Shown here: in pieces, positions 1 to 64,000 of the stretch
Layout of the letters: each line of letters starts with the position of its first letter
Position numbering within the stretch: the stretch's first letter is position 1
NCBI GenBank assembly: GCA_029962745.1
Contig: CM057153.1
Span: 37,181,662-37,245,661, forward strand
Direction: 5' to 3'
DNA length: 64,000 bases
DNA from: Echinometra lucunter
Lineage: Eukaryota > Echinodermata > Echinoidea > Camarodonta > Echinometridae
Position numbers and translations under genes: made by a program
Notes under the pieces: generated by a model
What the model saw: only the letters and a program-made list of their open reading frames with translations
Told to the model about the DNA's origin: nothing
Databases searched by the model: none

Positions 1-21
1 AGGATGATAATAGCTTGACCA

Positions 22-151
22 TAGAGACACTGCGGTTTAGTGGAAGAGCAGTTGTCTCAAAATTAGGAGGTACTACCTGGATTTAAAATTGACTTGCTGA
101 GCTAGTTCCCTTTGGTAAGGCATAGTCCCCCGGATGGGACCTGAAGCACCA
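22..151 (+). mobile_element. Degenerate tRNA-derived SINE fragment
   Basis: A box-A-like stretch (GCGGTTTAGTGGAAGAGC, from 32) is followed by a poorly preserved box B near 90. After that comes a 'CTTTGGTAAGGC...GGATGGGACC' segment of the kind seen in bodies of marine-invertebrate SINEs. The element stops where the foldback element at 152 begins, which suggests it was interrupted. Degenerate, so the assignment is tentative. Confidence 0.35.
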
Positions 152-285
152 GGGCTGCGTTTCACGAAAGCGTCATAAGTCTAAGTTCATGGACATCCCA
201 TTGAAACGCGTGTTAATTCTACAACACGCATTTCAGTGGTATGTCCAAGAAGTTAGACTTAAGACGGTTTCGTGAAACGCAGCCC
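152..285. mobile_element. 134-bp foldback (MITE-like) element
   Basis: The two ends are perfect inverted copies of GGGCTGCGTTTCACGAAA, and the complementarity continues with mismatches almost to the centre, so the whole unit can fold into one hairpin. It has no coding capacity. I see no convincing target-site duplication, so the superfamily is not assigned. Confidence 0.75.
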
Positions 286-550
286 AGGTTGTCATTTGTT
301 TGTGGTTTTCTTTTTTATTTTAAATGCATTTACTTTTTTGAAAAGCTACCTATATTGAACCTATCAGCAACTTGGCACCATTCATGATATCCACAGCCAT
401 ATGACAAGATTAACAGAAAAGCTTCTAACATGTCCAAGGCATGGTGCCATTCCCCCTCCAAGTTTTGCCTTTCTTACATACAGCAGTATCTGATGTTGAC
501 CCTTGACCATTTTCAACCCCCCCCCCCCCAAAAAAAATGTGTTTTAAAGA
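286..550. other. Non-coding spacer with C/A homopolymer
   Basis: Nothing recognisable except a run of C followed by A near 518-536, just before the SINE. The open frame crossing this stretch runs into the SINE and looks fortuitous. Confidence 0.5.
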
Positions 551-822
551 GGTGTTGTGGATCAGTGGATAAGTCTCCAGACTTTGAACCACAGGATCCG
601 GGGTTCAAATCCCACCGCAGCACTTGCGTCCTTTGGCAAGACGTTTATCTACATTTGTCACTCTCCACCCAGGTGTAGTAAATGGGTACCCGGTAGGAAG
701 CAATTCCTTGAATGCTCGAGCACCTGATCAGGGTAGCCGTGCTAAAGCCGGGGTAATGATATGCAGCGCTTAGAAACATTTGTATTAAGCGCTATATAAA
801 TGTTGCATATTATTATTATTAT
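551..822 (+). mobile_element. tRNA-derived SINE with (ATT)n tail
   Basis: The 5' part (551-623) is tRNA-like. It has box A TGGATCAGTGG, box B GGGTTCAAATCC, and a possible acceptor stem pairing GTGTTG with CAGCAC. The anticodon stem is mispaired, so this is not a working tRNA. A body of about 180 bp follows, containing 'GCGCTTAGAAACATTTG' and 'GCGCTATATAAATG', and then an ATT-repeat tail. This layout is typical of SINEs mobilised by LINE machinery. The family was not identified. Confidence 0.75.
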
Positions 823-933
823 GATTTTAGGATAGTATTTTTGATTTATGTTCTACTGTTTGCTCACCCAGGTTAATATTAAAGCAACAGTCATGGTCCT
901 ATATTCCTACATTCATTAATCTTTCATCTTTAG

Positions 934-1114
934 GTCATGGGGTCATCACAGAGTGCTGGTGCCCTGACGGAAAAGAAGGTGGTAGTTGTCGGTTGCAGCT
1001 TTGGAGGAAAGTCGGTGGCATACCCACTTAGGGGACAATGCAAGCTTGTTGTCATTGACCCTCGTGAAGCCATGCATATCACTCTAGCAGCACCAAGAGC
1101 CTGTGTAGAACCAG
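934..1114 (+). CDS. AIFM2: AIFM2 exon A (start codon, myristoylation motif, first FAD fold)
   Basis: The acceptor 'ctttcatctttag' lies directly before GTC-ATG, so the first three bases are 5' UTR and at least one non-coding exon lies upstream. The donor is CCAG|GTATTT. It encodes residues 1-59 plus one base. The 5' UTR exon could not be located. Confidence 0.88.
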
Positions 1115-4100
1115 GTATTTAACCAACCCTTCCATGAATTGTTCAAACTGTCCAAATTTCTAGTTATGTCAATACATCTTATTAAAAGTGGCAGTGGGCA
1201 ATATGTATTCAAAAAGGGAAACAGACTTGTTTAATTGTTTAATAATGGCTGCAACCTATAATGCTGTCTTTTTCAATCCAAAGCTAATCAAAGAAAGCAC
1301 ACAGTATAAATTTGTATCAAATCTGTCTTAGACAGATTTGATTTTGATCTTGATCTTGATTGGTTGATGTACAAACGCCTGGTGTGGCTATCCCGTACAT
1401 TAAGGCAGCAGTGCATGATGTTGGATGCATATCTTATTTGTTAGTCAAACTTTATATTTTCTATGAGTTCTCTAAATTTTTGGATATGTTGAGGCCTCTC
1501 TTATATTATCTGGGAGTTGGTTCGGTTCCATGTGGGAATTGTCCTTAGATACAGAGACTGCTGGTAACACCTCTTAGTAGCCCTTATGTGGTTATAGACG
1601 AATTTCTTTGATGAATGCCTTGGGAAAGAAAAGAAAAAAATCAAAAGAAAATCTCTTATCACAAAGCTTAGATCTTGACAAAACACTTTGTAGTAGTAGC
1701 AGAATCTCTTAAATTTATACTTTCCTTCTCCTCTTCATGGTGACAGGTTTTGCTAAGAGAGCCCTTATACCACTCAAGCAAGTCTTTGGAGATAGCTTTG
1801 AACAGGGCACTGTGGAGAAGATATCTACTGCAGCAGGGCAAGTTGTCCTCTCCAACGGCAAGGAGATTTCATATGACTATCTGGTGATAGCCACAGGCAC
1901 CACAGGACCTTTTCCGGGCAAGCTTCAGAATGATTGTACCCTGAATCAGGCGTTGGATCTGTACAGCGATGCTTGTGAAAAGGTGGGCCTGCTGCAGTCT
2001 GTGCTTGAGCAGATTTAGGTCATTTGTACCAAACTGTAATATTCATTGAGAGAAATGCTCATAAAGTGATGTAATTGTTATGCATTTCTGCATCAGCAGT
2101 CTATTCTGTGATTTATACATGTATGTGGAAGCAGTCGTGTAAAAATTGAAAAGAAAACTGAAATGCATAAGATCACAGCAAGCACTTCTTCTGGAGCAAC
2201 TCCAAGAAGAGTTCATGTAAACATTTATTTTGAAGTTTTTCTTCTTCTTTTTTTTCAGAAGATGGAAGTACTCGATCAAAATGGGAAAAACAAAAACTAT
2301 TCATTAAGCACTGCAATCACCTCAGGTGCAAGTTTGGTGAAATGCATAGTGTGGGACATCTTCATGCTTGAATTATCTCAATGTTTGTGGTCATTTTGGA
2401 CATGCCCTAACTTTGAACTGTTCTATTCCGTTGATGTCTCAGGTGAAGGCTGGCAAGTCAATAGTGATCATAGGAGGTGGAGCAGTAGGTGTTGAAATAG
2501 CAGGAGAGATAGCCACAGACTACCCAGACAAGGAAGTCACCATCATCCATGCTAGGGATAGCCTAGTAGAACCTGCCACAAGCGACAAGTTCAGGGCATC
2601 TGTTCAGAAGCAGCTAGAGGAACTCAATGTGAAACTGGTGTTTGGTATGTATGTAGATCAGTATGTTGCATTCCACTGTGTTGGTGGTTGTCCACATGTG
2701 CTGAGGACACCGTATTGCAACCTACTATTAGTGACAAGTTCATCAAGGCTTCACTTCAGGAGCAGTAATTGCTCCTATTTATTAACCTATTGGCTACTGG
2801 AACCAGCAGGCCCCTGTGCTGATCCTATGGGAATAAAAGAATTCCATATTCAATGGGTTAAAAGAATTCAGCCCCTCACTAGTGTGTAGTGTATAATGAT
2901 ATCAAGCCACAGGTTACATTATATTGTATGTATGATTACCCATGCCAAAACATTCTGATGGAACCTGCTTGTGACAATTTCATCGTTAAACAATATCCTC
3001 TCTCATACCCCCCCCCCCCCCCCCATCTCCTCATTGCTGTTATTCTTCCTCTTCATGTATACATGTATAACCACTTCTTCATCATCATCTCTTCACCCTT
3101 CCCCTCCCCACTCTCTCTCTCTCTTTCTCTCTTTCTCTCTTTCTCTGTCTCTCTGTCTTCTTACTCTCTCCCATTTTTATGTTCATTCTCTCCCTTTTTC
3201 TCCATCTCTATCTCTTAATTTTTTCTTATATCCTCATTCACTGCTCTTTGTTCCCCTTCTCACTCTCCTATTCTCCCTACCCCCCCTCTCTCTCTCTTTC
3301 TCTCATTACTCCATCCAGGTGAGAAGGTGACCAATCTAGATGACATTCCTCGAGACTTATCAGGAGCAACTGTCCTCACAGACAAAGGCAAGTCCATCCA
3401 GGCTGATGTGGTGTTTGTGAGCATAGGTGTGACAGTCAACAATCAGGCATATGCAGAAGAATTTGGTGAGTATGCATAAGTCATTATTCAGTAACTTGGC
3501 ACCTTTTTCAGAGGAAGTTTTTATCAGTGAAAATTTGCAGCACATCTAAAAGAAACTAAGTCGTAGTAAATCTTGTACAGTGATTTCAGTAATTTATATC
3601 AGTTACTGTTACTGAATTTTTATGAATATGAACTTTTTGATGATTACTGACTTTTTTGTTAATCTACATGTAACCATGTGGAAAGTTTATGCTTTGTTTT
3701 GGATGTTTGCCTGAAAGTTTTGAAGGGGAGGGGTAGGCCGCTTGCCCCCTTGTTTAAGGAAGTTCAAAGGTCTCCAAGAAAATCATGTTATGATAAACTG
3801 GAAATATGGAAAATATTTCTAGGTTACTGAAACAGTTGCAACATTGATGCTCAGAAAGTTTCTTGCTTGAAAGTTTTTTGTGGGCAGGAATTGCCTTCCT
3901 TCCCCCTTGATTATGCAAGTTTCAGAAATATCCAGCATAATTCCGGTAATGAATTTAAGGTTCAACATTTACTATTCAGCCTCCAAGATGGATGCACACG
4001 GAGCCCTGAAAGTCAACCAATATCTCCAGGTCGAAGGTCATGAAAACATCTTTGCTATAGGTGACTGTTGCAACATGGATGCACAGAAGATGGCATACAG

Positions 4101-4769
4101 AGCAGGAAAGCAGGGAGAAGCAGTCTATTACAATATCAAACAGCATGCAAATGGGCACCCGTTGAAACCCTATAAATCTCGTAAGTATGTTCTCTGTAAC
4201 CCCATCCATGCACTGAGCTGCAAACCCTGCCATAGAATAGGAGTAGAAAACAATGTCTCTGGACTAAGAATTGCCTCATTTTTTTTTCCAGAAACAGGCA
4301 CATGTACTTTCATTATGATGTTGGCATCTCTGCTATTAACCTAAAACCCTGTTGTTGACATTAGCCCCATCCCAACATTTTTGACATAAGGAAATCTGGA
4401 GTAATTTGCGGAATATGTTTAGTTTTGACTGCTAGTACCTCACAAAGCTACACTGGTGTGCAATCATAATTTTACTATAATGACAATGATAATTGATGAT
4501 AATTTTATATGTGATTTTGTACTGATTTGGTGCAGATTCCTTCTCATTGTAAATGTTGTGTATATTATACTTCCGTTGGTGTGTAATATGCTCTTCTCTT
4601 TTCCCTGACAGCGTCGGTGATGTTTGCTTTGTCAATCGGACGTCACAGGGGCCAGCTTCAAATGGGCAACAGAGTGGTAGGATCGTGGCTTGTCAAGCGA
4701 GCAAAGAGTCACGATCTGATGACGGGAAGAATGTGGGGTGAATGGGGTATGAAACCTCCCAAAAACTAA
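937..4769 (+). CDS. AIFM2: AIFM2/FSP1-type FAD-dependent oxidoreductase, six coding exons
   Basis: Coding segments are 937-1114, 1747-1982, 2443-2644, 3319-3465, 3980-4180 and 4612-4769. Joined, they stay in frame and give 373 residues, the length I recall for the human protein. The family (ferroptosis suppressor protein 1) uses FAD and NAD(P)H to reduce ubiquinone and vitamin K at the plasma membrane and lipid droplets, which limits lipid peroxidation. The start MGSSQS matches an N-myristoylation motif (Gly2, Ser6). A first dinucleotide fold at 15-24 reads VVVVGCSFGG. ATGTTGPFPG is the conserved segment after it. The second fold IIGGGAVGVE ends at Glu156, equivalent to a functionally important residue in the human enzyme. 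AIGDC (about 280-284) is the C-terminal FAD motif. All introns are GT-AG. Odd point: the middle glycine of the first GxGxxG is serine. A spliced 5' UTR is likely, since the ATG lies 3 bases after an acceptor. Confidence 0.93.
1747..1982 (+). CDS. AIFM2: AIFM2 exon B
   Basis: The acceptor is 'catggtgacag' and the donor AAAG|GTGGGC, a weaker donor than its neighbours. It encodes residues 60-138, including FAKRALIPL and the conserved YLVIATGTTGPFPGK block. It ends in phase 0, and reading through the donor soon meets a stop, which supports this boundary. Confidence 0.9.
2443..2644 (+). CDS. AIFM2: AIFM2 exon C (NAD(P)H-binding fold)
   Basis: The acceptor is 'gatgtctcag' and the donor TTTG|GTATGT. 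It encodes residues 139-205 with the second Rossmann motif GGGAVGVEIAGEI and the following PDKEVTIIHA strand typical of the pyridine-nucleotide site. Confidence 0.92.
2783..2861. mobile_element. Small TTAA-flanked inverted-repeat element, copy A
   Basis: It begins TTAACCTATTGGC and ends with GGGTTAA, so the ends are complementary. Related sequences lie at 4917-4997 and about 36773-36850, sharing TTAACCTGTT...GAACTG...CCTGTATTAAGTC. This is a tiny non-autonomous family probably inserted at TTAA. Confidence 0.5.
3001..3316. repeat. Long polypyrimidine tract in AIFM2 intron
   Basis: A C-run (about 3008-3024) is followed by roughly 200 bases of imperfect TC/CTTT repeat. The tract ends at the acceptor of the next AIFM2 exon, so it acts as an exceptionally long polypyrimidine stretch. 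The Ser/Leu/Phe-rich open frames read from it are composition artefacts. Confidence 0.8.
3319..3465 (+). CDS. AIFM2: AIFM2 exon D
   Basis: The acceptor is 'ctccatccag' and the donor TTTG|GTGAGT. It encodes residues 206-254, including EKVTNLDDIP and TDKGKSIQADVVFVSIGV, which match the strand between the NAD(P)H fold and the C-terminal FAD motif in the family. Confidence 0.92.
3980..4180 (+). CDS. AIFM2: AIFM2 exon E (GD motif)
   Basis: The acceptor is 'tactattcag' and the donor TCTC|GTAAGT. It encodes residues 255-321 with GALKVNQYLQVEGHENIFA, IGDC and KMAYRAG, the most strongly conserved block of the family. Confidence 0.94.
4612..4769 (+). CDS. AIFM2: AIFM2 terminal coding exon
   Basis: The acceptor is 'ttttccctgacag'. 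It encodes residues 322-373: a hydrophobic SVMFALSIGRHRGQ strand, then a basic tail ending GMKPPKN, stop TAA. An AATAAA occurs 11 bases after the stop (4780-4785), which is too close to be the obvious poly(A) signal. Another is at 5796-5801. Confidence 0.9.
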
Positions 4770-4916
4770 GGTGAAATCAAATAAAATGAAATGAAATTAA
4801 GGTGGGAGAGAGAGAAGTCAAGAGGGAAAACTAGTCAAGTGAAGGTACTATCTGTTGTATGCCACGGTTGTAAAAATAGTTAATTAATATTTTCAATGTT
4901 AAAGTGGTCTTGTCAA

Positions 4917-4997
4917 TTAACCTGTTGGCTGCTGGAACTGGATGGCACCTGTATTAAGTCGGTAGGGAAAGAGATAATTCACTAATCTACAGGTTAA
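4917..4997. mobile_element. Small TTAA-flanked inverted-repeat element, copy B
   Basis: It begins TTAACCTGTTGGCTGCTGG and ends CTACAGGTTAA, so the terminal 9 bases are inverted copies. It is related to the element at 2783-2861. Confidence 0.5.
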
Positions 4998-5474
4998 AAG
5001 TGATTGTGGTAACTGAAATATTACATTGTTACGAAAAATTTGGTGATGGCTATTGCTAATTGAATAGTACTTCTGATAATTGTTGATATACTGAAATATC
5101 TCTAATGTGTAAGCACTTTTGTAAAGAGTTAAGTTTTCAGTGTATTATCACAGCATTCTTGATATTTTGAACTATTTCTAAATATGGAAAGCTTTCCAAC
5201 TTCTCATCACATCACAGTGACATGTTCAATTTGCCAATTTGAAATTTCCATGTCATTAAACTGATTATGCTATAGTTTATTGTCCTCAATAATGATCTTT
5301 CAATTTTGTACCAATATTTACTGATCTTTGCCTCTGAATTCTGTTCTTTTATTCAAAGCAATGTCATGTGATCATTTTTTAATATTGTATATATCCATAT
5401 ATTTTCAAAATTTATTTTGTATTGAATTGTATTGAATTGTATTGAACTTACCAGTACACATTCTTTTACATGAG

Positions 5475-5711
5475 GCCGTATCTCACGGGTGGAGACGCAG
5501 CCGAGATGTCGTGGATAAACTGATAGAGATGTGGCAGAGACATCTCTGAGACTTGCTGGAGACTGGAAAAAGTCTCCAAAAAATCAAACATGTTTAAATT
5601 TCATGCGACTCCCCGGAGACCTGGTTAGTCTCGCGGAGACGTCTCCGCAACCAGTGGAGACTCGTGTCACCACCTGGCCACGAACTAGTTTCCAGTCTGG
5701 TGAGATACCCC
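5475..5711. mobile_element. Foldback-like element rich in GTCTCC/GGAGAC
   Basis: The ends carry GTATCTCAC (5478) and its inverse GTGAGATAC (5700). The interior repeats GGAGAC/GTCTCC in both orientations. No target duplication was recognised. The 62-codon open frame inside is probably chance. Confidence 0.4.
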
Positions 5712-6994
5712 CTTTATAAAGCAAAAACTGCCATAAGTCTGCCATAGATGTTTCTTTATGTGTATACATCATCAAATCATTCTCTCTAACAAATGAATAA
5801 AAAAATCTACAGTTGTACTTTCATTGACATCTAAGAGGAAGCTATTCATGCAATTAGAATATCGATTTCAAAATCTTCTGCAATATTCTTTTAATTTATA
5901 TGAAACTTGAAATGAAAGGAAAAAATATTTCTAACATAAAGCAAAGAAAATTGTGTTTCGAATCTCTCTTATGCAACTACTTTCAATTCTTGCACTGAAA
6001 ATCATGGATTAATTTGAATGTTGGATTTGCCAGTGTTGATGGATTGATCAACACTAGCAAATTTATCATTAGAATTATACTAAGAAATTGTGTAACACAC
6101 ACTTGATATTTCCATTTGATTGAAATGGAATTCATGGTTGTTAACTTTTGCATTTGTGGTATTTGTGTAGTACATACTGGTATGTATATTTTTTTACCAC
6201 CTTATCTGGATAATTTAAGGATCAAAAGTATTGTATAGTTTATCAAGATGTGTTAAATGGAAAAGAGTTTGAAACAAGGTTTTCAGTGGCGATAGCACTA
6301 ATGTATGTGTGAAATATAGGGGATTTTTTCCTATGCAATGTATAAAGTCTTGCCCTAGGATAAAGGCTTGATACAAGAATGAAATAGTAAAAAAAATAAT
6401 AGGCAAAGTAATATTATTTTACACTTTTTAGTAATGGTGCAGTAGTTTTGTTAAAAATGCATTTTTACTTGCCTTTTATTTTTTGGCCTTTTTTTTTTGT
6501 TTTGTTTCTTGTAGAGTCAGGTTAGCATTATTGTTTCTGTTTGACTATTATAGATAATGAAGAATTTTGTAATAGTTTGACTTCAACTTGCCTTTATTAT
6601 TTGGCTATTTTTTTCTTGCCCCGCCAGGTAAGCATTATTATTTCTGTTTGACTGTAAAGAATAATGGAGAAATACTTAATATTTTGACTTTCGGAAGTGC
6701 TTTAGATTTTTGTCAATTTTATATAGTGCTTTTCATTCACGAGAAAGTGTGCAGTTTGAATTTATTCTATTTTTTTTCATGTGCATTTATTTTGTAACTG
6801 TTTTGAGAGTATGTATTTTCTATATTTAGAAAAAAATCATTCATTTAAGAAGACAAATTTTGTATATTATGTAACTGTAAAGGAATGCAGCTGGTTATGG
6901 TTTAGAATTCTAGACCTCACACATGAATTGAGAGATTCAAATAGTTCTGATTTTGTCAGTCTGCCAAATGAATTCAGTGATACCTTAACTATGG

Positions 6995-7045
6995 AAGGTC
7001 TATGTGGCCAAGTGGTAAGGCATTGGTAGTCTGCTGGCACAGACC
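6995..7045 (+). other. tRNA-Ser/Leu-like box A segment (decayed SINE?)
   Basis: TGGCCAAGTGGTAAGGCATT resembles the D-arm of Ser/Leu tRNAs, but no matching T-arm or acceptor stem lies at tRNA distance. It is most likely the head of a decayed tRNA-derived SINE. Confidence 0.25.
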
Positions 7046-8829
7046 CTAATTGACACTTTCCTAAATTACATTTTGGTCTTGAGAGAAGCCTAGGCCACGT
7101 GCCTAGTTGCTGTAGTACACAATCCCCATTGACCTGCTTTAGTCTTCTACTCAGACCTCTATGACATGTTTCGACAGACAAGGGTTTGTGCCTGCAAACT
7201 AAGGCATTAATTGGCAACCTAAGCCAGAGACCTAGGTTCCATTTGAATCAGAGGTGTTTCTTTCATTTTACAGTTTTTCTATAAGATATAGAGCCTTAGA
7301 GCCTTAACAAAGGGCCATGAGATAAGCTACACATCCACTATTATTTCATTTTCTTTCACATTGTGTATACATGTGTATGTGTATAATTGGATGAAAACAC
7401 TGTATCGCAAACTACCCAATAATAAAATTTTTGTCACTAATTTTTTTTTTTAATCTCAGTGAAGTTGTGTGTAGAATCTGCATGGAGCTGAGTTGGAATA
7501 AGTGAAGATATGAAAGGTTTTATATAATACATGTACATTCATGCAGGGAAATCGTATATAGAGAGAAAGTGAAAAAGAGAGATACATTCCACCTCTACTG
7601 GTTTTTGTTTTGTTTTGATATTTTGCATTATTTGATGAAGATGCATAGCTGCGAACCCCACCCTAATGATGATAATGATGATGATCATGAATTGAGAGAA
7701 TGAAAATGAAGGAGTTTTTGATTATCTATGAATAAAAGGATGAAAATTGGGAAATTATGAAGAGAAAATGAAAGAGAGATAGTTCCACTTCTATTATTTA
7801 TTATTTTTTTGAAACATAATTTGTGCTGAAATTTGACCGAAAAAAATGTTGTTGCCTCACTATCGAAAGGAGAAGAGTACAATAGAAAAAAAAGATAGAT
7901 ACAAGGGATACAAAGAAAGGTGAATTGGCACTTGCATGAAAAATTATGAGACTGAATAATGATTGGTTTTCAATAATCTTGTGCCACCCGGATGGCGCTG
8001 AACTCAGTGGATTCTGTGCACATACAGATAACTGACAAAGTAAACATTTATTTTGAGTACGCCCTCTATAGTTGTCTTCATTATCTTGTTTTAGATGCGG
8101 TATCACAGAAATAGAAGACGAAGTTCAGTAACACAGTGGCAAGGAAAACTTTCAAAAAAATCAGCTCGAAGGCATTTTCAATACCGTATAATATTCTCTT
8201 TAGAAAATATGGTCGGATTACGTAGCATATCATATCAGTGTTTTATTTGCAAATTTTAAAAAGCTTTGAACAAACTTGATTTCTCCACAGTCTTTGCGAT
8301 CGTGTGTTGGGTTCTGCTCTGGAAAGTAAATTTTATTTTCACCTATAATATGCAGTGACTAAATGAATATTCAAAAAAGGGGAAGGAGTTAGCACAGCTT
8401 CTTAATATCAGATTCAATAATGTTGGAAAGAAAATGATATTGTCCCTTTGTTCTCTACGAGGCAATTTTGCTTCCGCCCAAAATATTTTGCGGTTTAGAA
8501 ATAGCTTTTTAGAAAGGATTTTTTAAAAATGATGCCATGCACTCAATATTTTTTTTTCTCACGGAAACTCTTTAGGAGGCACCTGTCATCATTCATGAAT
8601 GATAAGAATTCAAGTTCTAGATTTTTTTCATGCAAGATAAATACTTGTTGTTTTCCATTTTTGCAGATGTAACTTTTCACCCGCCCCCCTCCCCCCGTCT
8701 AACTAGTTTGTCTCTATGTTTTCAAAGGTTACAAACTACCTCTGAATTTGAAGAAGATGTATACGAATCCATTTTTCCAGAGCACGTGTACAGGAAAAAC
8801 AACAACCTGAACACTTTTCAGTAATTAAT

Positions 8830-8977
8830 GTTGCATAAAGACTTGCTATATTATAGTAACTTTGCCATCAATGGTAGCTACCATGGTATAACGTTGCTCA
8901 ATCGCTAATCAAAATCCAGTATTCCATGAAAGTTACCACTGATGGCAAAGTTACTATAAAAGCAAGTTTTATGCAAC
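8830..8977. mobile_element. 148-bp foldback element
   Basis: The left arm GTTGCATAAAGACTTGC...TAGTAACTTTGCCATCA mirrors the right arm TGATGGCAAAGTTACTA...GCAAGTTTTATGCAAC, leaving a short central loop. A non-autonomous MITE-like unit with no coding potential. Confidence 0.7.
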
Positions 8978-10625
8978 GGCACCCTGAGAAGATAAAACAT
9001 GAGAGGAGAAAAGGATAATTCTCATCAGTCTGAGTCGCACTGGCGTAATTGCGCTTGTGTGCCCCTCGCCACCATCCCAGTTCTGCTTGGATCGCGGATC
9101 CTGGATTTTTACTTTTGCATTGTAAATGATAAGAATTACTCTTAAAATTATGATGAATGTGACCTCGCAACCACTTAAGTTATAGAACCATGAATGATAG
9201 ACTTACAAGAAACAACAAAAACAAAAACAAAAACGAATGTAGATTTGAATTTATAATTCATGATGGTATACAACTTTTAACTAGTGAATAGGGGGCAAAC
9301 ATGCCAACATCCAATAGAAAGAAAGCGTGTTTTTTTTTTTTTTTTTCATAATTGGGGGAGGAGATACGACTGCTAACAGACAGAAAATCCATCATTCATA
9401 CTGCGATGCGATTCTTAACAATTACTCGATACCTCAGTGAAAAAACCTAATTACTCAAAATAATAAACTGTAATGATAGGAAATATCGAAGCAAGGTGGG
9501 AAGATGAGAGCATTAAAAGCCATTTTGCATTCTGAATATAAAATCTCGATTTCAAATATCTTTAGATAGATGATCTATGGATGAGGAAGACTGAGCGTGC
9601 ATAGGAAACTGTCAAGCAAGTGAAAAGAAAAGAAAAGAAGAAGAGATTTAGTCTCGCGGCTCGCCACATCAGAAAATATTTTATTTCATATAGCGGTGAT
9701 GCTAACGATACGAAAATATGATAATTCACTATTTGAAATTAAAGAATGATTTGTAAATTAAAAAAGAGATAGAAAAAAGGAAAATCCGAAAGCCTTTATG
9801 AAATTACCAATAATCAGCCAATTGCCCTCTTCATGCTCTGACGGTAAAGTGTTTTGTACACCTCTCTTGTGAATTTCGATGATAGAATATGATGGTCAAT
9901 ATTCTTTATGGTGTTTTTTTTTTCTGACTCACTTTAGTGCTCTCATCCTGCTAAATGAAACTGAGACATTATGGGCAATTAAGACCTCGGCTCCTTTTTG
10001 ATAATGTAACTGTGAGTTTAATATATGCCTCTAGCTGAGAGTAGAACTTTGTCAAACTTTGGCAAATATTGCCACCCGGTTTCGCCAGTGAATACCGGGG
10101 GGGGGGGGCATCAACATATATCATAAACAGCATGCATGACGATATATTAAAAAAAACAAACTATATACGCTTAACAAGTTTTATCCAATTAATCACACCT
10201 CTTCAAGTTGTTCCTAGTCCCCCCAAATACCCTGAACAATTGTGTATAGACTCTATACCACTCGAACATAATGTATTAAAAATCCTTATTTCTTTATTTT
10301 GGGGCCCTTGGGGCCTATATTTTGACAGCCTACATTCGTTACGCATAAAACTTGCTCAAAAAAAAAAATGTCATTTTCATGCGTTTTTTTTTTTGGGGGG
10401 GGGGGGGGGGTGGTCACAAGTGGGTACAGAAATATGTTGGACTGGTCCCCTGGGGTTGAATATTATTTTCATCAAAATGAGGTTATGGTTAGCGCCTACA
10501 TGGCCTAGGATAGAATCAAATTTCTTTCTTTTTAAATTTTTTTTTAAATAAACTTCTAACAAGTAATCCTTTAACCCATCTAATCTACAATGATTAATGA
10601 TATTGTCATCCTCTTTAAGAATTAT

Positions 10626-10753
10626 CTTTATTGAATGATCATATTTATGGTGTCTATATTATCATTACAATAACTGTGGCGATGATGACGATGATGATGA
10701 TGATTGGCATTATTTTCATTAGTATCATCGTTGTTGCTTTTATTTTTATTGCT

Positions 10754-10800
<47 letters not shown>

Positions 10801-10864
10801 TATAATTCTAATTCTAATTATGATTATATTGATAATAATTATTAGGCCTATCATTATAGGGCCT

Positions 10865-10920
<56 letters not shown>

Positions 10921-10939
10921 TCATCATCATCATTCATCG

Positions 10940-10982
<43 letters not shown>

Positions 10983-11060
10983 TTCCATTCCTATCATAAT
11001 TATTGTCTTCCTTATCATCGTCATTGTTATCATTACCATCATCAGGTTGTTATCATCATC
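10626..11060. repeat. Compound TCA/ATC microsatellite block
   Basis: Near-pure ATC runs at about 10757-10800 and 10867-10982 lie within a longer degenerate trinucleotide region. The poly-Ile/Ser frame on + and the poly-Met frame on - come from this repeat and are not genes. G- and C-runs of 14 or more (about 11081-11096 and 11224-11239) flank it on the receptor side. Confidence 0.9.
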
Positions 11061-11590
11061 AGTCAGTGGCGTATAACTACGGGGGGGGGGGGGGGGCACG
11101 TGCCCCACCTCCCATTCGGCTGGCAAAACTAAACAACAACAACAAAACCCAACAACAACAAACAACAACAACTTACGAAACACAGTACACATATGGTCAC
11201 ACACACTTTTCCACTCGGTGCCGCCCCCCCCCCCCCCCCATGCGTTGACCCACGGCCTAAGCTGCCCTGCATGTCATCATCTTCATCATCATCTAATTAA
11301 CGAATGCCCTCAATCGAGCATAAGTGAGGGCATCCGTTGTTGCAATGGTTAAATTGAAGCCAGTGTGATGATCTTGGGCGAGTTTAGGTGCTCCCTTTCA
11401 TAATTTTTAAAAATTGGAATAAAATATGCCCACATCTCCATCAATACCGCGCGCAAGTCCGAAATTGCTCGTATCCTTTTCACTTCCGGGTGTTACCCCC
11501 ACAAGTAGGGCAAAGTTCAAAGACCGATAATAATCCACTAGCACTGTGGTGAGCCATCAGCATGTAAAAGCGAATCAAACAGTCTTCAAA

Positions 11591-11651
11591 ATGGCATTTA
11601 AACGTGTTATAATAAGCTTAGCTGTTGTATTATCATTACATTTTGTATCAG
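11591..11651 (+). CDS. Alk4/5/7: Receptor exon 1: signal peptide
   Basis: The context TTCAAAATGG is a good initiation site. It encodes [20 protein letters not shown], a basic start followed by a hydrophobic core, then the donor TCAG|GTCAGT. The phase (one base over) matches the ectodomain exon 6.5 kb downstream. No other ATG in this frame shortly upstream looks better. Confidence 0.8.
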
Positions 11652-14600
11652 GTCAGTATATTGCTGCTGCTTGTGGATGTATGTTTGTTATTATTAGCCT
11701 TATTTTCAAAGAATTTTAGTAGTTTACTCGCGTTGCTGTGTGAGTGTGCCAAAATGGCGTCTTGTTTTGAGTCGGAATGGTCATAGGCATTAACATGCAT
11801 GCAGAGCCAACCCGATTGAATGTGTCGCCCTGGCCCTGGTATAGTCCTGCTGCTGCTAAGTTACTTAGCTAGTCTTCTGCTGTCTTGCACTGTGGAAGTG
11901 TGAAGTGAATAATTGTTATTATCTTGATAACTTAAAGTTAACAACAATTAACTAACAGTGTTACTGTTAGAGTCGAGGTCCAAACAAGTAACAGGAACAT
12001 TAACAGTTAGATTTAGAGTCTAGAAATGAACAGATAAAAAACAACATGACGAAGATTAACAACCAGTGTTAACTTGAACTTGAGTTAGAGTCCAACAGGT
12101 ACTGTTAGTTCTTCATGATCATGTTCATGTAGGATAGGGGTCATATCCGGATAATTTAGAAAAATAAAACCTTTTCTTTTGTCTTTGGATTGAACAAAAA
12201 ATATTCATAAAATAGCACTGATCATTGTTAATATTTGTGCTTTAGAATATTATGAAACACAGAGGGTCAAATTCTCAAACGATCTGTGAAATGTTGCTTG
12301 TGAACTTCTTTAAATTTTTGTTTTGTCTGGAGTCTGGACACACAAACTGTCTGGATAGGTTGTCTGTAGGGTCTACCCAGATGTTGTGTCTGTAGTCTCC
12401 AGATAGCTTGGAAAGGTTCTGTGGAAGAGTAAAAAAAAAAATGCTAACGCTTACTTTCCACAGAGCCTGGCATTTTTTTCTATCTCGCTAACGTAGTAGC
12501 ATGTTTTGGTACCTAAGTAAGACGCCACTTAAAACTAGTGCTGTCATCAAAAAAAAAAAGAATCTCTGTCAACATGTTGTGTTAAATTCTAGCCACCAGC
12601 GACACATTGTCAACAGTCATGGTCGGAATTATTTTGAGAAATTCAAGTGTATACTCGATTCGATCAATCAATTTGTAGATATACATGTATAGGGACAGTG
12701 ATTTTCCGCGATCGCGGAAAACGGACGGAATTCGCGGAATTGGCCTTTTGAAACGGAAAGTGGCTTTTCAAACGGAAAATCGCGGAAAACGTAATTTTCC
12801 TTGAAATGCACACTGCATCAAAATTCTAGTTGCGAAATTCACATTACTAACCTTAATTTTGACGAAATTTCCACGGCAGCGAAACTTAATTTGTCAGGAA
12901 ACAAGACGCAGCAGCCAGCTGGCCACGCAATGCATCATGGTCATATTTATGATGGGTCCGATACGGACGTATCCACATGCAATACATGTATTGTGCACAT
13001 ATCTGTAAACATTCGGATGGCCTATGGAGTCGAGTGCGTTGTCATGATTGCTGCTAAGTGAGACCGTGCTTCGTAGCCATTCGGATTTCTTATTTCGTTG
13101 AGGTTTTTGGAGTAATTTTATATTGCAGTTCTGTGCTTTGTTGACTTTTCTACAGATTTCTTCCCCTTGTTCATGTCTCCTGTACTTTTTTTTAATTTTG
13201 TGACCGTTTTCTGTTCACTCGTGTGACGTGTATGTTCCTGCAGTGCTGTGTTGTTTTAGTATGTGCGGTAAGTGCATTTGACTTACTTGATTTCTATACC
13301 TCGCTCGGCCTCGGGTGATGGTTCATGGAGGAGGCTCCATTACATAACGTGTGTGACTGCCGCTGTAGTGGAGCCCACATGCACGAACCATCACCTGAGC
13401 TGAGTTGATTTTTGATCATTCACTACAAATGAAAATAGACTTATTTTGGATTAAAAAAATCATCTAAAATGATCTACAATGCGGCATGCCCACAGTGTAA
13501 GATAGTACGTGGGATCATAGTCAGAGCTGTCTTATTATAGTTGTACTAACTAGAAAACAAAAATAATGAAGGGGGTTGGGCGGGTGGACATGTTATTAAA
13601 TACGACACTTACGAGTTCAAGATCATTGTGTTTTACAGTGCTTTATTTCATGGATAAATGTGCCCTCTACGATATTTATTAAACAGTGCTTATACTCAAG
13701 TTCAAAATGGCGACTACGGGAAGATCGTTGATTGCACAAAACGATGTAAAAAAGTCCCCAAATTAGCGATGAAATCTAATTCGGTCCTAAAATAAAGCTA
13801 ATTTATCGGAAGGTAAGGATGTATATTTGTTAAAGGTGTTTTTAAAAATAGCTTTTAAGCTCGTATCTCTTCGATTAAAGTGGATTCTAGAACAGTGATG
13901 GTACAGTAGCAGATACGAAGTTTGCCCAGTGCGGTATTGCAATGGTATACCGGTAATTTGCATTGACTTCTATGTAAACGGAATTGGCAATTTTTCTTGT
14001 ACACAAAGTCTATGGGGAAACGGAAATTCCGTTTTCTGACCTGCTGAAACGGAATTTAAGATTTTATGAAACGGAAAACGCATTTTTTTGAAACGGAAAA
14101 TCACTGTCCCTACATGTACTACGTACTGCCAGTACTACTGGTTCTTGAAGCTGCAGCGAGTGCAGTCGCTGTGGTGTGTCATATTTCATTGAACCACACA
14201 GTGAGCTGCCAATCTGCAGCAAAGCAAATTTGTACTCCAGAGCTGGTAAAAACTCTCTGGTGTTGGTGTTTCCTTTTCTTATGCAGATCGAATATGGTGA
14301 CTATCTGGCGCATGCGCATCGGTTCACACGTAGATGTGATCGATCTTGCAGACGTTTTTATGAAATTTTCAGTGAATCAACACGGAAAATTTCGTAAAAA
14401 CGTCTTCAACAATTTCAACATTAAACATGTACTCCCGTATTTTAAGTTGATTTCCGTACGAAATATGGAAAATGGGTACTACTTGGCAGCTAAAACACTC
14501 TTGTTTTTAAAATCAAGTTTACAATTTTTTTCTCCTGAGGACGGTAAGAACATGCTTACCGAAACGTTGAGAGTGAGTAGGTCCTTTTCAGGACCATACT

Positions 14601-17600
14601 CATCTTCAAGAAAGAATACTTGGTGTACTGTGAAGCCTTCCACATCCATTCGAACCAAGAACATATTTGTGGGTTCTTAAATTTGTGCTGCTCAATTACA
14701 CACTTGCAAAAGTGCAAGATTTGATAAGATATTTCAATGCATGACATTAGTTTTTTCTGCCCTAGCTACATGTACATGTACATGTATAGTTCTGAAATGG
14801 TTAGATTTGAATACAAATTACTAGTTACTGTTTTCCTGTAGCAGTGTTTATGGCAATATCGTACAATACAGCTACATGCAGTATTGTCACGAATGCGGCT
14901 CCATTAACCCATTCATGACAGGAATTATTTAAAGCCTAATTTGATCAGCTTTTATTCCTCAAATTGGCAACACCAACATTTTTATTTTATTGCTACATTT
15001 TTCTTATGAAACGTCATGTATCTGAAATGAATATAAATTGACAGAAATTATGATGAAAAGTCAAAAAGTTGCCAATTTGCAGGGGAAAACGGTGATTTTG
15101 AACTTTCTATCACATTGCCAATTTAAGGATTTTAATGCTTATTTTCCTTTAAAAAATTTTCAGCATCAAACAATGAATATTGACGCAACCAAAATGGGCA
15201 CAGTTAGTGTAGAATTTTTTGCTCTTTCTGCTCATGTATTCGGTATTATTTTTAGGGCTTTGCATCAAAAGATATTAGGCCAAACCACAAAATGTGGACC
15301 TCTGTCACGGATGGGTTAAATATTTCCCGCACACATGCCATCCATTCAAATGCATACGGCAGGACATCTCTACACACAAACTGTACAATGAATTGGATTC
15401 AGTCATGTAACTAACCAGCTGAAGCTCGCAATTCAGCATTCATTTAAAAACAGGCATAATAAATCATGCTAATATTTTCGTGAGTTCTAGAATTCGCATT
15501 TGCCAAAAATAGTGCGAAATCTGCAAAAATTAATGTACCACGAATATTTCTGCATGTAGAGTGTCCTGCCAGAATGGCATGTTTCATTACAAAAGAATAA
15601 GACAACTATGTGTTTTTGCACACATAGGTGCTGGGACAGAATGTGAAGGCATTCTAGCCATACATGCTGTTCATGCTTTTACTGCAGTGCATTTTCTCCA
15701 ATTGTATCTTTTGCTTGTGCTGTGAAAATTTTTGCTAGATATTAGTAGCTGATATTTTAACCATTTAAAGACAATTTAACCAAGTCTCTAACTAACAAAT
15801 TTGTGTTCTTTTGAAATCAGTGTTGCATATTTTCAAATTTCCATAGATTGTACATAAGTTGTGGACATGAAGGAATATAGTCATAACTCGTATTTCATTT
15901 TGAAATCATGTTTGGACAAGAGTTTCATATTTTACTGGCCTTGTTGTGAAGGCAAACATTTATTTTGTTTAGAAGTCTACTAGTCACAACTCAACTTTGA
16001 AATCAGCAGAACACTGACCTCTATTCCCCAAATTCAGATCAGAGCTCTATGCTTTGTGCAGTTGAGCTGGTCCAGTAGCAATCTGCCAAGGTTTTGCAAG
16101 TGTGCAAGTTTGTAATAAAGTGTGTAAGGTTGTCAGTGAAGAAGGGGAGGTTATGAATAACCTCGCATCAAAATGCATGTACCTGTAGTTCTGTACAAGC
16201 ATATTTGCTGACAATTGGTGTTCCCCGAACTCATGTGGCTGTCAAAGGAGCAAGCTCATGTGTCTTAAAGTCTGAAAGTTTCTCTTGGTCTAGGTAAATG
16301 AGGTCCATTTGAAGAAAAGTATAGAAATAGGATATTTTATCATTTTACAGTGCAAACAAATAAGTATTTCCAAGAATTTTGCTAATTACCGTGGTGATTT
16401 TACATGTGCAACTTAGGGTCCATTGGCGGCCAGATGGACATGCTCTGTGCGTATGATGGACTGGTGCATGCAAATAATGAATGAATAAGCTTGTTTGTAC
16501 TTGTGAATTTCCCTTTTTTATTATTTTTTTTTTTTACAATTTTCAAGTGTAAAAAATGGCTCAAAGAACGATACATGTAGGTTTGTAGGACTACATTGAA
16601 GTTGGTCCATGGTCAATCTGCCCTGTCACAGAAATAACTAAGCTAAAATGATAGGCAGTTTTTGAGCAAATTGGTGTCTACTGTGGATGGTGTTTAGTGT
16701 TTATTTCACTTGGATCTCTTTCATCCTGATCAAGGGGAATTTTCAGGCTTTTAAAAATAAGATATCACTCCATTACAGTAATATACAAATGTAGCTACAC
16801 TGTAGTTGATAAATTTTCTCATACTTAGTGAATGCAAAATAGTATCCATTTTCACCATTTTACCTGCAAGTTCGTCGTTGTTACTGCACAAAACATAACC
16901 TCTAGACTTTCACATGAAAATTTGCATTTAGGAAGTCCCTAATTTGCACTGAACAGGAAATGAGACATTTTTATTCATTTCTTAGGAAAATGCTCCATTC
17001 TTCATTGAATATGAGAGACTTGGCAGTAAAATGGCAGCTCTTTTAAACTCTTTTCAGAAGAAAGTTCCTGGCTTCATTTCACCTGATGTTTGGTGATATG
17101 TGAAATGTGGATATGCAGGCCCATTCCTATACATGTAGAACATCCTCCCTTCATCTCTCAGATCTCAATCTAGTCCTGAACTTTTTAAGCAACAATCTGT
17201 TTCATGAAGCTTATAAAAGCTAATAATTTCTTATGTTTGTCATTATGATTTGTTAATTATTGTTGAAAGGTTAAATTGTATATTAATGATGTTGTAATTT
17301 TGTCATTTTTTAAATGGTTAAATTGTGGATTTCAATTGTGAAGTGCATTGAGAATCCTTTCTAAGTTGAATTGCACTATTTAAAATATCATTGTTGTTAT
17401 TATCATTATTATTATTATTATTAAATGTGATTGTAATAAGTTCAGTTTGCATAGAACATTTGCTAGTAGTAGATCCTTGTGCAGCAGTGACCTATTTAAG
17501 ATTTAAGCCAAGAAGAAAACAAGAGAAAAAGAAGAAATGAGGGAAAACAGGAAAGTGCTGATAAATAGCATATTGTGAATAAGATCATGCATTAATCTCT

Positions 17601-20600
17601 TTATGTTGGATCAAAGGTAGACTTCTGACCAGTGTCGTATTTAGAATAAAAGGAATCATTAAAAGGTGCAGTTCATCATAAAAGTAAAAGAAATTACTTT
17701 ATTTTAAAAAACAAATTTTCCAATGATTTCTTTAAGTAAAAATGTGTTCGCAATGTAGGAGTTAACCTGTGATTAATTGCAGTCATCACAAATACACTCA
17801 CTGAAAGATTAATAGAATGATTACTGTATGTACATGCATCAGAGAATAAAGACATTTTGACAGAGGAACAGACTTTCACTAAATGGAATCTGTGAAAATA
17901 TAAAAGAAAGATAATTTTTCTATCCGAGTATAGGTACTGACAAAATATATTAGTATGAAATGTGAAGTTCTTAGATTTGATGTGAGTCCCATTGGTTCTG
18001 GTATTTATATAAAAACTTATCTATAACTTTGTGGGGATGAGTGAGTGAGGAGGATGTAGATGTGTAAAGAATTTTCATTTAATCTTCTTATTGTCTAGAA
18101 AATGGTAACCAATACATTTCATGTTCTTTCTTTTCCACAGGGAGTAATAAAGGCTTGATTTGTTCATGTAACCAAGAGGATTGCTTACTGACAAACAACT
18201 CGTGTGTCATAGAGACAGACCATGGCATATGTGTATTCAGGTTGACACGAGGCAAGTCTCAAGAAGAGATGCGTTTCTTGATGTGTGAGAACGATCCCCA
18301 TGGACCTCAGGAGAGGCTCTTCTCATGTGAGAGTCCTCCCCCTTCCCCACAGTATGTGTCCGTGTGTTGCATCGATTCTAACTACTGCAATGGTGTGCAG
18401 TTTAAAGATTTGCATCTAAGTCCATTGGAACCGTTGGACCCACCGCCAGGTAAATATCAATTTATTTTAGAGGAAATTAACTGAATTTTGAGATTGCATG
18501 TAAGTTTCAACCATTTATATTCATAGACATAGTGGAGATATCTGAGAAGCCTGCATCTTTGAACATTTTCAGATATGTCACCATATACATCTATGAATGC
18601 TGTGAATCGTCATCAGTATCTCATCATTTGTATAAAAAATTCATGGCATTCTCCCAAAGAAAATTGTATATATTTATTCATGCAGTGTCTTGAAGAGGGT
18701 ACATGTAACTGTAGTTCTGTGGCCCTGAAGCATACAGATGAAAACCGAGAGAACCCGAAAAATCTCTTCAAGTTCAAGAAACTTCTGAGCTCTCGGCAAT
18801 TCCCACCAGCCCTTTCCATTTTTTCTTTTCCTTTTGGAAGAATGCATGGTTAAGCCTTTTTGACCTGCATATACAGTATTAATTGCCAACTTAGAGGAAA
18901 AAAAAAACCCAATCTTTTCATGACACTGTTGTCCTTGTGAATCCTATCTGAATATTTTCTTAACTTTTATATTTACAGGTATAGTTTAGCCAATGATTAT
19001 TTGTACATTTATGTACAAATAACTGAGAAATACACATAAAACAAGCAAATAAACACCCCTTTAAGTCCAGGATTTTGAAATACTCTCAAATGAAATACAG
19101 TAAACTGTATTTCAACTACAAGAAAATGACATTTTCTTTATAAGATGGGTATACTTAGTAACAACTTGAGGCATGATAAGTTATGGTCCATTAATCACAA
19201 CAGCGTTCATTTTCAGACTTTGATGTGATTGATAGACCATAACTCATCACGCCTCAGTGATAATGATGTTCTAATTTGCCCATGTAATAGCTAATGTATT
19301 CGTGTTGAATTTGATATCAAATTCTTTGTATTTCACTCGTTATTTTTGGTGTTAAAAGGGCCTGAACTTTAATTTATGATTCTAATTTAGTCCAACTATA
19401 TATCCAGTGTATGCAAGAATATAGAAAATGAAAGAAAAATGAGTCTACAAAATGTACATACATGTATAGTTCTGAATGAAATATGATTGATTGCACATCA
19501 TTAAAGAGAAGTATATTGCCTTGAAATTGGCATTGCTCGATGTTTTTCGAAGCATTACGAATTGTGGTCCATTGATTATAGCAAGGTCTGAAAATTAACC
19601 TTGTTGTCTTCAGTGGACTGTAAATGCCCCAACTATCATGTCTTGTTACTTACATGTATAACCATCTTACCAACATTATTCAATTTTTTTTTAGTTCATG
19701 TACAATTTATGGTATTTCATTTGATACTATTTAAAAAATCTTAACTTAAGTTAAAAGGGAGTTAATTTGCTTGTTTTATGTATGAATTTCTCAGCATGTC
19801 TAAATAACTATTGGCTACAATACACTGTAGGTCAACTTTAGCTGATTGACTATGGAATACATTCAAGATGTTATAAAATTTGTTATAACTACTTGCCAAC
19901 TTGCAAGTAAATGGTAGAATATTTTAGTCAGCAATTATGTGAACCATACATGCTAGATAACTTCATTCATCATTTCTAATTTTTTGTTTTCTTGTGTGTG
20001 AAGTTTGGATGTGAAATGGAGGGCTGTAAGATGAGATTTTGTAATTTGGTATACTAGTCATGACATCAATATTCAGTACATACATGTACATGTATGCAAA
20101 ATGTTTGAAATGAATTTTATGTCCTTCATCTTTCCAGTGTGCAACCTTCAGTTTGATAAAATTTTCTTCTTTTATTTTCTTGTTTGTTTGTTTGTTTGTT
20201 TTGGTTTTAATTTTTTGTTTTGCTTTGTCCAAGAATTATTCTGCAATAACAGATAATATTTATCTGGTATATACCGGTACATTTTGTACATGCACGCCAT
20301 GACATAATTCTGCCAGTGACTTGAGTGAGTGCAATCAAGTATTCCTAAAATACTAGAGGCAATTTTCAATAAGAAAGAAAACACTATTTTGCATGGTTGG
20401 TTTGATGTCTCAATATCTCAAACGGTGGCAGGAAGTGAATAAGCATGATAATTGATCAATCATGAGGCATTAGTTATTTTAACGAGAAGCCTAACAGGGT
20501 TTTCTGGGCCCCCGTGTTGTTACTACATGTAGTACAGCTTGACAGGTGCGACAGTACTCTTTAAAGGGGACTAACCACTTCATTATATTTTTTCTGCTTC

Positions 20601-23600
20601 GGGTATTTGGAGGTCAATGGCAGTATTTTTCATTGAAAATATAAACTTTAGTTATTATTTAGGGAAGAGATATTATAGGGTCATATGGTCATATACCCTG
20701 ATGAAAGAAAAAGCAAGTTGCAATTTTTTTTAGATACACTCATATAAAAAATTTGCCTACACTGGGATAATCTCTGAATCAACATGTGTGTATGCCTACA
20801 TGTACATGTACATGTAGATTACATGTAGAACCATTCAATCATAGATGCTCTTCATTTTTTTTCTTATTTTATTATCTTATGGAGTTTGAGGGATGATTTG
20901 ATTGACACCCCCAGGCCCCAGATGATATACAAAATTGTTATTATTGTTTACAAGTCCCTTTCAATAAACATTTTGTCAACTGTGTATTAGTAATGTTTTT
21001 GATGCATTTTACAGGTCTGTTTGTAAATTGTATTTTACAGATCTCTCTTTAAGTTGTTTTTGTTTTTGTTTTTTGTTTTTTTGAAGAAAAAAAATACTTG
21101 CATTGAAAAATCATCTTCATCACTTTTAGTAATTATCAGTTATTTGTGAGCTAGGAACTATTCACTGCTTCTTTTAGGCAATAAAACTACACATGTACAT
21201 GTACATGTACATGTTGCCAGAGACATATTTTTGATGGATTTTGTACTAAAAATTTGGACAATTAATATTTACACACTGTAGCAATTTTTTTCAAATGCTT
21301 TCTCTAGAGAGCATACTTGGACTGCAAGACCTTGGAAGCTTTAAAAGTTTCTCTGAAAAAGAGCTTAGCTTTGTAAAGAGTGTTCACGTAAGGAGCATTG
21401 CTTGCATTCATGAACACAATACGCTTCCAGGCTAGCAGGGGTGTAGAAGTGAGCCTGCTGGCATTGTATGCTTCCCTCGTAAAATCATAGTACCAACAAC
21501 AGTACACAATTCATTGTGAGCTGTACATTCATACAGCGCCAAATTACACACATCAATCGCAGCAAAAGGACGCATTGCATCCAAAGGGTTTGCATGTGTA
21601 ATTGTGCGGTTGCAACCACATTGCACATTAGATATTCAGCTCCCTGCTACATTTATTCTGTTGTGAAGTGCATGGGAACATATTCTACTCCATGCTCTCT
21701 ATACATGTAGTCCCACACCATGCATCATTACACCCCAAATGTGTTTCACCTAGTGCTACATGTGCAGAGCTCTGATTTCATTTTTTTTTTTGGTCCACAT
21801 TAACATACAATGCCAAGGTTTCCATGGTTCTGCTACTATTTGTCGACAGAGATTGAATCATGACTAATGTCTCAGGTTCTAATTCATAATGAAGAAAAAA
21901 CACAAATGTAACCCCTTCCTTTGCTTTCCACCTGGTCTTTGAGCAATGCACATGTGTCACAAACACTGTAAATGTTCATGTACATGTACATGTAGGTACA
22001 GTACTTGTTTGAAGATTGTTTAAATGTTGATGGGAAAAGGGAATGAATTGAAAAATTTGCTGAATATGGTCTCGTATACATGTAATTGTTCTTGAATAAG
22101 AAGATATATATTACCATTCTTGTTTTTATTGATAAAAGTAATGATCAAGATTTTAAGAAAATTCCAAATTTAGGTTGAATTGTTCGTTTCTGTGTTTGAA
22201 AATATAAGGCCTGTAGATTACGTGTATTTCTCTTTCAAGAATAAAAAACAAACAAAAACAAAAAAATATACATATTGTTATTTTATTGTTTAGAATAGTT
22301 TTGATAAGTTGCTAGGCCTACATGTACATGTATATTAAAAGCACTCCGTCAAGATCTTATCTTGTTAAGAACCTCAAATTAGACATTTTGGTCAATTTGA
22401 GAATGGTTCAAATTTGTTAGAAGTTACTGTATAGTGTACTTGAATATAGCGATGATAATACTAAACCTTTCTTAAATAGTGGTTATCACATAGAACATCT
22501 TTTATGTACATGCTGCATGGGGATAAGGAGTGAGGATACATGTTCATGTAGTGAAAGATTGGAGGGATGGATTGAAATTTTAGGGTCTGTTATTCTCTTT
22601 GCATTGAGCCCTGTGTAATTTTTAATGATTATTTTGGGGTCCGGATAGAGATCTGGGGGTCCAGGTGTCCTGGGCGTGTATTGGTGTGAGCCCAGCCTTG
22701 GCAGGAGAGAAAATGTGTAAAATGATGACCTGAATCTGTGCTGGTACATGAATGTGCTGATGAAAAGTACATTCATACATTGTACATGTACATGACGTTC
22801 ATACACATGAGAATATATTTGTGTGTGCGCAGTGCGCACTTGCGCATGTGCACTGCATTACAGGCTGTGTTATGTTGAATGCCGAGCTGTAAACATTGGG
22901 TATGCCATCACTCAGTCATACAGAGGTTATCTGCAAAATAGTAGAGCGTACCTTTGCTCTGTGATTGTTTGTTCTTTATTAGACTGCTGTGAATGTCAAT
23001 ATTCCATTTTGAGGGACAGTGAGAGTTACCTTGAACATTAATAAAGCCTGGATATGCGAAAGAAAAGATGCTGTACATGAACTGCCATGTATATGTAAAT
23101 GTTCTTGTAAATATTACTTGTGTGGTTGGTTCTTGTTTTACTTGTGTATCACTGGGGGAAGATAAATGAAATGTATAAAGATGAGAATATTTTTGTTGAA
23201 ATGTACCAAATTGAGACTATAGTTTCATGCTTATTAATTTCATACAATTTAATGGCCTACATGTACAAAATGCATAATAAGCGGACAAGTTTGGGATCAT
23301 TTTGTGTGGAAATCTTGAAGGAAGCATACATGTAGGATAGCCTAGGTGCATATAAATTGTGTTTTTTATCTACATGTCGGAGACTGCTTCTGTATACAAT
23401 AATGACAGGTCAAATTGCTCTTGGGGCTGTGCAGTAGTGGGAGTGAAGTACTGCATTGTGTCTTGGATGTCAATAATAGAAGAGAAATGAAATTATAATT
23501 ACTGGTCAGCTTAGAATGATAAGGCTGAAGGGATGGGTAATCTCAATTTTAAAGGCTGATTAAGATATCCAGCAGCAAACCCTGGCGGAAAACCCCCTCA

Positions 23601-26600
23601 TTTTTTTCCGTGTTGACATACACTGTATGGCATGGTAAACTGCGCCACTTCTGATAATGAAATGTGCATTAACACATCAATAATAGTTTCTGCTCAAATA
23701 GACATTTTGCCAAAAGTTGCAGACAATCTTCTTGATCATGGTTTTCACTAAATTTATAAGAACTGATTGGTCCACACCTTTTTGCTGCCAGGTGGCAAAA
23801 ATGATAATTTTCCTTGTCTTTTCTTTTTTAACTTATATACATGTACCATTCATTTTTGTCTCACCCACCAAAGGTGAAGGCAAGACTAAAGGATCCAAAT
23901 GGCATCCATCCGTCCGTTGTTCGTCCATCACAAATGTTAAAGTTTACCTGCAAGACTCTCTTATGATGCATAACTTGGCAACTGTTGCTGCAATGGCAAC
24001 CAAACTTGGGTGATAGATGCACTTGGGGTGCATTCATGTTATGATGCCTTTGGAGGTCACATGGTAAGGTCAAAGGTCATTTGAGGTCAAACATTAAAGT
24101 TTACCTGCAAGACTCTCTTATGACAGATAACTTTGCAACCGTCCCTTACTTTTCAACCAAACTTGGGTTATAGATGCAGTAATGGGACCTGCATGTAATG
24201 GTGCTGTCGGAGGTCACGTGATAAGGTCAAAGGTCATTTGAGGTCATATGTTAAAGTTTACCTGCATGACTCTCTTATGACGCATAACTTGGCAACTGTT
24301 GCTGCAATGGCAACCAAACTTTGGTGATAGATGCACTTGGGGTGCATTCATGTTATGATGCCTTTGGAGGTCACATGGTAAGGTCAAAGGTCATTTGAGG
24401 TCAAACATTAAAGTTTACCTGCAAGACTCTCTTATGACAGATAACTTTGCAACCGTCCCTTACTTTTCAACCGAACTTGGGTTATAGATGCAGTAATGGG
24501 ACCTGCATGTAATGGTGCTGTCGGAGGTCACGTGATAAGGTCTAGGGTCATTTGAGGTCATATGTTAAAGTTTACCTGCAAGACTCTCTTATGACACATA
24601 CATGTAACTCTGCACATGTTGCTGCAATAGCAACCAAACTTGAGAAATAGATGCACTTGGGGTACATTCATGTTATGGTGCTTTCGGAGGTCACATGGTG
24701 AAGTCAAAGGTCATTTCCTTGTTAAAAAACGTGAGGATTTGCCCCATCGTATGTAAAGAACATGGTTCTCGCCAGTACATAACACCCATGGTTCCAATAC
24801 CATGCGTAAAGGATTTCAGACAAGGAAGAACCATGTGTGAAATTGCTTCACCATGCGTGGCAACAAGGGTAATAAAAATATTGGAGTATATACTCCTAAC
24901 AATAATGACTAATGTCACAGATTGTTTTGCTTTTTGGCAATGTATTTTTACTTTTATGCCATTAGTAGACAACTCCTGCTTACCAAGAAGTATTTTTCAT
25001 CCTTTTGCTGTAGCATATACTGCTGCCACACCTAACTTTAGGTGTTATTCCGTAAAATTTCCGAAAATTACGCGCTTTGCGCAGAGGGGGAACCATGTGT
25101 GGATTTTTTTCTAGTGAGAACCCTGTTAAAGAAGCCTTTATAAATAGATCTTAATGTATGTCAGGCTCTTCAGGCCAGTAGTGTTTCAGAAAGATTTAAT
25201 AGCTGCGACCAAAGCAATCAGCTGTTTTCTTTTGGCTTCCAAATCACAGTTACTCTACCATAGTTGCCATATACAATATATGTTTTGTTTGACAACAACC
25301 TTGATATTGCATTTAAGTAAAAATCCTATTTTGAGATGCAAAAATACGTGGAAGATAATTTTTAAAAAAAATGTAAATTGCAGGGTTGTATGTTCCCTAT
25401 CTTTTTGTATGTTCTTGAATTAAAACTTGGAGGAATGGGAATACATGTATATTCTGAAAGTGCTTTTTTCAGAAAGAGTTTTTGTATTTGTTTTAATGCA
25501 GCTCACAAGGGTTTGTTCAATTAGAATTGCTTACTGCTCCCACTATTTGTTGTTCCTCCTGCAGTGAAGTTCTTGGGTTTTAGAAAGCAAAAGAAGCCAC
25601 TTTCCTCTTTCATCCTTCTGTGATAGGTGATTTAAAATGTTTTCATTTTTCCATCAAGATATTAACGATCCTTCAGAGAACTGTCATCTGTTTGAAAGGA
25701 AATTTGGATTCTTCCTTCCTTGACAGACCCTGTCTCGTTACAGTTTGTCTTGAAAATTAATGGCTCCCTCTTTGTCAGGTGTTTGTGCATCTCCGATGCA
25801 TGTAGGAAAGGGCCTGTTTTCATTTGGTTCTTATGAACATGAGAGAATGTGAATGAGAAAACTTCAGAAGAGGTTTTGTAGACCAACAGGATCAGTGTGG
25901 AAATTATCACAGGAAATTGATGTCTGCAAAGGAGACAAGTCTTCCTCTCTCTCAAGCTAGCATGTAGATTAAAGGCAGTCTTAGCCATCATGTCCTGAAT
26001 TTACAATACAGGTTTACTTTAAACCATGTGGTCTAAACTATGGTGTATGCCTCCAATGTGGACTAAAAACAGGCAAAGTAAAGCACATTACTGTTTGTCC
26101 ATTGAACAAGAGGACATACATGTACGCTAAAGTACACTTATGGAGGTTTAGATGTAAACTTTTTTTTTGTGAATTCAGGCCTAGAGGTCATTTACATGTA
26201 CCCTTGAATTGTTCTGACCATCAGGAGCCTCGACTGAACCATTATTTTTTTAACAATGAAAAATCTGTCACAGAAGAGAGAAAAAAAAAAAAACCTTGAC
26301 AAAGAAAAAGTTGACATTGTATTACAATTTTGCTTCATGAGCATGAATCACTCTTACAGATGGAATATGTTACTATCAGCCTGTTTTCTTTTGATTCTGT
26401 TCACTTTCTTTTATTTGCATAATTTCTGTTCAATCTCTTGACAGTGGATTTGAAGAAAATGGTTATTAGAAGATGTAAAGTTGAAGATAGTACCTGATTG
26501 AGAGAAATTCCTTGAATATTTCAAGCATGAGAATATGAAAGCTTTTTTTTTTTCAGTGTGGGGTGAATTTCTATAGCCAAGATCATCTACATGTATTACA

Positions 26601-29600
26601 ATGCTAGAAACATACACATGAATGAAAGTGAATATCACATACTGTACACCTCACAAAAATGTTTTGTTAAGTACGTGTATTTGTGATCTAACAAAATTTG
26701 CATGCCTCAAAATGATTGAATGATAACATAAAACAATGAACATTCCACAATGGATTTTTAAAAAATGGAAATACAGTCATTTAACTACTCACAAGAGGTC
26801 CATGTTATGAAAGATACTACTTACATGTAAAAGTACATGTAGGCCTATACATTTATTTCTACTGGTATACACACACGTGTAAATGTAACTTTAGCTCAGC
26901 ATCTTGATGACTAATTAAATACATGTATGCAATAATGCAAACACCCATATTTTTGTAACATCTATTATTTCTTTCTTGATGGATTATGGACCATGGAAAA
27001 TAGCCTATTAAGAAGAGAATGTAGGTCCACAATTTGTGAATTTTTGTAAGTTAGACCAGAGACATTTACCTGTTTAAAGGCATGGGCTAGCTTTGTGAGC
27101 AGCCAATTTAAAAAATTCTCAAACTAAGATGAAACATGTATGAGTACTTGTAGATGTATTTTTACTCAAAAACCCTGAAACCAACCGTAATTTGGAATGA
27201 AAAACTGTTGGTAAGACGCAAACCGCGATTTTATTATTTATGGTCTCGGAGATGGGAAAAAACAGGACTGTTTTGCTTGAGTTTAAAAAAATCTGTTATC
27301 TGCCTCCCTTTGTGTGATATGCCAATACACACAGTACGGTCCGGTGAGCCATGCGCGCACTCCTTACATGTACGTCTAGTCTCTGTGCAACTGACCCTTA
27401 AATATTTTTCAAACATTGGTTCACATTTCTAGTATTTAAAAATACTTCCTGTGGATATTATACTATGAATGTTTCAGACTGGTATTTTTACACTATAACC
27501 CTAATGCTTAACCCATTTTCAAGTAGCAAAATGAGTTTTTAAAAAATTATAACAATGTTAACCAATGCCTTTAAACTGTAAGCCTGCATACACGTATATT
27601 ACATGAACATGTGGACCATTTTCATTGCATACGTAATTTTTTTTTTAAATGATGCGCTTTTTCGGGGGGGGGGGGGGAGGGGATGTTAAAATGAAAATCT
27701 TAAAGTTTTGATAGATTAACTTGTAAATTTAAGACCATGTAAAAAGAAAAGGATGAGTAAAATGCTAAAACAGATGTAAAACACATAGGTCATGTGTCAT
27801 GAACTTGCCTCCCAAAAAGGGTGGTGCTGTTACATTTTGTGCTTTCAAACTGAAGTATTTCTTAATTTTTATCAGAACCATTGAGGCTACCATAGTAAGT
27901 TTGGTATTGTCTAAAAGCTGTATTAACAAGCAATTAGTCTGCCAAGTTTTACGGCTATAGGTAATATATAACTTAAATTACAGCCTTTTATATCTGGAAG
28001 GCCAGGGGTGGTGCCGGAAGCGGCGCTCCTGGAAGCGGCGCTGTATGTACAAAATGAATGGGAAAATTCAGATTTCAGTGCATTTTTTTGAAAAATGTTG
28101 ATATTTTGTCAAAACTTGTCATCTGACTTCATATTGTACCAAATTAAAGCTAATATACTCCTCTTTACAGCTCTATGATTGAAAAGTGAATTTAGCTAAG
28201 CAATGGTAGTGTTTAAAACTGAAATACTTGGAATTTTAGGTAAAAAATGGTACTGCCTGTACAAATTCAATACGGAACTTATATTTTTTCAATAGTTTTG
28301 GAAAAATGTCCATATTTTGGTCAAAACTTGCAATATAGCTTCACTTCTGGTTCCAAATTAAAGCTATTATATTCAGCTTTACTATCTTATAATTGACAAA
28401 TAAGCATGACTGTCATGAATACATTATAGAACACTTGATATACGGTGGTTCATTAAAGTGTTTGATAATTTATGCAAAAATCTTTATATTTTTTAGTTAT
28501 TACATGATCATAGACCCAAGACAATTATACCTTGCTGAAAAGGTCTGAATGTCTTCTGTAAGGATATAACATTAGAACTGCCCTAGGAGTATCACAGAAA
28601 AGGTTGTGTTGAAAATAATGAGATAATAAAAATTATTACAATTTTCATTTTAATGTTTACAATTTTTTTCCATCTTACATCCTGTGCCATCTTTTATTGC
28701 ATATTTAGATTCTCCTTGTAATTTCGTTTCAGAAAATATATACTTTTGCTATTACAGGGTTCATACTTGAGGAGATATCAGCTTTCAAAGTTAGAAGTAC
28801 ACTACTGAAGGTAGAATCACCATGTAAAGTAGGCAACCTTGTGACACATGGCCCATAACACAAAACGAAAAATGGAAATAAAAATGCCAAAGTTCGCAGC
28901 AAGTGATTGAGTTTTGCGCTATAGGCATTCATATTGAGAAGGATGTTAGCTATTCATCAAGCAGTACACCTTTCAACTACACTTGACCTTTAATCCTTGT
29001 ACTTTAAAAAGCCTTTAAGGTCAGAAGATGTGATGAATTCCTGCTTGTCCTCAGCATTCGTGTCAATTTTCCAAAAGTCTGGTAGGAAATCTAATAACCG
29101 GAAAAGCAATGACTCAAATTTCCTGTAACTCGTATGTTTTGAGGAATAATTCGCAGCAGTGTTGTTTCAGATCAGCTGCGTTGTACGGATGAGCCCATTG
29201 TGCAGGACATGTCCTTTACACACGCATTTCCAGTAGGGCAGGTAACACTTTTCTGTGGATTTATGTGGATATTTTGGTGGGATATTCGGACTATACATTC
29301 ATGCTCTGTGGAATCTCTTCTGGTCTTGCATCCATTCTTTGGAATACTGCATTTTGTTGTTGTTTTTGGAGGACAAATGTGAGAGTGGCTTGATATAAAG
29401 TTATGACATTATAGGCATCTGCAGTGTTATGAAAACTTATTCAATATACAAGTACATGTATGCATATATGTAGCGTACGTGTATGTTCGACAGCTCATGA
29501 GTTGTGTTCATAGATATCTTCAGCACTCTATTTTTTCCCCTGTGGATATATGTGGGAACCACTTATACAGTGTAAATATATCAAGACTGATGAAGGAGTG

Positions 29601-32600
29601 GTAGATTCTTTATCATTCTTAGTTTGGAGACTCGTAAATTTGCATTGAATTGAAGACTTGAATTGAATCAGAGAGTCTGTCTTGTGAGGCACTTTGTTTC
29701 AAGATGTTCACTACATCAACCACACAACCCCGTTCAAAGCGTAGAACCACCACCATAGGCTCCACCACGCTCTCTGTGGAAGACCTGCTTCGGTACCACA
29801 GAGAAAAGACTTACAATCAATCCCTCCTCTTTCCTCCTCCCACTTACCCGCCCGATCTAGACCAATGCCGGCAAGTTCCGCAGCGAGGACCATGTAATAT
29901 GCAGGAGAAGCGGTTCTTCTACAATGTGACAAGTGCCAGCTGTCAGGAGTTCATCTATGGTGGGTGCGAAGGCAATGACAACCGCTTCATGGACGAGGAG
30001 TCCTGCATGGATGCCTGTAAAGGTAAGTCTTAGAGTGTATGTCTTATCATGATACATGTACCTATAGTCACATAAATCAGAGCAATACCAGATTGACGAT
30101 AGACCAAACAAAACTTGCATTACCCCCCCCCCCCCCCCTCCCTTGAGAAGCAGTTTTTAGAATTTGAATACTGTGCAGATTTTCTGGTTTTACTGTTTTG
30201 TATGCACAAAGGTAAAATATTGGATTTTGATGTGTGATACTTTTGTGGGGTGTAGTAATATACAAGTACATGTAGATTGCAAGGAAAAAGAAAATGAAAC
30301 AGTTCCATGTACATACATGTACATGGATACTTGCCCAAGGGGAGTATGTAAATATGTGGTTTTTCAGAGTGGTTTTTAATCCTTGCCATACATGTACATG
30401 TATCTTTATCCTATTTGATGAAATGATGGAGCATTGATATGAAAAAGAAGAAGGAGAAGAAGGAGAAGGAGGAGGAGAAGAAGGAAGAAGGAAGAAGAAG
30501 AAAAGAAGAAAGAAGGAAGAAGGAAGAAGAAGAAGAAAGAAGGAAGAAGAAGAAGAAAGAAGAAAGAAGGAAAGAAGGAAGAAGGAAGAAGGAAGAAGAA
30601 GAAAGAAGAAAGAAGGAAGAAGAAAGAAGAAAGAAGAAAGAAGAAGATGAGAAATACAAGTTCATGCGACTGGTATATTTAATCAGCTGAGTCTGAAATT
30701 TAGAAGTAGTAGGTCTAGGAGACTCTATGTCTGTTGGCCTCAAGGTGATTTGAAGCCCATATAAGAAAAGTATTTTTACCATCCTTCCCTCGTACCCTCT
30801 CACCATTTTGTTATAGAAGAAAGAAATGTGTGTTTCAAATGATAAGGTACAGTAGATATGGACAGTGTGGGATTAGGACAAGATTTAATGGTCCATGTTA
30901 TTGAATCTAAAGTACCTTATAAAGTATTTCAGTGCCCCCCCCCCCCTCTGGCACAAAAAGTGATCCCTCAAACTCAAAGATTTCCTTTGAAGGAATCATC
31001 CTCTCTTGTAATTTCCCTCTTGTATATGCCCCACCTTCCATTCCACTATTACCCAGTTGTCTCCACTGTCTTACTTTGGTTGTTTCCTCTTCTAAACCTT
31101 AACAAATTTGAAAGTATATTGTGTCTCTCCCACATCCTTCCCTTATTTCCTCTTCGGAACACAAATATACGTGTACAGTTGCGTTAGTGTGTTGGGACAG
31201 TCGTTTCATGAAATCTAAAAGTTTTTGTTCTATTATTTTGTTTAAAGGAATTCATGAACTTTAAAAGGCCATGCCTTGTAAACATGGCCTTTCTTACAAT
31301 TTAGAATTCTTCAGGTGATCTTCTATTTTCAATGTAAATGCATCTATTATCTATCGGTGACCACTTAATGTTGTTTTTATTATTCACATTATTATGCTTG
31401 TACATGTACTTATGGGTCTAATTTTTTTAAAGATTATATTTATATCAGATGATAAAAATTGGATTCTTGAGCTTATAATGACAGAACTTTTAACTTCAAA
31501 TGTTGATCAAATGTTTTCTAGTGAACAACATATTTTTCTTTATGGGAATGGGGAGTACAATGTGTAGTGGTTGTCATAAGAAAGAAAATTTGAAGGAGGG
31601 AGGTTTATTGAAAGCCAGCATGTACATGTCCATTGAAACATTGACTAACAGTAGACATGTACATGTACGTTTACCTACCAGGATGCATCCCTAATCCTGT
31701 CTTCAGCAAGGATGAAACAGTAGACCCAAGTGTACACTTGTCTAGTTCTTTGTAACCTTCTTTATAACAAGGTCAAGGGTGGAAGAAGCTTTGCTAATGT
31801 TGTCTAGACAGAGCTCTTTTGTGAGTTCCTTCAATCTGCATCCTGCCTATTGTTGTTGCAATTGTTTTTGTATTATGTAGCAATTGTAGCATCATCCGTA
31901 GCCAAAACAGACCAAAGCAGTCGTACTGCATATTACCTAACTACTTATGGGTGGGGGTGGGGGGGCTTATACATGTACCTACAATGCAGCCACAGTTTGG
32001 AAAGTCAGTTGTGTAGATGTCTTATCATAATACTATGACCCACTTAGATCCATTGCAAAACTGCTGTCCCAGATGTTTCCAGGGGTCATGAGGAACAGAT
32101 CATGAAAATATCTCTGAAAATGTTGTCTTGTCTACCACACTGATTACAGTGATTTTATATCGTCAATTCACATGTACTACTAAAGATGGAATTAGTTTAC
32201 TGGATGAATATGTTGGTCTTGGATTCATCCAAGATTTAAGAGTTATTTACATTTTTTTGCAGTCGAGGATTGTAAATGAATATATTTCAATTGATTTTTA
32301 TGCCTCTTACCATCGGTCCGAAGGTGGTGCCAGAGGCATTATGCTTTGGGGTAATGGGTTGTCTGTTTGTCCGTCCATCCTGCTTTTTTGTTAATGCAAT
32401 ATCTCAAGAATCATTTGAGGCATTAATTTCATACTTGGTCCTAGTATGTACATGTATCACCATAGGTAGATGATCCAAATAGATTTTGGGGTATTTAGGT
32501 CAAAGGTCATAGGCATCTGACGTATTTGCAAAAATAATGTTTCCATGATATCTTGGCATATATGGCGGAAATTTTAGTCAAAGATGAGTGAAATATATTT

Positions 32601-35600
32601 TTAGGTGGAAGAGGTAATAGTAACTAGTATGTAGAGCTCTGTAGTAGAGATGTGCATAAATTGAAAAAATGCGTGGGATGCAGAGGCCTAATTTTTTTCG
32701 ATGGCACAGGGTCACATTGCTTTTGTTCTAAATGTTGCTTAAAGGAGAAGTCTAGGTGATTTCTGTAAGCATGGATCATAAAGAGAAAAAATTCAGCAGC
32801 TAGAAAATGTCTTACATGTACTTACCCGACATACATGTACCCTAGGATTACTGAGTAATCAACAATTAACTTGTATAAACAGTACTTCTAGTACGAGCCC
32901 ATTTTCATCCACAATACAGTTCGCACCCAGGCCCAGTGACATGGCTAATGCACCGCAGGCAGGCCAGGCGATGCAAGCGATATGCGTGTACGACATTCCG
33001 GCTCGAAGTGGTCTTCGCATACTTTCTTTAACTTCGAAAATTTCTAAGTTATGAAATCGAATTTGTCCGTTCTAATATCATTAATCCATCAGGCACATCT
33101 CTCCCTGTCCGTCAGGGGATTTGGGATTGCAAAAAAACTTCTCTTTGGAACAGAACTGGTTTGATTTGCAAACCCAAAAGCTAGACATATCGGCATTTTG
33201 CATAGAGAATGTGCAGAGAATAAGTGTGCAGAGAATAAGTGCGCATGCGCAGTGCAACTGTATCGCCTACGGCCCTATGTCACACGACCAATGACCATAT
33301 TTGGGTTTCGGTGGGAAAGTCAATTATTCGGAGTAAGAAAGCCAACACTTAATCGGTATTTAAAAATCACAGAACTCACTTTGATAAATGAAAGTAGCAT
33401 TGTCTGTTAGCGTAAATTTTAAGCTTTATAGTGTAATTTTAATAAAAATCGTCTGGACTTCTCCTTTAATATATATATCCTGCCTTATATCATTTGTATT
33501 CTGTAACTGTGAGAGAGAAGGTTCTTGTGAATTGATACAGTACTCTTGGTCTCTCTGGTTCCCATCACATCAACCATGCTAATTTCTTTTGAATTATTTA
33601 CAATGGGTGTCAGTGTGATATCTTTGCAGCTGTTAAATTGCAAGTTTTCTGCTTGAGTTCTTTCTCATCGGACATGTATATACTGTTCATAATTGTGCAC
33701 CATAGAAGAATACTACCATGTAGGTTACTTTAACATGTTGAAAATAATTCATATGGGCTATTCCATGATTAAGTGGACATCGCCCTAAACTTTATTGAAA
33801 ATAATTCATATGGGCTATTCCATGATTAAGTGGACATCGCCCTAAACTTTATTTTTGCTCTTTCTCAAATTCAGGTCAATTGTAGTGGTTAAAACTCATA
33901 CAGAAATTGTAAATGCAAGGAGGTTTCATACTCACCCCCCCGAAAAAATTTGTTCCAAATGTCTCCTTATAGCAGAATCCGAACCATACAAAGACTTACA
34001 TATATGGGACTATGCACAGTTTTTTAGACTTAGAAAACTATCGGTTCATTTGTAAATTTTCAGTTGGATAACCTGAAGGACATTGTGTCTCACCAAATTA
34101 AAAGAAAATATTACAAAATAAGTTGCTGAAAAGGTATAAAAATCTAAAATATGTAGTGCTGGACAAAGTGTAACATGACTAACCGTAATGTGACTAACCA
34201 AGATTTTGGGGTCTACTTAAAAAAACAGAGAGGAAAACTTTTAAATTTTTGTGGATAAACATTTATCATCATATCAGAAGTAAAGCTGATATGGCTCTAA
34301 GTTCGAGGTACAACACAGTAAGGAAATTTTTTTTTTCAAAAGCATTGCTAATTGTTTGGTGTCCTTTTTTTTGTAACGTAACTACCCATGGTCAAATGTT
34401 CTCATTACAGCTCCGGCATTGTCCAGTTGCTTTTTATTTTTTTATGTATTGTAGACCTTGGGTGGGAGAATATGTTTCAAGATTAGGACTAGAAATGAAA
34501 TGGATATTTATTTAGCTGCATCAAAAGGTATAACATTTGCTCAAATGTAACGTTACTAATCATGGAATTGCCCATATACACTGTACATTATATGAATTCA
34601 CAAGTTGCTTTGTTAAGTGCACTGGAGAAAGTTTCCAATTGTATGAAATGTATGACAATATTTCAGAGTTTATCAATTTTCTCGGTTAGTTGAAACAACA
34701 GTGAAAGCTTCTGTTTGCTGCCAGTGTCAAGTGACCTTTATTTTTAGAATGCTTCCCTCTTATGAAATAGCAGGTCTGTATTAACCAGTTGAGTACAGTT
34801 TGATTCGGGTATAACATGCATTATCGGGCATAGCATTCAATTGTTTAAATAATAGTGCCTGTAGTGTAGTTGTCATATTGTGCCTTTCTCAAAAGCAAAG
34901 TACAGATCCAAGTCACCCAATTAGAAATTAATGGAACTTCCACAAATTTTGAAAGTAGGTTCAGATTATTTTCAGTTTCAGTCTGTGAAATTATTTAATA
35001 ATTGTACTAATTCACTGAAGAAAATGGTTGCAGACAATTTGCAAAAGTTTAGGTGACTAAGTTTGTACTTTAACTTTGCATTATTTGTGGGCACATTCAT
35101 TCACTACATGTCCTGTGGTATATTTTTAATTTCAGTTTTTCTTGTGAACGTCTTTCTTGAACTACAGATTACCAGCCTGGTGGACCTCAGCCAGGCATCA
35201 GCATAGCTGGCGTGGCAGCGCTAGTGGCAGGACCTATTTGTCTGATCTGTATATCAGTGCACCCTCTACCTGTTGCTCAGACAGAGTCCATCATGCAGGG
35301 ATGATGGACATGGTCCTATAGAAACTGGATCCAATGAGAAACTAATCCCATCTCAGCAGCTTCGTGATCTAGTGGATCCAACTACATCTGGATCAGGATC
35401 AGGTAAATAAAGGAATAACTCTAAGATGGGAGAGGGGAGAAAAGAATTTTTAGTATGCATAAGGAAATTTCAGTCAGCACCTTAGAGTTTTGCCAAGTGC
35501 ATGATAATATCTTGAAAAGGTGACTGAAGAAGGATAAGGTGAAATAAGGAGTGTAGCGAAGATCATTTCGTTGACTTCTAGATGGACATGATCATATGCA

Positions 35601-37527
35601 GGAAATCAGATCCAAAGATAAGCTGATCCCATTTCAAAAGCTTTAAATGATCTGATAGATCGTAGTACATCTGGCTCAGAATTAGGTAAATCAAAAAGAA
35701 AAAGAAAGATGGAGAAGGAGAAAAAAGAAAAAAAAGAAGAATGAACAAAAAAGCTGCAAAGAAAGTATGAAGTTATGCCTCTCGTTATTTTTCTAGTGTA
35801 CCTTATATATTGAAAACTAAAGAAAAATCGGGGGGGGGGGGGGGTGAAAAGAATGGGCACAATATAATTTTCTTTGAATGTTAAGACCATGAATTTTAAA
35901 GGTTTTTTTTTTTTTTTTTTATATAGGGCTACTTTAAATTACATTATGAAGTTCATGCTTATGTATTGAAAAAAGGGGAAAGGAGAGTTAAGTAGGTGAG
36001 TTTTCAGTAGTTTTTACTGGCCTACCTAAGACACACATTGCATCTTTAGCAATTTAGAATAACTTAAGGCAAACAGCCCCACCCCCTCTCTAGTTCCACC
36101 TTCTCTCTCTATATGAAAATCAAAAAAATTAAAACAATAATTTAAAAAAAGGGGGATTAATGGAAAAAGACTAGAGAAGATAGATTACAAGCAGACAGAC
36201 ACAACATGCATCCCTGAAGATATGCATTTTAAATCCATATAAGTAAGATGACTTGAGGGTTTTCCCCCACTTTAACCAAGAATATCAATGGTCTGTTATT
36301 TCTTTATTTCATCAGTACTTTCTAGAGTCTCGTTATAGCCATAATGCTTAAAAACCATATATGTAAATGATAGATCACTACTTGATATACTCAGATTTGT
36401 CTGGTCATTCCCCTCATGGAGTGCTTCCATGCATTGAATAAAATGAGCCTTGATTAATCAGTCTGTCTATCTCACTACAGTACATTACTAAAGATAGACT
36501 CTGAGCAGGTGGTTACCTGTAGCTTCATTTTTTAAACAATAGTCTACGTACATCTTGTCTGCAAGCTTATGATATATTATGACACTCAACAAAATGTCAT
36601 TATAGTTAAAGCATAGATCTACCTGCATACTAGGTATTGAAAGGCAGTATTTAACTTTTCTAAATGTACATTGTGTGTTAAAATAAGTTAGAATTATGGG
36701 GAACAAGATTATGTAAAGTTATTGACACAGTCTGAGCAGACTTCTTTTTATGTGAATGCAACAAATGCTTTGTTAACCTGTTTCCTTCGGGAACTGAGTG
36801 GTCCCTGTATTAAGTCTATGGAATATTGAGAATTCGGTAGTCAACACATCAAAGACGCTGGTGAGATACAACAAAAACCAGATGGAAGCAGTGGAGATGA
36901 AATGATAGTTCATTTTTTTCTCTACTGTATTTTGTCTGACCTGTTGACAACCGATTGGTAGGGATATGAGATAGGATGCCTCAAACAGATACAGTGCTAC
37001 TTGTATCACCCAATGAATGTTTCTTTGGTGGGAATGATAAAAATGCTGATATCCAGATTTATTAAGCAGTTTGAGATGGTTTTAATGGGTTTTTTTTAAG
37101 CTGATCTTGAATATAATGGAAATCAGTTTTAAGAAAAATTGGACTTATGTTATTCTAAATTGCTAAAGATGCAATGTATGATTTAGATAGAGAGTAAAAA
37201 CTAATGAAAGCTTGCTGAAAACAATTTAGACTGAAGGGCTCCTTCTCACATTTGCCATATGGGAAACCAAGTGTTCACCCCTTTCTCTCTTCGTGGAACT
37301 AGTAATCTCATTCAGAACACTCATACTAGAGTGATTTATTTCTATTTCATTGTAGAAAGATTGACCTCTTCTGCTTTGCTTATAAATAGTTTACAAATGC
37401 AAGTAAAATGAAGTCACCTGACAGGCATAATAAGAAGGGTATACTGTATCGTGTATTAATAACTACAAAAGGACAAGATTTTAGGTGGTTTTCTTGTGGA
37501 ACACATTTGCTGATTGTTTATTAATTC

Positions 37528-37575
<48 letters not shown>

Positions 37576-40500
37576 TTTCACCCGTCTCTTAACAGGCTTA
37601 CCCTTGCTGGTTCAGCGTACCATTGCAAGACAGATCGTCATTCAGGACTGCATTGGGAAAGGGCGGTATGGTGAGGTGTACAAGGGCAAATGGAGAGGCG
37701 AGTCTGTTGCCGTCAAGATCTTCAGCTCTCGTGAAGAGCGGTCCTGGTTCCGTGAAGCAGAGATCTACCAGACCGTGATGCTGCGCCATGAGAACATCCT
37801 GGGATTCATAGCCGCAGACAATAAAGGTATACAATCGGTCCAGGATAATGGTTTCTGAAGGTTTACTTGAAGAGGACCAATCACCAAAGATATTTTAGTT
37901 GGATTGTTGTTGCCACTGAGGTGGAGCGAGACTACGGGATCCGTAGCGATGTCTGTCCATCCTTCCGTAACACTTATGAAACTTGAATAACTTTGGAACC
38001 ATTTGCCCGTTTGTAACCAAACTTGATGGTAGATGCCTCACAGTGACCTTGATGTTATTTTGGGGTCAAAGGTCACATATGTAGGTCAGAGGACAATTTA
38101 GGTAAAGTGTTAGGCTGGAATTCACAAAGGTGGTTTAAATTTAGTCCATGGTTTAGGCAAATTTTTTGGTACAAGTGCGCTTGATTTAGCGCGTACACTA
38201 AGATAGGTCCAATGATAAACGCGCGCGTGTGGCAAAGGGCGCTAGATTTACGCTTGTTGCCATGGTTTAGACCACGGTTTATGTAAATTCATGCTTAGAC
38301 TGATTTACATAAACCGTGGTCTAAACCATGGCAACAAGCATGAATTTACATAAACCGTGGTTTAAACCATGGTAACAAGCGTAAATTTGGCGCCCTTTGC
38401 CACACGCGCGCGTTTATCATTGGACCTTTCTTAGTGTACACGCTAAATCAAGCGCACTTACACCACAAAATTTGCCTAAACCATGGACTAATTTAAACCA
38501 CCTTTGTGAATTCCGGCCTTAAAGTTTACCTGCAAGTTTCTACTCGGGTCAGTAACTTTGCAACCATTAGCCTGTTTGTAACCAAACTTGGATGGTAGAT
38601 GCCCTATAGGTAAAAGGTACAAATACTCCAATCACACAACCAATTCTTGGTATTTCACTAAAAATCAGAATTAATTTACTAGAATGATTGCACGCAAATA
38701 GGGCAAGACACATTATGGCTATTGCTTTGTTTTGGTTCTGTGTGCTGGTGGGCTATATTCAAAATATCAGCCTGAATGTACTACCGTATTGCTAAATTTC
38801 AAGTTAAAGTAAGCTCTAATTGAAGGTAAACCTGCCTTTAGGTATATACTTGACACACTTTTCACTCATGTATTTGCATTGAACCCAAGTCAGATTTTGG
38901 TACTCTGCTCAGGGTTATATATTTTTTTGCTATTTTCCTCATACCCCTTAGATTTCTTATCCTAAATATGGCCCCTTTTTGCAGATAATGGAACATAAAC
39001 CCACCTGACCCGAGTCATTGACTACCATGAGAATAGGTCTCTCTGTTACTATCTGAGTGCTCATGTCATTGATGTACCAGGCATGCTGAGAAGGCTGTGT
39101 CCATGAAATAGTTTACTACAGCTCTCATAACCTTTAAACATATGTGTGATATTCTAATTATTCATCTCATATTAACAGACAATGGAACATGGACTCAGCT
39201 GATCCTAGTAATTGCCATTAAAATGGATCTCTCTTTAATAATTATCTGAATGCTCACATGATTGAAGTACCAGACATGCTGAGAATGGCTCTGTCTGTGA
39301 AATACTCGTACCATCTTGCTCATAAACACCAAATAATTATATGATATCTATCTGTTATTTTGACAGACAATGGAACATGGACTCAGCTGATCCTTGTCAG
39401 TGACTACCACGAGAATGGGTCTCTCTTTGACTATCTCAATGCTCACTCGATTGATGTACCAGGCATGCTGAGAATGGCTCTGTCCATTGCCACTGGGCTG
39501 GCCCATCTACACATGGAGATCATGGGCATGCAAGGTAGGGTATAGGCTTATTCAGTTTTCCAGCAGAATTATCCAGCAGAAGACCCCCGTGGTACCCCCC
39601 CCCCCCCCCCCCCCACTATTTGTTTAGTGTTTAATGTATGGTTCCGTAAACCAGTGCACTTATGATAATGAAATACGCGTTATAGGGTCAACTGCTCAAA
39701 TAAAAGAATTGTACCAAAAGTTGTGCAGAAAAACTCATGATGTCATATTTTGCACTAACTCTATAATGATTTGATTGGTCCACACGTTTTTGTCTCCAGG
39801 AGGCAGAAAAATGCCTCTTGCATCGGTGTTCTTTTCTCTTTTTTTTGCAGCCTCATATCCCATTCATTTGTACACACATACAAAAAAAAAACATGGTTTT
39901 TCCGCATTGTATGTCAATGAGCCTAAACACATACTGGAAAAGGAAACCTGGTCAAACCTTTCTCTCATCTGTTAAGAGCCAGAATGGCATTAACCTAATA
40001 ATGTCAGTTTAATTTCTCTTTTTTTCAGCCTCTCAATAGGTAGTATAGAGATTGCTTGTGTCAAAGAAAATGGTCTGTTTAGGCAGGTGGTCTTTAATAT
40101 ACATCGGACACTTAAGTTTCAGTGAGAAACCTTATCCAAGGGATACAAAATTTGGTCACTTACTCAGGTAGATTTCACTGCATTCACCTGATTAGCAATG
40201 CATCTACTTCATCATAAACCCTTTTTAGTGTCTAAATCAGTTTTTCTAAAACTAGATCTTGATATATTTGTTAAAATTAATCATTCATGTGATTTTTGTC
40301 TCGCCCACCGGAGGTGAAGGCGAGACTAAGGGATCCAAATGTCGTCCGTCCGTCGTCCGTCCGTCGTCCGTCCGTCGTCCGTCCGTCGTCCGTCCGTCGT
40401 CCGTCCGTCGTCCGTCCGTCGTCCGTCCGTCCGTCCGTCCGTCACAAACGTTATGAAAGATAACTTGGCAACCGTGACTCACTTTTCAACCAAACTTGGG

Positions 40501-43500
40501 TTGTAGATGCACTAAGGGGACCTGCATGTTATGGTCCAGTCAGAGGTCACATGGTAAGGTCAAAGGTCATTTCAGGTCAAACGTTAAAGTTTACGTGCAA
40601 GACTCTCTTATGACACAAAACTCTGCAACCGTGACTCACTTTTCAACCAAACTTGGGTTGTAGATGCCCTAAGCGGACCTGCATGTTATGCTCTAGTCAG
40701 AGGTCACATGGTAAGGTCAAAGGTCATTTTAGGTCAAACGTTAAAGTTTACGTGCAAGACTCTCTTATGACACAAAACTCTGCAACCGTGACTCACTTTT
40801 CAACCAAACTTGGGTTGTAGATGCCCTAAGCGGACCTGCATGTTATGCTCTAGTCAGAGGTCACATGGTAAGGTCAAAGGTCATTTTAGGTCAAACGTTA
40901 AAATTTACGTGCAAGACTCTCTTATGACACAAAACTCTGCAACTGTGTGACACTGTTCAATCAAACTTGGGTTGTAGATGCACTAAGGGGACCTGCATCT
41001 TATTGTCCAGTCAGAGGTCACATGGTAAGGTCAAAGGTCATTTCAGGTCAAATGTTAAAGTTGACGTGCAAGACTCTCTTATCACACATAACTTTGCAAC
41101 CGTGACTCACTTTTCAACCAAACTTGGGTTGTAGATGCACTGAGGGGACCTGCATGTTATGGTCCAGTCAGAGGTCACATGGTAAGGTCAAAGGTCATTT
41201 CAGGTCAAACGTTGAAGTTTACGTGCAAGACTCTCTTATGACTCAAAACTCTGCAACCGTGTGACACTTATCTATCAAACTTGGGTTGTCGATGCACTAA
41301 GGGGCCCTGCATGTTATGGTCCAGTCATAGGTCACATGGTAAGGTCAAAGGTCATTTCAGGTCAAACATTAAAGTTTACGTGCAAGACTCTCTTATGACA
41401 CAAACTCTGCAACCATGTGACACTTATCTATCAAACTTGGGTTGTAGATGCACTAAGGGGACCTGCATGTTATGGTCCAGTCAGAGGTCACATGGTCAGG
41501 TCAAAGGTCATCATACAATGTTACTCATATCAGAGGGATGAGAGTAGAAGCAGGGAAAGTACATGCACGTGAAAATGCAGTACCATTTCATAAAAAACCC
41601 TTCTCATATTTTATCAAATGTTATTCCATCCCAGTTATTTCACAATGAGCTTTCAATACAGTTCTGTTGTGTGCCATCACAGATCGCGATATTTCTAGTT
41701 ATTTTCACAAGTGGGCGAGACACAACATCGCAAACGCCTTGTTGTTTTATATGAGCATCAAATGGTATACTATTAATATGAAAAGCAACATACTATAAAT
41801 TCCTTTGAATATTTGTGTTTCTTTAGGTAAACCAGCCATTGCTCACCGAGACATCAAGTCCAAGAACATCTTGGTCAAACGCAATGGCCAGTGTGCCATT
41901 GCTGACTTGGGGCTAGCGGTCAGACACGATTCTGTCACAGATACAGTGGATATCTTCCCCAACAACCGAATAGGTCAGTAAGAACACATCACCGTGATAG
42001 TTGTGGTGATAAAAGCATTGGTGATGGTTGTGGTGGTGGCAGGGTTCTCAAATGAATTTGATCAGATTTTCTTGTGATTCAGGGGTGGCATTTTGAGAAA
42101 CTATGTTATCTTTTATGTTAGTGACAACAATTTAAGTTGTCATAACAAACTGAAATAGTGTGAAACAAATACTTATTCTTTGGTGCTTGCACAGATGCTT
42201 GCTCAACTTGCTATGCACCGAAATTTTACCAATAACTTTTCGAACTTTATATTTCATTATTTGGACTGAGGCATTCATTTTAATTTTTCAAGCTAGATAA
42301 TGCAGGTGTTTGAGACAATATTGCTTATGACGTTGGCCATATTTGATGGTAATAAGTAATATCGTCGGTGGGCTGTTAAAACCTTGTATCTCAAAATTAA
42401 AAAAATTTTGAGGACAGCTCAGAAAAAGCTCTATTTTAGAGTTATAACATAAGTGGCAACCTTCTTTTGCCTGGAAAGAGTTCTCTACAGGAATTAGGAG
42501 ACTGTTTTCAGAAAATATGAGGTTGCCACCATTGCCGTAATTTGAAAATACAGCTTTTTCTGAGCTGTCCTCAAAATTTTTTTAATTTGCTAGCATTATA
42601 TGCAGAAGGGCAGAAGGGCTCGTTGAGGGCTTGCATACCTCTGGGCAATAATTAAGGACTTTACTTTTGCGAGCCCTGGCCTATAGTTAACCATATCTTT
42701 CCTCAACTCTGTGCTTCGTATTCCCTTCTCTTTTTCTTTTAATCCTAAAAATAATTGTATTTATTCCATTCGTTTTGTATATTATACTAATTTCTTCATG
42801 TTTGTGGTCAAATAAATAATAATGATAAGAAGAAAAAGAAGAAGAATTGGAGTTGCATTTTCCAATCCTGCATTCATGACATCTCTGCCGTAGGCACAAA
42901 GCGCTACATGGCCCCAGAGGTACTCGATGATACCATCAACATGAACCATTTTGACTCCTTCAAGAGGGCTGATGTCTACTCCTTTGGATTAGTGCTCTGG
43001 GAGATCGGTAGAAGATGCTCAGTATTTGGTAAGATTCCACTCAGATTCAGTCAGATAATTGTGCTCTCTATGATCAAAAGAATGAGGAAAAGGGTAGAGG
43101 GATACACTTTTCAGGTATTTGTTTAATTTCAAGACCCAACAGCCTCTGTTTTCAGATTTTACCAGGTTTCATATTGTACATAGCATTGTATTGTTTGAGA
43201 GCCAGGAGGTATAACTCTCTGTGAAATAAAATGCAGTTATTCTGGTTCCATATTGTAGCTCTCAGTAGGTGTTTAGCCATGCATCGTGTGGCTTGCAGAA
43301 GGTTGCAAATAAATGCATGGTCTGCATATTTATTTTAAAAATAAGTATTTTTGAAAGTTTTGACCTCTCTTATACTGCATTGACACAACAGAATTCATTC
43401 TCTTTATATCTGTTTTGATAACAGTGATAGACTAACTTATGTTACTATTTCTTGTCATAAAACTAAAAATGTTAATGATTTTATCTAATATTTGTTTTAA

Positions 43501-45687
43501 TGCATTTTTCCCTTGCTCAGTGTGACTTCACTAAATCCACTGTATAGTGATCCCTATGGAGCAAGCACACGGTAAACTTGCTTGTTATAACATATTTTTG
43601 TATGTGTCCTTGTCCCTCCTCAGATATCTTTGAAGAGTTCTCTCTACCATACCACCCCTGGGTACCAATGGATCCTCCCATTGATGACATGAGAAGGATA
43701 GTATGCGTTGAGAAGAGGAGACCACCGGTTCCTAACAGATGGAACAGTCATAAGGTATGTTCACTTGTCTTAACCCATTCGGGACAGAGGTCCACATTTT
43801 GTGGTTTGGCCTAATATCTTTTGATGCAAAGCCCTAAAAATTCACACCAAATACATGAGCAGAAAGAGCTAAAAATTCTACACAAACTGTGCCCGTTTTG
43901 GTTGCATCAATATTCGTTGTTTGATGCTGAAATTTTATTAAAGGAAACATAGCATTAAAATCCTTAAATTGGCAATGTGATAGAAAGTATAAAATCACCA
44001 TTTTCCCCTGAAAATTGGCAACTTTTTGACTTCTCATCATAATTTCTGTCAATTTATATTCATTTTAGATACATGACATTTCATTAGAAAAATGTAGCAA
44101 TAAAATAAAATTGTTGGTGTTGCCAATTTGAAGAATAAAAGCTGATCATATTAGGCTTTAAATAATTCCTGTGACGAATGGGTTAATTGGGTCAAGTCTG
44201 TGGATTGGGAGATAGAGTAAACTCAAGAAGTTTCCAACTACTCAGCATCTTGGAATTTTTGAAAATGATAATATCTGGCATTTGATCAATCTTTGAATAT
44301 TGACAAATGAGCAAGTCCAAGCTATTTTCACATTGAGTGACCCTCCACCACAAAACAACCAATAAGTCCAAAATTGACATTATTACATTTTAACATGGTT
44401 AAGCTTCGCTTTTGAATGATATATAACTTGCCTTCTCAAGACCATGCAAACCCTTTGAAATTACAATGAGAATGAGAGCTGGTCAGAGAGGCTAATCACC
44501 AGAATAATACAGGAAACGGGATGTAAAGATGATTGACCATTCAGGAGTGCTGTACTGGGGTTCTATTGTCTGTCTCACTAAAAGGTTGAATAAGGCTTGT
44601 CTGGTATTGACTATGAAGGGATTATCATATTAGGTTCAAAATGGTTTCAAAGGTGAAATAATGCTCTCCTTGTATAGATTTTCAAAGCTACAGAACGAAT
44701 AAGTTCTGTATTATGTACACATGTTGACATGAAGGTTTTACCCAGCATGCTGGTATACTTATATTTCAAAATTAAATCAAAGAAAAATCACATTTTTACG
44801 TTACAAATGGCTTCCAAATTTAGTCAGGTGGTAGATCAATATATGAACTACCAGAAAATAAAGATCTTAAATCAACTTTTCAACCCCAAGGTCTCTATTT
44901 TAGCTGTTTACTCGAAAACTCTCATTGCGACTTATTGGTCGTTTTGTGGTGGAGGGTCACATATGTTACTTACCTTAGCTAAGATAAGTAGTATTTCTGA
45001 TTACCATAACGATTAATGTTATAGACAATTATGGCCATATTAAGAAATTAGCCCTACTACAGATGGGAATCTCCCTGAAATATAAGGTAAAATGATACAT
45101 TTGTTGATGTATTTTCACTCCTCCATAATACTTTGACTACATACAGTCAAGTAATAATGACCTTTAGCTTTGACTTTCGCAAATATAAATGAGCATTTTG
45201 ATTCATCTGAAATACAGAATTTTCAAGATAGCACTTTGTCAACAAGGTATGGTGACCCATGTCTTACCACATTTTTCCTGTTGCTGCACTTCCAACAATG
45301 CAGTAGATATTTTCAGATGAAATGAACCATTGCTACTTTCATTCATTTGTCTATTTTTTTTTCTGTCCACATTTCCACAAAGAATACTCATCAACCCTCT
45401 CACTGTTATGCTCATTTGTACAGATCATGGAATCTTATGCCAAGGTTATGAAAGAGTGCTGGTATCAGAATGGTGCCGCCCGTCTCACCGCTCTCCGCAT
45501 CAAGAAGACCCTGGCTGGCCTGATGGGACCCTCAGAACCCGAGGTCCTCCTCCCACCGGCAAACATGCAGAATACGTGTGACGCCTCGCAGAGCGGGGAC
45601 GACCTCAAGGGCAGGCTACCTCCCTCTATCATCATCCCTACCTCGCAGCATCCCGTTGGTCCCAACCCCTACCCCATCCTCAGCTAG
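11591..45687 (+). CDS. Alk4/5/7: TGF-beta superfamily type I receptor serine/threonine kinase, ALK4/5/7 class, with Kunitz cassette
   Basis: Coding exons: 11591-11651, 18141-18449, 29171-29241, 29704-30022, 35168-35402, 37596-37826, 39367-39534, 41827-41973, 42894-43028, 43624-43754, 45424-45687. All splice in compatible phase, giving about 689 residues with the Kunitz cassette or about 559 without it, once one extra base in the transmembrane exon is discounted. Order: signal peptide (1-20), ten-Cys activin-receptor domain with CCIDSNYCN, stalk, Kunitz domain (202-252), transmembrane helix, GS box TTSGSGSG (325-332), kinase. The kinase keeps GKGRYGEV, catalytic lysine in [21 protein letters not shown] and RYMAPEV. 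The L45 loop ADNKDNGTW is the activin/TGF-beta type, so SMAD2/3 signalling is expected rather than SMAD1/5. Type II receptors would phosphorylate the GS box after ligand binding. ALK1/2 and ALK3/6 are less likely from the kinase sequence. Confidence 0.93.
12691..14111. mobile_element. 1.42-kb terminal-inverted-repeat DNA element
   Basis: The ends are perfect inverted copies of TAGGGACAGTGATTTTCCG (counting the outer T/A), followed by subterminal repeats of GAAACGGAAA in both arms. Possible 8-bp target duplication: ACATGTAT (12683) and ACATGTAC (14112), seven of eight matching. That motif is common here, so chance is possible. The interior has a second inverted repeat around 13309-13400 (GGTGATGGTTCATG / CACGAACCATCACC). 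No transposase was seen. The end sequence and 8-bp site fit a hAT-like non-autonomous element. Confidence 0.8.
14904..15319 (+). mobile_element. TTAA-flanked inverted-repeat element, copy 1
   Basis: It starts TTAACCCATTCATGACAGG and ends ACGGATGGGTTAA. A second copy of about the same length lies in inverse orientation at 43770-44186. TTAA at both ends fits Kolobok- or piggyBac-type insertion. The 93-codon open frame inside recurs as a 72-codon frame in copy 2, so it belongs to the repeat and is not evidence of a host gene. Confidence 0.75.
18141..18449 (+). CDS. Alk4/5/7: Receptor exon 2: activin-receptor ligand-binding domain
   Basis: The acceptor 'tttcttttccacag' is strong and the donor is CCAG|GTAAAT; phases are 1 and 1. 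It encodes residues 21-123 with ten cysteines (ICSC, EDC, NSC, GIC, LMC, FSC, CC, YC), ending in the CC-x5-C-N cysteine box of three-finger-fold TGF-beta receptors. NNS is a possible N-glycosylation site. A proline-rich tail leads to the stalk. Confidence 0.92.
18979..19824. mobile_element. About 0.85-kb imperfect foldback element
   Basis: The left arm TAGTTTAGCCAATGATTATT, then ACATAAAACAAGCAAATAA, is mirrored at the right by TTGCTTGTTTTATGTATG and AATAACTATTGGCTACAATA. An inner inverted repeat (GGCATGATAAGTTATGGTCC / GACCATAACTCATCACGCC) lies at 19166-19256. Old and diverged. Confidence 0.6.
21304..21507 (-). pseudogene. Possible minus-strand coding remnant, unidentified
   Basis: One frame (stop at 21304-21306) reads [20 protein letters not shown], then [20 protein letters not shown], then [18 protein letters not shown]. 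The composition is balanced and protein-like, unlike neighbouring frames. A stop lies one codon upstream of the first GTG, so no full gene is visible. It could be a fragment of a retrocopy, an exon of an antisense gene, or chance. I do not recognise the family. Confidence 0.2.
23567..23835 (+). repeat. Interspersed repeat family R1, copy 1
   Basis: This stretch shares blocks in the same order with 39553-39850: a CCAGCAG...CCCC start, GATAATGAAAT, CTGCTCAAATA, CCAAAAGTTG, GATTGGTCCACAC, TTTTTG(C/T)C(T/G)CCAGG(T/A)GGCA. Both copies lie a short way upstream of a 'TGTCTCRCCCACC' array. Class unknown. Confidence 0.6.
23858..24717 (+). repeat. Tandem array 1: about 157-bp units with DR1/DR4 motifs
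   Basis: A head TGTCTCACCCACCAAAGGTG leads into about five units of roughly 156-158 bp. Units alternate between two variants: 'GTTGCTGCAATGGCAACC' and 'CGTCCCTTACTTTTCAACC'. The higher-order period is therefore about 314 bp. AGGTCAAAGGTCA is exact at 24067, 24224 and 24381. The array breaks off near 24717, close to the hAT MITE; no right-hand GTGGGCGAGACA end is present. Confidence 0.85.
24761..25125 (+). mobile_element. hAT-like MITE, copy 1
   Basis: Begins CATGGTTCTCGCCAGTACAT and ends CTAGTGAGAACCCTG, inverted apart from one changed base. Flanks GTAAAGAA and TTAAAGAA match at seven of eight positions, fitting an 8-bp target duplication. It is highly similar throughout to the copy at 60700-61056 and about 8 bp longer. 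Confidence 0.8.
27072..27576. mobile_element. About 505-bp inverted-repeat element
   Basis: GTTTAAAGGCATGGGC at the left is mirrored by CAATGCCTTTAAAC at the right, with A/T-rich subterminal parts that also pair (AAAAAATTCTCAAACT / GAGTTTTTAAAAAATT). The 92-codon open frame inside is not conserved with anything I know. Confidence 0.55.
28085..28420 (+). repeat. Diverged tandem duplication, about 215-bp period
   Basis: Two blocks share, in order, GAAAAATGT, ATATTTTG, TCAAAACTTG, TTCCAAATTAAAGCTA-like text and a CTTTA...CTATGATTGA / CTATCTTATAATTGA ending. Just upstream at about 28016 the 12-mer GGAAGCGGCGCT occurs twice. Non-coding. Confidence 0.55.
29171..29241 (+). CDS. Alk4/5/7: Receptor cassette exon 3a (71 nt)
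   Basis: The acceptor is 'agtgttgtttcag' and the donor GCAG|GTAACA. Entered in phase 1 from the ectodomain exon, it reads [20 protein letters not shown] then PVGQ without a stop and leaves in phase 0. The next exon requires exactly that phase. This fit is the main reason for calling it, since it has no domain signature. It holds one cysteine, which is odd for an extracellular stalk unless it pairs elsewhere. Confidence 0.55.
29704..30022 (+). CDS. Alk4/5/7: Receptor cassette exon 3b: stalk plus Kunitz domain
   Basis: The acceptor is 'ctttgtttcaag' and the donor AAAG|GTAAGT (consensus). Entered in phase 0 and left in phase 1, it joins the transmembrane exon in frame. It encodes a Thr/Ser-rich stalk carrying RSKR (29731-29742), a Pro-rich linker, and a Kunitz domain at residues 202-252. 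The spacing is exactly the family standard, C-x8-C-x15-C-x7-C-x12-C-x3-C. The residue at the P1 position (after GPC) is Asn, so trypsin inhibition is unlikely. NQS and NVT are potential N-glycosylation sites. Alternative: first exon of a nested gene starting at the in-frame ATG, but no signal peptide follows that ATG. Confidence 0.78.
30440..30652. repeat. GAA/GGAA purine tract
   Basis: About 210 bases of nearly pure purine on the + strand. The Lys/Glu/Arg frame on + and the Ser/Phe frame on - come from this simple repeat. Confidence 0.9.
32300..32520 (+). repeat. Single diverged relative of the DR1 array unit
   Basis: The order is CCATCGGTCCGAAGGTGGTGCC, GTCCGTCCATCC, ATCTCAAGAATCATTTGAGG, TAGATGATCC, then AGGTCAAAGGTCA at 32497. 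It resembles the head and unit layout of the arrays at 23.9 and 40.3 kb but exists here as one copy. Confidence 0.5.
32749..33469. mobile_element. 721-bp TTAA-flanked inverted-repeat element
   Basis: The ends TTAAAGGAGAAGTC and GACTTCTCCTTTAA are perfect inverted copies that include TTAA, fitting insertion at TTAA by a Kolobok- or piggyBac-like transposase supplied elsewhere. The interior has no transposase; its 70-codon frame is unremarkable. Confidence 0.75.
33751..34577. mobile_element. 827-bp inverted-repeat element with duplicated left end
   Basis: Left end ATATGGGCTATTCCATGATT and right end AATCATGGAATTGCCCATAT are inverted copies. The left terminus is present twice in tandem: about 57 bp, starting near 33745 and 33802. 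No coding capacity. Confidence 0.7.
35168..35402 (+). CDS. Alk4/5/7: Receptor transmembrane, juxtamembrane and GS-box exon, with an apparent one-base frameshift
   Basis: The acceptor is 'cttgaactacag' and the donor TCAG|GTAAAT; it must be entered and left in phase 1. In the entry frame it reads [20 protein letters not shown], a transmembrane helix, then reaches a TGA at 35300. The exit frame reads [15 protein letters not shown], then [15 protein letters not shown], the invariant GS box. The frames differ by one base, and dropping a single base near 35257-35261 (for example the C at 35260) joins them perfectly. The rest of the gene is intact, so this is probably a sequencing/assembly error or a null allele and not ordinary pseudogene decay. 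Confidence 0.85.
35581..35725 (+). pseudogene. Decayed duplicate of the GS-box exon
   Basis: About 280 bp downstream of the real exon, the sequence repeats its 3' half and donor: GATGGACATG, GATCC, AAGCTGATCCCAT, AAGCTTT, GATCTGATAGATC, TACATCTGGCTCAG, then GGTAAATC. In-frame stops and a small indel make it non-coding. The similarity runs on into the intron after the donor. Confidence 0.75.
37531..37567. repeat. (TA)n microsatellite at an acceptor
   Basis: About 18 TA units followed by a T-run end 30 bases before the first kinase exon, so the polypyrimidine tract of this acceptor adjoins a length-variable repeat. Confidence 0.9.
37596..37826 (+). CDS. Alk4/5/7: Receptor kinase exon: N-lobe
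   Basis: The acceptor is 'cccgtctcttaacag' and the donor AAAG|GTATAC. It encodes [13 protein letters not shown], the glycine loop GKGRYGEV, the lysine of VAVKIFSS and the [19 protein letters not shown] helix, ending in AADNK, the start of the L45 loop. Confidence 0.95.
37900..38610 (+). repeat. DR1-array relative split by a foldback insertion
   Basis: 37900-38112 and 38519-38610 together resemble one to two units of the arrays at 23.9 and 40.3 kb: GTAACCAAACTTGATGG, GGGTCAAAGGTCA at 38063, then GTGTTA continuing as TTAAAGTTTACCTGCAAG. The break is exactly the foldback element at 38113-38518. Confidence 0.65.
38113..38518. mobile_element. 406-bp foldback element with TTA target duplication
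   Basis: Ends GGCTGGAATTCACAAAGGTG and CACCTTTGTGAATTCCGGCC are inverted copies, and complementarity continues through most of the unit. TTA lies at both junctions (38110-38112, 38519-38521), and the interrupted repeat shows the empty site was GTGTTAAAGTTTACC. A 3-bp TTA duplication fits PIF/Harbinger-type MITEs. Confidence 0.85.
38985..39115 (+). pseudogene. Decayed copy 1 of the L45-loop kinase exon
   Basis: It follows an intact-looking acceptor 'ccctttttgcag' and shares ATAATGGAACATAAACCCA, GACTACCATGAGAAT, GGTCTCTCT and GATGTACCAGGCATGCTGAG with the real exon at 39367. It reaches TAA at the fifth codon and has no usable donor. Confidence 0.85.
39179..39325 (+). pseudogene. Decayed copy 2 of the L45-loop kinase exon
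   Basis: It follows the acceptor 'catattaacag' and begins ACAATGGAACATGGACTCAG as the functional exon does, then diverges and reaches TGA after 23 codons. It lies 194 bp after copy 1 and 188 bp before the real exon, so the three form a tandem series of about 190-bp units. Confidence 0.88.
39367..39534 (+). CDS. Alk4/5/7: Receptor kinase exon: L45 loop and hinge
   Basis: The acceptor is 'ttattttgacag' and the donor CAAG|GTAGGG. It encodes [20 protein letters not shown], then a segment ending [12 protein letters not shown]. It completes the L45 loop that selects SMAD partners. It is the only intact copy of three tandem ones. Confidence 0.94.
39553..39850 (+). repeat. Interspersed repeat family R1, copy 2
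   Basis: Shares ordered blocks with 23567-23835 (CCAGCAG, GATAATGAAAT, CTGCTCAAATA, CCAAAAGTTG, GATTGGTCCACAC). It contains a C-run of about 20 near 39595-39614. Confidence 0.6.
40297..41722 (+). repeat. Tandem array 2 inside an inverted-repeat element
   Basis: The left end TGTCTCGCCCACC and the right end GTGGGCGAGACA (41711-41722) are inverted copies. Inside are a CGTCCGTC minisatellite (40344-40441), then seven units of about 157 bp, each with AGGTCAAAGGTCA (40557, 40714, 40871, 41028, 41185, 41342, 41498), then a unique segment. The layout is a TIR element that has expanded an internal tandem repeat. No transposase was seen. Confidence 0.85.
41827..41973 (+). CDS. Alk4/5/7: Receptor kinase exon: catalytic loop
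   Basis: The acceptor is 'tgtttctttag' and the donor ATAG|GTCAGT. It encodes [17 protein letters not shown] and [17 protein letters not shown] aspartate and DLG aspartate are present, so catalysis is expected. Ile replaces the commoner Leu in HRDLK. Confidence 0.95.
42391..42588. mobile_element. About 198-bp foldback element
   Basis: TTTTGAGGACAGCTCAGAAA followed by AAGCT is mirrored by AGCTTTTTCTGAGCTGTCCT at the right, with GGCAACCT / AGGTTGCC pairing nearer the centre. Non-coding. Confidence 0.75.
42894..43028 (+). CDS. Alk4/5/7: Receptor kinase exon: activation segment
   Basis: The acceptor is 'ctctgccgtag' and the donor TTTG|GTAAGA. It encodes [20 protein letters not shown] and [20 protein letters not shown], matching the APE motif and helix F region of type I receptors. 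Confidence 0.95.
43624..43754 (+). CDS. Alk4/5/7: Receptor kinase exon: C-lobe
   Basis: The acceptor is 'gtccctcctcag' and the donor TAAG|GTATGT. It encodes [20 protein letters not shown] and RRPPVPNRW, and ends in phase 0. A TTAA transposon copy begins 16 bp past the exon end. Confidence 0.94.
43770..44186 (-). mobile_element. TTAA-flanked inverted-repeat element, copy 2
   Basis: Begins TTAACCCATTCGGGACAGAG and ends GTGACGAATGGGTTAA. It is the reverse complement of the element at 14904-15319 with modest divergence, lying just downstream of a receptor splice donor. Confidence 0.8.
44337..44960. mobile_element. 624-bp inverted-repeat element
   Basis: The 32-bp ends begin GTGACCCTCCACCACAAAAC and end GTTTTGTGGTGGAGGGTCAC; they differ at one internal position. 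I could not define a target duplication. No transposase. Confidence 0.85.
45424..45687 (+). CDS. Alk4/5/7: Receptor terminal coding exon
   Basis: The acceptor is 'catttgtacag'. It encodes [20 protein letters not shown] and [13 protein letters not shown], the end of the kinase fold, then a tail of about 50 residues rich in Pro, Ser and Gly ending PNPYPILS, stop TAG. As I recall, vertebrate ALK4/5 end soon after the kinase, so this tail is an extension. Confidence 0.94.
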
Positions 45688-48600
45688 TGGGAACATGTGG
45701 AAAAAGCCCCTTTTTGGAGGAGGATGATATCTTAACATAAATGTAACTTTGAGAGTTCCTCTGGAGTTGGAATTCTTCTGTCAAATATGGACGAAGGAGA
45801 GAAAAAGAGATGCTGCATTACCAGGAATGCAGAGGGCTCTAATCTCTCAGAGGTTAGAGTTGTGCAGGTCACCATGAAGAGATGCTGGAGAGGAAGGATA
45901 ACAGTGAATCCATTGTCATTAAAGTGCACCAAACAGACAAGTCCAGTTTTGCTCGTGCACCTTAGGGACAAGTTTTTTAGAGAACTACCCGTTTCCTCAA
46001 AATGCATGATATTAACAATCTGTGATATCGATGACTCTTTGCATTCATTTGTCATCACGTTGTGTCAATGCCCGGGCACTTCGGAACTACCTGATTTGAG
46101 GAATCCCCATGAAATGGACATTTTAAATTTACTATGGGAATCATCATTTTTGTTCAGAGAAGTGGTGCTCAGGACAGCCTTGTGAAAGAATCAATCATCA
46201 ACTTCAGGGCAACTTGTAGGACTAAGTCATTGTTCAGTGCAGTGACTGATATCGGAATTGCTGCATTAAGTTCAGTACCGGCCCATGAATGAAAAAAAGC
46301 ACCTGGCCGATTCACAGAGAAGATGTTACCACGAAAAAAAAATGAGGATCTGAAATATGACAGAAAGTTAGATGAAAGAAGAAAACAGATTCAGTGTGTT
46401 AAGGAAAGGGATTAAAGAGGAAGATCATTGCTTCGAAATTGTTCCAAGACCAGCAGCAATTGTTGTGTGTGTGTGACAGTGATCTATCATTAGAATTGGA
46501 GAAAAACCTGCTTGGTAAACAACCACCATGTGGAGAATGAAACTAATGCTGACAAGGATGTAGCCTGGGAAAATGTAGCTTTTGGAGTTCTTCTTGGACA
46601 GCTTTTACATTTGAAAGCACAGTGATGAATCCACTTTGCCATCTGCAGAGGAATCCACCCGATATCTAGAGATGGTTGTTTGAAATGCAAACGTGTAATG
46701 GGAACAGGACTAATACTCTGAGAATATGTAATTGTATGGCAAACTCTTTTTCTTCTCCAGGAGTAAAATATTTGATACAGAATATCCTTTAGTTATTGGG
46801 TACAACTGCCTCCTTGAAGCCCAAAGATTCTGACGGTTTTTACGGTAACACTTCCAGATTGCAGCATGTAAACAGGGTTGACACTAGTCTTTGACAATTG
46901 GTATCAATGGCACCCTCCACGCTGTGGTGCCCATTATGAAGATGGGTAAGAACAGTGGGAAAGCTCCGTAGTAAAACCCATCTTATCAGGAACCCAACTA
47001 GCACAATACCTCACATTGGATAAAAAAGTAGTCTTAGAACAATATTTTCTGTTAATCTTTCTTTTTAAAACAATGTACATAAAGCTAGGTCAGCTTTATA
47101 TTTTAAATGGAAAGGCATTGCAAGTAGGCCCAATTTCTGTGATTGGTACTGGGTAGTTATGAAAGTCTTTAAAAGCTCTTGCAATTTGTAAAGAGATAAT
47201 TCTAGTGAGAAAGCGCAATAGAAATAGAAAAGAAACACTTATCGCACTATTCATAAATAACCCAACCATACGCCAGTTGGTATCTCTGTATCAAAGAGAG
47301 ACACCTCTATATACTAATCTTACTTTTCTTACCCACAAGGGAGATACTTTTCGGCCAGAGTACCATAACTGTAAAATTGTAGGTAGCGCCAGTGTATTGG
47401 CAAGGATATCTCAGGTTTTCAAAATTTAGGATCATAGCTCAATCATTATGCGGCATTGTATTCATGTTAGTGTTACTCATCAAAGCTTAGTGCAATTAAG
47501 GATATTAACAACAAAAAATGGATGAATTTTCATCAAAATTTGAGTATATCTAGCAAGGACTGCTTCTTGAAGTAAACAGGCAGAAAGAGTTTGATATGAG
47601 TAACTGGAGAAAGTGGAATTTTGTCATCTCAACTTACGGTCCAGCTCTTACTGGTATGTACAGTGTAAGCTATACCTGGAACTGAGAAAGATAACTTTAC
47701 ACAGCTTTAAAGGCATTTTCTCACTTCTCACACAGTCTTATGTTAGATAAAATGGAATGACTTTGATATTAATTAATAGATAATTTTAATTGATAATATT
47801 CATCTGTAACTTAGATATGTTTTCTGCAGGGTAGTGTACAGTTACAGGGCATCATAATCCTTTTACATTTGTCTGAGAGACGGACAATAATGGACACATT
47901 TGTGAACAATGACTGGTACATAATGAAGTAACTGGTTTTGAGTGCCCTAGCCAGCCAGCTCAATCCCGTACCTTCATTTTCAAGTGAGGGTTCTCAACTG
48001 TGTCAGCCCGTAACAAGTGTTGTTGACAATTGATGTTTGAGACCTTGATATTCTAAGTAGAGTTTGTACAGATTTAGAGGACTGTGGAAGCGCACAGAAT
48101 CGGGTTGTATATTGGGAGATTAAAAATTTGTAGTGAATATAGAAACACAACAACATAAATGTACTGTTTCATTTTATATATAAAGTCTGTATATAAATGT
48201 TATGTGTATGACTTGTTCATCAGGAGATATTCATTTTGCCATTCTCAATGTGAAAATGCTGTACATATCGCCAACTGTACATATGAATGAGTGTAGCGAA
48301 CCCATGCCCTATACTGTCCACATGATATAGTGCATCCTTAAATGATAATATTCAATTGCAAGTCACTCTGAATGGCTATTTAGAATAACTGTTTATGTAT
48401 AAAAGATGTTGCTTATTATGTTGTTTTTGGCTGAATATAAATGATTTTGGGGATATTGCGACCCAAGTACACTGAGTGCTGGAATGAAAGTTAAATTACT
48501 GAACATGTGATAGTGCAGCACCCATATTTGTTTTGCATTAAGATCAGGTTGTATGTAAATGTATGTTGTTGATGCTACCTTATATTCGCCTACTTACTGT

Positions 48601-51600
48601 AATTGTGTTATTCTCACTGTCACACTAGTTAAAAACTCTGTCACAATTATGGTTGTGCACCATGTTGCACAACACTTTGCACTGCATTAGTAATACCAAT
48701 CAAGAAACTTTTTGGTTTGAGCTTGACTTACAGTGTTCATGTACATTGAGAGATGTGTGAATTGTTACAAGTAGCTTACTGAGTTATCCATAGAGACTAT
48801 AAATGCAAAGCACTGAGGCCCACATTCTACCAAACAATTTAAATCAACTTTGAGCTCAATGTGATTCATGTAAACTGGTGTTTAAGAAATCCTTTTTCAC
48901 CAGATGCTTGGTTTTCAATATGAGTAGAATATGGGCATCTGTGTTCTACATGTATGTTGTATGTATCTCCTTTCACCAGAAGTACACTCTTGTGATGATA
49001 CAACTATCAAACTCTTCTTCACCAACTCTCATGTATTACTACAAATTATGTAATACTTGATTGCTGTCTATTCATGTGTATGAAGTATGTATGCTATATT
49101 ACTCATGGTGTCATGGCCAGATATCATAACAGTTTAAAAGAAAGTATCCAATGATATTTTAAAATCATGCTGCATGTTTTACTGTCCAAAAGAGTAAAGA
49201 TTCTTCTTTTTTTTTGTAATTAAGGTTTTAAGTCTGGGATATTATCCATAAATATAAAGATTTTATTTCTTAAAGTAAGCTTTCTTGGGGGATACTATCC
49301 ATTCATAAATGGTTTGTGTAATGTAGAATACTGTTTTGTTTGCTATCTCGTGTATGCAGGATATGTTTTCATTTTGGGTATGGTACTAAATTGGAGGATG
49401 GTAAAAACCATGTATATGTATTTCTGCAAAACAGTAAGAAAAACGAAAAAATTATCTCAAGACTGTGTTATTCCACTCCCTTGCTCTCATATAACTTTGT
49501 CAAAATCAATCTTTCCATCTTCCCTATATTTTATGTAATCTTATAAAACTCATGTCTATATATCTCTGTCTTTCTGTATTGATTTCACACTTTCACTTTT
49601 TATTCTAGTTGTCTCGTGTCATTCTCCATTTGTTTCCCTTTCTCTCTCTCCCTTTCTCTCTGTCGTTTTCCATGATATTTTCTCTCCTTTTGGACTCTTT
49701 AAGACTTGATCTTATTCTCCCTATCTTCTTTCTTTCATTCTTTAATCCTCTCTCCCTCTCTCTCTCTCACTCCCCCTTTTCCGTGGTTCAATTTATTTAC
49801 CCACTGATCACCTCTGCCATTCATGGAATGGTTTGCTTGGTAGTGTAGAATTTTTGTTAATGTGAATGTTTTTAAATGATTTTCTCGTGTAACAGTAGTA
49901 GAAATGCCAGGTAATCTGTGATATGATGTTCAATGCGATGTAGTTATGTCATCTCTGTCATGTTTTAAATTAGTAGGATTGCTTATAATGTAATTATGGT
50001 CAGGTTTGACTCATGTTTACCAAATGATACCACATGAAATATACCACATACATGCAGTTAAAAAGTTCACTTGCAGAAGGACATGAAAACACCTAAAACT
50101 CTTGTGCCTGTCTGTGACTTTATAAAATGTGACATGTATTCAATACATACATACATTTAGACCCTCTGACACTGAGGATATTAATAAGATCATGCTCAAA
50201 AGAGAATTGGGAAGATGAATTCTTAAAAATGTCCCAGTATGTGCCCTTCTGCAAGGAGAACTTCAAATTGAATACAGGAGAGAAAGAAGAAAGAGGCAAA
50301 CTCCACTGAAATTGTTTTGAATTACTAAAAAAAGGGTGTGATATTTCAAGATGGAAATAGTCTTTTTTGTAGAGGACTTAAAAAGTGTTTTATGGAGTTG
50401 AGCTTTTCTTGCTGTCACATATATGATTACTAGGAACATGCTTCTATAAAGGGTAACCTTGTAAACATATGGTTGAAATTGTATGTGGAATATTTTACTG
50501 ATAGATGGAGGTGAATAATATCTTAGTTTTTATCCTCTTCCTTGTGATAACGATGCTGCATGCAAACCTCATCAAGAGAAAAGATGAATTTTAAGACAGA
50601 AGTGAGAAAGATTTATCTCTATATTTTAAGAAATGTTATTTTTTATACAGTTTTTCTGATGTAGACTGGGCGATTCAACATCAAAGGCTGCATTGAATAA
50701 GTGAATTAGGTTGATTATACTCGACCGTTAAGACCATGTGTGTGTGTCCGATTTTAGTTTTGATCATTTCAGAAAAGAAGTAGTCTTCTCCTATTTTAAA
50801 TGTCTACCCTATACCAAATAAAAAGAAAGAGTACCACAAAGATATTAATTGTTGAGTTCATAAATCTTCGAAAATTTTATACAGTATACTGTTATATCAA
50901 TATTGATTTAAGCAAAATAATGAATAATGTTGACTATTTTAAGCCTTTATCTTACAGAAGATAGAAAAGGTATTCAATAGTATACAATGTATACAGCTGT
51001 GAGAGGGTCTTTTTGGAAACTATGGCTCCTGAAGTGATGTGAATGGTCCCTTTTAAGTCACTGAGGGCACCGTAGTTTAACCTGACATTCTGACAGAAAC
51101 AGTATTTGGTTTATATCCATCACCTTCAGTAAATGCACAAAGAATAGATGGATTATTTTATTCAAACAAATAACGAATGCAGGCGGTGATTGCATTTAGC
51201 GAAGACAAGTGCGTAATTAGTAAAATGATGACATCATCACACCTAAGATAATAGATGCGCACAAATTCTTTACATCACAATACAGTATGCTCTTTTTTTA
51301 GGGCGCTGTCATCCATGAATAGCACTACTATTCACGGATCGTGATGTCAGATACTCCCCTTGAATTGATGGCAAATTGCTTATATACATGAAGACAGTGG
51401 AAATTGTATTTCCTTACGTGATGCACAATAAACACATCAACTGTGTAGATTTTAGTTATGACAGATATAATATGTTTTATCTCATTTCATTTCTTACTGT
51501 ACAAGTATGAATCCTTTTGAATTAATGTGAAGATCAATGGTGTCCTACTTCTGTAACCGGTATTGTTACTCTTTTAGGGGTTGTTATTTTTTTCAATTGA

Positions 51601-54183
51601 TTTTTAATTCTAGGAATTCAAACATTTTCAAGAAACAGATTTAATGTGATAATTCTTTTATCCTCAGCTTTTATCAACTTGCAAAAATGCAGAAAAAGAA
51701 AGAAAGGAAGGAATCCTTATATGTAAGTTGTACAAGCGACATAACCTCATGTCATGTGGGATAGATTACATCATTACAATGTATTGTTCTTTATCTTGGG
51801 GATAAGTTTAGAAAGTTTTTTTAACAAGGTAATGGCCAATTTTTTGTAGGGTGTAAAAAGTTTTAAACTTGATGATAGGAAAACAGGTTATTCATAATTG
51901 ATACCCAACAAATTAATATTTTCCTAATGTTTTCTGTATTCTTGTGTTTTTAATCGGATGTAAAGATAAAATGCTACCCAAATCTCTCGAAATGAGTATG
52001 AAAACCTTTAAAAGAATGGACCAGAAAGTATTTTTTTGTGTTTTGACTTAAATGCAGCTGGAATAGTGTTAAATAATGAGAGGGTTAATTTGTGATGAAA
52101 TGAAACTACGCAGCTGTTATATTGGAGCTATGCATTGATAGCAGAGCTCACTATTAAATGATAAAATGCATATTATGCCTTTTCTTGTAAGAAGGTTTAG
52201 AAGAAGGATTTTAGCAGATTTAGAATGAACTATTTTAGTTTCTTCATGTGTATTTTGTTTTACTTGCAGGAGAGATAATGATTTATTACTGTACAAAGAA
52301 GGAGGGCACATTTGAATGTTGTGACTATTTGGCCACTTTGCTCTATTTTTTTGAAGTGACATTGATTTTACCATTGGTTTTTATCTATTCTTGCTGCTGA
52401 GACATAATAATTTTTAAAATGAAGTTTGATTTGTTGTTGTTATTGTGTTTGTGTGCATTTTGGAGAAAATACTAAGGTTGTAATTTAAGTGTCTGTATTC
52501 AGGGGCCAGGAAGGAAGTCCTTTGTCTAGCTTCATAAAGGAACATCTTTTTCCTCAAATGCTCCTTAAAAATTTCTCAATTTTTTTGTTCATGGCTATCT
52601 TGATAGGAGAATGCCAGTGGTGTTTGTTTTGCTTAAGAAAAAGGTGTAACACATGACCATTTCAGGATTTGGTATGACCCCCTCCCTATTTTACAGAAAA
52701 CAAAGAATCTTACAATTGGCACTCTAAGATTCAAAGCAGAAACCAAGATAACGTAAAGCAAGAGAAAACGTCGGTGGTATCTTTTCAATAAGTCTCATAA
52801 TCATGGAGTCCTACATTTTCATATTTCAAGGAGATTCCCAATTTTATACTTTACCCCTTAATTTCTAAATTTTGGGTATTGCATACATTTCTGTTGTCAC
52901 AAAATGACCTCTTTGTCTAGACCAAATTTGTCTTGGAATAAAACCAGAGTTGCTTTTAAAAGGTACTGGTACCGGTACCTCTTTCCAGGAATTTCTGAAC
53001 AGTCATGTGTGCGCATTTTTCTTAGCGAACACTCTTCCACAGGATGCCATAAGTCAGAATGCAGCTACTGTACCATCTTGTGAGTTATCCTTTGGATATT
53101 GGTACGCGCCTCATTCTCTGCGCTTCAGATTTTTTGTTAATTGATGTCTGATTTGTTGTAGAATAGCGGTTTGTATATTGAAGCTTAATTGCTTTCACTC
53201 CATATGTAAGCACATGTACACAAGGTAACTGCTGTTATGTCATTTGTATCTAACGTTTTCTTTTTTAAACAAAGGAAAAAGAAAAAAAAAAAGAAGAAAG
53301 ATTATCTGTGCCATAGTGTAGGTTTGTGTACATGTACTAGAAGTATATATAATGATATCAAACCAAAATTGCATAATCATAGTTGATGTGTTAATGTAGA
53401 GCTTTAGCAACAAGCAGAAGGAAATGCCTAATCGATCCTTTTGCTTTCACAATGTTGTATCTCGAGGTGGTATAGGAATAAGATTTGGTGAGTTCGGAGA
53501 CCGAATCAAGATAATAAGATGTGTATTCATGTATCAAATGTACAAAGAATTATTGACTTTCATTTAGATAGCTTTGTGTGTTCTGTCCATAATTCTGCTA
53601 TCCTAGCACTGTGGACAGTTCTGACACTGTGTACTCGCTTTTGAATGTTGTTGTAGCATACAGTGAATCAACAATCATACATCCTTACATTACCTCTCTT
53701 TGTGTACAAAATTATGACGAAGATGTCAAAGCAGCATAACTGACCTGATAGAATAGTTCATGTAAATTTTTAACATGGAAAGGGAAGGTGGGGGTGGGGA
53801 TGGTATTTGGCACATTGTTCCTTAATTGCCATTGTAATGGGCATTTCAATTTCAGGTATATAACAATTGCTTAGCATGATTTATGAATATGATTTTTCAC
53901 ATTGTTTACCTTGTCAGCACGTCTAGGGAAACTGATTTTCGTTTGTTGAAGGGTTGGGTATGCATTCAGGTTTTTGTCAGGATTTTACATAAACCACTTT
54001 ATAAATGAGCATTACAGCTTAGGAGTAAGCTCATAACTGTGTTTATTATTGTCAATGTTGTCATTAAACTTGTCATTGTTGTTTGTGTGTTCAGCACATT
54101 GTGTAAACACTACGTATTTTTGTATCCTGTTTATCGCTGTGTGTTGCAATGGTATCGTCCAATAAACGATTCACTCATGTTAT
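45688..54183 (+). other. Probable long 3' UTR of the receptor gene
   Basis: These 8.5 kb have no convincing ORF and, unlike the introns, almost no foldback elements, as expected of a transcribed 3' UTR. AATAAA occurs at 50817, 51427 and 54161. The last is followed by a GT-rich stretch (ACTTGTGTTC...TTTGTTTGT) as in cleavage sites. The true end could be any of these. Confidence 0.4.
54161..54166 (+). terminator. Candidate poly(A) signal AATAAA
   Basis: AATAAA in CGTCCAATAAACGATTC, with a GT/T-rich downstream element within about 30-50 bases. Confidence 0.4.
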
Positions 54184-54799
54184 GAAATATACTTGTGTTC
54201 TAATCTTTTTACTTTGTTTGTACTTAGTATTAATGTGAGGAAAACAATGAAACAGGGAGGCGTTTATAGTGAGATTTCATATGCATGAAGAGCTGAAGAA
54301 TAAAAAGTGACAGCAAGTGAGAAAATGAAATAATTGACTACACTTATATAATTAATGATATTATTTGGAAAAAATCCTCGGGGGGGGGGGGGGCGGGATA
54401 AAGTTAAGATTTGGATATAAGGTCAAACATTCTAAGTAAGAGAGTCAAATGGTATGAGTTGATAATTATTTTTAATTCAACATTTGCAGGGAGTTATAGA
54501 CACAATTGAAACTGACCTTAGGTTTCTTGGGGAGAACACTGGTGCAAAAAGAGGCATCCAGAATGCAAAATGGAAAATTGTTGAAAATCAGAATTTTCAA
54601 ATACAGATTGATAATTACATGGACATGTAGACCATAGATGTAGACCTTGTACATGAATATACAATCTTGCTGTGGAATGATATTGGCTGAAATTTCTTTC
54701 CAATATGTCACAATAGACATTTTAATTTTTGCACTTTTGCATTTTGCGTTCCGGACACGTTCTTTTGCACCGCAGTGTTTTCTAAAGATGCCTTAAATG

Positions 54800-55306
54800 C
54801 CCGGGGGGGGGTCACTTCCATTGAAGAGTGGACAGCATCCGCGAGAAAAAAAACGCGGAAAAAGGGTATTTTTTCAGGGGTAGGCGCGGAATGCGCGGAA
54901 CGCGAATAGAGTGTCAAAAACGCCAAAAATTGAAAAAAAAGCCCCTAAATCACGATAATCTAAACCGCAAAAAGGGTATGTAATTTGCACCGACTGCGGG
55001 ACCGACTGTAACAAGACCCGTGCCACGGAAAATCCTATAACGCCTGTGCAAAACATAATGAGACAGTGAATTATCTTGAGATAAAAACGGCTCCAAACTT
55101 TCGATGGACCCCACTATCACTCTCAAGGTATGAAAATAGGAATATCCTCGTTTAGGGTATAGGGTGTGCAAATCTGGGACATCTGCACAAAATCCGTGTT
55201 TAGGGTGTCCTAGCGGCCTGCCCTTGAATCCTCGTTTAGGGTGCTTTTTGAAGGAGGATTCTCGCGGATGCTGTCCACTCTTCAATGGAAGTGACCCCCC
55301 CCCGGG
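54800..55306. mobile_element. 507-bp inverted-repeat element with 8-bp target duplication
   Basis: The left end CCCGGGGGGGGGTCACTTCC and the inverse GGAAGTGACCCCCCCCCGGG at the right continue for about 48 bp (…GTGGACAGCATCCGCGAGAA). The flanks are both CTTAAATG (54792-54799, 55307-55314), a perfect 8-bp duplication. The interior has AAAAAGGGTAT and GGCGCGGAA motifs, and minus-strand frames without recognisable domains. Confidence 0.88.
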
Positions 55307-55419
55307 CTTAAATGATGGCCATGACTTAAATTAATGAACCACTCCCCAAATTCCAGATTCAGAAAATTATATCAATATTACTTGGAAAGATAATATTGTT
55401 CCTGTTGATCTATCTGTCT

Positions 55420-55644
55420 ACTGTAAATGCTTTTATTTTCGCATGATTAATTTATTGTGCTGAGCGACCCAAGAACATATTCACAGGTTCTTGGGTCGCT
55501 GGGTCTTGGGTTCTGCACAATTAATCACTCCCAAAAGTGCAAGATTTGATTTGATATTTTTTGTGAGTGCCAAAATTCGTGCTTGCCAAAATAGCGTGAA
55601 ATCCTCGAAAATTAATGTACTGTGAATATTTCTGCATTTACAGT
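55420..55644. mobile_element. 225-bp foldback element
   Basis: The ends ACTGTAAATGC and GCATTTACAGT are perfect inverted copies. Inside, GCGACCCAAGAAC / GTTCTTGGGTCGC form a second hairpin. Segments like AAAGTGCAAGATTTGAT and AATTAATGTAC recur at 14660-14735 and 15480-15560, so a related, broken copy lies in receptor intron 1. Confidence 0.65.
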
Positions 55645-55829
55645 GTATCTCACTCAATATTATATTTCTCCTCCTCCTTCCTCATCTCCTTCTTCTCCTC
55701 TTCCTCCTCCTTTTTGCATCCCACTGGGAAAAAACGTGACCATCCCCTCGTACCCCATATGCTTGCAATCGTCACTAATCCAAAATTTGTGAATTTGAAG
55801 AAAGAATTAAGAGATTTCATAAAATAATC

Positions 55830-56402
55830 TGGTAAAGTTTAAATTTGATATAGCGTCATCTGCGTTTCACCAGTGACCAGCAGAAAATCAATAAAGTGAG
55901 AAGCTATACGCTTGAGAAGAGGTGAATGACTTCACCCGCACGGAACAATGGATGCGTCGAGGTGACTTCGCAACATGGCTGGAAGATGATTCGATCGTCT
56001 GCTTGTTTATGTCCCGTAAACCACCTTGTTATCCCCACGTGCTTCATTTTTGTCTGCCAGAAGTCAATGATGGAGTCACTTGATATTAAACTACGGAAAT
56101 ATTTCATACTTAAGAAGTGATTTTGTCGGCAAGTTTCATCCTTAACATTTTTGGATGCTGGTCGTCCCGCGGTTGAGCCCTTTCATCGATCTGGCATCTT
56201 TGCTCGAGCTGGGCGGTGGGGCATTGCCTTGAATGGACCCTTGGCCTCAGCTACTGGGGCTGTTTAGGGGGAGCGAACGCTAGGGTTTTGTGCATGAGTG
56301 CTGACTGACTAATATTCATTTCAGCGTTGGGCTAAAACGCTGTCGGATTTTATTGAACAAAGGCCATTTGCACAGGGGATTGAAAAGGAAATATCAAGCA
56401 AA
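55830..56402 (+). promoter_or_regulatory. CpG-richer stretch, possible 5' region of a third gene
   Basis: CpG is visibly denser than in the surroundings (GCGTCGAGG, ATTCGATCG, CGTCCCGCGG, GAGCGAACGC, AAAACGCTGTCGG), directly before a possible initiation codon at 56403. No TATA box was distinguished. Confidence 0.3.
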
Positions 56403-56443
56403 ATGCCGCTTTCTTTCGAGAGACGTTGGAGCTTGGACAGAAG
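56403..56443 (+). CDS. Candidate first coding exon of an unidentified gene
   Basis: AAAATGCC gives MPLSFERRWSLDR plus two bases, then the donor GAAG|GTAATT. The phase matches a possible exon at 63783. No family was recognised. The evidence is the start context, the donor, the CpG-rich upstream and phase agreement only. Confidence 0.3.
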
Positions 56444-56738
56444 GTAATTTGATCTTTTTATACCCGAGTTTTATGTCACATTTTGGAAAGAGCAGAATAC
56501 ACATCTGAGAACTCATCAGCACTAGCACTGCAGTCTAGAATGGAATTAAATTTTGTCAAATTTCATGTTTTATTTTGCAAGAACTGGCTTTGAATAACCT
56601 GATAATGATAATTGTGATGGCTAGGCTATTTTGGTTGTAGAAAAAATTAGAAATGATTCATAATTAATTTATGGGCAAGTAGACTCTAGATCTAGTGGTA
56701 TTGTCAAGGGTGTGTTGGTGGTGGTGGTATGATGGGGG

Positions 56739-57372
56739 GACCATAGTTCGCGCACATTTTAATTTTTTAATAAAGGTAATTTTTGATCCATAATTTCTCA
56801 ATTTTTACCAAAAATTATTCTGATTTAAATGAAACCAAAGGCAAAGCAAAGTTTTAGATTTCAAATGGGCGCAAGAAGAACATGTTATTTACGAAGAATT
56901 CCCGAGATATCGCGATCGCAAAATTCGATGTCGTATCGCACCGCTCTGGACCTGGAAAAGTGTTACAAAAATAACGAGACCTAACTTCGCGCACGCCAAT
57001 TTTCAAGTGATTAATACAAAATAGAGATCCATAAAAGGTAAGATAATCGCATTACTAGGAAGACAAAATGCCTCTGAATAATTTGATACCACATTTTACT
57101 TACAATTTTGATGAGATCGTCTCTCGGAAAGAGGATTTCTAGACTCTTGTCGACAAGTCCAGTTTTTGTCAGAACGAATGTAAAACGCTGCCAAATTTGC
57201 CGATTTTTCATTCATAATTTCAAAATTCCTTCTCTAATTTCAAAAGGAAAGTAACTTACAGGGTAATTTAAGGGTGCTCTTTCCGTTGGTGCTACCAGTT
57301 TTTCACAATCTTTTCTAGTTTTTGAGATATGACCCTGTGCGCGAAGTTTGGACTTGCGCGAAGTTGGGTCAC
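56739..57372. mobile_element. Imperfect inverted-repeat element with TTCGCGC ends
   Basis: GACCATAGTTCGCGCACA at the left is mirrored by TGCGCGAAGTTGGGTC at the right. CCTAACTTCGCGCACG (56980) and GTGCGCGAAGTTTGG (57337) are internal copies. Boundaries are approximate. Confidence 0.5.
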
Positions 57373-57689
57373 TCTGCCATACTTAGTGCATGGTGGAGAT
57401 ATTCATGATGTATTCTAGGGATGTGGTTGTGTTGGTGCATAGTAGTGCTGAGGAACATAAACAGTATGTTTACAAATGAGAAGGAATTTCTGTGTAAACA
57501 GCTGAAAGATTCTCTGTTCCACCTCCCTGGAATAACTAGCATTCCTGCGAGATAAGATTTTTTTTTTCAAGAAACTTGTATGAATTAAGAACAATAGTGA
57601 AAGGAAGAGCTACATTATCACTTGACATCTCTCCTAACTGATTTACGCAGTATACTGAGAAATACTGAGAAAGGGAAAGTGTTTTCCAA

Positions 57690-58370
57690 TATTCAAAAAA
57701 AGGATAGCTGCCACAGAGAGAGCTCGAGCTTTGACTTGGGAGAGCAAAGAAAGTGAGAAAATGGCTTATCAAATAAATAGAATGAAAATGTATTTTTATG
57801 ACTGCTCCTTACCGATTACACAATATAATGCTGAAAAAGGAAAAGTATTTTTCTATGTTGAAAAAGGGTAGCTACAGCAGAGAGGGAGAAGAAGAGGGAG
57901 AGAATAAAGAAAAAGAGAGAGAAGGAGAGATAAAGAGAATAAGGAGACAGAAAAGAGAGTGGAAAAAATAGTTTGTTGTTTAAAGGGATTTGGTAACTTT
58001 GTAGAGGCTTGATCTAATAAATTCTTGAATTTTGATATCTGTGTTAAGATGTTCAGAAGGATAAATAAACAGCTTTGAAATGTAAGGTGTTATTATCAAA
58101 ATATCTATCACTGAATTCCACCATTATTTTTATCACTTGACACCCCTCCATGGTACATAATATACAGTATAATGTATAGAGAGGAGTAGTATTGTTTTTC
58201 AACATTGGAGAAAAACAAGGTAACTACATGTAGATGTATTTGCACAATAGAGAGAGAGAGAGACAGAAAAAAAGGGAGAGAGAAAGAGAGAGAGAGAGAA
58301 AGAAAGAAATAGAGGGGAGAAAGACAAAGAGGGAGAGAGAGGGGAGGGAAATATGGACAGAAAGCAAAGA
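57690..58370. repeat. GA-rich simple-sequence region
   Basis: Repeated purine blocks (AGAGAGAG, AAAGAAAG, GGAGAGAG), densest at 57875-57965 and 58245-58350. Non-coding. Confidence 0.75.
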
Positions 58371-60699
58371 GGATGAAACAGGCTGATTGATTATATTGGA
58401 TGAAAAATTACTTTAATGATAATTGAATTCTTATAATTTACAAGACAATTTCTTTTCCCTATGAAGGCTGTAATAAAACTTGAGATTTTTTAGGAACCCT
58501 TTTCTCTCCAGTCTCCAACATATTGCCTCAATCTTACATGTTGCACGCTGGCTGCAAACATTCATAATTCATGTCCCTGTATGACTGTCCACCTCTGACT
58601 ATATTCATTCAATCAATGAATGTCAAATTGGATAGTCTCAAGTTTCCCCATGCTTGGGCAAGGTTGAGCTAAGCCTGGCATGAAGTAGGCAAGAGAAGAA
58701 GAGGATTGAAGCACAAAAAATGGAGCACAAAATGTACTTGGTAATGAAGAGCGTTGGTCTTGGACAGATGAGTCATCTCTGTCTTATGAAGGAGGAAAAG
58801 ACACCGTGGCAGGATGAGTTTAAAGTTAGGGCCTTTGGATTTCCATGTGCTTTCTGACATTTGCATAATATGTAATGTACATTTTATGAGATAAACTTCA
58901 TGCATGTACTGTTGTTTGTTAATTAGAGATTTGAGGTATTTCTTTTTTCAATTCAAAATATATGAATAAAATCATATGATAGGTCTACACAAGTGCAAAG
59001 TTGCACACATTATGTAGAATGTATTTGATTTTTTGTGGCACAAATTCAAGCCCATAAGTTAGTGATGTTCAGGTTTCCCACTTTCATTTGTATGGCCATT
59101 TTGCGTCGTGTTTATTGTCATTTTTAAATAATAAAACAGTAGAATGGTGGGCTTAAGAAGTGAGTTATTTGTGCTACAGTGAAATGACTGTATAAGCAAT
59201 TAAATTTTAGTATTTCATTTTGAGGCCAACTGCATTACTTTTCAAATATGAAAGGGGGAGATGAGATAAATTTATCAGATAGATTAAATCATAATTTAAT
59301 GAAAATTCTCTCCGAAAGACATCAGCTGTACATGTAGATACTTGAGGGACATATGTTGTAAGATCTTATGTGTAATTGTAAGTACTTCTTCTACTGTGAA
59401 CAAGATCAATTGAAATTGAATTTCTTGGAGTCAGGTTGGTTTGTTGCAATCTTGGACTGAGATGATATCAGCAAGGAAAGAGAGACTTGAATAAGTAATA
59501 GCCTCAGGGTGACTTCAGGGTAGTTTCTCATTAATATGGTGGAAATCTGAAATACAAAGCAAAAAGGCTCTGATTGAAAGGACCATACTTAAAAATAAAA
59601 AAATCAACACAAATTGTCATTTTGTTGCTGTTGTTGTTGTTGTTGTACATGTATTGCCTTTGTTACCAGGGGCAACTTACTGTCTCATTGGTTTTCCTGC
59701 ACTTAATAGGAGAAATATAAAGTTGGTTTGCAAACTCAAGTTGAAGCACACATGTACATGTACATGTAGTTTGACTGTGAAAGCCAAGGCCAGTTGCTGT
59801 CACCCTGATTTGGAAGTTCATTGGCCTTAATCTCATTTAGATCCGTTGATCTTAATGGACTAACTCCCTCATCTGGAAGTCGTTGTGAGTAATTAGGAAG
59901 TAATGGGGCAGGGAAGCCACAGCAGATGTGTGTCCGAAACATAGCGACAAGATCTTTACAAATCCTGCAAGTCCTGGAGGCAGAGAATTGATAATTTGAG
60001 CTCAGGGACTGTGGGCTACATGACATGGCATTTTGGTGGATCTTCTACCTGTCAGGACATTTACAGGAGAACTTCAATCTGTTCTGACAACCTGACAAAG
60101 TTTGGCTGAGTAAACTGTCCACACCATAAAGGTTATACACATCCTTGTTATACAATGTAGTAACTTTTTTTTGGTGTGGTTGCCACAAGCATACTTGAAA
60201 TTGAAAAATCACACTTTGTAAAGCATCACCATTGTTTTAATTTGTAAGCATAGCATCACAGATGTATTTATGTTATGAAAAATCTGTACATGAATTTCAG
60301 GGATGTTGAGTTCTTGCTACTACATGTAATCCAGCTGAGATGAATCATGAATGGAATTACATTTTTACGGTGTAGATACGTGTGAATGTACATGGTAATG
60401 TAACAAACTTACCAACACTGAAGAATGAAAAAGCGGTGGATTACTGTTTTTTGTTGTTTGTAGTACAGTGAGGTATGTGCTTAAATTCCATGAAAAGCGG
60501 TAGTTTACTGCCTAAATCGGTAGAGTTGGCAATAATGCTGTAATTCAAACCTAAAAATACTAGTACTTACATCAATTGACTACAGTAAAAACATAGGAGA
60601 AATAACAAAAGAAAAGTAAAAGATTTTTTTTTCCTTTTACGAAATTTGAATTCAAAGCATACACATGTGCATGTACCATTAAAATTATTCATTTATCGG

Positions 60700-61056
60700 C
60701 AGGGTTCTCGCCAGTACATAACACCCATGGTTCCAGTACCATGCGTAAAGGATTTCAGACAAGGAAGAACCATGTGTGAAATTGCTGCACCATGCATGGC
60801 ATCAAGGGTAAAAAAATATTGGAGTATATATTCCTAACAATAATGACAAATGTCACAGATTGTTTTGCTTTTTGGCAATGTATTTATACTTTTATGCCAT
60901 TAGTAGACAACTCCTGCTTACCAAGAAGCATTTTTCATCCTTTTACTATACTGCCGCCACACCTAACTTTAGGTGTTATTCCATAAAACTTCCGAAACTT
61001 CCACGCTTTGCGCAGAGTGGGAACCGTGTGTGGATTTTTTTCTAGTGAGAACCCTG
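60700..61056 (+). mobile_element. hAT-like MITE, copy 2
   Basis: Begins CAGGGTTCTCGCCAGTACAT and ends TCTAGTGAGAACCCTG, inverted at CAGGGTTCTC. The flanking 8-bp duplication TTTATCGG is perfect (60692-60699, 61057-61064). It is nearly identical to the element at 24761-25125, so the family moved fairly recently. The short open frames within both are shared repeat sequence. Confidence 0.92.
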
Positions 61057-63782
61057 TTTATCGGCATTTGGAATTTTGGATTTCACTTGCACCTACACTG
61101 TACATGTACATGTACATGTACTTACACTGTAGTATAAGAATTGATTTATTGTGTGAGTTTGGGGCTACCCTATATGGAAATCATGTTTTCTTAGTATGAC
61201 TCTGAGACTGCAGGATATCCTGAACGTGTCTATTGCTAAACAGCCTGATAAAATAAAACAATGAAGGTTCACCTTGGATTGTAGATAATCTGATAAGAGA
61301 GGAAGTACATGTACATTACGACAGTGGAAATTTAAAAATAGATAATTACATACATGGACATACAGGGTGTACTTGTACTTTTTGTTAAGATAAATTGCAG
61401 TGTTCAAAGATCCATGTAACTTTGGAAAATCTTTGCCTTTAAATATGCCGTGCCTCCTACTATCCATGTTTGCTAACTCATGATTAATGAAGATTAACTG
61501 CATCAATGAATTAAGATCACCGGACCAATTGAGGATACTCAAGGGAATGCACTCTGAATGAAGCTTCCACTGTTTCAAATTTCCTGTTTTTACATCAGTT
61601 TATGACTTTTTATGTACCGTACTGTTCATGAATTTTGTTGGATCCAGTACCCAGATTGTGTAATGCCCATTTTCAATTTCATTATTCTGTCTCTGACAGT
61701 TTGTATTTATTTAATTTATTTATTATTATTTATTTTGTTTTATTTATTTTATACTGCAAGGTTGGTCTGTTCAGTTTTGTAAAACTGCTTTCCAAAGGCA
61801 CCCTGCAGTAATAACAAACATCATTCTACATGAAAATACAAAATACTTAACAGTTATAGGTAACATGGTACACTACATTTTCACAAATAACCTCAATTTA
61901 CTGTTATCTTGAAATCTTAAAGATCTACATGTGTATAAAGTCAGTAGTGAAGACCACAGATGTTCGGTGGTACGTGAGAGACAAAACATAAAGCAGTTTG
62001 TACAAGCACAGAAATACTAGAAATTGTTTAAAATGTCTTTATGTTTCAAAGTACAAGTAATTTACACTCTCCTGTAATTGGCCTACTCTTTTTCTGAAAG
62101 CTTGCAGTTTCTTGTTACTCTTGTGCAATAATAATTGTACATGCGATGGTGCCAAGAACCTATTTTTCTCGAGGTTCCATCAAAAAGTCACCTCTCTCTT
62201 TGAAAACAGTCCTATTTTCTCCCTTCTATAGAAGCATTCAAGGAACCTTGGACCCTGCATAACTTGACTTGGAGGATTTCAACTGAAATGGCAGGTCATT
62301 TAAGGTCACCTCAGCACAGTAGATGGGGTGTTATCCATTCATCTTAAAAACACATGTGAACTTAGCCTTAAGGCTGTAAGCTCCTGTGGAGTGAAGAGGG
62401 AGGGGGAGGGTATGTTCCCACTGGTGGACAGCTTCATTCTTTGGATTATGTTTTGTTAGCTTCTGACAAGTGGAGAGGAGGGATGTTGTCACCAGAATGT
62501 AGTGTGACTATTGAAACCTCAGGATAGGAGATTCATTTAAAAAGCACAGGTGAACTGTAAACTTCTGAGGAGTGAAGGAGGAATGGGAGGGCCATGTTCT
62601 CACTGATACCTGAGATGGATAGCTTGATCCTTCATTTTAAAACACATTTGAACTTAGCCTGAAGGCTACATGTATAAAGCTCCTATGGAGTGAAGAAGAG
62701 GGAGAGAGGCACGTTCTCACTGGTGTGTAGTTTAGATCCCTGGGCCAGTGATGTTAAACCAGCACCATCAATGTTCATTGCACAGTGCCAGCATACAACT
62801 GATGAAGGCTTGTGTGTATATGCAACAAGCAAAGTGAAGCTCACTGATCAGTGTACAGGGAGTGGTTGGGGTGTACATGTACATGTATGTGTCCTAGCGC
62901 AGGGCAGATTGTAACTGTTATTTTTGTATCCCTTTAAATACATGTTTTTCATTACAATTCACTGAAAATCTTGAATGGAATATCACATGATCTTGCACAT
63001 GTATGCAGAGCGGACAGTTTCACCATTTCCAACCAGTTTCACCAATTTTCTTTTTGCTACCCAAACTGTACAAGCTTTAAACATAACCTACATGTACATG
63101 TACAAGAAGGCTAGAACCCTAGTCCTACGTGTAGTTCTACATCTATAGTGCAATGATAACTGGATCAAATAGCAAATATAAGATTATCTCCTCATGCAGA
63201 CATTATCTTGTTTTGTCCTTTGAAAAATCCTCATTAGATGTTAAGAAGGATAAGGATTAAATCAATTAAGTGCAATTTGCCTTGATTAACCAACCTTTTC
63301 CAATGAATTCAGATACATGTGTATGTATTTACTAACAAGGACACTACAAAATAGAACTGTAATGTATTCATATTGATTTAACATCATTAGTCTTGTGCAG
63401 GCTGCATTCGTATTAGTAATTTTTGGAAGATACACTTCAAAGAAACCTGTAGCACTCTTTAGCTTTCTCTTTCAAAATGGTCTCAAGAGTCAAATGGATT
63501 TTTTTAAAGGGTCATGCTGCATGACCTGATGTGACCTGATGTGACCTGATGTGCACTCTCATAATGTTTGACATGATGCTTGACAAAAGATGGGTAGCAA
63601 CTAATTACTCTCTTTGAACCATACAGAATGCAAGGCTACTTAACATGAATGAATGAAATTACCTGTAAGTTTAGGGTATAAACATCATCAAAAGGTCTGT
63701 TCAGTTTTCAGAGTAAGAACATGCCCTGTACAACCACTTGTGCCTGAACCCAATGGAATTTCTCTCTCTGACCCCAATTTAG

Positions 63783-63936
63783 GAACCTCCAAATTGAGAT
63801 GATTTTTAGTCCGGTGGGTGGTAAAAAATGGAAGCGTAATCTGGCTGCCGCATGTTCCCTTGGAGCCAACGGACTTACGCAAGATGAATTTCAAATCTTC
63901 TTTCGGGATGCCTGGCGTATATACCAATTTGGTTGA
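63783..63936 (+). CDS. Candidate second exon of an unidentified gene
   Basis: A strong acceptor 'tttctctctctgaccccaatttag' precedes a frame compatible with the exon at 56403. It reads NLQIEMIFSPVGGKKWKRNL, then AAACSLGANGLTQDEFQIFF, then RDAWRIYQFG, stop TGA. The composition is balanced and protein-like. If both exons are real, the product is a 64-residue protein. Alternatively the exon stops at an internal donor (GTATAT at 63917) and the gene runs past the window. No family recognised. Confidence 0.35.
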
Positions 63937-64000
63937 AGAAATAGGAGCCAGGATTGAGATGAATTCTTGCGATAATTTGCATGGCTTCAGGGCCTGTTTT

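Follow-up and report, generated by a model that had tools for sequence, protein, structure and literature searches.

Receptors of type I in the TGF-beta family are generally described with one fixed architecture. In a 64,000-nucleotide stretch of the genome of the sea urchin Echinometra lucunter (hereafter the window), an exon encoding a Kunitz domain lies inside a gene for a receptor of the ALK4/5/7 type, which raises the questions of whether the domain belongs to the receptor, which exons carry it and what it might do outside the membrane. The answer that we consider probable is that the window holds an echinoderm Alk4/5/7 gene with a 54-codon Kunitz exon predicted to be spliced in, and that the domain is likely a docking or spacer module without inhibitory action, not a protease inhibitor. 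In the titles and abstract openings that were searched, a set that excludes preprints and in which subscription papers are sparse, no TGF-beta family receptor was reported to contain a Kunitz domain, and the literature search returned no experiment on a receptor Kunitz domain. The main texts of two papers on this receptor system (PMC2772021 and PMC11239237), figures and supplements aside, do not contain the word Kunitz.

The receptor gene

An entire ALK4/5/7 type I receptor gene occupies positions 11591-45687 of the + strand (Table 1). The protein of the spliced model contains a GS box (PF08515, E 4.4e-13) followed by a kinase domain (PF00069, E 5.8e-35), and its first kinase exon, for which ALK5 is the best match among solved proteins, matches ALK2 (E 1.2e-36) and BMPR1B (E 9.7e-35) less closely. 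In a kinase tree with an open backbone and a single octopus ACVR1 as its only BMP receptor outgroup, the window sequence groups with proteins named Alk4/5/7 and TGF-beta receptor type-1-like. The NGTWTQL motif corresponds to the L45 loop. The vertebrate receptors ALK5, ALK4 and ALK7 (TGFBR1, ACVR1B and ACVR1C) resemble it in GS box, kinase, L45-loop residues, signal peptide and cysteine-rich ectodomain, but differ in that no Kunitz domain occurs among the 127 other receptors examined. The ectodomain in the window has its ten cysteines and a CCxDxxYCN motif and matches a named receptor at the level of the exon; the Pfam family of the three-finger ectodomain, Activin_recp (PF01064), below detection in the window protein, is reached in six of 16 aligned receptors.

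Table 1. Exons of the receptor gene and candidate segments near the Kunitz exon (positions in the window)
Feature	Position	Strand	Basis or remark
Exon 1, likely signal peptide	11591-11651	+	Phase 1 donor CAG|GTCAGT; in-frame join to exon 2
Exon 2, extracellular ligand-binding domain, 10 cysteines	18141-18449	+	Phase 1 to 1; tblastn E 4.7e-45 to L. variegatus receptor P0005
Optional exon of the original prediction, 71 bases	29171-29241	+	Phase 1 to 0; in frame
Ser/Thr-rich stalk, a possible extension of the Kunitz exon at its 5' end	29704-29860	+	Starts at ATG
Kunitz exon, 162 bases, 54 codons	29861-30022	+	Phase 1-1; PF00014, acceptor and donor, relatives
Juxtamembrane, transmembrane and first GS-box residues, 235 bases	35168-35402	+	
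GS/kinase exon with GKGRYGEVY	37596-37826	+	Best solved match ALK5, E 8.3e-42
Kinase exon with NGTWTQL	39367-39534	+	
Kinase exon with HRDIKSKN	41827-41973	+	
Kinase exon	42894-43028	+	
Kinase exon	43624-43754	+	
Last exon: kinase end, echinoid-type C-terminal tail, stop	45424-45687	+	tblastn E 4.1e-47 to P0005

The original prediction overlooked two features of the gene. One is the exon for the likely signal peptide, whose placement comes from a weak similarity in tblastn to the N-termini of P0003, P0004 and P0005 (E 0.068 for P0005). The other is a shift of reading frame near position 35260 in the transmembrane exon, which contains a hydrophobic segment and gives tblastn matches in two frames (35167-35259 and 35261-35404). 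The same exon is open in relatives; because of the shift, no intact receptor is encoded by the window sequence as it stands. Elsewhere in the window, open reading frames at 14060-14680 and 24644-25114 matched no Pfam family at E 0.01, and no tRNA was found.

The Kunitz exon and its boundaries

The Kunitz domain is complete, with the canonical six-cysteine spacing (8/15/7/12/3) that had been noted at the outset, and lies in frame between the ectodomain exon and the transmembrane/GS exon. It scores 66.3 bits against PF00014 when the exon is taken alone and 62.6 bits (E 3.9e-17) in a spliced model that includes the longer cassette originally predicted. That cassette comprised two exons, the 71-base exon and a Kunitz exon beginning at 29704, which together would add 130 codons of stalk and Kunitz domain. 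Judged by relatives, the Kunitz exon instead begins at 29861, an acceptor site inside that longer exon (CTTACCCGCCCGATCTAG|ACCAATGC). This yields the junction PPP-DQC as in Diadema, so that the cassette with support consists of a single exon of 54 codons and phase 1-1, its length divisible by three and a phase 1 intron predicted on either side.

The distance between the ectodomain and the Kunitz domain contradicts the two-exon anatomy. From the end of the ectodomain to the first Kunitz cysteine there are 17-21 residues in all 11 Kunitz receptors that have an ectodomain, of 12 in total; the same linker in the window would be 21 residues in the 54-codon form and about 97 in the two-exon form. 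The 71-base exon is absent from all 12 of these receptors and the stalk from 11. The exception is P0002 of Lytechinus pictus, in which the stalk is fused to the Kunitz domain and whose first residues are identical to the window stalk at 36 of 52 positions, but this model begins at an ATG matching 29704 and, unlike the other 11, has no ectodomain. The acceptors at 29171 and 29704 are also poorer in pyrimidines (fractions of 0.61 and 0.56) than the one at 29861 (0.72) and the other eight of the gene (0.67-0.83). On the other side, the two-exon cassette does read in frame, and the 71-base exon is the sole segment in 18450-29690 that passes thresholds set at that exon's own values, two overlapping control stretches yielding none. 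Splicing of exon 2 directly to 29704 was rejected, as it is out of frame and meets four stops.

A published residue number bears on the same choice. In the cloned Alk4/5/7 of Paracentrotus, the glutamine that was mutated for activation is residue 265 (PMC2772021), and the equivalent glutamine in the window is predicted at 214 if the Kunitz exon is skipped, at 268 with the 54-codon exon and at 344 with the two-exon cassette; the Paracentrotus number agrees with the 54-codon form. We therefore regard the two-exon, 130-codon cassette as poorly supported, and a full receptor bearing its 130-residue stalk and Kunitz domain as quite unlikely.

The symmetry of the cassette, by which both predicted receptor forms would keep frame as in the original prediction, holds for the single exon. 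The reading frame with and without it is open up to 35259, and among the database proteins a Kunitz-less isoform of Lytechinus variegatus, X2, joins exon 2 to the transmembrane exon.

Distribution and origin of the domain

At least 12 database receptors carry a Kunitz domain at the same place before the membrane, and they represent all five living echinoderm classes, the class having been looked up for six of the species. Nine named genera (Lytechinus, as L. pictus, and Diadema; Patiria, Asterias and Acanthaster; Amphiura; Apostichopus; Antedon and Anneissia) and three further entries make up this set, in which the Apostichopus entry is itself named Alk4/5/7. One of the searches behind this set listed 120 of 1277 matches, most of the named relatives are automatic predictions, and the collection is clustered at 90% identity, which possibly hides other urchins and isoforms. 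Among 139 fetched receptors with a GS/kinase motif (a count that includes P0123, counted by hand), 12 show the Kunitz pattern and 127 do not, the latter including vertebrate receptors and one sea urchin isoform. The original prediction had proposed looking for the domain in orthologues of echinoderms, hemichordates and amphioxus: its presence extends through the five echinoderm classes, and it is absent from the three hemichordate and four amphioxus proteins examined, as from the examined receptors of every other named animal group.

These fused relatives uphold the placement of the domain within the receptor, and three of them do so on transcript-sized contigs. P0003, P0014 and P0016 are whole open reading frames of 621, 567 and 568 codons, and their contigs measure 3706, 2053 and 3298 bases at most, respectively; being unbroken on contigs no longer than 3.7 kb, they look like spliced transcripts. 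Database entries with the source label lgn are, we assume, assemblies of public reads. That the Kunitz exon is a separate nested gene or stray exon, joined to the receptor by annotation software, might be suggested by the ATG at 29704 with which the extended exon opens and at which P0002 begins, but the same fusion recurs in twelve proteins of five classes, three of them whole reading frames on contigs shorter than the gene, and we give this explanation next to no credence. The twelve fused relatives and the Pfam score are the grounds for rejecting a nested gene or chance open reading frame.

In a tree built from the kinase only, echinoderms form one clade (support 100/98), and the Kunitz trait requires one change on the tree when the isoform P0005 and the truncated P0124 are left aside. 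We infer from these sequences that the domain was gained once in the echinoderm stem, when exon shuffling brought it into a phase 1 intron, and the Kunitz-bearing receptor looks like a clean molecular synapomorphy of echinoderms. Possession of the domain is how the nine named genera came to be found, so losses elsewhere could have been missed.

Whether the domain has a function at all may be asked, as an ancient neutral insertion could keep its fold only because a misfolded receptor is lost. The free variation of the protease-facing loop and the one isoform that lacks the domain agree with such an origin, but the domain is present in all five classes even though a symmetric exon could drop out at no cost to the frame, and its conservation between classes is not below that of the ligand-binding domain: over 31 pairs from nine sequences, identity is 42.0% for the Kunitz domain, measured from first to last cysteine, and 37.2% for the ectodomain, measured with its linker. 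We consider the neutral explanation improbable.

The antiprotease loop

The residues with which a Kunitz domain engages a protease point away from inhibition. P1-P1' in the window is Asn-Met. Lys or Arg occupies P1 in none of the 12 Kunitz receptors versus 28 of 58 control domains (taken from six Kunitz proteins, either papilin-type or from ticks, which had matched the query and fit the cysteine pattern), and Ala, Gly or Ser occupies P1' in three of 12 versus 57 of 58; in the other nine receptors P1' is Met, Leu, Tyr, Asn or Thr. Lys or Arg is likewise missing from P1 in 30 of the 58 control domains, so a non-basic P1 alone proves nothing. Taken as a sequence criterion, the combination of a protease-fitting P1 with a small P1' is missing from the window, and both positions vary between classes while fold residues and core are invariant. 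An N-glycan sequon lies on the hairpin in the window and in 10 of the 12 receptors, the crinoids being without it.

The predicted fold is that of a Kunitz domain. When the Kunitz domain was modeled alone with AF2 (pLDDT 75.9, two of five models above 70), the model gave a TM-score of 0.82 to both APPI and BPTI, APPI being the closest solved fold; a full-length model of P0003 (mean pLDDT 44.6) was too poor for use. The domain might alternatively be an active, membrane-tethered inhibitor comparable to HAI-1 and HAI-2 or to the second Kunitz domain of the GASP proteins, and protect receptor or ligands against cleavage. An inhibitor would fit this predicted fold, which agrees with those of inhibitory Kunitz domains, and antiprotease activity is reported for the second GASP domain (PMC3427181). 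The small P1' residues that persist, Gly in crinoids and Ser in Asterias, also speak for it and may be traces of former inhibition or suit an unusual target protease. Nevertheless, the missing Lys or Arg in 12 of 12 and the Met, Leu, Tyr, Asn or Thr at P1' in nine of 12, at positions that differ by class when the fold residues do not, make an active inhibitor unlikely, and a non-inhibitory module remains the reading that we prefer.

Comparison with known Kunitz proteins

HAI-1 and HAI-2 (SPINT1 and SPINT2) resemble the receptor in carrying Kunitz domains outside a transmembrane helix, and HAI-1 ranks second among the solved sequences matched by the domain; they are protease inhibitors and have no kinase domain. 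APP and APLP2 are single-pass membrane proteins with a skippable phase 1-1 Kunitz (KPI) exon, and share with the receptor both the exon's phase and the single-pass design, APPI being the nearest solved fold. However, APP is not a kinase receptor, and KPI inhibits proteases through an Arg at P1, in a loop that the receptor Kunitz domain lacks. WFIKKN1 and WFIKKN2 (GASP2 and GASP1) likewise contain Kunitz domains and act on ligands of the TGF-beta family, but they are secreted, also contain WAP, follistatin, Ig and NTR domains, and are not receptors. PMC3427181 describes the GASP proteins as exon-shuffled, with introns separating most GASP domains in sea urchin.

A possible role in ligand or partner choice

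As a docking or spacer module, the Kunitz domain would sit between the ligand-binding domain and the membrane, thereby raising the former, and its surface, which is likely glycosylated, would be available to a ligand, to a co-receptor such as Cripto or betaglycan, or to a matrix partner; skipping of the exon would give a shorter receptor. Sea urchins reportedly possess one Alk4/5/7 gene only (PMC11239237), in which case Nodal and activin/TGF-beta type signals would use Kunitz-bearing or Kunitz-skipped forms of one receptor. A ligand-binding or co-receptor role, as originally suggested, is conceivable. Going further, we tentatively propose, as a speculation from sequence that is more likely to fail than to hold, that the domain could be a built-in co-receptor site throughout Echinodermata, and that inclusion or exclusion of the exon might switch ligands or partners (Nodal, Univin, Panda, Cripto, betaglycan) and so tune axis patterning.

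Proteins from every living class of a phylum, crinoids and four others, have an extra extracellular domain that the hemichordate proteins examined do not have. The receptor concerned mediates Nodal signaling in an invertebrate system of axis patterning that has been studied intensively. The domain renders testable why one echinoderm receptor serves several ligands, and existing Paracentrotus constructs probably already include it.

The Kunitz domain is part of the receptor gene

The window (64 kb, no N, G+C 36.6%) carries a type I receptor gene whose exons were located from splice signals, reading frame and tblastn with relatives. In Pfam, a spliced model built with the two-exon Kunitz cassette of the original prediction, and with X at a frame shift, matched Pkinase, TGF_beta_GS and Kunitz_BPTI. 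All kinase exons have an open reading frame; ALK5 is the nearest solved structure to the first of them, and a kinase-only tree places the kinase within the echinoids, at 97% identity to Lytechinus variegatus.

Exons of the receptor gene
Feature	Position	Strand	Basis
Likely signal peptide exon	11591-11651	+	splice signals/frame, tblastn
Ectodomain exon	18141-18449	+	splice signals/frame, tblastn
Kunitz exon	29861-30022	+	splice signals/frame, tblastn
Membrane/GS exon	35168-35402	+	splice signals/frame, tblastn
Six exons, GS and kinase	37596 to 45687	+	splice signals/frame, tblastn

That the Kunitz domain belongs to the receptor was borne out by this model and by at least 12 database receptors that have it ahead of the membrane segment; the proposed order of ectodomain, stalk and Kunitz domain (29171-29241 plus 29704-30022, 130 codons) found no support in those 12. 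In the Diadema receptor P0004 and the unnamed P0003, the ectodomain (ending PPP or PP) directly adjoins the Kunitz domain, and an AG at 29859-29860 in the window gives G/AC CAA TGC, or PPP-DQC, the same junction as in Diadema. The resulting single exon of 162 bases is phase 1-1, and its acceptor tract (-20 to -3) has a pyrimidine share of 0.72, compared with 0.67-0.83 at the gene's other eight acceptors, 0.61 at 29171 and 0.56 at 29704. An ectodomain is present in 11 of the 12 Kunitz receptors, and in these 17-21 residues lie between it and the first cysteine of the Kunitz domain; the 54-codon form agrees. According to section 27 of PMC2772021, the cloned Paracentrotus Alk4/5/7 was activated by mutation of its glutamine 265. 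In the window's predicted forms this glutamine is residue 214 without the Kunitz domain, 268 when the 54-codon exon is included, and 344 if the 130-codon cassette is used instead; judged from this residue number alone, Paracentrotus agrees with the short form.

An extended Kunitz exon may nevertheless be used in some urchin transcripts, because the stalk (29704-29860) is common to the window and Lytechinus pictus P0002, which lacks the ectodomain and begins at the same ATG (29704). The two agree at 36 of 52 stalk positions and at 13 of the last 14 before the acceptor, a stretch on which the splice signal would impose its own constraint. The 71-base exon 29171-29241 was the sole segment of 18450-29690 to pass thresholds set at its own values; two overlapping control stretches yielded no such segment.

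The unnamed Kunitz receptors P0003, P0014 and P0016 each have an unbroken ORF (621, 567 and 568 codons) on a contig no longer than 3706, 2053 and 3298 bases, respectively; because the window's gene extends over 34 kb, these are most simply read as spliced transcripts. L. variegatus isoform X2 (P0005), in which the ectodomain exon adjoins the membrane exon, suggests that the domain can be skipped.

Distribution and direction of change

The Kunitz receptors, at least 12 among the matches listed, came from three protein-collection searches (120 of 1277 matches listed in the second). Apart from P0003, P0014 and P0016, they are from Lytechinus pictus, Diadema antillarum, Patiria, Asterias, Acanthaster, Amphiura, Apostichopus, Antedon and Anneissia. 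With the class of six species looked up and the others presumed, we take Lytechinus and Diadema to be echinoids, Patiria, Asterias and Acanthaster asteroids, Amphiura an ophiuroid, Apostichopus a holothurian, and Antedon and Anneissia crinoids. The original prediction had called for a search of echinoderm, hemichordate and amphioxus orthologues, and the domain proved to be present in all five of these echinoderm groups; no six-cysteine pattern was found, among 139 fetched receptors with a GS/kinase motif, in the hemichordates Ptychodera, Glandiceps and Saccoglossus or in four amphioxus proteins. The pattern occurs in 12 of the 139. Among the 127 without it are P0005 and P0124, the latter a truncated fragment placed beside the sea cucumber; the rest are non-echinoderm where named, and some are unnamed. 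Pfam Kunitz was found in 11 of 16 members of alignment A2, the expected number. The Apostichopus entry, which bears the name Alk4/5/7 (P0123), was counted by hand as one of the 139; its GS stretch looks unrelated to a GS box, probably through misannotation of an exon or a frame shift in the record.

In a tree of kinase columns alone (30 rows; one planned coral row, without a start motif, was dropped), the echinoderms form a single clade (support 100/98), with P0003 among echinoids, P0014 with Amphiura and P0016 with Apostichopus. The Kunitz trait changes once on this tree, P0005 and P0124 being out of the count. The backbone among phyla is open and leaves the direction of change unfixed; absence of the domain from hemichordates and the other animals examined argues for a gain. 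The C-terminal tail of echinoid receptors is long (window 45424-45687); other echinoderms finish in EDVKL or similar.

Fold, loop and possible role of the domain

All 12 receptors and the window retain six cysteines, with one extra residue between the second and third in three receptors; besides the cysteines, Gly, Tyr, Gly, Asn and Phe are invariant in all 13 sequences. Five AF2 models of the 53 residues had pLDDT values from 56.3 to 75.9, and the best matched APPI and BPTI with a TM-score of 0.82. A hairpin sequon is present in the window and in 10 of 12 receptors, the exceptions being two crinoids. Between classes, Kunitz conservation (42.0% identity) is at least that of the ectodomain (37.2%), both far below the kinase (76.9%), in 31 pairs from nine sequences, with unnamed rows classed according to their later position on the tree and P0002, P0005, P0017 and P0123 excluded as incomplete or without Kunitz.

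On the protease-facing loop, P1 is N in the window and N, S, G, D, N, T, D, P, T, T, E and E in its relatives, basic in none of the 13, and P1' is small in only 3 of 12 receptors. The same searches supplied six papilin-type or tick Kunitz proteins with 58 domains as controls: 57 of these have Ala or Gly at P1' and 28 a basic P1, so that P1' is the telling position. Judged by its loop residues, the domain probably does not act as a standard inhibitor; the crinoid loop (Glu-Gly) may be the older state.

Type I receptors bind ligand through the three-finger domain and are phosphorylated on the GS box by the type II receptor. With a folded module on its membrane side, the ligand-binding domain would differ in height and freedom, and the module would offer a new surface. 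Sections of PMC11239237 report one Alk4/5/7 in sea urchins, serving as the Nodal receptor, with Cripto, betaglycan, Panda and Univin as further players; we propose docking with one of these.

The sequences themselves are known, because databases already contain these proteins with a Pfam Kunitz tag. A literature search by title and abstract opening found no publication describing the receptor-Kunitz architecture, and the word Kunitz was not found in the main texts of PMC2772021 and PMC11239237. As an architecture it is a new form, built on two kinds that are each known already, the type I receptor and the Kunitz exon module.

Frame shift and other features of the window

The transmembrane exon changes frame at about 35260 (35255-35262), a place where relatives are open by tblastn. 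Our guess is an assembly error, because neighbouring exons are intact; a damaged allele is possible. Just downstream of this exon lies a decayed partial copy of it (35581-35680; weak tblastn scores), and kinase exon 39367-39534 is immediately preceded by two decayed tandem copies of itself, which contain stops and shifts (38984-39091 and 39178-39341; tblastn). A 157-base tandem unit forms two arrays, similar by eye, in separate introns of the gene (23934-24716 and 40468-41511). Upstream of the receptor, 2350-4344 holds two pyridine nucleotide-disulphide oxidoreductase ORFs (Pyr_redox_2, the second just below the Pfam cut-off), presumably resembling AIFM2/FSP1.
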